From: Hyphomicrobiales bacterium
GTDB lineage: Bacteria; Pseudomonadota; Alphaproteobacteria; Rhizobiales; Rhizobiaceae
Direction of reading: 5' to 3'
Length of the DNA stretch: 64,000 nucleotides
NCBI GenBank assembly: GCA_030456445.1
Contig: JAKDNM010000002.1
Coordinates: 1 to 64,000 of the forward strand
Below, in pieces: positions 1 through 64,000 of the stretch. Position 1 is the first letter of the stretch; each line of letters starts with the position of its first letter. Under the pieces are notes generated by a model that did not search any database, had not been told where the DNA came from, and was given only the letters and a program-made list of their open reading frames with translations. The translations under genes were made by a program, and so were the position numbers.

Positions 1-25
1 GGATCCGTTCAAAAAGGAATCCCCC

Positions 26-1714
26 ATGTTCTCACGCCGCGAATTCCTGATGGCCGCGACCGCGCTGTCGGCCATCGCCGGGCCGGGGCTGGTCGGCCGC
101 TGGTCACGCGCCGCCGCCGCGCAGGCGCTGAAGGAAAGCGACCTGCTCGACTTCGAGCCGATGGGCAATGTCACGCTTGTCCACATCACCGACATCCACG
201 CGCAGCTCATGCCGGTCTATTTCCGCGAGCCGTCGACCAATCTCGGCGTCGGCGCGGTGGCGGGCCTGCCGCCGCACGTCACCGGCGCGGACTTTTTGAA
301 ACTCTACAATATCGAACCGGGCAGCCCGCACGCCTACGCGCTGACCTCCGAGGACTTTTCGGCGCTGGCCAAGACCTACGGCAAGATGGGCGGGCTGGAC
401 CGCATCGCCGCGATCGTCAAGCGCATCCGCGCCGAGCGCGGCGACAAGGTGTTGCTGCTCGACGGCGGCGACACCTGGCAGGGAAGCTATACCTCGCTCC
501 AGACCAAGGGGCAGGACATGGTGGAGGCCTTCAACGCTCTCGCCCCCGACGCCATGACCGGCCACTGGGAGTTCACCTACGGCACCGACCGGGTCAAGGA
601 GATCGTGGACGGCCTACCGTTCTCCTTCCTGGGCGGCAACATCTTCGACACCGAATGGGACGAACCGGCCTTCGAGGCCATCAAGATGTTCGACAAAAGC
701 GGGGTGAAGATCGCCGTCATCGGCCAGGCATTCCCCTATACGCCGATCGCCAATCCGCGCTGGATGTTTCCCAACTGGTCGTTCGGCATCCGCGAGGAGG
801 AGGTGGCGAAGAACGTCGCCGCCGCGCGCAAACAGGGGGCCGACCTCGTCGTGCTGCTGTCGCATAACGGCTTCGACGTCGACCGCTCGCTAGCCGCGCG
901 CGTCGAGGGCATCGACGTGATCCTGACCGGCCACACGCATGACGCGCTGCCCGAGCCGGTTCTCGTCGGCAAGACGCTGCTGATCGCTTCCGGTTCGCAC
1001 GGCAAGTTCATCACCCGCCTCGACCTCGACGTGCAAAACGGCGCGGTGAAGGGCTTCCACCACCGCCTGATCCCGGTGTTTTCCGACGTGATCGCACCCG
1101 ACGCCGACATGACCAAACTGGTCACGGATCTGCGCGCGCCCTACGCGGCCGAACTCAAGCGCGAACTGGCCACCACCGAGACGCTGCTTTACCGGCGCGG
1201 CAATTTCAACGGCACCTTCGACGATCTGATCTGCGCGGCGCTCATGGAAGTGCGCGAGGCCGACATCGCGCTCTCGCCCGGCTTCCGCTGGGGCACGTCG
1301 GTGCTGCCGGGCGAAACGATCACGGTCGAAGACCTCTACAATGCCTGCGGCATGACCTATCCCGCCGCCTACCGCTCGGCCATGACCGGCGCGACGCTGA
1401 AGACCATCATGGAGGATGTCGCCGACAACCTCTTCAACAAGGACCCTTACTACCAGCAGGGCGGCGACATGGTGCGCGTCGGCGGCATGGGCTACGCGAT
1501 CGACCCGAATGGCGAGATGGGCAGCCGCATCTCCGACATGACGCTGCTGAAAACCGGCGAGGCGATCGACCCCGCGAAGGAATACCAGGTTGCCGGCTGG
1601 GCCTCGGTCAACGAGGAAACGCAAGGCCCGCCGATCTGGGACGTGGTGGAGCAGTATCTGACCGAGAAGAAAGTAGTGACGCTGGAGGAGAACCGCAGCG
1701 TCAAGGTGAAGTGA
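26..1714 (+). CDS. soxB: SoxB, thiosulfohydrolase of the Sox thiosulfate-oxidation system
   Basis: 562 aa; RRE-type Tat-like N-terminus; metallophosphoesterase motifs (HITDIHAQ, LLDGGDTWQGS, LSHNGFD, LTGHTHD, GSHGK); 5'-nucleotidase C-terminal domain; next to soxCD. Confidence 0.95.
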   Translation: MFSRREFLMAATALSAIAGPGLVGRWSRAAAAQALKESDLLDFEPMGNVTLVHITDIHAQLMPVYFREPSTNLGVGAVAGLPPHVTGADFLKLYNIEPGSPHAYALTSEDFSALAKTYGKMGGLDRIAAIVKRIRAERGDKVLLLDGGDTWQGSYTSLQTKGQDMVEAFNALAPDAMTGHWEFTYGTDRVKEIVDGLPFSFLGGNIFDTEWDEPAFEAIKMFDKSGVKIAVIGQAFPYTPIANPRWMFPNWSFGIREEEVAKNVAAARKQGADLVVLLSHNGFDVDRSLAARVEGIDVILTGHTHDALPEPVLVGKTLLIASGSHGKFITRLDLDVQNGAVKGFHHRLIPVFSDVIAPDADMTKLVTDLRAPYAAELKRELATTETLLYRRGNFNGTFDDLICAALMEVREADIALSPGFRWGTSVLPGETITVEDLYNACGMTYPAAYRSAMTGATLKTIMEDVADNLFNKDPYYQQGGDMVRVGGMGYAIDPNGEMGSRISDMTLLKTGEAIDPAKEYQVAGWASVNEETQGPPIWDVVEQYLTEKKVVTLEENRSVKVK

Positions 1715-1852
1715 GGGATGGTAGCTGCTCGAACGGTCATTTCGGGTGCCTATTGAGTATCCGGTCGACCAGATCCGAAGAATATTTGCGGCGGAGGGTG
1801 GCAACGAACGCAGGCTCAGCGTCCGCGCACAAACGAAAACGGAGTTGCGATT

Positions 1853-1871
1853 TATACGGGAATCCCGTATA
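1853..1871. promoter_or_regulatory. Perfect inverted repeat TATACGGG-AAT-CCCGTATA just upstream of the BrnT-like ORF; candidate autoregulatory operator
   Basis: 8-bp arms, 3-nt spacer, 10 bp before ATG at 1881. Confidence 0.6.
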
Positions 1872-1880
1872 AGTGCGGCA

Positions 1881-2171
1881 ATGGCGTCAGTCACGTTCGA
1901 CGAAGACAGGTTCGACCTCGCCAAGGACGCGGCCAACCGCGTAAAACACAAACTGCCATTGGCCTTTGGCGACCGGATTTTCACGGACGATGACTGCCTG
2001 ATTGTCCCCTCCATTCGCGAGATCGATGGGGAAGAACGGTTCAACGCGATCGGGATCGTCGGCGGGAAACTGTTCACCGCCGTCTTCGTCTGGCGGGGCG
2101 ACCTGCCGCGTTTCATTTCGGTCAGAAGGAGCAACAAGGGTGAAGAACGAGCATATCACGCTGCCTGCTGA
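1881..2171 (+). CDS. brnT: BrnT/DUF497 family toxin
   Basis: MASVTFDEDRFDLAKDAANRVKHKLPLAFGDRIF...FISVRRSNKGEERAYHAAC: BrnT-like fold signature with C-terminal ISxRRA/SxxEER. Confidence 0.8.
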   Translation: MASVTFDEDRFDLAKDAANRVKHKLPLAFGDRIFTDDDCLIVPSIREIDGEERFNAIGIVGGKLFTAVFVWRGDLPRFISVRRSNKGEERAYHAAC

Positions 2172-2418
2172 TCCGGCCGACGCCGAGGATTTTGACGTGA
2201 CGGCCGAGGCGCTCGACCGTGGCCAACGCGCCCGCCTGATCCGCAAGACAAGGACCGGGCTTGGCTTGTCGCAGTCCGAATTCGCCAGCCGCTTCCGGGT
2301 TCCGGTCGGCACGCTGCGCGACTGGGAGCAGGCGCGGGCGACCGCGCCGGATTTCGCCATCGCCTATGTGCGCGTGATCGGCCAGCATCCGGATATGGTG
2401 GCGAAGGCCGTCGCGTAG
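2140..2418 (+). CDS. HTH (XRE/COG2944-like) antitoxin partner of BrnT-like toxin
   Basis: GTG start overlapping brnT; RARLIRKTRTGLGLSQSEFASRFRVPVGTLRDWEQAR helix-turn-helix. Confidence 0.75.
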   Translation: MKNEHITLPADPADAEDFDVTAEALDRGQRARLIRKTRTGLGLSQSEFASRFRVPVGTLRDWEQARATAPDFAIAYVRVIGQHPDMVAKAVA

Positions 2419-2492
2419 TTCTGGTAAATGCGCGACGGCAGCCTCCGCGCACCCCCTCCCCCACATTCCATTTGCCACCACCCTTCTCCCCT

Positions 2493-2518
2493 GATACATA
2501 TGAACAATCATATGTGTC
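2493..2518. promoter_or_regulatory. Near-perfect inverted repeat GATACATATGA-ACAA-TCATATGTGTC upstream of soxC; candidate ArsR/SoxR-type operator
   Basis: 8-bp perfect core arms ACATATGA/TCATATGT at 2496-2515. Confidence 0.5.
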
Positions 2519-2537
2519 TATGGATGGGGAGGCGGCA

Positions 2538-3812
2538 ATGGTTGAGCGGAGCGGGAACGGGCAGTCGCGGCGCGGCTTCCTGAAAGCCGGGCTGGCCGGC
2601 GGCGCAGCACTTGCTGGAAGCCTCGCGGCCGGCCGGGTGCTGGCCGCCGACGATCCGGCAATCACGCAAATCCAGGACTGGAACCGCTATTCCGGCGACG
2701 GGGTGGACGCGCATCCCTACGGCATGCCCTCGCCTTTCGAGAAGGATGCGGTGCGCCGCAACGTGGCCTGGCTGACGGCCGACCCCGTCTCGTCGGTCAA
2801 TTTCACGCCGCTGCACAAGCTCGACGGCATCATCACCCCGAACGGCCTGTGCTTCGAGCGCCACCACGGTGGCGCGGCGGTGGTCGATCCGGCAAAGCAC
2901 CGGCTGATGATCAACGGGCTGGTCGAAAAGCCGCTGGTCTTCACCATGGACGATTTGCGGCGCTTCCCGCGCGTGAACAAGATCTACTTCCTCGAATGCG
3001 CCGCCAATTCCGGCATGGAGTGGCGTGGCTCGCAGTTGAACGGCTGCCAGTTCACGCACGGCATGGTGCATTGCGTGATGTATACCGGCGTGCTCCTGAA
3101 GGACATTCTGGCCGAAGCCGGCGTCAAACCTGCGGGCAAATGGGTGCTGGCCGAGGGCGCGGATTCGGCCGCCATGACGCGTTCGATCCCGATGGAAAAG
3201 GCGCTGGACGACTGCATGGTGGCCTTCGCCATGAACGGCGAGGCGCTGCGCGTCGAGCAGGGTTATCCGGTGCGGCTGGTGGTGCCGGGCTTCGAAGGCA
3301 ATATGTGGGTGAAATGGCTGCGCCGCCTGGAAGTGGGCGACGAACCCTGGGAGCAGCGCGAGGAAACCTCGAAATACACCGACCTTCTGGCCAACGGAAA
3401 GGCCCGGCACTTTACCTGGGCGATGGACGTGAAGTCGGTCATCACCAATCCGAGCCCGCAGGCGCCGATCACCCATGGCAAGGGCCGGCTGGTGCTGACG
3501 GGGCTGGCTTGGTCGGGCAACGGCACGGTCGCACGCGTCGATATTTCGACCGATGGCGGCCGCAACTGGAAGCCGGCGCGCATCGACGGGCCGAGCCTGC
3601 CGATGGCGCTGCACCGCTTCTATTACGAGATGGACTGGGACGGTTCCGAAATGTTCCTGCAGTCGCGCGCGATGGACGAGAAGGGCTTCGTCCAGCCGAC
3701 AAAACAGCAGCTCAGGGCGGTTCGTGGCGCGAACTCCATCTATCATAACAACGGCATTCAGACCTGGTACGTGGACACGAACGGAGCGGCCGAAAATGTC
3801 GAGATTTCCTGA
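2538..3812 (+). CDS. soxC: SoxC, sulfite dehydrogenase / sulfane dehydrogenase molybdopterin subunit
   Basis: RRGFLKAG Tat motif; sulfite oxidase fold motifs (FLECAANSGMEW, VVPGFEGNMWVKWLRRLEVGD); start could be 2520. Confidence 0.93.
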   Translation: MVERSGNGQSRRGFLKAGLAGGAALAGSLAAGRVLAADDPAITQIQDWNRYSGDGVDAHPYGMPSPFEKDAVRRNVAWLTADPVSSVNFTPLHKLDGIITPNGLCFERHHGGAAVVDPAKHRLMINGLVEKPLVFTMDDLRRFPRVNKIYFLECAANSGMEWRGSQLNGCQFTHGMVHCVMYTGVLLKDILAEAGVKPAGKWVLAEGADSAAMTRSIPMEKALDDCMVAFAMNGEALRVEQGYPVRLVVPGFEGNMWVKWLRRLEVGDEPWEQREETSKYTDLLANGKARHFTWAMDVKSVITNPSPQAPITHGKGRLVLTGLAWSGNGTVARVDISTDGGRNWKPARIDGPSLPMALHRFYYEMDWDGSEMFLQSRAMDEKGFVQPTKQQLRAVRGANSIYHNNGIQTWYVDTNGAAENVEIS

Positions 3813-4935
3813 AATCGCGCTCGCGGCCGCGTTGGCGGCACTCTGCCTGTCCGGACCGGCCTATGCCGGCGACCCGGCTGCCGGCGAGCAGGTGTTCAAA
3901 AGGTGCAAGGCCTGCCACGCCGTCGGCGATGGCGCCAAGCACCGCGTCGGGCCGGAACTGAACGAGCTGATCGGCCGCACGGCCGGCACCGCCGAAGGCT
4001 ATCGCTATTCGTCGGCCATGGAAAAGGCCGGGGCGGGCGGACTGGCGTGGAACGCGGAAACGCTGGCCAAATTTCTTGACGATCCGAAGGGCATGGTGAA
4101 GGGGACGAAAATGTCCTTCGCCGGGCTGAAAAAGCCGGCAGACATCGACAATGTGATCGCCTATGTCGCAACCTTCTCGAAGCCGTCCGAGGCCATGGAT
4201 GCCGCCCCCAAGCCCGAGGACAAGAAGACCGAAGCCGCGCCGACGGAACCGAAGGAAGAGAGTGCCAGAGCCGAACCCGTCAAGCCGGCCGTAGCCGCTG
4301 CGCCTGCCGGCGAAGGCGGCGGGCTGAACTATCATCTGGGCCGCACAGCCACCGCCGGCGAGATCGCCGCCTGGGACATCGACGTGCGCCCCGATGGCGT
4401 CGGCCTGCCGGATGGCAGCGGCACGGTCGCCCAGGGCGAAAAGCTTTTCGACGCCCAGTGTTCGTCGTGCCATGGCGATTTTGGCGAGGCGGTCGGCCGC
4501 TGGCCGGTGCTGGCGGGTGGTCAGGGCACGTTGAAGGACGACCGCCCGGTCAAGACCGTGGGTTCCTACTGGCCGTATCTTTCAACGGTGTACGATTACA
4601 TCCGCCGCGCCATGCCGTTCGGCAATGCGCGTTCGCTTTCGGACGACGACGTCTATGCGCTGACGGCCTATGTGCTCTATCTCAACGACATCGTGACGGA
4701 GGAGGATTTCGAGCTGTCGAAAGCCAATTTCGGCACGATCGAGATGCCCAACGCGCAGAACTTCATCGCCGACGACCGCGCCGAAGAACCGCAATATCTC
4801 GCCAACAAGAACAATCCCTGCATGACGGATTGCATTGCCGGGGTGGCAAAGATCACCATGCACGCCGAGGTGCTGGATGTTACGCCGGACGTTCAGGACG
4901 GCGACGACAAGAAGCCGAGCGCCGGCATCGAATAG
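3796..4935 (+). CDS. soxD: SoxD, diheme c-type cytochrome subunit
   Basis: Signal peptide; CKACH and CSSCH heme c motifs; overlaps the soxC end. Confidence 0.92.
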   Translation: MSRFPEIALAAALAALCLSGPAYAGDPAAGEQVFKRCKACHAVGDGAKHRVGPELNELIGRTAGTAEGYRYSSAMEKAGAGGLAWNAETLAKFLDDPKGMVKGTKMSFAGLKKPADIDNVIAYVATFSKPSEAMDAAPKPEDKKTEAAPTEPKEESARAEPVKPAVAAAPAGEGGGLNYHLGRTATAGEIAAWDIDVRPDGVGLPDGSGTVAQGEKLFDAQCSSCHGDFGEAVGRWPVLAGGQGTLKDDRPVKTVGSYWPYLSTVYDYIRRAMPFGNARSLSDDDVYALTAYVLYLNDIVTEEDFELSKANFGTIEMPNAQNFIADDRAEEPQYLANKNNPCMTDCIAGVAKITMHAEVLDVTPDVQDGDDKKPSAGIE

Positions 4936-5172
4936 CTCCGAGGCAGGGTCCGCCACGGCATCGGCGGCCGCTCGTTCGTTTGCGCATAGCGGCCGGACTT
5001 GCGCTCGCTTCGCGCGGGAACGAAATTCCAAGACCATACGCCGATAGGAGCCCGTTCCACGAACTTGGCCAGACCGGCATTATCTTTATCGCCGCGGCGT
5101 GTATTTCGAAAATCCATACCTGCCCGGACCCACCAGCCATGACTATCCTGCGCCGAAACGTAGGAGATCGCC

Positions 5173-6267
5173 GTGGATATGGTCCCGCTTATCGACGCCT
5201 TTGGCGAAACGCAGGCCGCAGCCATAGGCGGTGCCGGACTTGGGCTTCTCTTCGGCTTTTTCGCCCAGCGCAGCGCTTTCTGCACCCGCTCGGCCGTTCT
5301 CGACGTCACGCGCGGCCGCGATTTGAAGGCGCTCGCCGTCTGGTCGGCCGGCTTTGCCGCGGCGATCCTCGGTGTGCAGTTTCTGCTCTATGGCGGCTGG
5401 CTCTCGGTCGTCGACACGCGTTTCTTCGGCACGCCACAGAGCCTGTCGGGCGCGCTTGCCGGGGGCCTCGTCTTCGGCACCGGCATGGCGCTGACGCGCG
5501 GCTGTGTGTCGCGCCTGCTGGTGCTTGGCGCTTCCGGCAATCTGCGCGCGCTGTTTTGCATTCTCGTTACCGGCCTTGTTGGTTGGGCGACCTATGACGG
5601 CATTCTTGTGCCGCTGCGCGACAGGCTCTCGTCTCTCGCCAGAACCGGGCTGATCGGCGGCAACGACCTGCTGGCCCTTGGCGGCCTCAACCAGCGCGCG
5701 GGCGTGGCGATTGGCTGCGTCCTCGCCATTGTCGCGCTGGCCGTGACCCTCAAGGCTAGGCCTACCCTGTGGCGCGTTGCGGGCGGCGTGGGAGTCGGCC
5801 TGACGGTGGTGGGCGGCTGGTACTTCACCTATCAGCTTTCGACGCAGGTATTCGAGCCGATCCAGGCCGAAAGCCTGTCCTTCATCCGGCCGCTGGCGAC
5901 CAGCGCGAGCCTGGCAACCGACGCGGCTCCGGCGTTCGGGCTAGATCAGGGCCTGCTGGCCGGAACACTGGTCGGCGCTTTCCTGGCAGCTATCCTGTTT
6001 CGCGAGTTCCGGATCGTCACCTTTACCGAACCCGGCGCGCCTTCGATCCTGCGCTATGCGGCAGGCTCGGCTCTGATGGGATTTGGCGGAATTCTCGCGG
6101 TGGGCTGCACCATCGGCGCCGGCTTCACCGGCGGCTCGGTGCTTGCCGTCACCTCGCTTGTGGCCCTTGCCGCAATGATCGCCGGCGCAGCGCTCGCCGA
6201 CCGCCTGGTCGACGGCCGCGTCAACAAGGGCGCCACCGTTGGAGGAGCGGCGGTGCCGGCCGAGTAA
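5173..6267 (+). CDS. YeeE/YedE (SoxT-like) transporter
   Basis: GTG start; repeated GFFAQRSAFCTRSA / GTGMALTRGCVSR / GFGGILAVGCTIGAGFTG motifs typical of the sulfur-transport domain. Confidence 0.85.
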   Translation: MDMVPLIDAFGETQAAAIGGAGLGLLFGFFAQRSAFCTRSAVLDVTRGRDLKALAVWSAGFAAAILGVQFLLYGGWLSVVDTRFFGTPQSLSGALAGGLVFGTGMALTRGCVSRLLVLGASGNLRALFCILVTGLVGWATYDGILVPLRDRLSSLARTGLIGGNDLLALGGLNQRAGVAIGCVLAIVALAVTLKARPTLWRVAGGVGVGLTVVGGWYFTYQLSTQVFEPIQAESLSFIRPLATSASLATDAAPAFGLDQGLLAGTLVGAFLAAILFREFRIVTFTEPGAPSILRYAAGSALMGFGGILAVGCTIGAGFTGGSVLAVTSLVALAAMIAGAALADRLVDGRVNKGATVGGAAVPAE

Positions 6268-6657
6268 GCCAAGATCGCCACGACGAGAATTGGCCGAGAG
6301 ACGGCGGCTTGGCCAGATTATCCCCGCTGTCCAGCCGCATCGGCAAAACCGTGGTTGATATCCCGGTGAAGGGCTTCACTTTCCCAATCGCCGCAATGAC
6401 ATAGCTCAACCACGCGTCGAGCGCCGGGTTCCATTAGGCGATAGCCAATTCCGGTGCAGGCGGATTGTAATGCCGGCCATCACCGGTTTCATCGAGATAG
6501 TGTCCATAACCTTACGCCGCCTGCTCGACGATCCTCCTGCCGGAATGGGTCATGAGAGCATTCGCGTCATGGTGACGTGGTCCACGACCCATCCCGAGAT
6601 GGCGGCGCGCGACCTTGCCGATATGGGGTCGGAACAAGCACAGTTCAAAATCTTGCG

Positions 6658-7180
6658 TTAAGGTCGAACGAACCGTGAACGGTCGTCACGAACGCGCATG
6701 ATGGTCTGCCGGCTGGTCGCGAACTTCTTGGCGATAGCTGAAACGCTCAACCCTATCGCGAGATTGTCGCGCACATCCTGCTTCTGTCTTTCACTGAGCG
6801 TCGAGGGTCGGCCGAGGGCCTTTCCTTCCGACTTGGCGCGCTTGAGGCCGGATTGCGTCCGCTCGATCAGCAAATCCCGCTCGAACTGAGCAACGGCATT
6901 GAGCACGTTCATGGTCATCGTGCCGGCCGAACTGGTGAGGTCGGCACCGCCAAGCGCGAGGCAATAGACGCGCACGCCCATTTCGGCCAGCATCTTGACC
7001 GTGGTGCTGACGTCGATCGCGTCGCGCCCAAGGCGGTCGAGTTTCGTGACAATTAGAATGTCCCCGACCTCCAGTTTGTCCATGAGCCGGGAAAATCCTC
7101 GACGCTGCACGATGGCGGTGCTGCCGGAAACCGTCTCGGTGATGATACGGCGCGGCTCGACCTGGAAGCCTACGGCCTCG
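6658..7180 (-). pseudogene. Serine recombinase (resolvase/invertase) lacking its N-terminal catalytic YARVS motif
   Basis: Recognisable from ...AVGFQVEPRRIITETVSGSTAIVQRRGFSRLMDKLEVGDILIVTKLDRLGRDAIDV...HTH; residues upstream come from the adjoining element. Confidence 0.8.
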
Positions 7181-7182
7181 AT

Positions 7183-7370
7183 TGTGAAATCGCGCCGAAC
7201 AGTGGCCCCAGGCACCGAAGCGCTCAAGTGTCTGATCCATTTGCTCTTTCCGGGATTTTTAGGGGTCACGATAGGTGCCTTCTGGGGCCTCCAACCTGCA
7301 CTCATTTTTGCAATGAAATCAGCAGATTAAACCCAGTCGGCGTGGGATCGCTGTTCGGCGCGATTTCACA
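7183..7370. mobile_element. Short IS remnant or MITE-like segment bounded by 20-bp inverted repeats
   Basis: TGTGAAATCGCGCCGAACAG at 7183-7202 (+) and the same 20-mer on the - strand at 7351-7370; coding similarity of both flanking recombinases breaks here. Confidence 0.6.
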
Positions 7371-7374
7371 CTTC

Positions 7375-7931
7375 CCGACACATCGCACATTGGCACCGCG
7401 GCCGAGAGTCACCGCATCGCGATCCAGGCCGACCAACTCCGAAAGCCGCAACCCCGTTTGCACCGCCAGTAGCAGCAATGCGTAGTCGCGCCTTCCGATC
7501 CAGGTGGACTGGTCGGGACAAGAGAGGATGGCGTCGATCTCGTCACGTGTCAGGAAATGGAGCTGTCGCTTGTCGTATCGCTTTGTCGGGATCGCCAGCA
7601 CACGCTGAATATGGGCGCTGTACGCCGGCACCTCGAAAGAGGCGTAGCGAAAGAATGACCGGATCGCCGTCAGACGGAGGTTGCGCGTCCGCGCTGTCGC
7701 CGATCGGCGCGCCTCAAGATCATCCAGGAACGCGCAGATAAAGGGCGCGTCGAGGTCGATCAGGCTGAGCTTGGATGGCTGTCGCCGGAGGCGCTCCTGT
7801 GCAAATGCAAACAGCAGCCGGAATGTGTCGCGATAGGATGCGATGGTGTTGGCGCTCGCATCGCGATGGCGCATCAGTCGATCGGTGAACCACCGTTCGA
7901 TCAGGGCGGGGAGATCGCTGGTGGCGTTCAT
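7375..7931 (-). pseudogene. Tyrosine recombinase, third gene of RIT-like trio, C-terminally truncated
   Basis: ARTRNLRLTAIRSFFRYAS...TGLRLSELVGLDRDAVTLGRGANVRC; lacks the downstream H-x-L-R and Tyr motifs. Confidence 0.8.
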
Positions 7932-8851
7932 GACCGTGTCTCCCAGCGCTTATCGAGCCGCTGCGCTGCGTGGCTCATCAGCTCCGGCGTTGCGGACAGG
8001 TACCAATAGGTGTCGCGAACACTGACATGTCCGAGAAATGTCGAAAGCACGGGCAGTTGCGGCTTGATATCTTCCCCCGCGCGATACCAGCGGAGCAGCG
8101 TAGTGACGGCGAAACGATGACGGAGATCATGAACGCGCGGCCCGTTACGCTGTCCCTTCCGCCGAAGTCCGATCTGCCGCGACAACCGCCAGAAGACGCG
8201 GTGCACGTACTGATGCAGCAGGCGACCGCCCTCTTCGGCAACGAAGAAATAGGGGCTTCGCGGCGGGTCCATATGCGCATCCCGGCGCGCCGAATAGTCC
8301 TTGAGGACGGCGACCGTGGTGGCGTGAAGTGGAACCAACCGCGACTTGCCGAACTTGCTCTGGCGGATGGTGAGCACGCCTTGGTCGAGATCGACGTCAT
8401 CACGGCGCAGGTTGAGGGCTTCGGAGTGGCGCAACCCAGCCACCGCAATCAGCCCGAACAGGCAGTGGTAAGTCCAGCGGCGCAAGGCGTTCGCTGGCGG
8501 CAGAGCCAGTGCCGCGGCCAACAGAGCCTCGATCTCGGTGTCATTGTAGATATACGGCTTCGCCCGTCGAACCGGTGGTATGCCGTCCGTCGGCGGCACC
8601 TCCGTCAAGGGATCGAAGTGTGCGATATGTTGGGCGAAGCAGCGCACGTCGGTCAGGCGAATAGCCCAGCTTGGTTGCCTTCCGATCTGCGTGATCCACT
8701 CCATGGCCAGCGCCACTGTGATGGTCTCCGCGCCGCGAGCTTCCATGAAGCCGACAAAATCCGACAACCGGCGTGCCGGACCGTCATATTTATACCCCAG
8801 GCCCTGTCGCATGCGAATGTAGCGCTCGAGCGCGTTCCGAAGCAGGCTCAT
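7928..8851 (-). CDS. Tyrosine recombinase, second gene of RIT-like trio
   Basis: GLRHSEALNLR, HDLRHRFAVTTLLRWY, LGHVSVRDTYWYLSA; 4-bp overlaps with neighbours. Confidence 0.88.
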   Translation of the reverse strand: MSLLRNALERYIRMRQGLGYKYDGPARRLSDFVGFMEARGAETITVALAMEWITQIGRQPSWAIRLTDVRCFAQHIAHFDPLTEVPPTDGIPPVRRAKPYIYNDTEIEALLAAALALPPANALRRWTYHCLFGLIAVAGLRHSEALNLRRDDVDLDQGVLTIRQSKFGKSRLVPLHATTVAVLKDYSARRDAHMDPPRSPYFFVAEEGGRLLHQYVHRVFWRLSRQIGLRRKGQRNGPRVHDLRHRFAVTTLLRWYRAGEDIKPQLPVLSTFLGHVSVRDTYWYLSATPELMSHAAQRLDKRWETRS

Positions 8852-10110
8852 TGCACACCTCCCGGCCAGGGCTGGCTCAGCGTGCGCAGCTTCTCGATAT
8901 CGAGCTTGGCGTAGATCCTGGTGCTGTCCGTGCTCTCGTGGCGGAGCAGCTGTCCGATCTCGTCGAAGCTTGCCCCTGAACGCAACAAGTCCGTCGCCAG
9001 GCTATGGCGAAACAGATGGGCGCCGTGATGGGCGTAGCCGTGAATGCCGGCGCGACCGAGGGCCTGTCTAGCGATCATTGTGATGGCGCAGCCGGATGTG
9101 AAACCGACGTGCGGCGCGAGCATCCGTAGGAATAGATGCCGGCTCGTCGAAGTGGGGCGCCCCTGGCGGAGATAAGAAACGACCGCTGCGCCGACATCCC
9201 GACGTAACGGCATGACCGCCTGGCGGCGCCCTTTGCCGTGAACCAGAATCTCGCCCGCGCGCCAGTCAATATCATCGAGTGTAAGGGCTACGACCTCGCC
9301 GGCCCTCAATCCCAGCTTGGCCAGGAGCATCAGGATGGCATAGTCGCGAAGGCCTATTGGTGTCGTTCGGTCGCAACTGTCGAGAACCTGCTGGATCTTC
9401 TGCGGTGGCATGAACGTGGGCAGCCCCGCAAGGCGCCAGCGGCGGATCGAAGGTACGCAGTCCGCCAAGGGGACCGCAATATGCCCCCGCAGATGCAGGT
9501 AACGCAGGAAAGCCCGCAGGCTCCAGCACATCGCCTTGCCACTGTCCGCGGCACCGTCGAGGGCATGGCGCTCGACATATCCGATGACAAGCTCCGGGTT
9601 GAGGGTCGCGAACTCGCATGGTCCCTCCAGATACGTCTCCTGCAGGAAGCGGCGCGCGAGCAGCGCGTGACGGTTGCTAGCGCTATGGGACAGGCCACGA
9701 TCATTGATGATGTAGGCTGAAAAGCCCTCAACGATCTGTTGTTGCTCGGTGAGCTCGACCGGCGGGGCGGCTGCGATCAATCCGTTGCCTCGCAAGGCCG
9801 AAAGTAAGCGCCGCAGAGCTGCGCGGTCTCCTGCGTTGATCTGCCAATGCTGAGATCGGTGGTCCAGGAACCGCTCGATGCTCGCTTCGTCTAGATGCTT
9901 GGGATCATGCCCGCCGCCGACATGCCAATCCATCAGGTCCCGAAACAAACTCAGTGAGCGCCATGTACACTGCCTGGTGAAACCCTCTTCCGACAAACGC
10001 GCTGCATAGACGCGCGAAAATTTGCCGTAGGGACCGTGGATCAGCTTCCGATAAAGCGTACTGCGTTGCAGATAATCACTTGCGTTCATGTGTCCTCTCC
10101 TTCGCGTCAA
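8848..10110 (-). CDS. Tyrosine recombinase, first gene of RIT-like trio
   Basis: GLRAGEVVALTLDDIDWRAGEILVHGKGRR, HLFRHSLATDLLRSGASFDEIGQLLRHESTDSTRIYAK. Confidence 0.88.
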   Translation of the reverse strand: MTRRRGHMNASDYLQRSTLYRKLIHGPYGKFSRVYAARLSEEGFTRQCTWRSLSLFRDLMDWHVGGGHDPKHLDEASIERFLDHRSQHWQINAGDRAALRRLLSALRGNGLIAAAPPVELTEQQQIVEGFSAYIINDRGLSHSASNRHALLARRFLQETYLEGPCEFATLNPELVIGYVERHALDGAADSGKAMCWSLRAFLRYLHLRGHIAVPLADCVPSIRRWRLAGLPTFMPPQKIQQVLDSCDRTTPIGLRDYAILMLLAKLGLRAGEVVALTLDDIDWRAGEILVHGKGRRQAVMPLRRDVGAAVVSYLRQGRPTSTSRHLFLRMLAPHVGFTSGCAITMIARQALGRAGIHGYAHHGAHLFRHSLATDLLRSGASFDEIGQLLRHESTDSTRIYAKLDIEKLRTLSQPWPGGVQ

Positions 10111-10212
10111 TTGCGACGGAGAGACCCTAAACTATGCCGATCCAGCTACCGCTATATCTTGAAAACATTGGAGAAAAACTGCCCGCTCGGCATAGTTCGT
10201 CGTCCGGCATAA

Positions 10213-10244
10213 ACGGCATTATGCCGCGCACGGCATAATGCCGT
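10213..10244. repeat. 14-bp perfect inverted repeat ACGGCATTATGCCG-CGCA-CGGCATAATGCCGT at the RIT/IS66 boundary
   Basis: Direct reading; additional CGGCATA units at about 10134, 10175 and 10204. Confidence 0.75.
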
Positions 10245-10245
10245 C

Positions 10246-11732
10246 TGCAGCAAGGTGGCCAGCGTGGCCCATGTCCGTCCACCACCCTCGCTTCCGGCGA
10301 ATAGGCTGTTCTTTCTCGTAATTGTTTGGGGTCTGATCGCGCGTTCGACGATGTTGGAGTCGATTTCGATACGGCCGTCCTTCAGGAAGCGCTCCAGCGC
10401 CTCGCGCCGTGTGAGCGCGTAGCGGATCGCCTCGGCGGTTTTGGATTTTCCCGAGACCTTGGCCAGTTCCTTTTCCCAAAGGTCGAAGAGGCTGGCGACA
10501 ATGGCTGAGGACTTTACCTGGCGGAGTTCGGCGCGGGTGTCGGCGTCCATGCCGCGAACCTTGTCCTCTACCTTCCACAATTCGGCCATGGCGATAATTG
10601 AGGCCGTCGCCGCCTGCGAGACCCCACTGATGTGCAGATCGTAAAACTTGCGCCGAAGATGCGCCCAACAGCCTGCGAGCTGGATCGCCTCATTACTGCC
10701 GGCCTTGGCCCGCGCTTTGGCCAAGCTGGTGTAGGCCGTGTATCCATCGACCTGCAGGATGCCGCTGAATCCGGCGAGGTGACGCGCCACACACTCGGCA
10801 CCTCTGCTGTTTTCAAAACGATAGACAACCATTGGCGGGCTGGTTCCGCCATAAGGTCGATCATCGCGCGCGTAAGCCCAAAGCCATGCCTTGGTTGTTT
10901 TCCCTGAACCGGGCGCCAGTGTGGGCAAGGTCGTCTCGTCGGCAAAGACCCTTTCGCCTTCCTTGACCCGCTCGAGGATGTAATCGGCGCATATCTGAAG
11001 CTCGAAGCCCAGATGCCCCATCCATTGCGCCATCAAATTCCGGCTGACCTCGACGCCGTCGCGCAGATAGATCGCCTCCTGGCGATAAAGCGGAAGACCA
11101 TCGGCGTATTTCGAGACGGCGATATAGGCGAGCAGCCGCTCCGTCGGCAGGCCGCTTTCGATGATGTGCGCCGGCGCCAGAGCCTGGATCACGCCGTCAC
11201 GGCCCCGGAAAGCGTATTGGGGGCGGCGCGTCACGATGACCCGGAACTTCGGCGGCACGACGTCCAGCCGCTCGCAACGATCCTCGCCGATCAGAACCTT
11301 CTCCAGCCCCTCGCATTCGGCTGGGATTTCCGGCTCGATCACCTCCTCGATGCGTTCGAGGTGAGCGGCAAAACCCTTACGCGGACGTGGGGCACGCTTC
11401 GGCTTGTCTCCGGACGCACGATCGAGCTCGGTCTGAATCGCCGAAAGGCCGGTCTCGACTTCCTCGAAGGCAAAGGAGACCTGTTCATCGTTGACGGCCA
11501 AGCGCAGCCGCTCGGAACGCGTGCCATGTTGCGTGCGCTGCAGAACCTTCAGGATCGACGTGAGATTGGCGATCCGCTCGTTGGCGCTTTTCTCGACCGC
11601 CTCCAGCCGGGTGATCTCGGCCCCCGCTGCTGCAAGCCGGCTCTCGTTTTCGGCCTGCTCACGGACCATCGCGAGGACCATCGCCTTGAGCGCATCGACG
11701 TCATCCGGCAAGTCGGAAACGGGTAAAGCCAT
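10246..11732 (-). pseudogene. tnpC: IS66 family transposase TnpC, C-terminally truncated
   Basis: IS66 TnpC motifs (FADETTLPTLAPGSGKTTKAWLWAYARD, LQVDGYTAY, GCWAHLRRKF, IEIDSNIVERAIRPQTITRKNSLFAGSEGG); normal end after ATLLQTA is replaced. Confidence 0.9.
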
Positions 11733-11808
11733 GGCAAGGAATAGAGCACAGAAACAGCCGTTTTCCCAACCATTACAGCCACATGATTCATCTTGCCGCA
11801 GGCCGGTT

Positions 11809-12153
11809 TCAGCCCGTCAGCAACGGTCGCCGGACCCTGGCCGGACGGATCCTTTTCCAATCCATTCCGGCCAGAAGCGCCATCAGTTGCGAATGGTCGA
11901 GACGCACGCGCGCCGCCGATATGCCCGGCCAGCAGAAGCTGTTCTCTTCCAGGGTTTTCGAATAAAGGCAGACCCCGCTGCCGTCCCACCACACGATGCG
12001 AACCCGGTCCGCACGCTTCGAACGGAATACGTGAAGCGCCCCGGAGAATGGGTCCAGGCCGCCATCCCGGACCAGCGCCATCAACGATGCGGCTCCCTTG
12101 CGGAAGTCGACCGGCTGGCACGACACGTAAACCACCACGCCGGAAGCGATCAT
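11809..12153 (-). CDS. tnpB: IS66 family accessory protein TnpB
   Basis: VVYVSCQPVDFRKGAASLMALVRDGGLDPFSGALHVFRSKRADRVRIVWWDGSG. Confidence 0.93.
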   Translation of the reverse strand: MIASGVVVYVSCQPVDFRKGAASLMALVRDGGLDPFSGALHVFRSKRADRVRIVWWDGSGVCLYSKTLEENSFCWPGISAARVRLDHSQLMALLAGMDWKRIRPARVRRPLLTG

Positions 12154-12557
12154 GCCTTGCGAACCGCGCGGATGATCCTCGCCAGGCGATCGGGATCAAC
12201 ATCGCCGCCGGCGCGCACCACTGCATCGCCGATGACGATTTCCACCGTGTCGCTGCCCACCGCTTCAAAGCGCGTGAACTTCACCGGCTTGCTTGCTCCC
12301 TCCGACAGTGGCGCAACCATGCCCGACGAAAGCGCCTTGCGGCGCCACGCATAGAGCTGCGAGGGATCCAGCCTCTCGGAACGCGCAACCGCCGACACAT
12401 TGCCACCTGGCGAAAACGCTTCGGCGACAAGCTGTGCCTTCTCTTCGTCCGACCGATGGCGCGGCTTGCGTCGGGACGGCACAGGCTCCGCCGTCAAAAT
12501 CTCGAATGTTCGATGATGGCTCATACTGTCGCTCATAGGATTCTCCGCATGATTCAT
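12150..12557 (-). CDS. tnpA: IS66 family accessory protein TnpA (HTH)
   Basis: HRSDEEKAQLVAEAFSPGGNVSAVARSERLDPSQLYAWRRKAL; overlaps tnpB. Confidence 0.9.
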   Translation of the reverse strand: MNHAENPMSDSMSHHRTFEILTAEPVPSRRKPRHRSDEEKAQLVAEAFSPGGNVSAVARSERLDPSQLYAWRRKALSSGMVAPLSEGASKPVKFTRFEAVGSDTVEIVIGDAVVRAGGDVDPDRLARIIRAVRKA

Positions 12558-12587
12558 GCTGAAAATGAGCGATCAACCGCCTGCACG

Positions 12588-13262
12588 CTACGTGGGGATG
12601 CCTATGCGCTTACCCTTGAGGGTAACGTTATGAGCATAGACCATGCTCGACAGCAGTTCAGCCTCCGGCCCCGAGATCGCACCCTCCTCCGGAGCCTGAA
12701 CAATGATTGCGGCCAGTTCCCTGCGGGTCAGGTTCTCGGGGCCATCGGGAGAAAGCCTGTCGGTCACGGCTCGGGTCAGCATCAGGACAGGAGTCATGAT
12801 TTTGATCAGATAGAACAGAGTGTGGCCGACATACGGTGCCAACGTCGCCGAGTGGGTTGCCGCGAACGTCTTGGGAGCGATCTCGGAAAGCACCAGGAGG
12901 AGGATAGTCAGCAGAACCGAGACAACGCCGACGGCCGCGTCGCCGAACAGGCGTGCCGCCTGGACACCCGCAAAGCCGGCGCCGATCGTCCCGGCTAGCG
13001 TATTGACGGTTACTATGGCGCTGATCGCGTCGTTCATGCGGTCGTGTCTGATTTCGGACAACCTGGCGGCACCCTTTTCACCCTTCCTTGCTTCGATATT
13101 GGTAGAGCTTTCAGAATCCGGTCCGGCAAAATACCAGCCGGCCATCACAGAACCGTCTTTCAGAAGGAGTACACCATCGTCGACAAGCCCCGCGTAAGGG
13201 ACGAGGTCGGCGAACGACGGGCGTGAATTGCGGAACTGCCGGAGCGCTACCATGAGCGTCAC
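12588..13262 (-). pseudogene. Chimeric ORF: N-terminus of TrbE/VirB4 fused to an internal fragment of a CNNM/DUF21 (hemolysin C-like) membrane protein, terminated by IS66
   Basis: MVALRQFRNSRPSFADLVPYAGLVDDGVLLLKDGS (TrbE start) then RHDRMNDAISAIVTVNTLAGTIGAGFAG...VLSEIAPKTFAATHS (DUF21). Confidence 0.75.
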
Positions 13263-13558
13263 TGCCTACGCCACGGCGAGGACGTCGGCCGATAGTTAGG
13301 TCGATATCCTATGTGCCGAAGGTAGACTCTTCGCATCATCGGATCCGCCTTGGCCATCATGCGTAGGGCGGCAACAACGCCGATCCACACGGCAATTCCG
13401 AACAGGGCGGAGAACCATGTCAGGACTACGAAAATCAGGATGATCGCAGCGAGGCCGGTGAGAAGAACCAGCTCTCGGTCTGCCCCCATCAATAGGTTCG
13501 GACGCGACAGTGCACGATGGATGCGTGATCCCAGAAGAGGTGTTCCGGCTTCAGGCAT
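13259..13558 (-). CDS. trbD: TrbD, conjugal transfer protein
   Basis: [33 protein letters not shown]; between trbC and trbE start. Confidence 0.85.
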
Positions 13559-13919
13559 CCGGCCACTCCCCTGCCCCCGGCGTCGCGGTTGAGGCGACAC
13601 CACCGATCGAGGCACCGGATGCCCCGAACAAACCGACAATCTGCGTTGCGCCAAGTAGGATGCCGGCGACCAGAACGACGTACATGAGACGGCGCGCGAA
13701 ATCGTTCAGCTCGCCGCCAAAAATCAGCATTCCACCAGCGACGGCCACAGCCGCCAAAGCAATGAATCCCGCTACCGGCCCGGTGATCGATTGCTGGATT
13801 TGCTGAAGAGGGCCTTCCCACGGCAGTCCGCCGCCGCCCCCCGCCGCGATAGCTGGTCCCACCATGATCGACAGTGCGATAAATGCCAAAGCCAATGACG
13901 TTGTTCGGCTATGCCTCAT
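13551..13919 (-). CDS. trbC: TrbC / VirB2-type pilin
   Basis: Signal peptide plus [31 protein letters not shown]. Confidence 0.88.
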
Positions 13920-14877
13920 GACAGGCCCCCTCTCCGGAATAGGTCTCAATCTGGTACTGACCGCCTGAAAAGCTTTCGACGTGGATCACTTCGCCGATAC
14001 GCCGGCCTTTCGGTGTGCGCTCTATCGAGATCACGAGATCGACCGCCTCCCCGATGACCTCGCGCATCGGCTGCTGACTTGCCTCGGCAGTGAGTTGCTC
14101 GAGACGGCGCAAAGCCGAGCTGGCGCTGTTGGCGTGGATCGTTGTGATGCCACCGGGATGGCCCGTGTTCCATGCTTTGAGGAGGGTAAGAGCCGCGCCG
14201 TCTCGAACCTCGCCGACTATGATACGGTCGGGACGTAGGCGCATGGTGGACTTAAGCAGCCGCGCCATGTCGACCATGTCCGTGGTGTGAAGAGAGACTG
14301 CGTTTTCTGCCGCACATTGAATTTCGGCGGTGTCCTCCAGGATCACCAGGCGATGTTCCGGGGACGTGCGGACCATCTCGGCGATTACCGCGTTGGCTAG
14401 CGTGGTCTTGCCCGATCCGGTGCCGCCGGACACGACGATATTCAGTCGCGCATCAATCGCATTGCGGATCAACTCCGCCTGCTTCGCAGTCATCACGGAA
14501 CTACGAACGTAGTCCTCCAAAGGGATCAGCCTCGAGGCCCGTTTCCGGATAGTGAAGCTCGGAGCGCTGACCACTGGCGGCAGCAACCCCTCGAAGCGAT
14601 GACCGCCTATTGGCAATTCACCGGATACGATTGGCTGATCCTCGTCTGCTTCGGTCTGGAGAGCGTGCGCGACGCTCCCGATAATAATCTCCGCCGCTCC
14701 GGGCTGGAGACCGCCCATAGTATCGATGCTCTGCCCCAACCTCTCAACGAATAGCTTGCCGTCTGGGTTGAGCATGATCTCAACGACCGAGATGTCCTCG
14801 AGTGCCGAACAGATCGCGTCGCCCAGTGCGTCCTGCAGTTTGCGAACAAGCCGAGGATGGGATCGCAGGGAGTTCAT
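13909..14877 (-). CDS. trbB: TrbB conjugal transfer ATPase
   Basis: VirB11-type ATPase: [42 protein letters not shown]. Confidence 0.93.
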
Positions 14878-15019
14878 GGCTGCCGCCCCGTCCCATGGGT
14901 GTTCGATTCACTCAGTGAGGTATCCGCTTCTCTAGGGAATGATCGGGACTGGAACATTTGGAGAGTTTCGCTCGAGTGCTGGTCGGGCGAACAGATCATG
15001 GACTGCGGACTGTCGTCAG

Positions 15020-15037
15020 CCCGGCATAAATGCCGGG
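15020..15037. repeat. Palindrome CCCGGCAT-AA-ATGCCGGG with a diverged inverted partner at 15117-15134
   Basis: Direct reading. Confidence 0.6.
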
Positions 15038-15215
15038 TCGGACACCTATGTGGTCCGGCTCAGATACTCGGAGCGGTTTGATTGTGACCCTGTGAAGCAA
15101 GAACCGCAGGCGTCGACCCCGCATTTATGCCGGGGTGACCGAAGCCGGTGAGTCGGCTCTGCTACGGTCGGCGCGCTGCCGCCCACGTTGAAAGGCCGCC
15201 CAGTGCGCGCGAGCG

Positions 15216-15229
15216 TTGTCAGCTGACAA
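15216..15229. promoter_or_regulatory. parS-like palindrome TTGTCAGCTGACAA upstream of repA
   Basis: Perfect 14-bp palindrome; second copy after repB. Confidence 0.75.
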
Positions 15230-15377
15230 TATCGGAAAATGGCAAGGAAAACAGTGAAGTAAGCCCAACAGGGTGGGCTGTTAAGAAAGCGTTAACCCAA
15301 TATTCCTTGACCCACACACAGGAGTCAGATCAATTTGCGGAAATTTACACGATTGGCTCAGTTTTGCGACTTTCACG

Positions 15378-16595
15378 ATGAAGCCCACCGCAGGCGAACA
15401 TTCACGACCCAAAGGAACCCAGGCGTTCGATGAAACGATCTGGGAAGACTCGCAGGCATTGGGGTCCCAACTTCAAGTGCTGCGCGAGCGCCTATTCCCT
15501 CCGGAGGCCAAGAAAGAGCTCCGATCATTTTCAACGGCCGAGACAGCAAAGCTCATCGGCGTTACCGACAGCTATATCAGGAATCTGGCAACGGTCGAAG
15601 ATGGCCCGGTGCCCGAAAAGGCGAACAATGGCCGCCGGCGCTACACGCTAGAGCAGGTTCATGAGTTGCGCCACCACCTAACTAAGGGCAAGACCTCCTA
15701 TGTGCCTTGGCGCAAGGGTGATGAACACCTACAGGTCATCGCCGTTACGAATTTCAAAGGCGGCTCCGGCAAAACCACTACCGCGACGCACTTGGCGCAG
15801 TACCTTGCGCTTCATGGCTACCGGGTCCTTGCTGTCGACCTGGACCCGCAGGCGTCCATGTCGGCTTTATTCGGCTACCAGCCGGAATTCGACGTCGCCG
15901 ATAATCAGACGCTCTATGGCGCGATCCGTTACGACGACGAGCGCGGGCCGCTCTCCGAAATCGTGCGTAAGACGTATTTCGCTGGTCTCGACCTCATTCC
16001 CGGCAACCTCGAACTGCACGAATTCGAACATGACACCCCGCGGATTTTGGCGAGTGGCACGCGAGACGATGACGGCCTGTTCTTCATGCGGGTGGCCACC
16101 GCGTTGCACAGTGTGGCGGACGACTATGATGTGGTTGTGATCGACTGCCCTCCGCAGCTTGGCTTTTTGACTATGTCGGCCCTATGCGCTGCAAGCGCTG
16201 TCCTCATTACCGTGCATCCACAGATGCTCGACGTGGCATCTATGAACCAGTTTCTGGCGATGACGTCGCAATTGCTAGCTGTCGTGCGCGATAATGGCGG
16301 GAACCTCGACTATGACTGGATGCGCTACCTGGTTACACGCCACGAGCCAAATGACGGCCCGCAAAACCAGATCGTGGCCTTCATGCGCAATCTGTTTGGG
16401 GAGCGAGTGCTCACGCCGATGATGGTCAAATCGACCGCCATCTCGGATGCTGGTCTGTCAAAGCAGACGATCTATGAAGCACCCCGCGAGTCCATGCACC
16501 GACAAACCTATGATCGTGCGATTGAATCTATGGATTCAGTGAACGGCGATGTCGAGAAACTGATCCAGAACGCTTGGGGGAGGGTGCCCAAATGA
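15378..16595 (+). CDS. repA: RepA, ParA-family plasmid partitioning ATPase of repABC
   Basis: FKGGSGKTTTATHLAQYLA Walker A; HTH N-terminus; repABC gene order. Confidence 0.96.
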   Translation: MKPTAGEHSRPKGTQAFDETIWEDSQALGSQLQVLRERLFPPEAKKELRSFSTAETAKLIGVTDSYIRNLATVEDGPVPEKANNGRRRYTLEQVHELRHHLTKGKTSYVPWRKGDEHLQVIAVTNFKGGSGKTTTATHLAQYLALHGYRVLAVDLDPQASMSALFGYQPEFDVADNQTLYGAIRYDDERGPLSEIVRKTYFAGLDLIPGNLELHEFEHDTPRILASGTRDDDGLFFMRVATALHSVADDYDVVVIDCPPQLGFLTMSALCAASAVLITVHPQMLDVASMNQFLAMTSQLLAVVRDNGGNLDYDWMRYLVTRHEPNDGPQNQIVAFMRNLFGERVLTPMMVKSTAISDAGLSKQTIYEAPRESMHRQTYDRAIESMDSVNGDVEKLIQNAWGRVPK

Positions 16596-17605
16596 AGAAA
16601 GCGGATGGCAGGGGCAAAGACATCCTTCAGGGTCTGGTGGCCGCTGGCAAGCCAGTGCGGCCAGCCGACGGTACGTTGCCGCAAACTCGACCATCGGGTG
16701 CGATAAAGGCGATGAGCCTCGGTCTCGATCGACTTTCGGCCGAAGCAGCCCAGGCCAAAACTCTTCGCGAGGAGTTGGACAGCCGCGAGACGACCCAAGA
16801 CCTCGATCCGAACCTTTTCAATCCGTCAATCGTCTCGGATCGGATCCCGTCGACAACCGATAGCCGTTTTCAGGAACTGAAAGTCGCGATCGCTGCGAAT
16901 GGCCAGCAGATCCCGATCATAGCTCGGCCGCATCCGACCGACGACGGCCGTTATCAGATCGCCGCGGGGCACCGCCGCTGGCGGGTGGCCCAGGAACTAG
17001 GCACCAGCCTCAAGGCGATCATCCGCAAGCTCTCCGATCAGGAAATGGTGGTCCTGCAGGGTCAGGAGAATGGCCCGCGGGAGGACCTGACCTTCATTGA
17101 GCGTGCTCGATTCGCCATGCAGATGGAGGGTCACGGTTTCGACCGCGACACGCTCTCCGCCGCGCTTAGCGTCGACAAGCCGGAGATATCGCGCTTGCTG
17201 ACGGTAGGGCAGGCGCTCGGCGAGGAATTGATTGTTGCCATTGGCCCGGCGCCAAGGGTCGGCCGGCCCAGATGGCTTCAACTTGTAAAAGGGCTAGAAC
17301 AGCAGGGCGCGCGCGGTCAGTTGAGCGCGTTGCGGGAGTCGTCGGGCTTCCAGAGCGCTGACAGTGATCAGCGGTTCTCGCTCGCTTTGCAGGCAGTCGG
17401 CCCGGCCAAGCGGATTGCCAAGCGCCGGCCCGTATCATTAGACCGCGTGGCTTGGGTCGAGAAGAAGGGCGGCAACATTCGCCTTGTCTCAGACAATGCC
17501 AATTTCGCCAATTTTCTCCAGCGTCGGTTCCCTGAGCTCCTTGAGGAGTTCAGGGGCAGCCCTGAGGCCAAATCAGACAAGAAGTCGAAAGGAGCAACGG
17601 ATTGA
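16592..17605 (+). CDS. repB: RepB, ParB-family plasmid partitioning protein of repABC
   Basis: ParB-like motifs (ANGQQIPIIARPHP, YQIAAGHRRWRVAQELG); ATGA overlap with repA. Confidence 0.95.
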   Translation: MKKADGRGKDILQGLVAAGKPVRPADGTLPQTRPSGAIKAMSLGLDRLSAEAAQAKTLREELDSRETTQDLDPNLFNPSIVSDRIPSTTDSRFQELKVAIAANGQQIPIIARPHPTDDGRYQIAAGHRRWRVAQELGTSLKAIIRKLSDQEMVVLQGQENGPREDLTFIERARFAMQMEGHGFDRDTLSAALSVDKPEISRLLTVGQALGEELIVAIGPAPRVGRPRWLQLVKGLEQQGARGQLSALRESSGFQSADSDQRFSLALQAVGPAKRIAKRRPVSLDRVAWVEKKGGNIRLVSDNANFANFLQRRFPELLEEFRGSPEAKSDKKSKGATD

Positions 17606-17626
17606 AAAATAGACGCTTTTAGGAAA

Positions 17627-17642
17627 ATTGTCAGCTGACAAT
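17627..17642. promoter_or_regulatory. parS-like palindrome ATTGTCAGCTGACAAT between repB and repC
   Basis: Perfect 16-bp palindrome sharing its core with 15216-15229. Confidence 0.75.
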
Positions 17643-17677
17643 CGCCAGCTAGTAGCGTCACAGAGAAACCCGAGCAA

Positions 17678-17770
17678 AGAAAAAGGCCCCCGAAACGACA
17701 TTCCGGAAGCCCTTCTCAAGTCTGGTAAACACGAGAATCGCACTTCCTGGAATCACAGTCAAGGCCCTCC
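17678..17770 (-). ncRNA. Candidate repABC counter-transcribed RNA (ctRNA/incalpha); 5' end approximate
   Basis: repB-repC intergenic position; - strand terminator-like hairpin (17685-17711) followed by TTTTTCTTT. Confidence 0.65.
17685..17711 (-). terminator. Rho-independent-type terminator of the ctRNA candidate
   Basis: - strand GGCTTCCGGAA-TGTCG-TTTCGGGGGCC (11-bp stem with G-U pairs) then T-tract. Confidence 0.7.
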
Positions 17771-17924
17771 GGCTTTTGAGCGTCGATTCGGCGAGCGGAT
17801 TTTCTTTGCCTAGCGATAGGTGAAGGACAATGCAGATGAACGTGATAGCGACGCCCACCGGGCGGCGATCGATGGCGCTTGCGCTGAGAATACCAACAAC
17901 ATGGATTATCCATAGGAGGGGCGA

Positions 17925-19424
17925 ATGACCTCTCTAGGATTGGGGCTTCGCAAGACGACCCCGGAAAGGCTTGCCGCGACAGAATACGCGCGAGAATACC
18001 GCCAGGCCGGAGCCCGGCGTATTACGCGTGTGGCGGCACTCAAGGTGGCCAAACGCAGCGCAGCTGCCATGGGACTCAAGGCGTCAAAGATTGCCTTGAT
18101 CGACCAGCTATTTGCCTACACGAAGGCTCACGACTGGACCGACGGCGACGTTGCGCCCGTCATCTGGCCATCCAACGTAGCCTTGGCTCGCGGTCTCGGC
18201 GTATCGGTCTCCACCATGAAACACCACCTCAATGGCCTGGTCGAGGCAGGACTTGTCGCCTACAGCGATGGGCCAACCTATCAGCGCCGGGGTAGGCGCG
18301 ACGAAGGCGGCAAGATCATCGAGGCCGCCGGAATCGATCTCTCGCCGATCGCTGTCCGTTTTGCGGAGCTGACCGAAATGGCCGATGTTTCCGACCACGC
18401 GGCTCGTGAGTGGAAGCGGTATTCCAATCGCCGTACGATCCTGCGCAAGGAAATACAGTCGCTCGTCCTGAGTGCGCGAGAAGAGGCTTTTGAGGGGCCG
18501 TGGGACCATGCCCAGGCCCGCCTCGATGTGCTGCGGGAAGCACGTGCTGCGGATGTGGATGAGCTTGCGGCTTGGGTAGCTGAACTCGAATCGATGCAGG
18601 AAGTCCTGGAAACGGCTTATGGGAAGGCTTTGAACAAACGAAATACCCATACCGCGGTATCGAAATTTCGGCCCTTACTAACTACAGCCGAAGGACAAAT
18701 CCCTGAACCCAGTAACACACAGCGGCCTCGGGCTACCGCCCGAGACTCCAATCCTAAGACCGCCTACGGCGGATTGGCTTTCGAAAAAAAGCCTGGCGAA
18801 GCGGAGAGGTTTGAGCAAGAACGGAAACATCCCAGGGAGGTTTTGACGGAAGATCTGCAATACATTTCCCTTCCACTGGTGCGAGACGCCTGTCCCAAAC
18901 TTGAAGCCTACGTGCCGGGCGCATTCGACAGCTGGACAGCGCTCCGCGAAACTGGCCACGAGCTATGTGGCGCGGCCAACATTAACCCACAAGTGTGGCA
19001 GGAAGCCGTTGGCGTTCTCGGCCCGGATCTTGCCATTGCCGCGCTCGCCGTGACCATCCAGAAGCACGATGTCGGCCTCGTGGCAAAGCCGGGCGCATAT
19101 CTGCGCACGCTGATACAGCGGGGAAGGGAAGGGGAGCTTCATGTAAGCCGGTCGTTGTTCGGCATGGCCCAGGCCGGCTATAGCGGGGCAGGGGGCTTGG
19201 CGCCGACGGCGGTCGAGGAACTCGCGGCCTTCCCGTCCACCGGGTCGGTCCACTTCACGAGATGGGCTGACGTGATCCGGCAGCACGCGCCGAAGCCGAC
19301 TCCTGACCTCGACATGGTGGCGGAAGCCTTCCGACGCTGGGCGCGAGACCGCGATATCGACTTCTCGAATCCGAACATCGAGCGAACCCTGATCGGATTC
19401 TGCAAGAAGTGGCGGCTCAATTGA
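17925..19424 (+). CDS. repC: RepC replication initiator of repABC
   Basis: RITRVAALKVAKRSAAAMGLKASKIALIDQLFAYT, WPSNVALARGLGVSVSTMKHHLNGLVEAGLVAYSDGPTYQRRGRRD. Confidence 0.95.
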   Translation: MTSLGLGLRKTTPERLAATEYAREYRQAGARRITRVAALKVAKRSAAAMGLKASKIALIDQLFAYTKAHDWTDGDVAPVIWPSNVALARGLGVSVSTMKHHLNGLVEAGLVAYSDGPTYQRRGRRDEGGKIIEAAGIDLSPIAVRFAELTEMADVSDHAAREWKRYSNRRTILRKEIQSLVLSAREEAFEGPWDHAQARLDVLREARAADVDELAAWVAELESMQEVLETAYGKALNKRNTHTAVSKFRPLLTTAEGQIPEPSNTQRPRATARDSNPKTAYGGLAFEKKPGEAERFEQERKHPREVLTEDLQYISLPLVRDACPKLEAYVPGAFDSWTALRETGHELCGAANINPQVWQEAVGVLGPDLAIAALAVTIQKHDVGLVAKPGAYLRTLIQRGREGELHVSRSLFGMAQAGYSGAGGLAPTAVEELAAFPSTGSVHFTRWADVIRQHAPKPTPDLDMVAEAFRRWARDRDIDFSNPNIERTLIGFCKKWRLN

Positions 19425-20358
19425 CATGCGTTTCCAGTTGCTCGTTGAGAATTTTCGATCGGCGGGCCCGGTCGAGGAGGTTTTTCACGGATGACGGAGA
19501 CCATTTGGAACCACCATGGGGCGTTCGTTCATGGAGCCGTTCGAGCTGCGCAGCGATCTCGCGGAGCGTAAGATCCGGGTTGGAGGCGTGAATGCCAGCG
19601 ACGAGGGTCATCAAGCGGTCTTCCGGAAGGCGAGGAGGGGATTTTTTGAGCAGGGCGGGATCTGCCAGATGTTCGGAAACCAGCCATTTGACGGCCCTCC
19701 GAAGCCGCTCGGGGGTCCAGTTTAGGTCCCGCTGTTTGAGGACTCGCGCGATGTCGTCCCAGGTGTGGTCCGGTCGCATGCGGCGCACCGTCGGAAGCCA
19801 TTGGTTGAGTGTCGCCTGGACGCGCGCGCCGTACGCTGCTTTCTGGGTGGCCGTCATCTTCGCCAATGCTTCCGGCCGTCGCTCACGAACGCCTGGATTG
19901 CCGGGCAACTTTCCTTTAGCCTTCGCAGCGCGAATCCCAGCTTTGGTGCGTTCGGAGATCAGCGCACGCTCCAGTTGGGCCACGGCGCCGAGGACCTGCA
20001 GAGAAAACATCCCCTGTGGCGTCGTGGTGTCGATCGGATCGTGCAGCGAACGGAAGTGCGCCCGCTTCGCTGTAAGTTCCTCGATTACCTGGAGGAGGTG
20101 GCTGACGGAGCGCGCGAGGCGGTCGAGGCGCACGACCACGAGTGTGTCGCCGGCGCGGATTTCGCGCAGGAGCTTCGACAGAGCAGGGCGGGCGCGGGAT
20201 GCGCCGGAAGCGTGCTCCTCGACGATTTCATGGCATCCGGCCGCGCGTAGGTCCATTTCCTGCACTTGGGTCGCTTGCTCGTCGGTGGACACGCGCGCAT
20301 AGCCGATCAGCCGCCCCTGCGGTCGACGAGAATCGCGATTGTGAGTGCCAGCAGCCAT
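19417..20358 (-). CDS. Serine recombinase / resolvase
   Basis: LIGYARVSTDEQ...VVRLDRLARSVSHLLQV; long C-terminal extension. Confidence 0.92.
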   Translation of the reverse strand: MAAGTHNRDSRRPQGRLIGYARVSTDEQATQVQEMDLRAAGCHEIVEEHASGASRARPALSKLLREIRAGDTLVVVRLDRLARSVSHLLQVIEELTAKRAHFRSLHDPIDTTTPQGMFSLQVLGAVAQLERALISERTKAGIRAAKAKGKLPGNPGVRERRPEALAKMTATQKAAYGARVQATLNQWLPTVRRMRPDHTWDDIARVLKQRDLNWTPERLRRAVKWLVSEHLADPALLKKSPPRLPEDRLMTLVAGIHASNPDLTLREIAAQLERLHERTPHGGSKWSPSSVKNLLDRARRSKILNEQLETHVN

Positions 20359-20414
20359 TTGGAATGCCTGAGAGAGGAGGATCGGAACGGTTTTACAAAG
20401 TCAGAGGATAATGG

Positions 20415-20428
20415 CAAACGATCGTTTG
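20415..20428. promoter_or_regulatory. Palindrome CAAACGATCGTTTG upstream of the resolvase; candidate res subsite or operator
   Basis: Perfect 14-bp palindrome, about 57 bp upstream of the resolvase start. Confidence 0.45.
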
Positions 20429-20813
20429 TAAACGTCTCTTGAGCGTCTTATCGGTTGCTGAGAACTACGCAAGGCCCTGGAAAACGGGCATTCTCATTGA
20501 TCTGAGCCCCGGCCAATGTCCGTCTGTTCAATCCGGAAGGCTCCCCGCATCATATAGCATGTGCGCGAGGAAATGTTACCCATGTGACGGAAGTAAATAA
20601 CATGATAGCTTCCGTTTAATGAATCTGCTCTCGCTATTCCAATGACTTATGAAATAGGGAAATTGCCTCTGGAGACCCTTCTGCCGGCGATGACGAGGGC
20701 AGAGGATCAGTGTCGCTTTTACTTCCCGATTTCAATTGTAACGCTAAGGTGAAAATCCTGCTCTCCTGAACCGCCAAGTGGCGGCCTGAAACGGGGGAGG
20801 GGAGGGGGCTTTC

Positions 20814-21914
20814 TCAGAGGCCCGACGCCTTGGTCAGATTGGTGCGGAATCTGTCTCGCCTCCGTTGATATTTGCGTGTCATCTCGGCCGAGCTGTGGCC
20901 GAGCTGCTTTTGCACATAGCGCTCCTCGATCTCGGCCGATGAGGCAAGGCCAGCCCTGAGCGAATGCCCTGCGAACAGGAGCGCGCGTTCCGCTTCCGGC
21001 AGATCGGCGCGCACGCCGGCGGCGAGCGCCGTCTGCTTGACCAGGCGGGCGACGTGCTTGTCGGAGAGCCGCTCGACGTCGACGGTCTTGTTGTCCTTGA
21101 AGATGCGGCGGAAGAGGGGGCCGCGCGCGATGCGGCCAAGCCTGATCCAGGTTTCAAGCGCAACGACGGGGCAGGAGTGGTCACTGGAGCCGCGGCCGAC
21201 CTCGACCTCGCGCCAGCCGGTCTTGCCACGTAGCGTGACGAGGACGCCCTTGTCGGGAAAAATATCGATCCATCCGGCGCCGTCGCTATGCTCGTCGCGG
21301 GCGACGTCGAGCCCGACGATTTCGGAGCGGCGTAACCCGCCCGAAAAGCCGAGCAGCAGGATAGCGCGGTCCCGAAGGCCCCGCAGGTCATGGCCGAGGG
21401 TCGCAATCATCGCCAAGAGATCGTCGCCGAGCACGGCTTCCTTCTGCCGCGGCGGCCTAGCGTGCTTGCGACGAATGCCAGCGAGCACCGTTGCAATATG
21501 GCGGTCGTCGCGTTCCATGGGTTGGCCACGCTGGGTGAAATTCCAGGCGAGGCCAGACAGACGCCGCTCAATAGTAGCGACCGAAAGGGGAAGCCGGCCC
21601 CGCTGGGGCTCGCCGGCGGCACAGGCGCCGATGTAGAGGCCGATGACCTGGCTCGATGGCGGCAGCGGCTCAAAACCTTCGCGGCGACACCAGGAGGCAA
21701 AATGCCGCCAGTCCTTGGCGTAGGCGTTTTGGGTGTTTTCGGAGCTGGCGGCCTTCGCGTAGCTCGTCGCAGTGTCGACAAGGGCTTCCAGCCTGGCCGG
21801 CGAGGGTGAGGCGCCCATTTCCATGACCAGATCGACGATGTCCGGGAGATCGTCCTTTGTCTGGTCGGGTTCGCTTTCAGCGATTTTAGGCGTGTTTTCC
21901 GGGGGATTTTGCAT
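20814..21914 (-). CDS. Tyrosine-type site-specific recombinase/integrase
   Basis: GFSGGLRRSEIVGLD, AGHSLRAGLASSAEIEERYVQKQLGHSSAEMTRKYQRR. Confidence 0.92.
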   Translation of the reverse strand: MQNPPENTPKIAESEPDQTKDDLPDIVDLVMEMGASPSPARLEALVDTATSYAKAASSENTQNAYAKDWRHFASWCRREGFEPLPPSSQVIGLYIGACAAGEPQRGRLPLSVATIERRLSGLAWNFTQRGQPMERDDRHIATVLAGIRRKHARPPRQKEAVLGDDLLAMIATLGHDLRGLRDRAILLLGFSGGLRRSEIVGLDVARDEHSDGAGWIDIFPDKGVLVTLRGKTGWREVEVGRGSSDHSCPVVALETWIRLGRIARGPLFRRIFKDNKTVDVERLSDKHVARLVKQTALAAGVRADLPEAERALLFAGHSLRAGLASSAEIEERYVQKQLGHSSAEMTRKYQRRRDRFRTNLTKASGL

Positions 21915-22029
21915 GGGTCGGGAGCCTATCAGAATACGTCCGATAATGGAACCTTACCGGACATAAAACAACATCGACAGGCGCGGCGGTTTGATGCCAT
22001 TTTCGTTGCCAAAACCGCCGCCGTGATTC

Positions 22030-23076
22030 ATGCTGCTGCTGATGATTCTGCGCCCGAAATCACCCGCCGCCCTGCGCATGACACCGGCCCTGATGGCGTC
22101 GACCCCGCCTGTGGTCGCTGTACCGACCTGGCTGCGCCGTGCCGTTCCAGACGCGCAAAGCCTTGTTGCGCAAGGCGTAGGGCCAAATGCCCTTGAGGAC
22201 ATCGCGATCGCCGCCGGCGCCGCGCTCGGCGCGCTCGACGCGGTGGTCCGCCGACAGGAAAGATGGGCCGGCGCGTGGCGGCAGCGGCTGGCGCTTGGCG
22301 TGGCCGCTGCGGCGACCAGGCAGGCCGGGCGTGTCGAAGACGAAGCGGCTCTGCGCGATGCCGTCCTGTTCACGCGGCCGGGCGACGATGTCGGTCCCGC
22401 CGGCCACATGCTGCTGGCCTGGCGCCGGCTGGCGGCACGGCCCGCGGAGGAGCTTCTGACCGAGGCGAGCATCGCCGGCGTGCTCGATGCCCTGGGTTTC
22501 GCTCGGGACGACGAGACGACGAACGATCTGACCGACGAGCTTCAGCGGCTCGCGGCGACCGAAGGACCGGTCGGAGTGCTGATCGGCGCCTTTGCGGCCG
22601 TCGAGCGGCGCGGCCTTCCACGCACCGCCGGATGCTGGTTCGCAGACGCCATGCTCGCGCAGCGGTTGGGCTGGATGCACGTCGTGCCGCTGCTCGGTGG
22701 CGAAGCTGCCGGCGCCAATGGTTCCGGTCGGCCGCGGCGCGCGGCGACCATCCTTTCACGGAACGGCATCGAGGCGGACCCCGAGCGCGCGAAAACTCTG
22801 CTCGCCGCCCAGGCGCGTGCGGCGTTGCGCGCCGTCGACCTGTCGGCCGACATCGGGCGCCGGGCCGACCGCCTGATCGCCGTGGCGCCTGGTCTTCGCG
22901 CCCGAGGCGCGGACCTCGTCGTCGATCGGCTTTTGTCGGATGACGCGATCGTGGCGTCGGCAAAGATCGCCGGCATGAGCGACCGCAGCCTGCGCCGACT
23001 GTTCGAGCGCCTGGTCGAGCTCGGCGCCGTGCGCGAGCTCTCCGGCCGCTCGACCTTCCGCATCTACGGGATCTGA
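22030..23076 (+). CDS. DUF1403 family protein
   Basis: Resembles plasmid DUF1403 proteins that precede ScpB-like genes; 348 aa, good coding pattern. Confidence 0.75.
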   Translation: MLLLMILRPKSPAALRMTPALMASTPPVVAVPTWLRRAVPDAQSLVAQGVGPNALEDIAIAAGAALGALDAVVRRQERWAGAWRQRLALGVAAAATRQAGRVEDEAALRDAVLFTRPGDDVGPAGHMLLAWRRLAARPAEELLTEASIAGVLDALGFARDDETTNDLTDELQRLAATEGPVGVLIGAFAAVERRGLPRTAGCWFADAMLAQRLGWMHVVPLLGGEAAGANGSGRPRRAATILSRNGIEADPERAKTLLAAQARAALRAVDLSADIGRRADRLIAVAPGLRARGADLVVDRLLSDDAIVASAKIAGMSDRSLRRLFERLVELGAVRELSGRSTFRIYGI

Positions 23077-23081
23077 CGACG

Positions 23082-23777
23082 ATGACGGAGGCGGCCCGCA
23101 AAAAACGAAAATCAGTAGACGGAGGCGACGGCCTCTTCGACCGCGAGCTCGACCATCTGCCGCCGGAGGCACGCTGGCGCGAATGGATGAACCGCGTCGA
23201 GGCGACGATTTTTGCGGCGAGCGAGCCGGTCGGGCGCGACACGCTGGCGCGGATCGTCGGCAAGACCTGCAGCATCGATCTTCTCATCGACGACATCCGC
23301 GAGGAGCTGCGCGGCCGACCCTACGACCTAGTCGCCGTCGCCGGCGGCTGGAAGCACCTGACGCGGCCGGCCTACGCCGACGCCATCCGCACGGTGGTTG
23401 GCGGAAGCGAGCGCGCGGTCGACCTCACGCAGTCCGAGGTGCTGGTGCTGATGTGCATCGCCTACTTCCAGCCGATCACGCGCGGAGAACTGTCGTCGTT
23501 CTTCGGCAAGGAGATCAGCCGCGACCTGATCGGCAATCTGCGATCGTTCGGATTCATCGGCTCTGGTCCGCGCGCGCCGCAACCCGGCGCGCCCTACACC
23601 TATGTCACCACGCGGGCGTTCCTGCTGGAGTTCGGGCTCGAAACCCTGCGCGATCTTCCCGACCGTGAGGCGCTCGAGGACGCGGGACTGCTCTCGAAAG
23701 AAAAGCTGCTGACAGGCGACATCATGCCAGGGTTCCCGACGAACGACGAGGATGCCGGCCTTCTCAGCGATGAATAA
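23082..23777 (+). CDS. ScpB-like (SMC-Scp complex subunit) protein
   Basis: RVEATIFAASEPVGRDTLARIVG...LTRPAYADAIR...LTQSEVLVLMCIAYFQPITRGELSSFFGKEIS: ScpB winged-helix pattern. Confidence 0.85.
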   Translation: MTEAARKKRKSVDGGDGLFDRELDHLPPEARWREWMNRVEATIFAASEPVGRDTLARIVGKTCSIDLLIDDIREELRGRPYDLVAVAGGWKHLTRPAYADAIRTVVGGSERAVDLTQSEVLVLMCIAYFQPITRGELSSFFGKEISRDLIGNLRSFGFIGSGPRAPQPGAPYTYVTTRAFLLEFGLETLRDLPDREALEDAGLLSKEKLLTGDIMPGFPTNDEDAGLLSDE

Positions 23778-23790
23778 CGCACCGTCCCGC

Positions 23791-24594
23791 TCAGCCGTGC
23801 CTCCAGACCTTTACCGACGAGATGATCAAAATAGCCGCCAGGATCGGAAGCAGCAGGGGGCTTGGAATTAATCCAAGAAGTTGCCCTCCGATGAACGTCC
23901 CCACAAGCGAGCCGATCGCCATGATCAGCAAGAATTTCTTGTGGCGGCCCAGCACGGCGAAGCTCGCGTCCTGACTATAGCGGGTGAACCCCACCAGCAT
24001 CGTTGGCAGGCTCACCGCGAGCGATAGGCTGCCTGCCAGCTTAATGTCGGCACCGAAGAGCAGAACGAGCGTCGGAATCAGGAGCTCGCCGCCTGCAACG
24101 CCCAGCAAGGATGCCACCACACCAATGATGAAACCAGCGACAACCCCTGCGCCGATCTGCCAGGCGCCCGTCAGTGCCGTCGAGGTATTTGAAGCGGGTT
24201 CATGTCCGAGAACGAGGACGATGGCGATGAGGACCAGGATCACCGCGATGACCCGGTAGAGCGTTTCGGATTTCAGCTTCGTCGCCCACCCGGCGCCGAA
24301 CCAGGCTCCCAGGAGGCTGCCCGCCAGTAGATTGGCAAGTACGGTCCAGTGATCGGCAATAGTGGCGAACGATATCGTCCCGGCACGAAATGGCAGGGCG
24401 GATGCCACGACGACCAGGCTCATGGCCTTGTTCAGGATCACCGCCTCCAGAGCAGCGAAACGGAACATGCCGATCAGCAGCGGCAAGCGAAACTCCGCAC
24501 CGCCAAGCCCGATCAACCCGCCGAGGGCGCCGATGATTGCGCCGCCGCCGAAGGCAGCTACAGGGTTTCGCGGCGTCGTATCGATCGTCGTCAT
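23791..24594 (-). CDS. TauE/SafE family sulfite exporter/permease
   Basis: Multi-TM with GALGGLIGLGGAEFRLPLL and GVVASLLGVAGGELLIPTLVLLFG duplicated motifs. Confidence 0.9.
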   Translation of the reverse strand: MTTIDTTPRNPVAAFGGGAIIGALGGLIGLGGAEFRLPLLIGMFRFAALEAVILNKAMSLVVVASALPFRAGTISFATIADHWTVLANLLAGSLLGAWFGAGWATKLKSETLYRVIAVILVLIAIVLVLGHEPASNTSTALTGAWQIGAGVVAGFIIGVVASLLGVAGGELLIPTLVLLFGADIKLAGSLSLAVSLPTMLVGFTRYSQDASFAVLGRHKKFLLIMAIGSLVGTFIGGQLLGLIPSPLLLPILAAILIISSVKVWRHG

Positions 24595-24780
24595 GATGCT
24601 TGCTCTCTGAATTTGCCGGCCGGTGCTTGATGGGACGTGCCATCATCGGTCATTTGAAGATCGAGCGCTTCGCGCACCCGCTCGCTCGCCGGCGCCGACA
24701 GAACATCGGATGGACGGCCAGTCTGCAGGATTTCTCCGCGATCGAGCACGTACAGCACGTCGGCGAGATCCGTCGCGTCT
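24591..24780 (-). pseudogene. C-terminal remnant of an ABC transporter ATP-binding protein
   Basis: DLADVLYVLDRGEILQTGRPSDVLSAPASERVREAL resembles an ABC ATPase C-terminus; Walker/signature motifs absent. Confidence 0.6.
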
Positions 24781-24805
24781 GGTCGGTTGGCACTGCGCGC
24801 TCGCT

Positions 24806-24919
24806 TGCACGAAAATGCACGAAAACAGATGAGAGCGAACGGCATCGAACCCGACTAGCTTGTTTCGTTCGTACAAAGGCGTAGGGCGACCCGCCCTGTA
24901 AAGTGAAAATGCACGAAAA
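24806..24919. repeat. Three direct copies of TGCACGAAAA (24806, 24816, 24910)
   Basis: Direct reading; two lie in tandem. Confidence 0.6.
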
Positions 24920-24988
24920 GAGGTAGTACCGGTCTAGAAATGTGCCTATTGATATGAAAATAAATGAAATAGGATGTGGAGAGCCGAT

Positions 24989-25942
24989 ATGGCGACGCAT
25001 GACGCGCTCAAGGTCGAGGACGTGGCAGCCTTGCTCAACGTCAGTCGGAGCGGCGTCTATGCTCTGGTCAAGAATGAGGAGATCGGCTCCTACAAGGTCG
25101 GCCGGAAAATCCGTTTCACCGAAGCGCATGTGCGAGACTACATCAGCCGCTCGGGACGGGAGCCCCGCCGGGCGGCCGGCAAAGGCACCGCGGCGCTCGA
25201 CGAGAACAGGTACTTCGACCTCTCAACCGGACGGCATGGTGGCGAGGGCTTCATCATCTGCGGACAGGATCTCATACTCGACATCCTGTCGAACTTCATG
25301 CGCATGCACGGCGTCATGGCTCTCAGAGCCTATATCGGCAGCTACGACAGCCTGGTTTCCCTCTATCACGACAGGGTCAGCGTCGCGACCGCTCACCTGT
25401 GGGACAGCTTGAGCGACGACTACAACGTCCCCCATGTCCGCAACCTGCTTCCCGGTATTCGCTGCACCATCGCCAACGTCACCTATCGGACGCAGGGACT
25501 CTACGTCGCCAGAGGCAATCCCAAGAACATCCAGACGTGGAGCGATTTCGCTCGCGACGATGTTCGGATGATCAATCGCGAGAAGGGGGCCGGGTCGCGT
25601 GTCCTTCTCGACGAGAACCTGAAGCTGCTCAATCTCTACGGCAGCCAGGTCGCCGGTTACGACGACGAAAACCAATCGCATTTGGCCGTGGCCAGCGCCG
25701 TGGGACGCGGCGAGGCGGACGTCGCGGTGGGCACGGAGAAGATCGCCCGGCAGGTCGAGAACATAGACTTCGTGCCGATGAAGAAGGAGCGTTACGATCT
25801 CGTCGTGAAGACGGAACGCTTCGACACGCCTGATATCCAGACCTTGTTCAAGATCCTGCGCTCAGAGAAGTTCCAGAACGAGTTCAAGAGCATTGGCGGG
25901 TATGACATCAGCGACATGGGCAAAATCATTCACGAAACCTGA
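24989..25942 (+). CDS. HTH (excisionase/MerR-like) regulator with C-terminal periplasmic-binding-protein-like ligand domain
   Basis: LKVEDVAALLNVSRSGVYALVKNEEIGSYKVGRKIRFTEAHVRDYI plus PBP-like domain (GLYVARGNPKNIQTWSDFARDDVRMINREKGAGSRVLLDENL). Confidence 0.85.
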   Translation: MATHDALKVEDVAALLNVSRSGVYALVKNEEIGSYKVGRKIRFTEAHVRDYISRSGREPRRAAGKGTAALDENRYFDLSTGRHGGEGFIICGQDLILDILSNFMRMHGVMALRAYIGSYDSLVSLYHDRVSVATAHLWDSLSDDYNVPHVRNLLPGIRCTIANVTYRTQGLYVARGNPKNIQTWSDFARDDVRMINREKGAGSRVLLDENLKLLNLYGSQVAGYDDENQSHLAVASAVGRGEADVAVGTEKIARQVENIDFVPMKKERYDLVVKTERFDTPDIQTLFKILRSEKFQNEFKSIGGYDISDMGKIIHET

Positions 25943-26031
25943 TCCACTGCCGCCGGCGTCGATCCTCCACCTGTTCTTGTCATGGCGCTGACCGCGTGTT
26001 GGAAGGCTCATTCGATTCAGCGCTGGACTCC

Positions 26032-26065
26032 ATTCCATATGTCGATTAGTCTCGACATATGGAAT
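26032..26065. promoter_or_regulatory. Perfect 14-bp inverted repeat overlapping the arsR start codon; ArsR operator
   Basis: ATTCCATATGTCGA-TTAGTC-TCGACATATGGAAT; ATG at 26059 lies in the right arm. Confidence 0.8.
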
Positions 26066-26430
26066 CAGAACAAGCCATCCTTGCTTTCGCAGCACTCGCA
26101 CAGCCAACCCGGCTCGACGTCTTCCGGCTATTGATCGAGCATGAGCCTGATGGAATGCCGGCCGGCGACATCGCCCGCCACTTGGCCGTGCCCCACAACA
26201 CCATGTCGACACACCTGGCGATCCTGTCCCGCGCCGGCCTGATCGAGGCTGAGCGTCAGAGCCGGTCGATCATCTATCGGGCAAAGCTCGATGCGGTGCG
26301 GAAGCTTGCCGGCTATCTCGTCAAGGATTGTTGCGGCGGGCGGCCAGAGATCTGCGCACCGTTGATCGCCGACCTCTCACCCTGCTGCATCCCTCAAATT
26401 GGAGCCACCAAGGATCCCGCTCATGGCTGA
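26059..26430 (+). CDS. arsR: ArsR family transcriptional regulator (first)
   Basis: Winged HTH (QPTRLDVFRLLIEHEPDGMPAGDIARHLAVPHNTMSTHLAILSRAGLIEAERQSRSIIYRA); C-terminal Cys residues. Confidence 0.92.
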   Translation: MESEQAILAFAALAQPTRLDVFRLLIEHEPDGMPAGDIARHLAVPHNTMSTHLAILSRAGLIEAERQSRSIIYRAKLDAVRKLAGYLVKDCCGGRPEICAPLIADLSPCCIPQIGATKDPAHG

Positions 26431-26950
26431 CCGCATCTATAATGTTCTCTTTCTCTGCACCGGCAATTCGGCACGCTCGATCCTGGCCGAGAGCATTCTG
26501 ACCAAGAACGGCGGCGGTCGTTTCCGCGCCTTCTCCGCCGGCAGCCAGCCGAAGGGTATCGTCAATCCCTTCGCGCTGAAGGTTCTGGAGAGCTACGACT
26601 ATCCGGCTGCGGGGTTCCGCTCGAAGAGTTGGGAGGAATTCGCGGCCGCCAATGCTCCGGTGATGGATTTTGTATTCACGGTCTGCGACAACGCCGCCGG
26701 CGAGAGCTGCCCGGTGTGGCCAGGCCAGCCGATGACAGCCCATTGGGGCATCGAGGATCCGGCAGCGGTCGAAGGGCCGGATATCCAGAAGGAAGCGGCC
26801 TTCGTCGCTGCGTTCCGCTACCTCAAGAACCGGATTTCGGTTTTCACCGCTCTGCCCGTGGCCAGCCTCGACAGGTCGTCGCTCCGCGCCAAGCTCGCAG
26901 AGATCGGGCAGTCGGAAGGTGCATCCTCTCCCCGAAACAGCGCGGCGTGA
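26423..26950 (+). CDS. arsC: Arsenate reductase, low-molecular-weight phosphatase type
   Basis: VLFLCTGNSARSILAE P-loop. Confidence 0.9.
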   Translation: MADRIYNVLFLCTGNSARSILAESILTKNGGGRFRAFSAGSQPKGIVNPFALKVLESYDYPAAGFRSKSWEEFAAANAPVMDFVFTVCDNAAGESCPVWPGQPMTAHWGIEDPAAVEGPDIQKEAAFVAAFRYLKNRISVFTALPVASLDRSSLRAKLAEIGQSEGASSPRNSAA

Positions 26951-26958
26951 GCTCGAGC

Positions 26959-27384
26959 ATGGATATCATCATCTATCACAACCCCGACTGCGGCACCTCG
27001 CGCAATACGCTGGCGCTGATCCGCAATGCCGGCGTCGAGCCGCACGTCATCGAGTATCTGAAGACACCGCCGTCGCGGGCAATACTGGTCCAGCTCATCG
27101 AGCGAATGCGCATCTCGGCGCGCGACCTGTTGCGGGAGAAGGGCACGCCCTACGCCGAGCTTGGCCTCGGCGATCAGGACCTGACGGATGACCAATTGCT
27201 CGACGCGATGTTGGCCCATCCGATCCTGATCAATCGCCCGATCGTCGTCAGCCCCAAGGGCGTAAAGCTCTGCCGGCCGTCCGAAGAGGTGCTCGACTTG
27301 CTGCCACCGCAACGGGGCGAGTTCGTCAAGGAAGACGGCGAGCGTGTCATCGACGAGCACGGACGCCGCGTCGCGACGGCGTGA
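26959..27384 (+). CDS. arsC: Arsenate reductase, glutaredoxin-coupled ArsC type
   Basis: IIYHNPDCGTSRNTLALIRNAG...EYLKTPPS...RPIVVSPKGVKLCRPSE. Confidence 0.95.
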   Translation: MDIIIYHNPDCGTSRNTLALIRNAGVEPHVIEYLKTPPSRAILVQLIERMRISARDLLREKGTPYAELGLGDQDLTDDQLLDAMLAHPILINRPIVVSPKGVKLCRPSEEVLDLLPPQRGEFVKEDGERVIDEHGRRVATA

Positions 27385-27393
27385 GGAAGAACC

Positions 27394-28449
27394 ATGTCGA
27401 CATTTGAACGCTATCTCACCCTCTGGGTCGCCTTGTGCATTGTTGCCGGTATCGCGCTCGGGCACGTCATGCCGGGCGCATTCCAGGGGATCGGCGCGGC
27501 CGAGATCGCCAAGGTCAACCTTCCGGTTGCCGCACTGATCTGGCTGATGGTCATCCCGATGCTGCTCAAGATCGACTTCGCTGCGCTCGGCGAGGTCGGT
27601 CGGCACTGGCGCGGCATCGGCGTAACTCTGTTCATCAACTGGGCGATCAAGCCGTTCTCGATGGCACTGCTCGGCTGGCTCTTCATCGGCTGGCTGTTCC
27701 GGCCGCATCTGCCGGCCGACCAGATCGACAGCTATATCGCCGGTCTGATCATTCTCGCCGCCGCGCCCTGCACGGCGATGGTGTTCGTCTGGTCGAACCT
27801 GACCAAGGGCGAGCCGCATTTCACGCTGAGCCAGGTGGCGCTCAATGACGCCATCATGGTCGTAGCTTTTGCGCCGATCGTCGGCCTGCTGCTCGGGCTC
27901 TCCGCCATCACCGTGCCGTGGGGCACGCTGGTCCTTTCGGTCGTGCTCTACATCGTCATCCCGGTGATCATCGCACAACTGATCCGTCGCCGGCTGCTTG
28001 CAACCGGGGGACAGGCCGCGCTCGACCGGCTGCTGGCCAGGCTCGGCCCAGTCTCCCTCGTCGCGCTGCTGGCGACGCTCGTGCTGCTGTTCGGCTTCCA
28101 GGGCGAGCAGATCATCGCGCAGCCCTTCATCATCGGGCTCCTCGCCGTTCCGATCCTGATCCAGGTTTATTTCAATGCCGGCCTCGCCTACGTCTTCAAC
28201 CGCATGGCCGGCGAGCAGCATTGCGTCGCCGGGCCATCGGCGCTGATCGGCGCCTCCAACTTCTTCGAGCTGGCGGTTGCCGCCGCCATCAGCCTGTTCG
28301 GCTTCCACTCGGGGGCTGCGCTCGCGACCGTCGTCGGCGTGCTGATCGAAGTCCCGGTGATGCTCACCGTCGTCTGGATCGTGAACCGATCCAAGGGCTG
28401 GTACGAGCGCGGCGACAAGGTCGCGGCGATTGCCGAGGCCCACCGTTGA
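27394..28449 (+). CDS. acr3: ACR3-type arsenite efflux transporter
   Basis: [52 protein letters not shown]. Confidence 0.95.
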
Positions 28450-29159
28450 TGCAGAACGATCTTCCCAATGTCGCTGCTGACAACCTCGACGTGCCGATCA
28501 TCGACCGGCTGCGCGCGACACCCTCGACTCATCCGCCGCGTATCCTGTTGCTCTATGGATCGCTGCGTGAACGCTCCTACAGCCGGTTCCTGACGCTGGA
28601 GGCCGAACGTCTGCTCAAGCATTTCGGCGCGGAAACCCGTATCTTCGATCCGCATGGGCTACCGCTGCCCGATGGGGCCGCGATCGACCATCCGAAGGTG
28701 CGAGAATTGCGCGAGCTATCGGCCTGGTCCGAGGGTCAAGTCTGGACCAGCCCGGAGCGGCATGGCGCGATGAGTGCGGTGATGAAGGCGCAGATCGACT
28801 GGATACCGCTCTCGGTCGGCGCGGTGCGGCCGACGCAGGGCCGGACGCTGGCTGTCATGCAGGTCTCCGGCGGCTCCCAAAGCTTCAACGCCGTCAATCA
28901 GCTTCGTGTGCTCGGCCGATGGATGCGCATGATCACAATCCCCAACCAATCGTCCGTCGCGAAGGCCTATCAGGAGTTCGACGAGGCGGGGCGGATGAAG
29001 CCGTCCTCCTATTATGACCGGGTTGTCGACGTGATGGAGGAACTGGTCAAGTTCACGCTGCTGACCCGCGACGTCTCCCACTATCTCACCGACCGCTATA
29101 GCGAGCGCAAGGAAGCCGCCGAGCACCTGTCCGCGCGCGTGAAGCTCTCAGCGATCTGA
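28449..29159 (+). CDS. arsH: ArsH NADPH-dependent FMN reductase / organoarsenical oxidase
   Basis: [60 protein letters not shown]. Confidence 0.95.
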
Positions 29160-29165
29160 CGCAAC

Positions 29166-29191
29166 GCTATTTCGATGTTTCTCGAAATAGC
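29166..29191. promoter_or_regulatory. Inverted repeat GCTATTTCGA-TGTTTC-TCGAAATAGC upstream of the second arsR
   Basis: 10-bp perfect arms, 6-nt spacer, same TCGA-n6-TCGA geometry as at 26032-26065. Confidence 0.75.
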
Positions 29192-29228
29192 CGTTGACCA
29201 TTCGCCGCACAGACGATAGCTTATTTCC

Positions 29229-29549
29229 ATGAACATCGAACAAGCAGCAAAGCAGCTTGAGGCGCTCGGCAACCCGACGCGGCTTCAGGTCTATCGAATG
29301 CTCGTGCGGGCCGGCGATGACGGATTGCCGGTCGGCAGCCTGCAGGAGAAGCTCGGAATCGCGGCTTCGACGCTCTCGCATCATCTGCACCGATTGATCC
29401 TGACCGGCCTGGTGACGCAGGAGCGTCAGGCGACCACGTTGATCTGCCGCGCCAACTATCCGGCCATGGACAGCCTTGTCGGCTTCCTCGTGGACGAATG
29501 CTGCATCGATGCGCCCTGTGCCGTGACGGAGAGAGAGACTGCCGCCTGA
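29229..29549 (+). CDS. arsR: ArsR family transcriptional regulator (second)
   Basis: AKQLEALGNPTRLQVYRMLVRAGDDGLPVGSLQEKLGIAASTLSHHLHRLILTGLVTQERQ; ECCIDAPC C-terminal Cys motif. Confidence 0.92.
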   Translation: MNIEQAAKQLEALGNPTRLQVYRMLVRAGDDGLPVGSLQEKLGIAASTLSHHLHRLILTGLVTQERQATTLICRANYPAMDSLVGFLVDECCIDAPCAVTERETAA

Positions 29550-29592
29550 TCTTTTTTTGCGCTGTATTTCGATAATCCCGGAAGGACAGAAT

Positions 29593-30987
29593 ATGACAAA
29601 GCAAGCTCTGGAATCCCTCCCGATAGCCGTGATAGGCGGCGGACCCGTCGGTCTGGCGGCCGCAGCGCATCTCGTCATGCGGGGTCTGCCCGTCAAAGTC
29701 TATGAAGCCGGAGATACCGTCGGCGCCAATATGCGCGACTGGGGCCATGTCAGGGTTTTCACGCCCTGGCGATACTGTGTCGACCCGGCGGCGACGAAAT
29801 TGCTCGAACGCCAGAATTGGCGCATGCCGGAACCCGACCTATTCCCGACCGGCGGCGAGATCGTCGCCAAATACCTCGAACCGCTTGCCGCGACGCCGGA
29901 GCTTGCCGGCGTGATCGAAACCGGCGCGCGCGTTGTCGCGATCTCCCGACTCGGGCTCGACAAGGTGGTCAGCCGCGCACGCGGGGAGCACCCGTTCGTC
30001 CTGGCGGTGAAAACGCCGACCGGCGCGCGCCGTGATCTCGCCAGGGCGGTGATCGATGCCTCCGGCACATGGGCAACGCCGAATCCGCTTGGCGCGAGCG
30101 GCCTGCCAGCCGATGGCGAAACCGAGTTCGCGGACCGAATCGCCTATGGCATTCCCGACGTGCGGGGCCGGCATCGTGGAACATATGCCGGGCGAACAAC
30201 GCTGGTCGTCGGCGCCGGACACTCGGCGGCCAACGTTCTGCTCGATCTTGTTCGGCTCGCGGACAAAGAGCCGTCAACGAAGTCGATCTGGGCGACGCGC
30301 AGCACCAATCTCATTCGCATCTATGGCGGCGGCGATGCCGATCAGTTGCCGGCGCGCGGCGAACTTGGCGCAGAAACGAGGGAACTGGTCGAAAGCGGTC
30401 GCGTGCCGCTCGTTTCAGGTTTCGCGATCCTTGCTTTGCGGGAAGAAGACGGTCGGATCATCGTCGAAGGCGAAACGGCCAAAGGAGCGAAGACGATTGG
30501 GCCTATAGACCGGATCGTGGCGGCCACCGGCCAGCGGCCCGACCTTTCCATGACACGCGAATTGCGGCTCGATCTCGATCCGTGGCTCGAAAGCACCAAG
30601 GCGCTCGGGCCGCTGATCGATCCGAATGAACATTCCTGCGGCTCGGTGCCACCGCATGGCCATCGCGAACTCGCTCATCTTGAGCCTGGATTCTATACCG
30701 TTGGCATCAAGAGTTATGGCCGCGCGCCAACCTTCCTGCTGCTGACGGGCTATGAACAAGTCCGCTCGATCGCCGCCGCCCTCGCCGGCGATATGGCGGC
30801 GGCCGACAATGTTCAGCTCGTCCTTCCGGAGACCGGCGTCTGCACCACGACATTCTCCGTCGAAGGGAGCGAAGCAGCGGGATGCTGCGGCGGCCCGGCA
30901 CCAGCCAAGGTCGATGCCTGCTGCGCAGCCGACGCCGTGGCGAAGGACGAAGGCAAGAAGGGATGCGGCTGCGGAGTTGCCGCGTGA
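29593..30987 (+). CDS. FAD/NAD(P)-binding monooxygenase-like protein with Cys-rich C-terminus (arsenic operon)
   Basis: VIGGGPVGLAAAAHL Rossmann motif, second LVVGAGHSAANVLLDL; tail CCGGPAPAKVDACCAADAVAKDEGKKGCGCG. Confidence 0.85.
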   Translation: MTKQALESLPIAVIGGGPVGLAAAAHLVMRGLPVKVYEAGDTVGANMRDWGHVRVFTPWRYCVDPAATKLLERQNWRMPEPDLFPTGGEIVAKYLEPLAATPELAGVIETGARVVAISRLGLDKVVSRARGEHPFVLAVKTPTGARRDLARAVIDASGTWATPNPLGASGLPADGETEFADRIAYGIPDVRGRHRGTYAGRTTLVVGAGHSAANVLLDLVRLADKEPSTKSIWATRSTNLIRIYGGGDADQLPARGELGAETRELVESGRVPLVSGFAILALREEDGRIIVEGETAKGAKTIGPIDRIVAATGQRPDLSMTRELRLDLDPWLESTKALGPLIDPNEHSCGSVPPHGHRELAHLEPGFYTVGIKSYGRAPTFLLLTGYEQVRSIAAALAGDMAAADNVQLVLPETGVCTTTFSVEGSEAAGCCGGPAPAKVDACCAADAVAKDEGKKGCGCGVAA

Positions 30988-32228
30988 GCGTCGCGACCAG
31001 CGACGCAACGCCTTCGCACTACGAGCCGCCGCGCCTCCTCTTCGTCATTCCGGTTCTCGGCGTCACGCAGATCCTTGCGTGGGGCTCGTCCTACTATCTA
31101 CTGGCCGTTCTCGCGCAGCCGATCGTCACCGATACCGGCTGGCCGCTGGCATGGATCGTCGGCGGCCTCTCCCTTGGCCTGCTGGTCGCCGGCATCGTCT
31201 CGCCGCGTGTTGGAGATAGCATTCAGAGGCTCGGCGGGCGTCTCGTGCTTGCGACCAGCGCCGTATTCCTGGCGCTGGGGCTCGCGGGCCTCGCCCTGTC
31301 GCCGAACCTTCCGCTCTACGTCATCTCCTGGCTGGTGCTCGGGGTCGGCATGGGAGCAGGTCTCTATGATGCGGCCTTCGCCACGCTCGGCAGGCTCTAT
31401 GGCCAGCGAGCTCGCACGGCGATCGCGACGCTCACTCTGTTCGGGGGGTTCGCAAGCACCGTTTGCTGGCCGCTCTCGGCGCTGCTTGTGTCAGAGTTCG
31501 GGTGGCGCAACGCCTGCCTGATCTACGCGGCCATCCACGTCGCGGTGCTGCTACCGCTCTATGTCTTCGCGCTGCCGACCGAGCCGAAGCGAGCGCTCCA
31601 CGCCACCTTGGTCCCTGCAAGCCGTGCGGGTGATGCGGCAACCCCGGTGACAGCGGCCACGCCCAAGCTGATCTTCGGATTGGTCGCGCTGGTTATCACC
31701 ATCAGTTCGATGATCTCGGCGATGCTGTCCGTGCATCTGCTGACAATCCTCCAGGCGCGCGAGATCGCGCTTGCGGCCGCCGTCGCGCTCGGCGCGATCG
31801 TGGGACCGTCGCAGGTCGGCGCCAGGGCGATCGAGATGCTGATCAGTCGGTTCCATCATCCGATCTGGACGAAGTTTGCTTCCACGGTGTTCGTGGCGAT
31901 CGGCGTCGGGCTGCTGTGGATCGGCTTCCCGACCATCGCCGCCGCGCTCATCTTCTACGGCGCCGGTATCGGCATTGAGTCGATCGCGCGCGGCACGCTG
32001 CCTCTGGCCGTCTTCGGTGAAGATCGCTACGCCTCGATCATGGGTCGCATCGCCATGCCGAGCCTGATCATGCAGGCGGCGGCGCCATCCCTGGGCGCAC
32101 TGATGATCGATGTGTACGGAGCCCATGCTGCGCTTGCCGGGCTGCTCTCACTCGCTCTCGTCAATGTGCTGCTTGTGTTGATCCTCTACCTGATGCTGCG
32201 GAAGGGTGGGCTTCTCCAGCGTGCATGA
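30984..32228 (+). CDS. MFS transporter (arsenic operon, ArsK-like)
   Basis: 12-TM MFS pattern; GTG start overlapping the upstream stop; operon context. Confidence 0.75.
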   Translation: MSVATSDATPSHYEPPRLLFVIPVLGVTQILAWGSSYYLLAVLAQPIVTDTGWPLAWIVGGLSLGLLVAGIVSPRVGDSIQRLGGRLVLATSAVFLALGLAGLALSPNLPLYVISWLVLGVGMGAGLYDAAFATLGRLYGQRARTAIATLTLFGGFASTVCWPLSALLVSEFGWRNACLIYAAIHVAVLLPLYVFALPTEPKRALHATLVPASRAGDAATPVTAATPKLIFGLVALVITISSMISAMLSVHLLTILQAREIALAAAVALGAIVGPSQVGARAIEMLISRFHHPIWTKFASTVFVAIGVGLLWIGFPTIAAALIFYGAGIGIESIARGTLPLAVFGEDRYASIMGRIAMPSLIMQAAAPSLGALMIDVYGAHAALAGLLSLALVNVLLVLILYLMLRKGGLLQRA

Positions 32229-32546
32229 CGCGCAAGTAGGCCTCGAACAGCGCGGGTCGATCGGCGCCCGCTGGCGGGGACTGCTTCGATCGTGGCGAAC
32301 CTTGGTGTCTCTCCAGGAAGTCCGCGAAGCGAGCAATCATCTTTTCGTGGCTGCCTGCCGCCAGGATCATATAACGTCGATATGCGGCGGCGCCGTCGTT
32401 GTCATAAATCAGCCAATCATGAGGATCGGATGCGAGCCGCTCGAGGCACCGAATGCGCGCCGAGGTTGACAGGCTTGTGAGCGACTTCGCCCCTGTGACG
32501 CCCGCGGCGACCGGAGCGCGCAAACCGGGAAGGGGAGGGGACGGTT

Positions 32547-33107
32547 TTGTCCGAGGCGGAAGGAGGCGACGCGGCTGAGGAGTCGGAGGACGACGCGCTT
32601 GCGGCGGAATTCGCCGAGATCGACGCGGTGCTGGCGCGGTCGTCGAAGCTGCTCAGCAGCGGCGACATTGCGCCGGCACGGCCGCGGCAGGACGATACGC
32701 GCCTGGCCGTGCTCTACGACGAGGACTGGGACGAAAACGCTCGCCTGGCGGAATGGCGAGACGTGCTCGACCGGACCCGCGAGCTTCCGCTCGTCTTGCG
32801 AGCGGCGATCCTCTTGGACGCCTGGACCGACATGGAGGTGTTGCAGCGCGGCGACTGGATCGGGCCGCTGCTGGTCGCAGCACTTCTGCGCCAGCAAGGC
32901 CTCTGCGGCCACCATCTCGCCTGCCTGCATCTCGGCGCCCAAAAGGTGCCGCGCGAGCGCCGGCGGGCGCGGGGCCGGACCGAGCGCCTGCTCGCCTGGA
33001 CAGACGTGCTGTTCGAGGCCGCCAGCTTCGGCTTGAAGGAACATGACCGCCTGCTGCGTGAGGCCGTCCGACACTGGCAGGTTGCATCTTCTTTAATTCA
33101 TCCTTAG
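32547..33107 (+). pseudogene. C-terminal fragment of a DUF1612/HTH (RHE_PE00001-like) plasmid protein
   Basis: DALAAEFAEIDAVLARSSKLL...LPLVLRAAILLDAWTDMEVLQRGDWIGPLLVAALLRQQG; N-terminal half missing. Confidence 0.6.
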
Positions 33108-33136
33108 ATTGGGAGGAATTAGAGAAGGACGTACCG

Positions 33137-33775
33137 ATGGCTTCCCCGCAGACATTGACGTTGAGCGAGGCGGGCTATGTGCTCGACCGGTCAACCACAA
33201 CGCTGAACAGAGCAGTCGATACCGGTGTCATTCGTGCGAAACAGCGCAGGGTCGGCAAGGCTGTGCAGCGCCTCGTCGGTCCAGCGGAACTTCGCTTTCT
33301 GCGACTGGCCGATGAGCTCGATAAGGATCTGACTCCTTCTGGCCGCCGGCGCCTCTACGAGGCGCTGCGGAAGTTATCTGCCAGCACCCATATGGTGCGA
33401 TGGGGCAAGCTCGACCTCGACCTCGCGCGAATCGACAGCGATCTGGAAGTCCGCCTCGCTCGGCTCGAGCACATTCGAGGCTGGGTGGATCGCAGCGAGG
33501 ACCAGTCCGAAGCTTTGATCCGGGATACTGAGATCCCCGCCCACTTGGTTGCTGCGCTCTCCAAGGAGCAGACCGTCGACGAGATCCTGAGCGATTTTCC
33601 GTCGTTGTCGAAGACTCAGGTCGAGGCGGCTATAGAATATGCCAAGGCCTACCCAAAGCGCGGTCGGCCTTACGCTCCTCGGAGCCTGAAGCGGACGCTG
33701 TCGGAGATGGCCGACCTTGGCGTCTTTGATGGAGACGACAGACCGGAGGAATCGGCGCCTCGGGCAATTCCGTGA
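33137..33775 (+). CDS. DUF433-containing antitoxin-like protein
   Basis: N-terminal HTH-like; C-terminal TVDEILSDFPSLSKTQVEAAIEYAKAYPKRGRP DUF433 signature. Confidence 0.8.
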   Translation: MASPQTLTLSEAGYVLDRSTTTLNRAVDTGVIRAKQRRVGKAVQRLVGPAELRFLRLADELDKDLTPSGRRRLYEALRKLSASTHMVRWGKLDLDLARIDSDLEVRLARLEHIRGWVDRSEDQSEALIRDTEIPAHLVAALSKEQTVDEILSDFPSLSKTQVEAAIEYAKAYPKRGRPYAPRSLKRTLSEMADLGVFDGDDRPEESAPRAIP

Positions 33776-34203
33776 CGCTGTACCTTCTTGATGAGAATGT
33801 CCTTCGGGAGGCAGGAGCCCGCGGCAACGACAATGTTCGCCGCTGGCTCGCAACCATCGACGATATTGACCTGCGCTTGAGCGCCGCAACGCTGTTCGAA
33901 AAGCGGCGCGGCGCGCAGGCTCTGAAGAACCGCGACGTCGAACGCTCCGCGGTCCTTCTCACCGCGATCGATGCGCTGGAGAAGTCGTTTTCGGATCGCA
34001 TCATTCCTATTGATGCGCCCGTGGTGGCGGAGTGGACCCGTCTGCTTGCGGGCAAGAACAAGGACCGGTGGGATCTGGCGCTTGCGGCTACGGCGAGGGT
34101 TCATGGGCTTGTTCTCGTCACGCGGAATGTGCGGGACTTTGCCGGGCGTGGTGTCCGCATCCTTAACCCCTTCAAGGATCCGCCTGAAGAGCTCGAGGCC
34201 TGA
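33772..34203 (+). CDS. vapC: PIN-domain (VapC-like) ribonuclease toxin
   Basis: YLLDENVLREA ... DRWDLALAATARVHGLVLVTRNVRDFAGRGVRILNPF; ATGA overlap with the upstream antitoxin. Confidence 0.88.
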   Translation: MTLYLLDENVLREAGARGNDNVRRWLATIDDIDLRLSAATLFEKRRGAQALKNRDVERSAVLLTAIDALEKSFSDRIIPIDAPVVAEWTRLLAGKNKDRWDLALAATARVHGLVLVTRNVRDFAGRGVRILNPFKDPPEELEA

Positions 34204-34322
34204 CCACGTGCACGAGTAACTCTTCGCCCGCTCCGCCATCATGTTGATGGCCAGGCCGCGCGGACTCACATCGAGATGAGCAAGTTGGTTCTCTGCACGG
34301 CTCTCATCAAGAGTGGCGGGGA

Positions 34323-35640
34323 TTGCGCTTGATTTTTGCGAGACGAGCACTGCAAAGGCGACTAAACGACCTGCGCGTGACTCTTGACGGCAGCGCGGTC
34401 GACAATCTAGCGGCGCGACTTAACCGACCGGGCAGAGATCGTCTTGCGGCGATGTGGGAGGTCGCAGTACTTCATGCGCTTGCGGATTCCGGCATGCTTC
34501 GGAGCGAGGTTCCACTCGCTTCGGGGAGCCGCCCGGACGCCTTCTTTGACAATGGGGATCTTCGGTTCACCGCGGACATTACTACCGTGTCAGACGAGGG
34601 GCTCGATGATGGCAATCCTTTTTTCGAGCTGAGCGCGCTTATTGAGAAAGAAAAGACTAAATTGGGTCTGCCTATCGGTGGCGTGGATCTGCGCGTTAAG
34701 TCGATGGACCATCGAACCGGGCGAGGAACCAGGACCGTGCTGCGGTTGCCTCCTCGCAACCAGCTGGGGGCGTTTGTCCGGAACGAGATAGTGCCGCAAT
34801 TGCGCGACCAGATACGTGCCGGCGAATGGCCGTTGCGCGTCGCGATTGACAGTGATGACGCAGGCTTGGACATCACGATAAATCCTGCAAAATCGCCCTA
34901 CAGCCAAGGCGGATTCGCTGCCTATGACGTCCCGCGGATCAAGGACCGCAACCCTCTGTTCAACGCGCTCAAGCCAAAGGCGGAGCAACTCCGCGGTGCT
35001 GAGGGCGTTACAGGCGTGGTTGTGTGCGACGGGGACTGCGCCGCTCTTTCCGAACGTCAACATAGTCGGAATCAAGTATCAGCCGAGACAATCGCCGAAG
35101 ATTTCCTGCGCCAGTATTCATCGATCGATTTCGTTCTCCTGTTGACGATCCGGGAGGCACAGCAATTGTGGCCGCGGGTTGAGCCCGCGGGTCGCCGAGT
35201 ACATCACATCCTTGTGGTCCGCGCGGGATTTAATGCTAAAGACCAGCTGAGTGCCTTGTTTGCCGCGATGATCGGAAAGCTTCCGAAACCCGTGGCGATG
35301 CCGGTTAACGGCGCGCTTCGCGCACGGGAGCCAGGATACGATCTTGGGCATCACGGAGGATACCAGATGGAAGGAAAGAAAATCCGCATCAGTTCGCGGG
35401 AACTGATGGAGGTTCTTGCCGGCCTTCGGACGTTCGCGGACAATGGCGCCAAGAATGTTGAGGCGAGCCGTCGCCAGCCGTCCCGGCCAAGTCCGGTACA
35501 GAACATTTTCCTGAGGAATCTTCAGCACGGCCAGCGTCCAACGGCCATCAATGTCATCATACGGACGAAGACGATGGTGATGATTGGATTGAGTTCGAGT
35601 TCGACGAACCCGACCCGGCGATTTCCCCGTTCAGCTGACT
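34323..35640 (+). CDS. Uncharacterised protein with PD-(D/E)XK-like N-terminal pattern; probable frameshift near 35545
   Basis: MWEVAVLHALADSG...SRPDAFFDNGDLRFTADITTVSD; acidic tail TDEDDGDDWIEFEFDEPDPAISPFS is in the neighbouring frame. Confidence 0.5.
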
Positions 35641-35661
35641 TGCTCAACCGCGGCCGAACCG

Positions 35662-36246
35662 TTGCGAGCGAAACAGACGATCTCTTCTCTCGCCGAGGCG
35701 CCGGAGCCCGACGTTTCGGATGTGATCGACATTATGGCCAACCGGGTGGGTGAGGACCGCCTCTATCGCCTGGCTCCGGTACAGAGCGACGTTCCCGAGC
35801 GGTCGGTTCAACGTATTGCGCCGATGGCGCCCGACACCGGCGAGGGCTGGCCCGGCCATTGGCCACGACCGTCGCGACTGCTGCAGCGACCGGAGCCGAT
35901 CGAGACGGTGGCGCTTCTCCCCGATCATCCGCCGGTGACCTTCACTTGGCGCGGCGTTCGTCGGCGCGTAAAACGTGCTGACGGCCCGGAACGCGTTTTC
36001 GGGGAATGGTGGAAGCGTGACGCGGAGCTCGCCGCGGTCAGGGATTATTTCCAGGTCGAGGACGAGAACGGCGAACGCTACTGGGTTTACTACTCCTACC
36101 ATGTCCCTGGTTCGATGGCCTGGATCTTCTCCGACACTCGTGTGGATATCCGCTTCAACGATCCCAGCGTCCATCGCGAGCGGATTTCACCCCTTCGACT
36201 CTCTTCCTTCCGACCCTCGCAAGGGGAACGATGCCGGGCAGCGTGA
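35662..36246 (+). pseudogene. Fragment of ImuB / DNA polymerase Y family protein C-terminus
   Basis: DRLYRLAPVQSDVPERSVQRIAPMAP...TFTWRGVRRRVKRADGPERVFGEWWKRDAELAAVRDYFQVEDENGERYWVY. Confidence 0.75.
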
Positions 36247-36349
36247 TGATAGCTGACCGACGAGACCGTCACCGGAATCGCACGAAATTGAAGGCGGCTG
36301 CCCGACTACCGCGATCCAGTTGCATATTCGCGTCTTTGCGTCAGGATCT

Positions 36350-38212
36350 CTACCGTCGCGCCTTCCCTGGCAGTAGCTGAACGCAGGTCGCAAGTGTGTC
36401 ATCATCAACGCAGTGGTCAACCGGGCGTACGCCATCCAGATCCCGCTGAGGCTGTCGCAGCCAAAGTTCCGCCAGGTCGTCGCGTTTGAAATTGGTGCGC
36501 GCTGCAGCGCGAAGAGATGAAATCGCCTTCTCGCGTCGGTTTTCCCGCCGCGTCTGTTCACGCATATCCTCTTTCCATCGATCGAGGACTCCGACCGCTT
36601 TCCAGAAGTCGGCCTGAGACCGTCTTGCCATCGCGGCCGGAGAATCCCCGCCCAGGCTCTCGCAGCCAGCCAACATCCATGCTCCTGCGCTATCGCCCGT
36701 CGCTGCTTCGACCGATCTGAGAAGGCTCGCTTCCCGATCCGATGCATCGCGCTCGGCCTTCTCGGCGGCTTCTTTGGATCGCCGCTCCTCTCCCAAGCGG
36801 TGCGCTTCCTGTCTAGCGCTGATCTCCCGCATCACGGGGAGGTCCAGATCGTCCGTCACCTGCGGCGGACGCCGGCTCATTTCCCCGAGCAGACGCTCAA
36901 ATTTACCCAGGTATTCAAGCCAAGCATCCTCGTCGCCCAGGACAAAATCGGCCGCGCCGGCGCCTGCCGGATCAGGTCGTGAGAGCCACGTGTCGAAGTC
37001 GAAACCCTCACGGAAATTCTCGCGCACGAAGGAGATGATCTTCGCTACAATGCTGCTGAGCTCGTCGGTTCGTTTTTGTGGGCGCTCTTTCAGTTCTTTC
37101 GCATGTCGAACGGAGTCGAACAGCCGCTTCCCGCCAGCCAGCTTGCCCCGTCGATCGATCGGGATGATCGATCCAGACTTCTGCATTGAGGCGAGGAAAT
37201 CTCCAACGGCCTCCCATGGGACTCTAATATTCCGAGCTGCTCGGAGGCGCATTCCGGCGGCAACTTCGTCGCTTACAAAGCCGAAGCGCTGATCGATCCA
37301 GCCTCTAGCCTTGATGGCGGCAAAAACCTCCTTTCTCGTAAAGCCATTTTTCGCTGCAAGTCCGTACTCAATCAATGCGAACGATTTCCACTCTTCTTCA
37401 CGGACCAGGAACCCGATCGCCAACCCTTGAGTAGCGATGGCCGATCCAAGGCCATGCTCGGTCGCCCCATCTTCCCACTCACCGACCTCTCGCTCGACTC
37501 GCGCGATTTCCTTCGCTGCCGCCAGCAGATCCCGGGCCTGAAAGTCGACCTGCTCAAGGCGCTTTCGTTCGATTTCAGCGAGCTTTGACTGTGCCGCTGA
37601 AACCTTTGGATTGTGCAACCATACACGCGGCGCTTCTGACAGGATCGCCTCAACGAGCGTGTCTAGCGGCCAGTCCCTGTAGCCGGAAAGATCGATCTCG
37701 ATCGAGCCGACGTTCAGATTGCGCAGCCTCGCGAGTTTTTCTGGCCCGCAGGCATGGGTTACCAGAAACTCGACATGCAGAATACGGCCCGCCCGCTTGC
37801 AAACGACATCCGGTACGATCTCGCCGTGCCGCTTTTCTAGGTCCGCACTGTCGAATACGAAGTCGCCCTCGTGCACCACGTCGAGAGAATTCCTGCCGTC
37901 GCTTTCCCGCAAACCTGGCAGCTTGAGCCGGAGCGCCGCTGCAAGAGTCTTCTTCGCAAATTTGTGCAAGGCGGTCTCGCCGGAGGACACGCACGTTCTT
38001 CCGTCGTTATCGGCCGCGTGCTGAAAGTGCTGCCGTTTCTCGCCCCTATGGGCGACCATCGGCCGACCGCATCCCGGGCATATACATCCACAGGAAAGAC
38101 CTGACACCGCATCGTCGATATGGACCGGTTCTCCTGTCTGGACAGATTCCGCTACTGTCCGCTTTCCCTCGGACGTGCAGGACATGAGTTCGAAGAGGGT
38201 AGGAACGCGCAC
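36350..38212 (-). CDS. CoiA-like protein: zinc-ribbon plus PD-(D/E)XK-like nuclease region, long C-terminus
   Basis: CGCICPGCGRPMVAHRGEKRQHFQHAAD...ALHKFAKKTLAAALRLKLP...PDVVCKRAGRILHVEFLVTHACGPEKLARLR. Confidence 0.65.
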   Translation of the reverse strand: MRVPTLFELMSCTSEGKRTVAESVQTGEPVHIDDAVSGLSCGCICPGCGRPMVAHRGEKRQHFQHAADNDGRTCVSSGETALHKFAKKTLAAALRLKLPGLRESDGRNSLDVVHEGDFVFDSADLEKRHGEIVPDVVCKRAGRILHVEFLVTHACGPEKLARLRNLNVGSIEIDLSGYRDWPLDTLVEAILSEAPRVWLHNPKVSAAQSKLAEIERKRLEQVDFQARDLLAAAKEIARVEREVGEWEDGATEHGLGSAIATQGLAIGFLVREEEWKSFALIEYGLAAKNGFTRKEVFAAIKARGWIDQRFGFVSDEVAAGMRLRAARNIRVPWEAVGDFLASMQKSGSIIPIDRRGKLAGGKRLFDSVRHAKELKERPQKRTDELSSIVAKIISFVRENFREGFDFDTWLSRPDPAGAGAADFVLGDEDAWLEYLGKFERLLGEMSRRPPQVTDDLDLPVMREISARQEAHRLGEERRSKEAAEKAERDASDREASLLRSVEAATGDSAGAWMLAGCESLGGDSPAAMARRSQADFWKAVGVLDRWKEDMREQTRRENRREKAISSLRAAARTNFKRDDLAELWLRQPQRDLDGVRPVDHCVDDDTLATCVQLLPGKARR

Positions 38213-38217
38213 TTTCG

Positions 38218-39015
38218 TTACACCCTCGGCGGCATTGTGGCTGCGTCGATCCGACGATGGATCAGTGATACAAGTGAGAGAAGGTCCTCTGCGTCGTCCT
38301 TCGAGATTGTCCAGTTAATCTTTGCCTCATGGGCCGCCGGATTCCGAAACATCCCGAAGGTGCCCTTTAAGAGATTAGAGAAGCCCTTCTGCTCGTCCTG
38401 CTCGCTTTTCGTCCGAAGCGCATTGATGGCGAGCATGGGCGGGCTTCCGCTGAAGGCCCGATCGACTAAAGCCGCGCCGTCATCCATAAGGCCGGTGCGC
38501 CTTCTAACCTTGTCCGCGACGCTCTTCACCGCTTCGAGCACCGCATGAAAGTAGTTGTCATGCAGCAGCTCCTCCTTGCAGAATGAGAGCACGTCAGGAT
38601 GAACACCGCGGGAGAGCAAGTCAGCGCGTAGATCGCGGGCTCTCCGTTCCGCCTCACCGAGGGTACCAGCCCTTGTGGCGGACCCCAGCGTCCCAGTCGC
38701 ATCTACCGACATTCCAACGAAAGCGAGAGCGCGATTTAGGTTTGCCCGCATAGGCTCGAAGCGCGCGGTCTCGCGCGCAAATCGCGTTGGCTTCATCGCT
38801 TTTCTGATGAAGGCGAGGATGCGGGTTCTTTCTTTGCTCTGGTTTTGCTCATGCGCAAATGCGTTGTAGAGGCGATGCCGTTTCGTCATCGCCGGATCGG
38901 TATCCATGATTTTACAAGTCTGGAGCAGGAACCCGATTTCGGTTCCTGTAAGCCCCTCTGATGTATCCGCAAGAGCATCGGCTATGGCCTGGAGCTGATC
39001 CTGTGTGAAATGCAC
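38218..39015 (-). CDS. TIGR02391 (Ymh-like) family protein
   Basis: SRGVHPDVLSFCKEELLHDNYFHAVLEAVKSVADKVRRRTGL...LLKGTFGMFRNPAAHEAKINW; GTG start at 39015 inferred. Confidence 0.8.
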   Translation of the reverse strand: MHFTQDQLQAIADALADTSEGLTGTEIGFLLQTCKIMDTDPAMTKRHRLYNAFAHEQNQSKERTRILAFIRKAMKPTRFARETARFEPMRANLNRALAFVGMSVDATGTLGSATRAGTLGEAERRARDLRADLLSRGVHPDVLSFCKEELLHDNYFHAVLEAVKSVADKVRRRTGLMDDGAALVDRAFSGSPPMLAINALRTKSEQDEQKGFSNLLKGTFGMFRNPAAHEAKINWTISKDDAEDLLSLVSLIHRRIDAATMPPRV

Positions 39016-39316
39016 CTCTTCCCCCCAATAACGCTGCAACCCCACACGCTTCTCATCCAAGTACCCGCGACCGACCTGACAACATCGCATCTTCGAACAG
39101 CCGTGGTCGGCGATATCAAACCGGACATGTTCGAATCTGAAGTCCAGTCGCCGAAATATGGCGCTATACGGCTGTTTGCGGCAAGACTTGGCAGTGTCGG
39201 CTGTCCAGCCGTCCATATCGGACTCAGCATCCGTCTTCTCGTCTGAGTTACCGCACGGTCGATGCCTTTAAACGAAAAGCAGCCATTGAACGAATCTGTT
39301 AGGTTCAAAGTAATCC

Positions 39317-42300
39317 ATGGGCGCGGGACACATGACAGCTGTCAAACGGAAAAATAGATCGACCTTGGAATCACGGTTCAGGTTCGCGGAAGACGCATTC
39401 GGAAGCGTGGCCGGGGAATGGGATTCCCACCTCCGAACAGCCGTCGGCATCGAGGACGGCGAGCGGTATCTGCTGCGTTTGTTCAAGAAGACGGGTACGG
39501 CGCTGGACGACGACTTGAGAGCAATCATTGCTCGCGGTCTTAGGAGGATTCGGCGCGTTCTTTCGTCTCGTCGCGCTCGGGATGTTCTCGTTGAGGTCCT
39601 GGAAATTGCGGAAGATCAACACGAGCTCGCCATCGTAATGGTGGATCCGGGCAGCCCGATTTTACGAGCCTCCCATCGCAGGAGGACGAAAGAGGGGCGC
39701 TTTCTGACAAGTGCAAGCCGTGGCGTATTCTGGAGGAACATCGTCCGTGTCGCGGAGGCGCTGGCGCTGTGTCACGACGCGGGCATCGTGCATGGCGGGG
39801 TGAGCATGCATTCCATATTTTCGCACCGCGACGAAAGCGCCGACTGTCGTCTCGGTGGTGTTGAGGCATGCGTTCACATTTCTGACAGTGATCTTGGAGC
39901 GTCCGGGCATCTTCTCCGCGCCTCCGCTACGATCTCCTTCCGGCAGGACTGGATCGACCTGGCCGCAGTTTCCGGCTCTATTCTAGGCCTGGATAGCGAC
40001 AATCCTCCTTCGCTTTTGTCGGTTGAGCGCCGGATGCTGGATCGGCTGGCCAATCCACCGCAGTTTCAGCTTTTTGACGGCGCCGTCGTACTGGATGAGT
40101 TGCAAAACGTTGTCGTCGAACTCGACAGAGTCGGATCCAGCTCCGACGGGGAACTGGTTCTTTATCCCTCAAGGAACGTGGTTCAGAGCGATCTGCCGAC
40201 CCTGTCGTCAGGCACCATACCCGCGGCCGACAGCGCGGCGATAATGCAGTTCGTTGCCGACGATCTCGTCTCCGCCGGTGTGCGGCTCGTCCCTGCGGGG
40301 CAGGACCTCGCACGCGTCATGACTGATCTGGCAATCTACAATGTTCGGATTGTGAGCGACTCTGTCGGGATGATCGAAGGTGCGCACCAGCGTCGCTCGA
40401 ACGAATGGATGCATGGCGCGGTCGACATAGTCCACCGGCTACATCTTTCCAGAAATCGAGCAGGCGCCGAAGAACGGGTTCAAAACCTCGGCCCTGGCGC
40501 CAAACGCTGGCGCGACCTAATGGATGCCAACCGCGCTGCCGACGGGACGAACGACGTTCCAATATGGTTCGCTCTGATCCTCCTCGAAGCATTTACACTG
40601 CTGAGGGAGCAGTTTCGGCTCTATCCCGTCGATGTGCTCTCCCCCGCCAACGCGGAAGCGAACGTCGTCTGGCTGGCACCTCGAGATGAGGCGGACCGGG
40701 ACACACATCGCGAGACGATGGGCCTGCGTCCAGCTGCTGAGGCACTCCGGCGCGAGCTCAGATATGACGACGGAAAAGCGAACTGGGTACTGTCGCAGAC
40801 GGCAAGCCTTGTAACGGGTCGACAGCGCGTGCCGGAACTCAGCTACGAGGGTAGCGGCCTGGTCAACGGGAAATCGGCGTTCGCCTTCGGGACAAACCTG
40901 CCAATCCCACCGGGACAATGCCTCTATCTCCGACCTCGCAAGGACACCGGAACCGAGCGCGCCATTCGGCGCCGGCTCCAGAATATAGTCGCCGCCAGGT
41001 CCAACGTAGAGCTCCTGAGAGCATTGGACGATCCGGTGCAAGTCGCTATGGACGAAGTGCTGCGCGACATCGCAGTTCCCGGCCCGCCTCCGGCTGAGGC
41101 AAAGATGGAGCGGTCCAAGGTCGAGGCCTGGCAGTCGATTGTCTCCGGGAAATCCATCAATGTGGTGGTCGGGCCGCCGGGCGTGGGAAAGACGTTTCTG
41201 ATCTCGCACCTTGTAAAGAGCATCCTGCGTCAAACGCCAGATGCTCGGTGCCTCATATCCGCACAGAACCACGAGACACTCCTCCACATGGAGGACGAGC
41301 TTCGTAAATTCCTCCCGACAGACTCCACCATCGTCGTTCGCGTCGAGAAGTCGCGCTCCAGCGAAAAGGAGAGCACGCTGAGGCGGAGCTCGCGTTCTTT
41401 GCTGCGTTCGGTGTCGAAACCGGATGCCGACAGCGCCGCCGTTATGATGAACCAGCTCAATCAGATTGGCCAGGCGCTTGGCCCGCACGATGCTTCGGAG
41501 CACTCGATCGCGGACCGCGCCTTGCGCGATACGGATAATCTGATGCTCCGCTCGTCGGACGTCACGCTGGCGACGACATCGTCGCATGTTCTTGAAGAAA
41601 TGATCGCCGACGGCGAGCAGTTCGACTGGGTCTTCATTGAGGAGGCGGCGCGCGCCAACGGCGCCGAATTGATCGGAGCCCTGCTTCTCGGAAACCGCCG
41701 GGTCATGATCGGCGATCACAATCAGCTGTCCCCCTTTGACGCGGGCGAACGCCAGAAGTTCTACGACGCCGGTAGGGCGAACGAACTGCTGCGGGACGCG
41801 AAAGAGAAGCTGGCGGCGATTTCCGACCTGCCGAACGAGGTAGAGTTTGCGCTGGACGCACTGAATGCGGACCAGTTCCTGCTCAACGACGTTCTCGCCA
41901 TAGCGTCTCGTCTTGAAGAACCGTTCAGATCCATTGCGATGCGTGAAGAGACCAGGATCGAAGACACACACCGCCCCAGCACGATCGCCAACACGCTCAG
42001 TGAGCAAAGCCGCATGCACCCGGCGATATGCGAGTTGGTTTCCAACACCTTCTACAAGCACCAGCTCACCACGTCGGAACGCGTGAAAGCCCGCGAGCGA
42101 GCGGTGGAATGCGCAGAAGGATTTCCTGCCTCTCCGATTGTGATCCTGGACCTGCCCTCGCTCAGCGTGGTCAAGCGGCGGGCGTTCGAGCAACCGGTGA
42201 AGCGTTCCTATCGCAATGAAATCGAAGCGACGGCATTGCTGGCAGCCATGAAAAAACTACGGCCGATCATCCGGAAAGGCGCGCCGGTGCCGACGCTTGT

Positions 42301-42763
42301 GGTCCTCTCTCCGTATTTGGCGCAGGTGAACCACGTCGACCGGCTCATCAAGCCCGAAATCGACACCGCGACGGGTACGCTGTTTGGTTTTGCCAGTCCG
42401 CGAGGCGATGGAAAGTTCGCCTATACGAGCGACAGTTTCCAGGGCGGCGAGGCCGACGTGGTTGTCGCCAGCCTTGTGCGAAACAACGTTCTTGTCGGGT
42501 CGAGGGCCCTCGGTTTCATCAAAAATCCCCAACGTCTGAACGTCCTGCTCAGCCGCGCCAAGCATAAGCTGATCCTGGCAACCAGCCGACAGTTCATCAC
42601 CAATGCGGTGAACGGAATCGATCCGGACGCGCTGAGTGATGAGTTCGGCTTTCTGCGGAAGACGCTGAGCGAAATAGCACGCCTGTCCGAGACGGAATTT
42701 TCGGCGATTGGCAAGGGTGCGTCTATCATCGCCGTGGATGAGCAGGGGAGGCTACCCCTGTGA
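39317..42763 (+). CDS. Pseudokinase-like domain fused to UPF1/COG1112-type SF1 helicase; type I Mokosh MkoA-like
   Basis: ALALCHDAGIVHGGVSMHSIFSH (degenerate kinase loop); helicase VVVGPPGVGKTFLI, DWVFIEEAARAN, GDHNQLSPF, SEQSRMHPAI, YTSDSFQGGEADVVVASLVRNN, NVLLSRAKHKLILATS. Confidence 0.85.
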   Translation: MGAGHMTAVKRKNRSTLESRFRFAEDAFGSVAGEWDSHLRTAVGIEDGERYLLRLFKKTGTALDDDLRAIIARGLRRIRRVLSSRRARDVLVEVLEIAEDQHELAIVMVDPGSPILRASHRRRTKEGRFLTSASRGVFWRNIVRVAEALALCHDAGIVHGGVSMHSIFSHRDESADCRLGGVEACVHISDSDLGASGHLLRASATISFRQDWIDLAAVSGSILGLDSDNPPSLLSVERRMLDRLANPPQFQLFDGAVVLDELQNVVVELDRVGSSSDGELVLYPSRNVVQSDLPTLSSGTIPAADSAAIMQFVADDLVSAGVRLVPAGQDLARVMTDLAIYNVRIVSDSVGMIEGAHQRRSNEWMHGAVDIVHRLHLSRNRAGAEERVQNLGPGAKRWRDLMDANRAADGTNDVPIWFALILLEAFTLLREQFRLYPVDVLSPANAEANVVWLAPRDEADRDTHRETMGLRPAAEALRRELRYDDGKANWVLSQTASLVTGRQRVPELSYEGSGLVNGKSAFAFGTNLPIPPGQCLYLRPRKDTGTERAIRRRLQNIVAARSNVELLRALDDPVQVAMDEVLRDIAVPGPPPAEAKMERSKVEAWQSIVSGKSINVVVGPPGVGKTFLISHLVKSILRQTPDARCLISAQNHETLLHMEDELRKFLPTDSTIVVRVEKSRSSEKESTLRRSSRSLLRSVSKPDADSAAVMMNQLNQIGQALGPHDASEHSIADRALRDTDNLMLRSSDVTLATTSSHVLEEMIADGEQFDWVFIEEAARANGAELIGALLLGNRRVMIGDHNQLSPFDAGERQKFYDAGRANELLRDAKEKLAAISDLPNEVEFALDALNADQFLLNDVLAIASRLEEPFRSIAMREETRIEDTHRPSTIANTLSEQSRMHPAICELVSNTFYKHQLTTSERVKARERAVECAEGFPASPIVILDLPSLSVVKRRAFEQPVKRSYRNEIEATALLAAMKKLRPIIRKGAPVPTLVVLSPYLAQVNHVDRLIKPEIDTATGTLFGFASPRGDGKFAYTSDSFQGGEADVVVASLVRNNVLVGSRALGFIKNPQRLNVLLSRAKHKLILATSRQFITNAVNGIDPDALSDEFGFLRKTLSEIARLSETEFSAIGKGASIIAVDEQGRLPL

Positions 42764-44499
42764 ACCACATCTACATCCCGGCCTGGCACTATCGGGCACC
42801 CGGCGTCGTCCAGCGGACTTGGGGCTGGAGCCCCGTTGAGGAGATGATCCTTTTGTCACTGGATCGAAGCCCGGGAACGATCGATGACATCTCCCGTGGC
42901 CTTAAAATTCCCCGGCAGGTCGTTGGCTCAACTGTAGCCCGGCTGATGCAGTTCGGACTTGTCGAAGTCCGGCTGTCGCCGCAACCGGTTCTGGCCACCA
43001 GCAGCGTTGGCCATGGCTTCATACGCGCGGGTCGCGCGCTTCCAGAACGCACCGCCGATCGTGAGATCGGTATCAGCGTTGTCTACGAGAAGGTCGGACA
43101 ATCCGTCTTCAGAACCAGGGACGTTGAGACGATCCCCGTCACCAAGCTGCCCGCAAAAGGCGCGATTATCGCGTTTCCGGTAGGGGAGCCACCGGAAACA
43201 CATTATTCGATGATGGAGCGTGTCAACCAGTTCATGCTGGGTATGCTCAGGCCCGGCGAGTGGCTGCGGGGCGTTCAGGCCAACAGCTCTTTCCTGGAGC
43301 GAAGGTTTCTTGTGCTTGACCTCGACCAGGTTCGTGACGGCGTCTTGCCGCAAGGCGCAAGCGACCAACTTGTCGAAGCCCTCAAAGCGACGATCAAGAC
43401 CGGCATTCTGCCCAAAACCACGACGGCCCCAGCAGACCAACCCGTTTCCATAGAAACACGATTCGATGCCGACGGTCTTCTCGTTGGTTCCGAAAAGCAT
43501 CTGGAATGCTTCGAGCGGATCGTGGGCGCGGCCAAGTCCAACATATTTGTCCTTTCGACGTTCGTCGCATCGCAGTCCGACGAAAAAGGCAGGGAGAATC
43601 GCGAACGCATCTGGCGATCGCTCGAGGATGCATGCAGGCGCGGCGTGAGATGCCACCTGTTCTTCGGCACCACGCTTGATCGCGTCAAGCACGCCATGGC
43701 CATGCAGGAACTCTTCGTTCGCTTGTCCGCCGTGCGGCAGACGAGGGGCTATCTGCAGGTACAAAGGGATCCGGTCGGCAGTCACGCAAAGATCCTTGCC
43801 GCCGATGATGGTCAAGATGGTGGCGTCGTTGTGATGGGCTCGTGCAACTGGCTCTCCTCCCCTTTTTCGGCAGTCGAAGTCTCGGCCGAACTTAGAGCAG
43901 CCAACGCCGTCGCGGAAGGATTGGATCTGCTCCGGGCGATCATTTCCAAGTTGTCCAGCACTGGCCGATCCGTCGAGGCGCTTCAGTTCATGGCCGCTGA
44001 ACTGCGGCGCCAGAGAAACATCCTGTCGAACAGCGATGAGGTGCAAGCGCCGACTGCGAAGCTGACGATCCTTCATGCCCATGATCACGAGCGTCTGCTG
44101 CGTGTCGCTGCACACGAGGCGCAACAACGCTTCGTCTGCTGTACGAACAGGGTCGGCGCAAACATGGTGCCGGCCCTGTTTGACCCGGCTGAGGTTGCCG
44201 GCCGGCGGTTGAGCGATGTCCGCGTCTATTACTCACGCCGCTCCGGGCCGGTTAAACGCGGCCATATGACAAAGCAACGCGAGCGGCTCAATGGCGTGGT
44301 GGAGCTTGCGGGTGTGCCCGAGCCGCAATTGCATGCCAAGTTTCTCGCCTGGGACAGCGACCATGTCGTCATCAGCAGCCTGAACTGGGGCTCCGCGTCG
44401 GGTCTGGAGGAAAACCCGCTCGATGAAATCGGCCTCTATTTCGAAGGCAAGGATCTGGCGACCTCTTTGATCAACAAATTCGAGGCCGAAAATCAATAG
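42760..44499 (+). CDS. PLD-family nuclease-like protein with N-terminal winged HTH; type I Mokosh MkoB-like
   Basis: Two HKD-type motifs (SHAKILAADDGQDGGVVVMGSCNWLSS; LHAKFLAWDSDHVVISSLNWGSAS); ATGA overlap with the helicase gene. Confidence 0.85.
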   Translation: MNHIYIPAWHYRAPGVVQRTWGWSPVEEMILLSLDRSPGTIDDISRGLKIPRQVVGSTVARLMQFGLVEVRLSPQPVLATSSVGHGFIRAGRALPERTADREIGISVVYEKVGQSVFRTRDVETIPVTKLPAKGAIIAFPVGEPPETHYSMMERVNQFMLGMLRPGEWLRGVQANSSFLERRFLVLDLDQVRDGVLPQGASDQLVEALKATIKTGILPKTTTAPADQPVSIETRFDADGLLVGSEKHLECFERIVGAAKSNIFVLSTFVASQSDEKGRENRERIWRSLEDACRRGVRCHLFFGTTLDRVKHAMAMQELFVRLSAVRQTRGYLQVQRDPVGSHAKILAADDGQDGGVVVMGSCNWLSSPFSAVEVSAELRAANAVAEGLDLLRAIISKLSSTGRSVEALQFMAAELRRQRNILSNSDEVQAPTAKLTILHAHDHERLLRVAAHEAQQRFVCCTNRVGANMVPALFDPAEVAGRRLSDVRVYYSRRSGPVKRGHMTKQRERLNGVVELAGVPEPQLHAKFLAWDSDHVVISSLNWGSASGLEENPLDEIGLYFEGKDLATSLINKFEAENQ

Positions 44500-44514
44500 C
44501 GCGATCAACGGTTG

Positions 44515-45434
44515 TCACTTCAGTATTGTATGATCGCAACCAGGATACTGGTTGCACCCGAAGAACCTGCGATTGTTACGTCCCATTCGCTCCACGAGAT
44601 GGCCGACCCGGCAAGCCGGACATTGACGCAAGGGGTCGCCGTCAACGGATTCAAAGCGCAGGTTGTCGCCGGCGATCTCGGAAAGTTCGCGGATGTATCG
44701 AGATGGTTCACGGCTGTTCGCGAGAAGGAACACGCCTCGGCTCGCGCGGGTCAGGGCGACATAGAAGAGACATCGCTCTTCGGCATATTCGAAGGCCTCT
44801 GGTCGAGGCATGACCAGATTGAGCAGTTCGTCATCCTCGATCCGGCTCGGTACCCCGCCGAGGCGATCAACAGGTTGTTGTCCTCCAGACGGATGCAGGC
44901 TTCCCGCTGCTGCTCCGACAAGGATCGTCCGTCGAGGTCGTCGAAGAAAGGACGGCATCTGCCAAGTTCAGCGGACACGAATGTATCATTGTAGTTTTTG
45001 CGTGTTGCCGGGTCCGTGAGGAGGGCGAATGACGACGGCAACGCATCCTTCAAATGCGCCGGCATCATTTCCGGATCGAAAAGGGGATGGGACAATGCCG
45101 CGGCGGCTTTGCCCGGAACCGCCGCGATCGCCCGTGCGAGATCGGCATGCGCCAGATATTGCCGCTGGTGCTCCGTAATGGCCCGAAGCCGTACGTCCAC
45201 CTCGTTCAGTCGATCTGCCTCCGAACCAACTACGTCCGATAAATGAACGTTGATGAAGCTGTAGAGGTCGGCGGCTAGCTGGATCGCAGCTTCCTGACCA
45301 AGACAGGAGAGACGATCGGTCCGGCCCCGCGAGCGGATCTCCACGGAATGCCAGAGCAATGCTTTTTCGACCGATATGGCAGCGATATCCAGGCAAGGCA
45401 GATCGGCTGTCTTGCACAGACCGAGCTGCACCAC
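44515..45434 (-). pseudogene. UvrD/HelD-like helicase with internal deletion between Walker A and motif VI; C-terminal zinc ribbon
   Basis: DGRSLSEQQREACIRLEDNNLLIASAG then, frameshifted, IEDDELLNLVMPRPEAFEYAEERCLFYVALTRASRGVFLL...CPACRVGHLVERMGRNNRRFFGCNQYPGCDHT; true start may lie further upstream. Confidence 0.8.
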
Positions 45435-45541
45435 TGCGGGCGATGAGGCGTTCAGTGCCAGCGCCCATTTCCCCGCGGGAAGAAAGCGCGCAAGAAAGCC
45501 GGGTCGATATGTTCGAACGCGAGGAGATATCAGCGCCTAGA

Positions 45542-46942
45542 TTACAGTTCAAAATCTTGGTTCGGCAGCCACGCGCAATCGGCCCATTGCTGTTTATATC
45601 GCTTTGCGAACTCTTTGATCTCGCGCCTGTTGGCTTGCGGTGTTTGGCAGGCCCGGGCGCAGGTCGACACAACATCGTGGTAAAAAGCCCGGGAAACCGG
45701 CCGAATGCCCTCATAGTTCATGAGGAGCCCCGGAAGGCGCTCTGTAATGGGCTCCCCGCGGGGCGCCATGACAATGCTTGGCGGGCATCCATAAGGGTTG
45801 ATCAATACGTATCGCCAACTTGGGTCGGCAGCTCCCTGCACAGGAACTATCTCACACGGGGAGGCATCCCCGCCGCTGGAAATTTCCTGATAGACCTCTT
45901 CAAGTGCTTGAGGTCTTCGGGCAACGAGCACGTATGGTCCTGCCGGGGTGTGACTGCCTAGTGCGTCGTCATATTCTATCCCCAAGAGGCATTCCAGGCT
46001 GGAGCGCGCCGATCGATCCAGAATAGCCCGCTCCGAAACGAACCACTGAAGCTGCCGCAAGGTAATCCCGGCGGCGGCCGCGATCTTCTTGAGAGGATTT
46101 GGCCAGCACGCTACCAGGTTCTTGGCGATCTCGGCCGCGGTGTCGTACCCATATTCGCCCGCGGACGCGTCATCCTCAATGTGGTCCTCTGACGGTTCTC
46201 GTCCCGAAAGCAGCCACGTCGTGCCGTCAAAACCGTTGCGGTTGAAGTAGCGAGGGCGGTCAGGAGGCAGGGAAGATTCCCACGATGACAGCCATGGTCC
46301 GGCGTTCCACCCCACAGTTTCAATAGCAATCGATCCCGGCTGCCGCATTGGCAGCGCCAACCATCGCTCAATTCGATCTTCAAGGTCGCGATTACTCAGA
46401 CCGCGAGAACCATGCCGAGAGCTGTATTCGTGATCTTCTCGCGCATTACGACACAGAGCGTCGATCGCTTCGATGAGAGAAGGGGCGTCAGCTCCGTGCC
46501 GTTTCAACAACCATCGGGCGGCATCTTGTGCCGAACGCAAAGAAGCGGGCAACGACTTGTCTTTGGCGTCGGCGACTTCGAGCTGAACGCCGATTCGTGC
46601 CACATCCGCTGCTAGCGCGTGGTCGGCCTGTGCCAGATTGCGGTTTAAGCGAAGAATATCCGGAGGCCCACGCAAACCCTCAGCGCTTCCCCAGGCCGTC
46701 TGGAGCACCTCACTCAAAGGCATCCGCTGGTTGATGGCAGAGAATGTCAGCCAGCGGATTGGCAGCCCTGCGACGGTCAGCCCATAGAGGATCAAAGGGC
46801 TGAGTCCGTACCGCTCCGCATCTTCAATCCTTATGGGATCCCGTACTGCCACTATGCCATGTTCAGGATGATGAAAAAGAAACTTGGCGGTCGAGACGTA
46901 GAAATGATGTTCTCTTTGTGGCTGCAGTGCTGAAATCCTCAT
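45542..46942 (-). CDS. Uncharacterised protein, tandem with helicase remnant
   Basis: Long ORF with good coding pattern; no family recognised. Confidence 0.6.
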   Translation of the reverse strand: MRISALQPQREHHFYVSTAKFLFHHPEHGIVAVRDPIRIEDAERYGLSPLILYGLTVAGLPIRWLTFSAINQRMPLSEVLQTAWGSAEGLRGPPDILRLNRNLAQADHALAADVARIGVQLEVADAKDKSLPASLRSAQDAARWLLKRHGADAPSLIEAIDALCRNAREDHEYSSRHGSRGLSNRDLEDRIERWLALPMRQPGSIAIETVGWNAGPWLSSWESSLPPDRPRYFNRNGFDGTTWLLSGREPSEDHIEDDASAGEYGYDTAAEIAKNLVACWPNPLKKIAAAAGITLRQLQWFVSERAILDRSARSSLECLLGIEYDDALGSHTPAGPYVLVARRPQALEEVYQEISSGGDASPCEIVPVQGAADPSWRYVLINPYGCPPSIVMAPRGEPITERLPGLLMNYEGIRPVSRAFYHDVVSTCARACQTPQANRREIKEFAKRYKQQWADCAWLPNQDFEL

Positions 46943-47199
46943 GTCTCCCCCCGCCAAACAAAATCACTGCTTGGAACATTACGATTCTGAGAACGGAGGC
47001 CAAGGAGGTTCCCGCCTTTTTGCCGGTGATTCCGTTGGGTTCTATCACCTCGAGCTGTTGCGGTCTGGTCGGCGAGACCCTGATGGCGACGGCCGCGATC
47101 ATCGACAATGCCGGCTAGGCTGACGGTGCGCGACCGAAATGCCGTTCCATCGCGGCAGTGGGTTCACGGTCGGATTGGTATGTGGCAATGTTGCTTTAG

Positions 47200-47229
47200 T
47201 TGACAAAGTTGCTCCGATCACCATATTGA
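47200..47229 (+). promoter_or_regulatory. Putative sigma70-type promoter TTGACA-N18-TATTGA upstream of the RES/Xre module
   Basis: Direct reading; ATG at 47248. Confidence 0.4.
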
Positions 47230-47247
47230 GTGTGAAGGAGAACAATC

Positions 47248-47928
47248 ATGGCTGGCAAGGCGCAATCCCCTACGCCAACGGGCGCGGCGTCCAAGGACGT
47301 GGTTACGATGTTCACCATGAAAGGCGATCCCGTAAAGGCGTTGTCGAGGCTCAAGTTGCCGGCTGGCGCCAAGGTGGCGATCGTATCGTCGCGGCCAGAA
47401 TCCGTGCGGGAGATCAGGAAGACTGTCCGCGGCCATGTCGCCCGCGTCACCGAGGTGGTCGAGCGAAAGCAGGATCCGGATCGCAGCGAGCGAGGGTCGT
47501 TCGTCGACAAGACCGCGTTCGAGCCGGATGCACGCAGCCGGGCGATGCTGGAGGGCATCCGCATCGCACAGGAAGATTTGCGAGACGCAGGCGGCGCCTA
47601 TGATCTCGACCAGGTCCGTACGCTGATGCGCGGCGTATCCCGTCAGGCGGTCGACAAGCGCGTGCAGGAGGGTTCGCTTCTCGCCGTACCCGGCCCCAGC
47701 AATCGTCGCAGCTATCCGACCGTTCAGTTCAATCGGGACGGCACCGTCGTAGCGGGCCTGAAGGCGGTTCGTGACGCCTTGCAGACCCGCAATCCGTGGA
47801 CGGTCCTCAATTTCCTTTCCCGTCCGGATGCGAGACTCGACAACAGCAAGCCTGTCGACCTGCTGAGGTCCGGCAAGCTCGACATCGTGCTTGAAGCCGC
47901 TAGAAGGCACGGTGAGCAGGGGGCGTGA
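47248..47928 (+). CDS. Xre/MbcA/ParS-type antitoxin of the RES toxin
   Basis: VRDALQTRNPWTVLNFLSRPDARLDNSKPVDLLRSGKLDIVLEAARRHGEQGA (MbcA/ParS C-terminal pattern). Confidence 0.8.
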   Translation: MAGKAQSPTPTGAASKDVVTMFTMKGDPVKALSRLKLPAGAKVAIVSSRPESVREIRKTVRGHVARVTEVVERKQDPDRSERGSFVDKTAFEPDARSRAMLEGIRIAQEDLRDAGGAYDLDQVRTLMRGVSRQAVDKRVQEGSLLAVPGPSNRRSYPTVQFNRDGTVVAGLKAVRDALQTRNPWTVLNFLSRPDARLDNSKPVDLLRSGKLDIVLEAARRHGEQGA

Positions 47929-48512
47929 GCGGCCCGCTCCCTCCCGCCGATCTGCATCAACGTCGACCGGACCTGATCGAGCTTCCGGCGGGCGAGAAAC
48001 TGCATCGCTTCTATACGGCGCGATGGGAGCCGATCTTTTTCGATACTTCGACGACCGGACGTTTCAATGCGTCGGACGGCTCATATGGCGTTCTCTACGC
48101 CGCGAAGGAACTCGCCGGCGCCTTTGCCGAAACGTTCCTGCGAACGCCCGGGCGCACCCTCATCGACCTTGGCCTCCTCCAGCGAAAAGCCTACGTCCGC
48201 CTCACGGCGAGCAGAAAGCTGACATTGATCCGACTCGCGGGTCCGGGCCTCGCCCTGCTCGGAGCGACGGCCGAGGTCACGCATAGCGGCCTTCCCTATG
48301 ATGTCGCTCAGGCCTGGTCGGCGGCTTTATTCAAACATCCGGTCGTCGCCGACGGCATTGCCTATCATGCCCGGCATGACGATAGCGAACTATGCTATGC
48401 GCTGTTCGACCGATCGGCCGATACGATCGTGGAAGACGCGCGCGAGGTCGACCTCGACCAAGACTGGTTCTGGCGGATCGCGGATCACTATCGCGTCGGA
48501 CTTGCGCCCTAG
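47925..48512 (+). CDS. RES-domain toxin
   Basis: LHRFYTARWEPIFFDTSTTGRFNASDGSYGVLYAAKELAGAFAETFLRTPGR; ATGA-type overlap with antitoxin. Confidence 0.9.
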   Translation: MSGPLPPADLHQRRPDLIELPAGEKLHRFYTARWEPIFFDTSTTGRFNASDGSYGVLYAAKELAGAFAETFLRTPGRTLIDLGLLQRKAYVRLTASRKLTLIRLAGPGLALLGATAEVTHSGLPYDVAQAWSAALFKHPVVADGIAYHARHDDSELCYALFDRSADTIVEDAREVDLDQDWFWRIADHYRVGLAP

Positions 48513-48617
48513 ATCTGGGGACTGCAAAAGCTCCGCTCTGGCGGCAAGACACACATTGGGCCTATACGCGGCCAGCGATCTGTCGCGCAAATCGTATTGA
48601 TTCAGGAAGAAGAAGAC

Positions 48618-49304
48618 ATGAGACGACAGACGCGTCCCTTCATCGTGGAAGTCAAGCACAGGCGCGCTCCAACGAAGAAGCAATCGATCTGGGGCAATTT
48701 GGATATTGCGGCTGTCGCCGCCGAAACAATGCGCGACCTGGAACAGGATGAACCGACTTCCCGGTCCTTGATTGACTCACGCGCACCGGCGATTGATGTT
48801 GCGGGCAACGACAACCCACCACTGGAGCATAACATGCCGGATCCGCAGGAAGCTGAAACAGCCGAGGCCGTTGCCGAAACGCCTGCAAGCGTAGTGACCG
48901 CTGAACCGAAGAAAAAGGCTCCGCGGCCGAGAAAGGCGAAGGCAACACCTAAGCAGCGAATTGCGAAGGAAGCCGCAAAGCCGGCATCCAGGTCGGCAGA
49001 CGTCCAGCCCGCGCCGGCGCGTGCCAAGCGCAAAACCTATTCCGAAAAGGAGCGTGCTCAAAAGCTCACGCAGATCGAGAAGTCGATCGGCCGCGGCGTG
49101 TCTATCAAGAACGCCGTAGGCGAAGCTGGTATATCGGAACAGACCTATTATCAGTGGAAGAAGGCCGCGCAAACTGCTGCGCCGGTCGATGATCTGAAGG
49201 ACCTCATTGCGCTGGAGGAAGAAAACAAGCGGCTGAAGAAGCAGCTCGCCGAACACCTGCGGCAGGAGAATGCGGAGCTGAAGAAAAAGCTCGGACTCAA
49301 CTGA
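48618..49304 (+). CDS. SyrB-like regulator
   Basis: KRKTYSEKERAQKLTQIEKSIGRGVSIKNAVGEAGISEQTYYQWKKAAQ; Ala/Lys-rich N-terminus. Confidence 0.7.
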   Translation: MRRQTRPFIVEVKHRRAPTKKQSIWGNLDIAAVAAETMRDLEQDEPTSRSLIDSRAPAIDVAGNDNPPLEHNMPDPQEAETAEAVAETPASVVTAEPKKKAPRPRKAKATPKQRIAKEAAKPASRSADVQPAPARAKRKTYSEKERAQKLTQIEKSIGRGVSIKNAVGEAGISEQTYYQWKKAAQTAAPVDDLKDLIALEEENKRLKKQLAEHLRQENAELKKKLGLN

Positions 49305-49329
49305 GCCGCGTCCGTAGCGGTTGCCCCGT

Positions 49330-50571
49330 TCAGATCGGCAAGGGCGGCATGTCGCCGTCCGCGACACGCCATATCCAGGCATCCATTTCCGGCCGAGAGG
49401 CGATCAGCTTGTCGAGCGCGGTCTCAAATTTTTCATCTGCGGTCGGCGGTGCGATGTAGAGCGCCACCGGGCGCGGCTGGCGCTGCAGGAACATGGCAGC
49501 CGCCATCGGCTGATCGAGGGGCAGATTGTAGCGCAAACCCTTGGTGCTCTGCTCCCGTATTCGGGCAAGCGCATCGAGCAGTCGCTTTTCGTAGGCGGAC
49601 TCGTAAGGTATCCAGTTCTCCGACACCACCATCAGGGCGATTTCCTCGATGATCGCGAGACCGGCCGCGTTCAACCCGAACGTGGCGATAGCGATCAAAT
49701 GCGATGCATCGTCCGCGCTCCAAAGCGCAATCTCGCTTTCGAACCGCGCCTGCAGGCGACGATGCAATCCCTCATCGAGAATGAGTGGAAACCCCGGCAT
49801 ATGTTTCACGACGAGATTCATGCCTGAGCGAGCCGGCGCGAACTCCTTCACCTCGCCGACCAGCACCATCAGCGGGCGCGGCCCGCTTTTCGGCGGCAAA
49901 GCATGGATTAGAGCCTCCGCCCGGCGCTGCTCGATCGCCAGCTTGTTCTGGGACCGGAACTGCTCGGGAATGTAGAGGATGTCGGAGAGCGGCGCGCCCT
50001 TCACCACCATATGCTTCGCGGCTTCGAGCAAATGCCATTGCAGGTTCCACCAGTGCCGTTTGCCGGACCAGGCAGACATCCATTTCGTCATGCCCGCTTC
50101 ATGCCACAAATAATGCAGCAACCCGCGCAGCGTCATCTTGCGTGGCTCACCGACCACGCTGTCGACCGCACCACTGCCGGCACCGACGGGTGAGACCCGG
50201 CTACCTCGTTTCGACAGGCTGAACTCCAGCTTCAGCGCCGCCATCCCGGTCGCCGGGTCAAGCTGGATCGCACTGCCCATCAGCGCGCCAAGACCGGAGA
50301 GTTCGTAAGGTGGCTCGAAGGACTCACAAGCCGGGTCGTGTTCGGCGCCCGTCAGCGGCATGCGCTTGATGAAGAACTGGTCGCCCATGCGGGCGATGTA
50401 CATCGGCACACCTGGTTCCTTGCACAGACAGAGCGGCCGCTGCCTAAGTTCATAGGCGGACTTCAGCGCCGTTTGCAGGTCACGCGCATTGTTGTCATAG
50501 GACCCAGCTCCGATTCTGAACTGCCGCATCGCCTCCATCGCTCCAGGATCGCCGCGCCCTCCACCACCCAT
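49330..50571 (-). CDS. DUF1173 family protein
   Basis: LQTALKSAYELRQRPLCLCKEPGVPMYIARMGDQFFIKRMPLTGAEHDPACESFEPP; start uncertain (50571 or 50538). Confidence 0.8.
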   Translation of the reverse strand: MGGGGRGDPGAMEAMRQFRIGAGSYDNNARDLQTALKSAYELRQRPLCLCKEPGVPMYIARMGDQFFIKRMPLTGAEHDPACESFEPPYELSGLGALMGSAIQLDPATGMAALKLEFSLSKRGSRVSPVGAGSGAVDSVVGEPRKMTLRGLLHYLWHEAGMTKWMSAWSGKRHWWNLQWHLLEAAKHMVVKGAPLSDILYIPEQFRSQNKLAIEQRRAEALIHALPPKSGPRPLMVLVGEVKEFAPARSGMNLVVKHMPGFPLILDEGLHRRLQARFESEIALWSADDASHLIAIATFGLNAAGLAIIEEIALMVVSENWIPYESAYEKRLLDALARIREQSTKGLRYNLPLDQPMAAAMFLQRQPRPVALYIAPPTADEKFETALDKLIASRPEMDAWIWRVADGDMPPLPI

Positions 50572-50760
50572 TGAGTCATGGCTTTTCCTACAACGCAACC
50601 CGTTCAGCCGTCGGATTGAGAAGGCCGGCCTCCGCGGCTCTTCACCCTTCGGGTGCGCACCCCGACGCGCGTGGCGCGCGGCTGCGGCATTGATGCTGGG
50701 CGCGGCCGCCGCTGGGGAGAGAGGGAGAGGGGAGGCCGGAATCCGGCGGCGGGTGGAGGA

Positions 50761-50779
50761 CCGGGAGAGAGGCTCCCGG
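50761..50779 (+). promoter_or_regulatory. Leader hairpin CCGGGAG-AGAGG-CTCCCGG 21 nt before the DUF932 start
   Basis: Perfect 7-bp stem; related hairpin before parB at 53419-53433. Confidence 0.5.
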
Positions 50780-50800
50780 CGCCCGTCGCGGAGCAAGACC

Positions 50801-51997
50801 ATGACCCAGATCGAAATTCAGGCACCATCACGTATTACGCGCAATGGCTACAAGGTCGACGTCAGCAGAGGCCAGACCATCGGCCGCGTGTCCTCGGAAT
50901 GGTTCAACCGACCGTCAGACGAGCGCTATCTGTCGCTCACCGACCTGCATAATTCGGTGAAGCGCCGGACCGAGCGCAGCAAGACCCGTATCGTCGAGAG
51001 CGAGGCTATCCGCGTCGAAGCGTCTCGCGACAATCCTGAGCGGCTGATGTTGATGATGCCAGAGGCTCACGCGCCGGTCGCGCCGACCCACTGGAGTTTT
51101 GGCCAGCTCGCCGGCCTGGTCGGCGCGCCCGCCGCCTATCTGCGTCAGCTTCCGGCGCCGCTCGCCGGCATCAACCTGCAGCACGGGCTGCTCCACCATC
51201 GCGCAGAGCAGATCAAAACCCTCGAAATCGAGAACGGCCGCTTGGAGCTTCGCGCGGTTACGGGCCCGGATTACGGGAGAATTTTCGACCACGAACTCGT
51301 GGAGGCTGTGCAGAAGATCGCCGGCAACGGCACCGGCGACACGCGCTGGAAAGTGCCCGGCGTCCTCGACTGGTCGACCCACATCTACAATCCCAATGTC
51401 GATATCTCGAAGGATACGACGACGCTTTATGCCTCCGACCGCGACATCTTCGTATTTCTGGTCGACGACCTTAACCCCATAGAGGCGGGTCGGCTGCCGA
51501 ACGGAGAACCCGACTTATATTTCCGTGGGTTTTATGCCTGGAACAGCGAGGTCGGCTCAAAAACGCTTGGAATTGCAAGCTTTTACCTGCGTGCCGTGTG
51601 CCAAAATCGAAATTTGTGGGGGGTCGAGGATTTCCAGGAAATCACCATCCGCCATTCCAAATACGCCGCATCGCGCTTTGCGCTCGAAGCCGAACCGGCA
51701 CTGATCCAGTTCGCCGAGTCCTCGCCCATGCCGTTCATAAACGGCATCAAGGCGGCGCGCGAGCGCATCGTCGCGCGCGACGACGACGACCGCACAGCCT
51801 TCCTGCGCAAGCGCGGCTTCTCGAAGGGCGAGACGTCAAAGATCATCGACGCGGTGCTCAACGAAGAAGGGCATCCGCCGGCTTCCATCTTCGACTTTGT
51901 CCAAGGCATCACTCGCGTCGCGCGCGACAAGCAACACCAGGATGACCGGCTCGAAATGGAAGGCAAGGCCAAGAAGCTGCTCGACCTCACCCACTGA
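50801..51997 (+). CDS. DUF932 (phage/plasmid-like TIGR03299) protein
   Basis: WSFGQLAGLVGAPAAYLRQLPAPLAGINLQHGL...RALTGPDYGRIFDHELVEAV...YASDRDIFVFLVDD. Confidence 0.85.
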   Translation: MTQIEIQAPSRITRNGYKVDVSRGQTIGRVSSEWFNRPSDERYLSLTDLHNSVKRRTERSKTRIVESEAIRVEASRDNPERLMLMMPEAHAPVAPTHWSFGQLAGLVGAPAAYLRQLPAPLAGINLQHGLLHHRAEQIKTLEIENGRLELRAVTGPDYGRIFDHELVEAVQKIAGNGTGDTRWKVPGVLDWSTHIYNPNVDISKDTTTLYASDRDIFVFLVDDLNPIEAGRLPNGEPDLYFRGFYAWNSEVGSKTLGIASFYLRAVCQNRNLWGVEDFQEITIRHSKYAASRFALEAEPALIQFAESSPMPFINGIKAARERIVARDDDDRTAFLRKRGFSKGETSKIIDAVLNEEGHPPASIFDFVQGITRVARDKQHQDDRLEMEGKAKKLLDLTH

Positions 51998-52000
51998 TCG

Positions 52001-52017
52001 CCCCCCCCCCCGGGGGG
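52001..52017. repeat. Homopolymer junction C11-G6
   Basis: Direct reading immediately after the DUF932 stop. Confidence 0.8.
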
Positions 52018-52271
52018 CCCGTTCCTGCATGTTGTACTGGCCGTCTCTCATGATCGCAGCCTCAAGGCGCCGCTTCCAACAGCACGGGGGCGGCGCTTTT
52101 CGTCGTGATGGGCCAGGAGGTCGAAAGGTGAGCCTACACACAGCAGCAGCAAGACGGTCACCGTAGACCGGCAGGCACTCATCCACATCCTCATGGATCA
52201 TGCCCGCATGCTGGAGGCGCTGCGTAAGGTCGGCCGTGTCGACATTGGGGAACCGGATGGTTAGCGTGCTA

Positions 52272-52658
52272 CTATTCGGGAAGATTGAACCGCTCGATCG
52301 TCACGGCCCGATCGGCGTTCACTGTGATCTCCAGCACTTCGTTCCACGCCTCCTCCCCGCCAAGTTCCGAGAGGGCAAGGAGGAAAAGACGCACCTGAAG
52401 ATCAAGGCTCATCAATCCCGGCGCCGTGTTAAAGGTTACCAAACCGACATGCAGTTCCTCGCGGCCATAGAGCCCACGAAAATCCGCAGTGTTGTGGGTG
52501 ACCAGGATATAGCCGTCATCGACAGCGCGCCTGGTCACCACATGATCCTTCGCCCCTGCCAGGCCGAGCCACCGCACATGGCTGGATTCCAGGTAGCCGC
52601 GCTCGCGCGCCAGTTTTGCCAGATCGGGGCTCAGGCATTCGTCGATCAGGAATTTCAC
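52272..52658 (-). CDS. DUF5615 PIN-like toxin
   Basis: MKFLIDECLSPDLAKLARERGY...DHVVTRRAVDDGYILVTHNTADFRGLYGREELHVGLVTFN. Confidence 0.88.
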   Translation of the reverse strand: MKFLIDECLSPDLAKLARERGYLESSHVRWLGLAGAKDHVVTRRAVDDGYILVTHNTADFRGLYGREELHVGLVTFNTAPGLMSLDLQVRLFLLALSELGGEEAWNEVLEITVNADRAVTIERFNLPE

Positions 52659-53275
52659 GAAGCCGCAGGCAGATCGTCGAGACGGACTGTGCGCGAGGAT
52701 CTCGCCGGCTTGTCACGCCACGCCGGTTTTGCCGGCGGGCGGCCACGTCGCGGATAGGCGAGCGCATAGTCCGCGGCGAGGCCGATCTGGTCGAGGGTGA
52801 GTGGCGGATAAGCGGCATGGATCGCCTCGGGCGCGTCGCCATTCGCGAGCATGTCCGCGACGTCATGGATCGGTACGCGCGTTCCGGCAAAGACCGGCTG
52901 GCCGCCAAGGATATCAGAATCGCGCGCCACCATCGCCTTCGCCTTCCGCAGCCGCGCAAGGCCGGTCTTAACGTCGGCGGCGATCGGCTTGAGGTCGACC
53001 TTCAGCAGGTCGGCGGCAACCACAGATGCAGCGTCGGTCGCGATCGCGCGCTCGACAATGCGCCGCCTTGCCGTTGGGGTCAGCGTCTCAGCCGTAAGCC
53101 ACGCCAGACGCAGCCCCAACAGCCCTGATCCGACAATGACGCGGCTGCCGCGACGCGTCTCGACGCGGCCGCGCAGCAATCCGGCGTCGATGATGCGATG
53201 CACCTGCTTGAGCGGCACGCGCGTCACCGACGCCGCCTCGTTGGCGGTGAGCACCTCGGCGTTGAATCCGACCAT
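52655..53275 (-). CDS. DUF433 antitoxin
   Basis: SDILGGQPVFAGTRVPIHDVADMLANGDAPEAIHAAYPPLTLDQIGLAADYALAYPRRGRP; overlaps the toxin start. Confidence 0.88.
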   Translation of the reverse strand: MVGFNAEVLTANEAASVTRVPLKQVHRIIDAGLLRGRVETRRGSRVIVGSGLLGLRLAWLTAETLTPTARRRIVERAIATDAASVVAADLLKVDLKPIAADVKTGLARLRKAKAMVARDSDILGGQPVFAGTRVPIHDVADMLANGDAPEAIHAAYPPLTLDQIGLAADYALAYPRRGRPPAKPAWRDKPARSSRTVRLDDLPAAS

Positions 53276-53285
53276 GACAATAATC

Positions 53286-53303
53286 CTTCCACGTTTGTGG
53301 AAG
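53286..53303. promoter_or_regulatory. Inverted repeat CTTCCAC-GTTT-GTGGAAG upstream of the DUF433/DUF5615 operon
   Basis: 7-bp perfect arms, 11 bp upstream of the ATG. Confidence 0.55.
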
Positions 53304-53418
53304 ATATATAGCGTTCTCTCCGGCAACAGTCCAGCACCGTGGCGCTGCCGGCGGCGGCGGCGCGCGGCCGGGAGAGGCAGAGGGCGGAGGGGAGGGGTTC
53401 CTGACGGGCTTGGAGGTT

Positions 53419-53433
53419 CGGGGAGAGGCCCCG
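53419..53433 (+). promoter_or_regulatory. Leader hairpin CGGGG-AGAGG-CCCCG before parB
   Basis: Same AGAGG loop as the hairpin before DUF932. Confidence 0.5.
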
Positions 53434-53459
53434 GGCCGTCCGTCATGGAGAACCTGACC

Positions 53460-55613
53460 ATGGCAAAGAACGCCATTCAGAAGATCACCCTCAACCAGGC
53501 CGAAAACATTCCCTTCGACAAGCTCGACCTGTCCCAGAAGAATGTTCGCCGGATCAAGAACGGTGTCTCGATCGAGGATCTCGCCGCCGACATTGCACGC
53601 CGCGGCCTCATCCAGAGCCTCAACGTCCGTCCCGAGTTGAAGGACGGCGCGGAGACCGGTCGCTACGAAGTCCCCGCCGGTGGCCGACGCTTCTCAGCCC
53701 TGCAGCTTCTGGTCAAGCGCAAGGAAATGGCGAAGACTGCGCCGACGCCGTGTATCGTTAATCGCTCCGGACTGACGAGCATGGAGGATGATTCGCTCGC
53801 TGAAAATGTCCACCGCGAGAACCTGCATCCGCTCGATCAGTTCCGTGCCTTCAAGGCGCTGAGCGAGCAGCGGCTTGATGTCCAGGAGATCGCCGCCCGC
53901 TACTTCGTGTCGCCCAACACGGTCAGGCAACGCCTGAAGCTCGCCAACGTCTCGCCAAAACTGCTCGATCTTTATGAACAAGATGAAATTCGCCTCGAGC
54001 AGCTCATGGCGTTTTCGATTTCGGAGGACCATGCGCGCCAGGAGCAGGTCTGGGAGCGCATCTCCGACAACTCGAATATGCAGGAGCCCTACTATATCCG
54101 GCGCCTGCTGACCGAAACGACGGTCCGCGCCGACGATCGCCGCGCGGTCTATGTCGGCGCCGAGGCTTATGAAGCCGCCGGTGGCGTCATCCTGCGCGAC
54201 CTGTTTGAACAGGATTCCGGCGGCTGGTTCCAGGACGCGGCCCTTCTCGAGCAGCTGGTCTTCGAAAAGCTGAAGGTCGATGCCGAAGCCATTCGTGCCG
54301 ACGGCTGGAAGTGGGTCGAAGCGGCGATCAGCTTCCCCTATGGCCACACCTCCGGCATGCGGCGCGTCTATGCCGAACCGGAAGAGATGAGCGCGGAGGA
54401 AATCGCCCGCCACGATACTGTCAAGGCCGAGTACGATGCGCTCGACGCAAAGTATGCCGAGATGGAGGAAGCTGACGAGGAGATCGAAAACAAGCTCGAT
54501 GAACTCGGCGCCGAACTCGACGCGTTCGCCGATCGGCCATATGTCTACGACCCGGCGCAGAAGGCCATCGCTGGCGTGTTCGTCACCCTCGCCGCCAACG
54601 GCAAGCCGCAGATCGACGCCGGCTTCGTCCGTCCCGAGGACGAACTGCGGGTCGAGACGGATAGTGACGGAGAGGCCGACGACGCGGATCCTGATACGTC
54701 TAACCGGGATGAGGACGATGACGATGCGGATGCTGTCGTCGTCAATGGCCGCTCTCTGAGCCAGACCTCCGAAGCCGAGGAGCCCGAGGAGGAAGGCATC
54801 AAGCCACTGCCCGATCGCCTCGTCTTCGACCTCACTGCGCAGAAGACGCTGGCGCTGCGCAACGCGCTTGCGGGCGACGTCGACATCGCCTTCGTCGCGG
54901 TGCTCCACGCGCTCGTGCTGCAGGTGTTCTACCGGTTCGCCAAGGACAGCTGCCTCGAGATCGATCTGGTGAGCAACAGCTTCGGCCAGGTCCAGGGTCT
55001 TGCCGAGACCCCCTGGGCCAAGGAGATCGCCGAGCGGCACGAGGCCTGGGACAAGGATATGCCCGACAGCGACAAGCTCTGGGACTTCCTGCTCGGTCTC
55101 GACGAGGCGAGCCGCAAGGCGCTCTTCGCGCACTGCGCCTCGCTCTCGCTCAACGCCGTCGTCGAGCCCTGGAACAGGCGTCCCGGCGCGCTTGCTCATG
55201 CCGACCTGCTAGCAGGCACGATTGGCTTCGACATGGTCGAGGCTGGTTGGTCGCCGACGGTCGACAACTATCTCGGCCGCGTTACCAAGGCCCGGATCGT
55301 CCAGGCAGTGCGCGAAGCGCGCGGCGAGGATTCTGCGCAACTGATCGATCATATGAAAAAGGACCTCATGGCGCGGAAGGCCGCCCGTCTCCTCGATGGA
55401 TCGAGCTGGCTTCCCGAGCCGCTGCGCCTCGATGTCGACGACGCGGTTGCCGATGCCGGTGAGTCGGTTGCCGACGACGTGACGGACGAGGCGGTTCCCG
55501 AAGGCGACGTCGCTGAACTGCCGGCCTATCTCGCCGGCGATACCGGTCCATCCGCCGATGAAGAGGTGACCGCCGACGGCGAGGACACCGACCACCTTCA
55601 GGCGGCCGAGTAA
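53460..55613 (+). CDS. ParB/RepB/Spo0J-family protein (large, acidic insert)
   Basis: IEDLAADIARRGLIQSLNVRPE...YEVPAGGRRFSALQLL...LAENVHRENLHPLDQFRAF...HTH; 717 aa. Confidence 0.9.
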   Translation: MAKNAIQKITLNQAENIPFDKLDLSQKNVRRIKNGVSIEDLAADIARRGLIQSLNVRPELKDGAETGRYEVPAGGRRFSALQLLVKRKEMAKTAPTPCIVNRSGLTSMEDDSLAENVHRENLHPLDQFRAFKALSEQRLDVQEIAARYFVSPNTVRQRLKLANVSPKLLDLYEQDEIRLEQLMAFSISEDHARQEQVWERISDNSNMQEPYYIRRLLTETTVRADDRRAVYVGAEAYEAAGGVILRDLFEQDSGGWFQDAALLEQLVFEKLKVDAEAIRADGWKWVEAAISFPYGHTSGMRRVYAEPEEMSAEEIARHDTVKAEYDALDAKYAEMEEADEEIENKLDELGAELDAFADRPYVYDPAQKAIAGVFVTLAANGKPQIDAGFVRPEDELRVETDSDGEADDADPDTSNRDEDDDDADAVVVNGRSLSQTSEAEEPEEEGIKPLPDRLVFDLTAQKTLALRNALAGDVDIAFVAVLHALVLQVFYRFAKDSCLEIDLVSNSFGQVQGLAETPWAKEIAERHEAWDKDMPDSDKLWDFLLGLDEASRKALFAHCASLSLNAVVEPWNRRPGALAHADLLAGTIGFDMVEAGWSPTVDNYLGRVTKARIVQAVREARGEDSAQLIDHMKKDLMARKAARLLDGSSWLPEPLRLDVDDAVADAGESVADDVTDEAVPEGDVAELPAYLAGDTGPSADEEVTADGEDTDHLQAAE

Positions 55614-55634
55614 TCGGACCCTTCGCTCACCACA

Positions 55635-55658
55635 GGGTCCGGCATCACCGCCGGGCCC
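55635..55658 (+). promoter_or_regulatory. Intergenic hairpin GGGTCCGG-CATCACCG-CCGGGCCC
   Basis: 8-bp stem with one U-G pair, followed by ATTTTGTTT. Confidence 0.55.
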
Positions 55659-55687
55659 ATTTTGTTTCCGACATGGAGAAACCCGCA

Positions 55688-56164
55688 ATGTCAGCTCACA
55701 TCATCTATGATTCCGCTCCCTTCGGAAGTGTCGTCCGCTACTCGGACGGCACCCCGAAACCACCTGTTCGCTTCCGGAAGAAACTCGCCGCCTGGGAGAG
55801 CCGCAACGGCACCGGGCGGCTGATCAGGAAGGAACCGCCACGCGAACGGTCGACCTATACGTCGCCTGCCTGTTTCACCCTGCATGAAGGGGATTTCGGT
55901 CAGGCGGGTACTGTCGTCTTCTCGATCCGCCGCACATACTCCGTCGACAGCGAGCTTCTTTTCGAGATCGTCGAACGTCCCGCGATCGGCATGGTCCGCA
56001 TACTGCAGGATCTCGGCGATAGCCCGGAACTTCTGCATCTCGCCCGGGATCGCGATGCCGCCGAACGTTGGCTCGCCAGCAACCGGTATGGCCGAGCTTA
56101 TCTCGAAGAGGTCACCGCAGATGAGGTCGGCGCCGACGTCGTCGAGGGCCGCACGGCCGCCTGA
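55688..56164 (+). CDS. Hypothetical plasmid-module protein
   Basis: Good start context and coding pattern in a co-directional cluster. Confidence 0.65.
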   Translation: MSAHIIYDSAPFGSVVRYSDGTPKPPVRFRKKLAAWESRNGTGRLIRKEPPRERSTYTSPACFTLHEGDFGQAGTVVFSIRRTYSVDSELLFEIVERPAIGMVRILQDLGDSPELLHLARDRDAAERWLASNRYGRAYLEEVTADEVGADVVEGRTAA

Positions 56165-56194
56165 CCGTTTCACCACCTTGAACCATTCGCCCAC

Positions 56195-56227
56195 AGGTCC
56201 GGGATCGCGCGAGCGATCGCCGGGCCT
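56195..56227 (+). promoter_or_regulatory. Intergenic hairpin AGGTCCGG-GATCGC...GCGATC-G-CCGGGCCT
   Basis: Long stem sharing the GGTCCGG/CCGGGCC core with 55635-55658. Confidence 0.6.
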
Positions 56228-56249
56228 GTTCCGTTTCATGGAGATCGAC

Positions 56250-56642
56250 ATGTTCGACTGGACCAAGAGCTGTTCCTATGACGAGCAGCAGAAGAGACGT
56301 TTTCACACCACGGCCCGCTCGCGGCTGAAGAAGCTTGCGGCCGAGCTTCATCTGCCAGCCGGATCGTACGAAGTGCGTTCCAACAAGGCGGGAATCGCCG
56401 TCTCCGGTGAAGTGACCTTGCATCACACCGCCGTCTATATTCAGGTCGGCCAGTTCGGCATGTCCTCGGGTCACGGCATCCTGATCCGGACCTGCAAGGG
56501 CCGTAAGGACTATACCGGCGGAGCCAACCACTTCGTTGCGCTCGCCATGCTCGACGATATTCCGGCGCTCGCCAAAGCTGTCCACGCCATCACCGGCGTC
56601 GGCCGCGTCGCTGCGCATTTCTCGGATCGGCACGCCGCATGA
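56250..56642 (+). CDS. Hypothetical plasmid-module protein
   Basis: MFDWTKSCSYDEQQKRRFHTTARSRLKKLAAELHLPAGSYEVRSNKAGIAVSGEVTLH; start could be 56238. Confidence 0.65.
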   Translation: MFDWTKSCSYDEQQKRRFHTTARSRLKKLAAELHLPAGSYEVRSNKAGIAVSGEVTLHHTAVYIQVGQFGMSSGHGILIRTCKGRKDYTGGANHFVALAMLDDIPALAKAVHAITGVGRVAAHFSDRHAA

Positions 56643-56759
56643 CAGTTCGCGCGAGACATCGAAAGCCTGCGGCGTCGCCCGAGAATGCCATGCCGCGCCG
56701 CAACGCTCCTGGCCGCGTGCCGCCACATCCGTCAAACATGACCAAGGACCATCGCTCAA

Positions 56760-57320
56760 ATGGCAAAATACAGGATCAGGACCATCCAGGTCTTCAAGAC
56801 CATACGCAGCATCGAGATCGAAGTAGAGGCGAAAGACGAGAACGATGCCCTGGAGGGGGCGTCCTCCGGCGCCATCGACACGCCCGAATTCGACGATCCG
56901 AACTGGAAAACCAGCTGTGACCTCCAGAACGAGGAAGTGGAACCCGCATGCCCATCGCCTTTGGCGCCGACCAAGTCGCTGGCAATGCCATCACCCATTT
57001 TTGCCCAAACACCACGGAGCTTTCCGATGACCACGCTCGAAACCCGTCGTTTCGCCGTGATCTCCACCGCGCATGTCTCGGAGACCACGGCCAAGCGCCT
57101 CGACAACACACCGCCCAAGGAATGGCCCTGCCTCGGCGGGCCATACGGCGAATATGGCTGGTTCCTCTATGCCCATGACGAGAACGCCGGCGGCTGGCCG
57201 GACGCCATTCCTGACGAACTCTTCAACGTCATGACCTGGGCCCGAAGACAGGGCTTCGCCTATATCCTGCTCGATTGCGACGCCGACCATGTCGAGGAAT
57301 TGCCTACCTTTGACTGGTAA
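56760..57320 (+). CDS. ORF joining a small DpnD/PcfM-like N-terminus with a DUF5983-like C-terminus (internal start 57027 likely)
   Basis: MAKYRIRTIQVFKTIRSIEIEVEAKDENDALE; MTTLETRRFAVISTAHVSETTAKRLDN...GWFLYAHDE...LLDCDADHVEELPTFDW. Confidence 0.6.
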   Translation: MAKYRIRTIQVFKTIRSIEIEVEAKDENDALEGASSGAIDTPEFDDPNWKTSCDLQNEEVEPACPSPLAPTKSLAMPSPIFAQTPRSFPMTTLETRRFAVISTAHVSETTAKRLDNTPPKEWPCLGGPYGEYGWFLYAHDENAGGWPDAIPDELFNVMTWARRQGFAYILLDCDADHVEELPTFDW

Positions 57321-57541
57321 GCTCCAACAGCGTCCGCCCGATGGGGCACCGCGTTTCTCTGGGGGAGAGCGAGAGGCGGGCCGATTGCGGATGTGGTGCT
57401 GGCGGGAGCGGGAGCGGTGTCTTGCCGCTGCGTCTCCCGCCGCGTCGACGATCATTGATCCGCGACGGCAGTGGCGACAAGCGCGCCTGCACTGACAGTT
57501 CCCACCGCACCGGCATCCAGCATCACCATGTCAATTCACCC

Positions 57542-57565
57542 GAGCCCGGCCTTCGCGCCGGGCTC
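57542..57565 (+). promoter_or_regulatory. Intergenic hairpin GAGCCCGGC-CTTCGC-GCCGGGCTC
   Basis: 9-bp perfect stem, 20 nt before the ATG at 57586. Confidence 0.6.
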
Positions 57566-57585
57566 CTTCGTTCCAGGAGGTTAAA

Positions 57586-58038
57586 ATGCTCTCACCGTAC
57601 ATCGCCGTTGGCGATCCACCATCCGCTTATGACGTCCCGGAGAGTAGGGAAGATCAGATCATGGCGCTACTTGGCGCGCTTGGCGTCGAGGAGATCGAAT
57701 TCTCCCTCGATGGTGGCGGCGATTCCGGCGACACCACGCTCGAGCATGTCCGCTATGCCGATGGCCACGAGGACAAACGTATCCCGGATATCCCCATCGG
57801 CTTTCACCCTCGTGGTGAAGCCTTCACGCTGGAAAGCTACCTCGAGAACCTCGCATCCGATCTGCCGGACGGCGACTGGGTCAACAATGAGGGCGGTTAC
57901 GGCGAGGTCTTCATCAGGCCGACGGCCGATGAGGACGAACGGTTCGAATGCAACATGACCTTCCGCGATGAGTATGAGGACGAAGACGAGTTCGACGAAG
58001 ATCTCGAAGACGCCGAACCCGAGGAGGGCGCCCGATGA
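57586..58038 (+). CDS. Hypothetical acidic plasmid-module protein
   Basis: SD AGGAGG; ATGA overlap with the next gene. Confidence 0.65.
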   Translation: MLSPYIAVGDPPSAYDVPESREDQIMALLGALGVEEIEFSLDGGGDSGDTTLEHVRYADGHEDKRIPDIPIGFHPRGEAFTLESYLENLASDLPDGDWVNNEGGYGEVFIRPTADEDERFECNMTFRDEYEDEDEFDEDLEDAEPEEGAR

Positions 58039-59819
58039 ACGTCGACTTGTCCGCCTCAACCTGGGAGGACCTCCACGTCCGTTCCGCCAGGGACTTGTAC
58101 GCCAGTGTGCCCGCACTCGCCAAATGTGTCGCGCATCCCGCCATCGCGGCGCTGACGGTGGCGATGACGGTCGCGCAAACGGCGATCACGATCAGGCGGC
58201 AGGAAAACAGTGTGGCCGCCCATGTCGTCATCCGCCCAAAGCCCGATGCCGATCCCGCTGTCCTGCGTCTTGTCAGACATATGGAAGCAGCGGTCACCGG
58301 GAGCGCAAGTCATGCCCGCAATACCACGCCCTTCGATCCTGGCGCCTGGCTCGAACAAGCCGGATACATCGATCTGCTCGCCGGGGCGGTCAAGGCCGGA
58401 GCGAACGAGTCCGAACTCAAGAACATGGCCGGCATGATCTCCGAGGCGATCGCGAAACTGTCATCGCAAGTCGGCCACCTCACGGACATGCATCTCAATC
58501 GTCTCTTGCGCCGAGACCTGCCGCAGCTTGACGAGCGCCCCTCCGGGCCGTCCTCGACGCTGGAATGGCTGCTGGCGGTCGATCGCTCCGGCGACGTGGG
58601 GCGGCCTGTCGTTCTGTTGCGTCGCTGGCAGGCCCTCGAAATCTACGCCGCGCTCTCGACGGTCCTGCGCGAAAAGCCCGTAACGCTCGCAATCGACGAG
58701 GGCCGGCCGCTCAAGCCGATCCTGATGGACCGGCTCAAAGTCTCCGCGGCCGAGCTGAAGGCCCTTCGTGGCGCCCGTTGCCTCCCAGCCGCGCTCAAGT
58801 CCGCTGTCGATCTGGAGCACGCCGTGGTCGAACTCAAGGCTCATGGCGTACCGCTTGCCGAATGGCCGGGTCGAGGCGAGCCGGACCAGCCCGCCGCATG
58901 GCTGCAATCGCCCTGGGCCGGTGTTCATCGCAATACGATCGTCAGGGTGGACTATGTCGGCAATCAGCATGCACGCGATGCCGTCGGCGCGCTCGCCGAG
59001 GACATTCTGAGGCCGCTTGCCGTTCATCGTGCGGCGATCGCAAGGCGCGGCGATCTTGCTTACAGCTTCCTCCACTCTTTCGACTTCCCCGCTGGGTTGA
59101 GGAGCAGCGAGGACCGGCGGGCGTTCCTTGCCGTCCTTAACCGCGCCATCATCGGCTAGCGCGGCGTCAAGGCCTTCCAGGAAGCGGTCGAACTCTGGCA
59201 TCGGCGTGTCGCGACAATCTCCGCGGTGCGCCACGAGCGCAGGACCAACCGGCCCGGCTGGCCGGCGATCTGCCCGCCATGGCGCTGTGACCGAGGCATC
59301 CACGAGATTGTCCCCATCACTTCGGCGGCCGGTCTGGTCGAGGAAGGCAACCGGCTCGATCATTGCGTCGGCGGGTATTATCCGCAATGCCGCTCCGGGG
59401 CCGTGCAGATCCTGTCGCTGAGGCGCGACGGAACGCACGCCGCGACCATCGAACTGACGCTCTCCGGTACGACGGCCGACACTCTGTTTTTCCAGGTCGG
59501 GCAGTTCAAGGCACGTCGCAACAGGCGGCCGGACGATGAGTTGCATGACGTCCTGCGAGCGTTCCTCGCGGCTTTGAACAGCGGCGCCCATCCGTTTTTC
59601 CGGTCACGGCTTGCCGCCTATCGCAAGCGCATGGAGTGCGACGGCGATTATCTCTGGAGTGCCCGCGCACTCCAGATCGCGCATGCGCGGGACGTGTTCC
59701 CGCTTTATCTGCCGTTGTTGCCGCGCGGCACGCCCGCCGACCTCAATGGCTGGTGTGAACAGACCGGCCTTACTGCCGCCCTCGATCGCGCCGCGGCGCT
59801 CCTTTCACGCTCGGCCTGA
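58035..59819 (+). pseudogene. PcfJ-like protein interrupted by an in-frame TAG at 59157-59159
   Basis: 58035-59159 and 59160-59819 are in the same frame; downstream GLVEEGNRLDHCVGGYYPQCRSGAVQILSLRR is PcfJ-like. Confidence 0.65.
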
Positions 59820-59861
59820 TCCGGCCATTCCAACCTCATTCCCGACAAGGAGAACCGTACG

Positions 59862-60524
59862 ATGCATCCGTACGACCATGCGCGCTCGTCCGCAAAAATC
59901 CATGGCGGCTGCTGGAGCGACTATTTTGCCGTCCATGCCTGGTTCGACGCCACCAAGGCCGCCCAATGCCGTTTCACACACCGGGCGCTACGACATCATA
60001 TCGAGGGCGTCGCCGAGGCCGTTTCGGTCTTCGGGCCCTCCATCGTCAATCGTGACGGCGAGAAGGTCGCGACCGAGCAACTCGGCATGCAGCACCTTGA
60101 GGAGGATTGCACGTATCCGCCCGAAGCGACGGTCTGGCTTATCGATTTCGATGCGCCTCACTGGTTGCCGATCTCGGAGCTGGACAGCACCGAACTTGCC
60201 AATGCCAGCGCCGCCCGCTTCGGAGGCGACCCGAGCGCCTATCTCGCATTGCACACCTGGTTCCTGGAAACCCGGAACTGGTCGGCCGGCCCGGAACACC
60301 TTGTGTTCAGGCACCATGCCTTCGGGATCTTCGAAGCCGAAGCGCGATTTGGTCCGGTGATCGCTTTGGGCGACGGCAAGGCGGTGCCAACACGCGTGGT
60401 GGCCGAACGCCACGTGCAACAGGTTCTCGGCCGCGTTCCGTCCGCTACCGATTTCCTCAGGCGCATCAAGGGCGAGCGCTGGATGCTGCAGGCGACTTCG
60501 CCGCGCAAGCTCGGCCTCGCCTGA
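59862..60524 (+). CDS. Internally duplicated DUF6915-like protein
   Basis: Two repeats: YFAVHAWFDATK...HRALRHHIEGVAEAVSVFGPSI / YLALHTWFLETR...HLVFRHHAFGIFEAEARFGPVI. Confidence 0.65.
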   Translation: MHPYDHARSSAKIHGGCWSDYFAVHAWFDATKAAQCRFTHRALRHHIEGVAEAVSVFGPSIVNRDGEKVATEQLGMQHLEEDCTYPPEATVWLIDFDAPHWLPISELDSTELANASAARFGGDPSAYLALHTWFLETRNWSAGPEHLVFRHHAFGIFEAEARFGPVIALGDGKAVPTRVVAERHVQQVLGRVPSATDFLRRIKGERWMLQATSPRKLGLA

Positions 60525-60637
60525 TCCCCTGATCCACCGCGGCCGACCAGCCCGACCGCTCTCCAACGACACCACCCGGCAGTTGCGACGACGCGGTTCG
60601 TGCCGCGCGGCGCCGACCTGCGCTCAGGAGAAGCTCC

Positions 60638-61267
60638 ATGACCACGCATCCACCCTTCAGGAAGGTTTTCGACGGCGTCGCCACACGCGAACAGATGTTC
60701 CGGCTGTTCGATCACCACCGCGATGATCCCGATGTCGATCCCCTCTCCGGCAAACCATATGCCGGCGAATGGTTTGAGACCGAGCCGGCCCAATACCATT
60801 TCATGCTCGGGCTGCTACCGCCGCTCTTCCAGAGGTCCGGCATGTTCGGCCTGTCCGAATACAAGGCCGGCAACGTCACCAGCGTGTTTTTCGCGATCAG
60901 GATCCGCGGTCGCGAACGCTGGTTCCATGGCTTCTGCGACCTCACCGACAGACAATCCCCGGACAAGATGCGCGCCGCCATCATTGCACACGAGACCGGC
61001 GCGACCGACAGCATGACCCGCGAGGAAAAACTCGAGGCGATCTGGAATGCGACGCATCCGGACTTCAAGGGGATCGCAGGGAGATCCGATCCCGGCGACT
61101 GGCCGGCGGAGCACCATGGCAAACGCTTTGTCTTCGTCCGCGGTGGACCAGACAGGGTCCTGAAGCTGCTCGAAGACCTGTCGGACGACGAGATCGAGAT
61201 CCGCATGTCGGCGATCCGCGCGCAACGCGCCAAAAGAGGAGGGACCAACGATGCGGACCCATCGTAA
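60638..61267 (+). CDS. DUF1419-like protein
   Basis: FRKVFDGVATREQMFRLFDHHRDDPDVDPLSGKPYAGEWFETEPAQYHFMLGLLPPLF. Confidence 0.7.
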   Translation: MTTHPPFRKVFDGVATREQMFRLFDHHRDDPDVDPLSGKPYAGEWFETEPAQYHFMLGLLPPLFQRSGMFGLSEYKAGNVTSVFFAIRIRGRERWFHGFCDLTDRQSPDKMRAAIIAHETGATDSMTREEKLEAIWNATHPDFKGIAGRSDPGDWPAEHHGKRFVFVRGGPDRVLKLLEDLSDDEIEIRMSAIRAQRAKRGGTNDADPS

Positions 61268-61688
61268 GCAGATTTCCCCTGCGGGCGAAAAGATCTACGA
61301 GGCGCACTCGACCTATACGGCCAGCCTCGGTGCTCCCGATCGTTGCCGATACCGGTGCACACTGCCCGGAGCGCCAACCGTCGCCGACCTCGTCCACCCT
61401 GGGGATACCGTCTCCACGTCTTACGATACCGGCGGTGTCGTAATCGAGGTGAAGGAACATTTCTACGCAGCACCGACGGGCGAGACGCTGTCGCACTTCA
61501 CCATCGTCTATGTGCCGCCCGATCGGGCGGCAAAGCACGGCGATACCGACCGGCACTGGATCAACGAATGCGTCGCCGTCGGCGGCCGCATCCTGAAGTT
61601 GTTCGAAGCCAATACGGACGAGGTCTTTGTCGTCGGCCGCATTCAAACGGCCGGGCCCCGGCGAACAAGGTCAATCCTCGTCTCGTAG
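61251..61688 (+). CDS. Hypothetical plasmid-module protein
   Basis: Overlaps the DUF1419 gene end; coding pattern. Confidence 0.55.
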   Translation: MRTHRKQISPAGEKIYEAHSTYTASLGAPDRCRYRCTLPGAPTVADLVHPGDTVSTSYDTGGVVIEVKEHFYAAPTGETLSHFTIVYVPPDRAAKHGDTDRHWINECVAVGGRILKLFEANTDEVFVVGRIQTAGPRRTRSILVS

Positions 61689-61897
61689 ACGCGGCAACGC
61701 CGCGATCGGCGAGCGTCGCTGCCGCGATCCGCCGCCGATCGGCTCGACGACACGATCAACCAGTCCTCGAACAGCCAACGGATCTGATCGAACCGGCAAA
61801 TCCCGCAGATACCCCGCCAGCGCCTCGTGGCCCGGTCCCGCGGGGCTTTCGCATTTTCAGGGTCCCGCAAGCGGCCCTCCAACAGGAGAGAAATTCA

Positions 61898-62281
61898 ATG
61901 TCACGCCTGAACGATCCTGAGAACTTCCGCGGTCGCGTCAACTATGCGGCCCGGGTCATTGCCTACGGCCGCCGCGCGACGCGGGCTTTCGACAATTGCT
62001 TTGAGAACTATGACGGTGACGAAGTCGCAACCGCGATCCTGCGTCGCTCGAAAAAGAACGCCCGCCTCGCCGCCAATCTCCAGCGCTATCTAAGCGTCGC
62101 CTCCATCGAGGCGGCCGCACAACGGCTCGCTGATGTTCCTACCCGAAAGCTGCCGGAAATCGCCCGGCAGACGCGCGCGCGCCGGAAGGCCGAATTCGAC
62201 GCGTGGTTCGAGCAGCACCAGACGAGCGATGCCGGCGAGACCGCAGACGAAACCACTGCCGAGACAGGGAGTCCGTCATGA
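61898..62281 (+). CDS. Hypothetical plasmid-module protein
   Basis: SD AGGAG; MSRLNDPENFRGRVNYAARVIAYGRRATRAFDNCFENYDGDEVATAILRRSKKNARLAANL. Confidence 0.6.
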   Translation: MSRLNDPENFRGRVNYAARVIAYGRRATRAFDNCFENYDGDEVATAILRRSKKNARLAANLQRYLSVASIEAAAQRLADVPTRKLPEIARQTRARRKAEFDAWFEQHQTSDAGETADETTAETGSPS

Positions 62282-62290
62282 CCGCCTCTA

Positions 62291-62881
62291 TCACTGCACG
62301 ACTTTCAGATTGTCCAACCACTCCGTAACTCGTTCTATGGTTTGCCGCTCTTGTGGTGCCTGCATGGAGAAGCCCTCGACAAGATTGGCCCCTCGCGCAT
62401 GACTGGCGACAACATCCAAGCTGTTGCCCAACCCGTAGCCGCCATGCGTGACGAGTGGGATGATAGTCTTGCCCGAAAGATCGTGCGCGGCGAGGAAGGA
62501 GCGAGCTACCGGCGGCGCGGTCATTCCCCAAATCGGAAAGGCCAGAAATACCGTTCTGTATGAGGCGATGTCGGCGACTTTCGCCTTCAACGGCGGTTCG
62601 TAGCCGCGATCGGTTTCCTGTTTCGCTTGCTCTACGGTCTCGAAGTAGTCGGCCGGATAGGGATTCTCCGGTACGATTTCAAACAGGTCGGCTTGCAGGG
62701 CGCGGCCGACTTGACCCGCTACAACGCGCGTGTTTCCGCTTCGCGAAAAGTACGGAACAAGTATCTTGCCTGAAGGGAGTTGCGCCGCTGCGGCCGAAGT
62801 AACCGGCGCGACTCCCGCTGCCGTAAGGGATAAGAGCAGCGAGGTCATGAATAGTTCCCTTCGCGTTGGATTGTCGATCAT
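62291..62881 (-). CDS. Flavodoxin-family protein with signal peptide
   Basis: GKILVPYFSRSGNTRVVAGQVG; RRELFMTSLLLSLTAAG N-terminal signal. Confidence 0.88.
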   Translation of the reverse strand: MIDNPTRRELFMTSLLLSLTAAGVAPVTSAAAAQLPSGKILVPYFSRSGNTRVVAGQVGRALQADLFEIVPENPYPADYFETVEQAKQETDRGYEPPLKAKVADIASYRTVFLAFPIWGMTAPPVARSFLAAHDLSGKTIIPLVTHGGYGLGNSLDVVASHARGANLVEGFSMQAPQERQTIERVTEWLDNLKVVQ

Positions 62882-63013
62882 GGTCTTGCTCCAAAAAGTG
62901 GATCAACGGCCGGTCGTTTTGAGCACCGCTTCCGGCAGGCGTTCGCCTCGAACCTCAATCTTTGAAAGTGCAGCCGCGAGGCCGTCCGCTGCCGCGACGC
63001 CGAGGCTTTCAGC

Positions 63014-64000
<987 letters not shown>

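Follow-up and report, generated by a model that had tools for sequence, protein, structure and literature searches.

Our results suggest that two adjacent genes, here called ORF-A and ORF-B, of the 64,000-nucleotide stretch of DNA that was analysed (the window) form an operon-like defence pair put together from two independently mobile parts, a predicted HEPN RNase of the PD-Lambda-3_B type and a predicted CoiA-like DNase, in a PD-Lambda-3-like arrangement. We favour this explanation tentatively. The two genes are real and their role is probably defensive. Their combination is possibly recent, and known defence-associated parts were probably recombined here as a one-off.

Organisation of the locus

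ORF-B and ORF-A lie on the same strand (minus), with ORF-B upstream and ORF-A downstream. ORF-A (36350 to 38212) begins with GTG and encodes a CoiA-like protein of 620 aa. The longest reading frame of ORF-B runs from 38218 to 39216; since the start falls on the GTG at 39015 in an alignment of eight relatives, we placed the gene at 38218 to 39015, encoding a TIGR02391/Hypoth_Ymh HEPN protein of 265 aa and of the PD-Lambda-3_B type. In the sequence, a spacer of exactly 5 bp (38213 to 38217, minus strand) separates the TAA stop of ORF-B from the GTG start of ORF-A. The sequence-only reading, which had described two minus-strand genes about 5 bp apart, was therefore accurate, its end at 39015 being the aligned start. 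Moreover, a purine-rich GAGGG is found inside the last codons of ORF-B, ahead of the ORF-A start, and with the 5-bp spacer it makes translational coupling of the two genes likely, as judged from the sequence. Taken together, the common strand, the 5-bp spacing and this ribosome-binding-like sequence suggest that ORF-B and ORF-A are expressed in a coupled manner, presumably from one transcript.

Upstream of ORF-B, a divergent intergenic region of approximately 300 bp (39016 to 39316), which presumably carries the promoters of both operons, leads to MkoA; no sigma-70-like match was reported in this region. As had been proposed, the divergent operon on the other side is Mokosh-like: PADLOC identified a Mokosh type I operon (39317 to 44499), with MkoA at 39317-42763 (plus strand; PDLC03920, 3.1e-210) and MkoB at 42760-44499 (plus strand; PDLC03922, 5.3e-86). 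This operon is a genuine neighbour that lies outside the ORF-A/ORF-B pair. The proposed defence context of the locus was upheld.

Other genes surround this island. At 33137-34203 a DUF433 protein gene is followed by a PIN-domain protein gene, likely a toxin-antitoxin pair, and a 476-aa frame adjoining the defence genes (34323-35753) has no Pfam, NCBIfam or PADLOC match. Minus-strand frame pieces resembling a UvrD-type helicase, possibly a broken gene, lie at 44515-45434, with a topoisomerase zinc ribbon at the end (PF01396, 5.2e-12). To the left of the island (27394-30987) we recognised by eye arsenic resistance-like genes (Acr3, ArsH, ArsR and an FAD oxidoreductase); on an Acetobacter plasmid (locus L134), a TIGR02391 gene is likewise near ars genes. 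Finally, the genes for a DUF1173 protein and a ParB-like protein (49330-55613), for an HTH_Tnp_1 transposase (at 48597), and for DUF1403 (at 22030) and DUF1612 (at 32547) proteins suggest that the window belongs to a plasmid or to an integrated element.

The HEPN protein and the CoiA-like protein

The earlier assignment of ORF-B to the TIGR02391/Ymh family proved correct, since the protein scored well above the curated cut-offs of both TIGR02391 (1.2e-43, 148 bits, cut-off 39) and Hypoth_Ymh PF09509 (1.2e-42, 145 bits, cut-off 25). In addition, it matched the PADLOC model PDLC03987 (PD-Lambda-3_B) over nearly its full length (2.5e-84, 259 of 270 positions), residues 69-327 of the long frame aligning with positions 6-264 of the model. 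Because of this match, half of the pair is already described as an abortive-infection component. The sequence-only reading had missed this homology, as well as the HEPN motif of ORF-B and the Xre/ParS-like C-terminus of ORF-A.

ORF-B is composed of a helical N-terminal part (approximately residues 1-118) and a HEPN bundle (approximately 119-258). In alignments of 9 and of 22 sequences, residues R224, N225, A228 and H229 of its R-N-x2-A-H motif are invariant and, on sequence grounds, R224 and H229 are the predicted catalytic R-x4-6-H motif of HEPN proteins. A survey of HEPN proteins listed Ymh as a family with the catalytic motif, occurring alone, fused or 'in operon with R-M' (PMC3710099). The AlphaFold2 model of ORF-B is confident (pLDDT 85.7) and mostly helical, and a fold search with it against the PDB gave no significant match, a Csm6 chain ranking sixth with an E value of 1.9.

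ORF-A appears to be organised as an N-terminal Zn ribbon, a PD-(D/E)XK core, a helical middle region and an Xre/MbcA/ParS-like C-terminal domain (approximately residues 525-615). The family alignment shows both the ribbon (C41/C43/C45/C48, H62/H65 and C74) and the core, in which E79, H83, K87, D135, E148, H153 and K159 are invariant. The core had been placed at PDVVCKRAGRILHVEFLV, and this stretch contains two of the invariant residues, D135 and E148. Note that in this family the usual lysine of ExK is replaced, the core reading E-x-V/L. The CoiA-like call held up through the family more than through ORF-A by itself: 13 of the 15 family members match Pfam CoiA_N (PF25164) at E<=0.1 (best 1.7e-8), whereas ORF-A stays below the threshold (E 0.5, 10.4 bits versus a gathering value of 26.3). 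The C-terminal domain, Xre_MbcA_ParS_C (PF09722), is also sub-threshold in ORF-A (14.9 versus 24.5 bits) and is matched by six of the 15 members, with 6e-6 as the best value. CoiA-like proteins belong to the PD-(D/E)XK clan of Pfam (PMC1913061).

The structural model of ORF-A, built from five sequences, reached a pLDDT of 55 overall and is poor outside the core and the C-terminus; across most of residues 80-200 the pLDDT is approximately 73-89. It contains a helix (75-93), strands (95-150), a second helix (157-166) and a further strand (169-174). As far as sequence and model can be read together, the acidic core and the glutamate of the preceding helix fit the alpha-beta-beta-beta-alpha-beta order of the PD-(D/E)XK fold. 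The best matches in the fold search were RecU, R2 endonuclease, Hjc and HincII, all of them non-significant (E 0.036 or worse), and the C-terminus was superimposed on the Xre antitoxin of 9r35 with a probability of 1.00 and an rmsd of 1.0 over 48 columns (E 0.22). None of the PADLOC families was convincingly matched by ORF-A, and its identification as PD-Lambda-3_A, Shedu or another PADLOC nuclease was rejected because there were no matches. Two of its CoiA-like relatives weakly match Druantia DruB (best 2.6e-4).

Distribution of the two families and competing explanations

Relatives of ORF-A and of ORF-B were each drawn from plasmids, from genome samples of the class, the phylum and the order, and from viral contigs, and all the fetched stretches (flanks usually of 1.5-5 kb, some ended by contig ends) were scanned with the profiles of both families. 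Besides the window's own proteins, the scan covered 39 non-redundant relatives of ORF-A and 54 of ORF-B, and in none of their stretches were the two families together; the raw counts were 42 and 55, from which three and one window entries, respectively, were excluded. In the genomes, plasmids and viral contigs examined, the only place where both occur is the window and its own copies. Similarly, when 279 genomes of the order were searched with both profiles, ORF-B was found in eight others and ORF-A in two others, and no genome beyond the window's own had both. The phage collection contained no match to ORF-A. Among the viral contigs, queries with P0001 or with the L014 protein returned no ORF-A relatives, and other queries found some.

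Such an absence of recurrent co-occurrence, or the finding of either gene without its partner, is what the sequence-only reading had itself named as refuting its proposal that the pair is an undescribed two-gene defence system. As a conserved new system the proposal is thus not supported, and the ORF-B family is in any case already known as PD-Lambda-3_B. Since the pairing was found nowhere else, it points to a local reshuffling of known parts rather than to a widespread new system, and a mutual need of ORF-A and ORF-B for each other is without evolutionary support in the genomes, plasmids and viral contigs examined.

The partners of ORF-B relatives are varied. The relatives adjoining these different genes are at 40-73% identity, and their neighbours include Hachiman HamA on a Serratia plasmid, Shedu SduA in Cupriavidus, a type I HsdR gene (locus L040), a DUF4365 gene (L059), AAA genes of the PADLOC candidate class PDC-S06 (L042 and L062), ABC-3C genes (pSinA and L039), an HsdR_N-like gene on Ti plasmids and an 'abortive infection family' gene in Roseomonas. 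HamA, SduA and DUF4365 proteins have PD-(D/E)XK folds. In locus L091, the PD-Lambda-3_A match reads YPDVAV...LTVEIRK, a typical PD-(D/E)XK core of the form D-x(n)-E-x-K. Genes of 170-187 aa upstream of ORF-B relatives were considered as PD-Lambda-3_A candidates and rejected; they encode HTH or DUF6431 proteins or are unassigned.

ORF-A relatives are also found in mixed surroundings, some with genes for a Fic protein and a methyltransferase nearby, others with a TIR protein or a type ISP restriction enzyme. In locus L115 (3241-6522), only 3 bp separate an AbiJ_NTD3 gene (PF18860, 1.4e-45) from the full-length ORF-A relative that follows it, so that the CoiA-like family has a further closely placed partner of the defence type; a HEPN C-terminus in this AbiJ_NTD3 gene was considered and rejected, its C-terminus resembling, by eye, a domain of the restriction-endonuclease type. 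In a viral contig (locus L141, 4971-6143), a CoiA-like relative of 390 aa, with a C-terminal stretch that is Xre/ParS-like by eye, directly follows a RecT-like recombinase, and other relatives adjoin a primase-polymerase (L129) and conjugation genes (L117). These mixed neighbours tie the ORF-A family to defence and to the DNA processing of mobile elements.

It is quite possible that ORF-A and ORF-B are two independent defence genes, neighbours by chance in an island, of which ORF-B would work as a HEPN toxin by itself or else together with other partners, and ORF-A by itself as a DNA nuclease, and whose operon layout would be incidental. The restriction of the pair to the window, among the sequences examined, would be expected in this case, and so would the ORF-A relatives that Bosea, Caulobacter, Microvirga, Phyllobacterium and others have without TIGR02391, and the often solitary ORF-B relatives of many viral contigs and prophages. 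Against chance adjacency stands the coupled expression that strand, spacing and ribosome-binding-like sequence suggest; moreover, ORF-B relatives elsewhere tightly adjoin a defence gene, as though this position had been selected. An unlikely alternative makes ORF-A a mobile-element protein for DNA processing or recombination, as CoiA is in competence, and ORF-B an addiction-like gene of the element. The recombinase, primase-polymerase and conjugation neighbours in L141, L129 and L117 fit this idea, but the TIR, type ISP and AbiJ-domain neighbours of other relatives do not, and a CoiA domain is reported in one validated defence system of Vassallo et al. (PMC9519451). Less probable still, the two genes could be accessories of Mokosh, for instance through a shared, regulated divergent promoter or as a fallback suicide module; adjacency, divergent orientation and a distance of about 300 bp within one island are consistent with this, although the genes are on the opposite strand and, across the loci examined, ORF-B relatives adjoin many other systems with no particular tie to Mokosh.

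Returning to the operon-like defence pair, it is the arrangement of the genes that suggests cooperation between the two proteins. In such a pair, ORF-A would bind and cut foreign DNA by means of its Zn ribbon and nuclease core, and ORF-B would be kept inactive, perhaps in a complex with ORF-A in which the Xre/ParS-type C-terminus of the latter may serve as the interaction domain. Upon infection by a phage, ORF-B would cut RNA, and the growth of the infected cell would stop. The design would resemble that of PD-Lambda-3, a HEPN protein together with a PD-(D/E)XK protein, with another nuclease replacing PD-Lambda-3_A.

Comparison with known systems

PD-Lambda-3 was reportedly described by Vassallo et al. 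in 2022 as a two-component abortive-infection system. PADLOC represents it with two models, PDLC03986 for the A component (159 positions) and PDLC03987 for the B component (270 positions); PDLC03985, which is PD-Lambda-2_C, was set aside as irrelevant. The system acts by abortive infection (PMC13190303), and one listing gives it a PD-(D/E)XK domain (PMC10952713). ORF-B resembles its B component almost end to end and, as in PD-Lambda-3, the HEPN gene adjoins a gene for a predicted PD-(D/E)XK nuclease; the difference is that the place of the A component is taken by the 620-aa CoiA-like ORF-A, downstream of ORF-B. PDLC03986 had no match at 1e-5 in the window's genome (an assembly approximately 93% complete), and since the A component was sought there and not found, the ORF-A/ORF-B locus is not PD-Lambda-3.

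With the CoiA-like proteins (CoiA_N, including that of the Vassallo PD system), ORF-A has in common the Zn ribbon followed by a core with E79, D135 and E148, but it differs in falling below the Pfam cut-off and in having a long helical region and the Xre/ParS-like C-terminus. Mokosh type I is next door in the same island, as a separate, divergent operon that has no protein in common with the pair.

The TIGR02391 genes beside Hachiman, Shedu, type I RM and ABC-3C encode homologous HEPN proteins of 267-270 aa, often adjoining a nuclease or ATPase gene; their partner gene varies, and a CoiA-like partner occurs only in the window. This broader pattern, in which one HEPN protein adjoins Hachiman, Shedu, type I restriction, DUF4365 and ABC-3C genes, outweighs the pair itself. 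One reading of it, which we regard as somewhat doubtful, is that the 270-aa TIGR02391 HEPN protein serves as a plug-in module, as an RNase or for licensing, that otherwise unrelated DNA-targeting defences have in common, these comprising PD-Lambda-3, Shedu, Hachiman, type I RM and ABC-3C, with the CoiA-like nuclease as a further host. If it were such an exchangeable second layer, the Shedu and Hachiman loci could reveal directly how RNA- and DNA-cutting defences are coupled. The nuclease-protease pair that is common to Hachiman and AVAST (PMC12799240) offers a comparison for a module of this kind.
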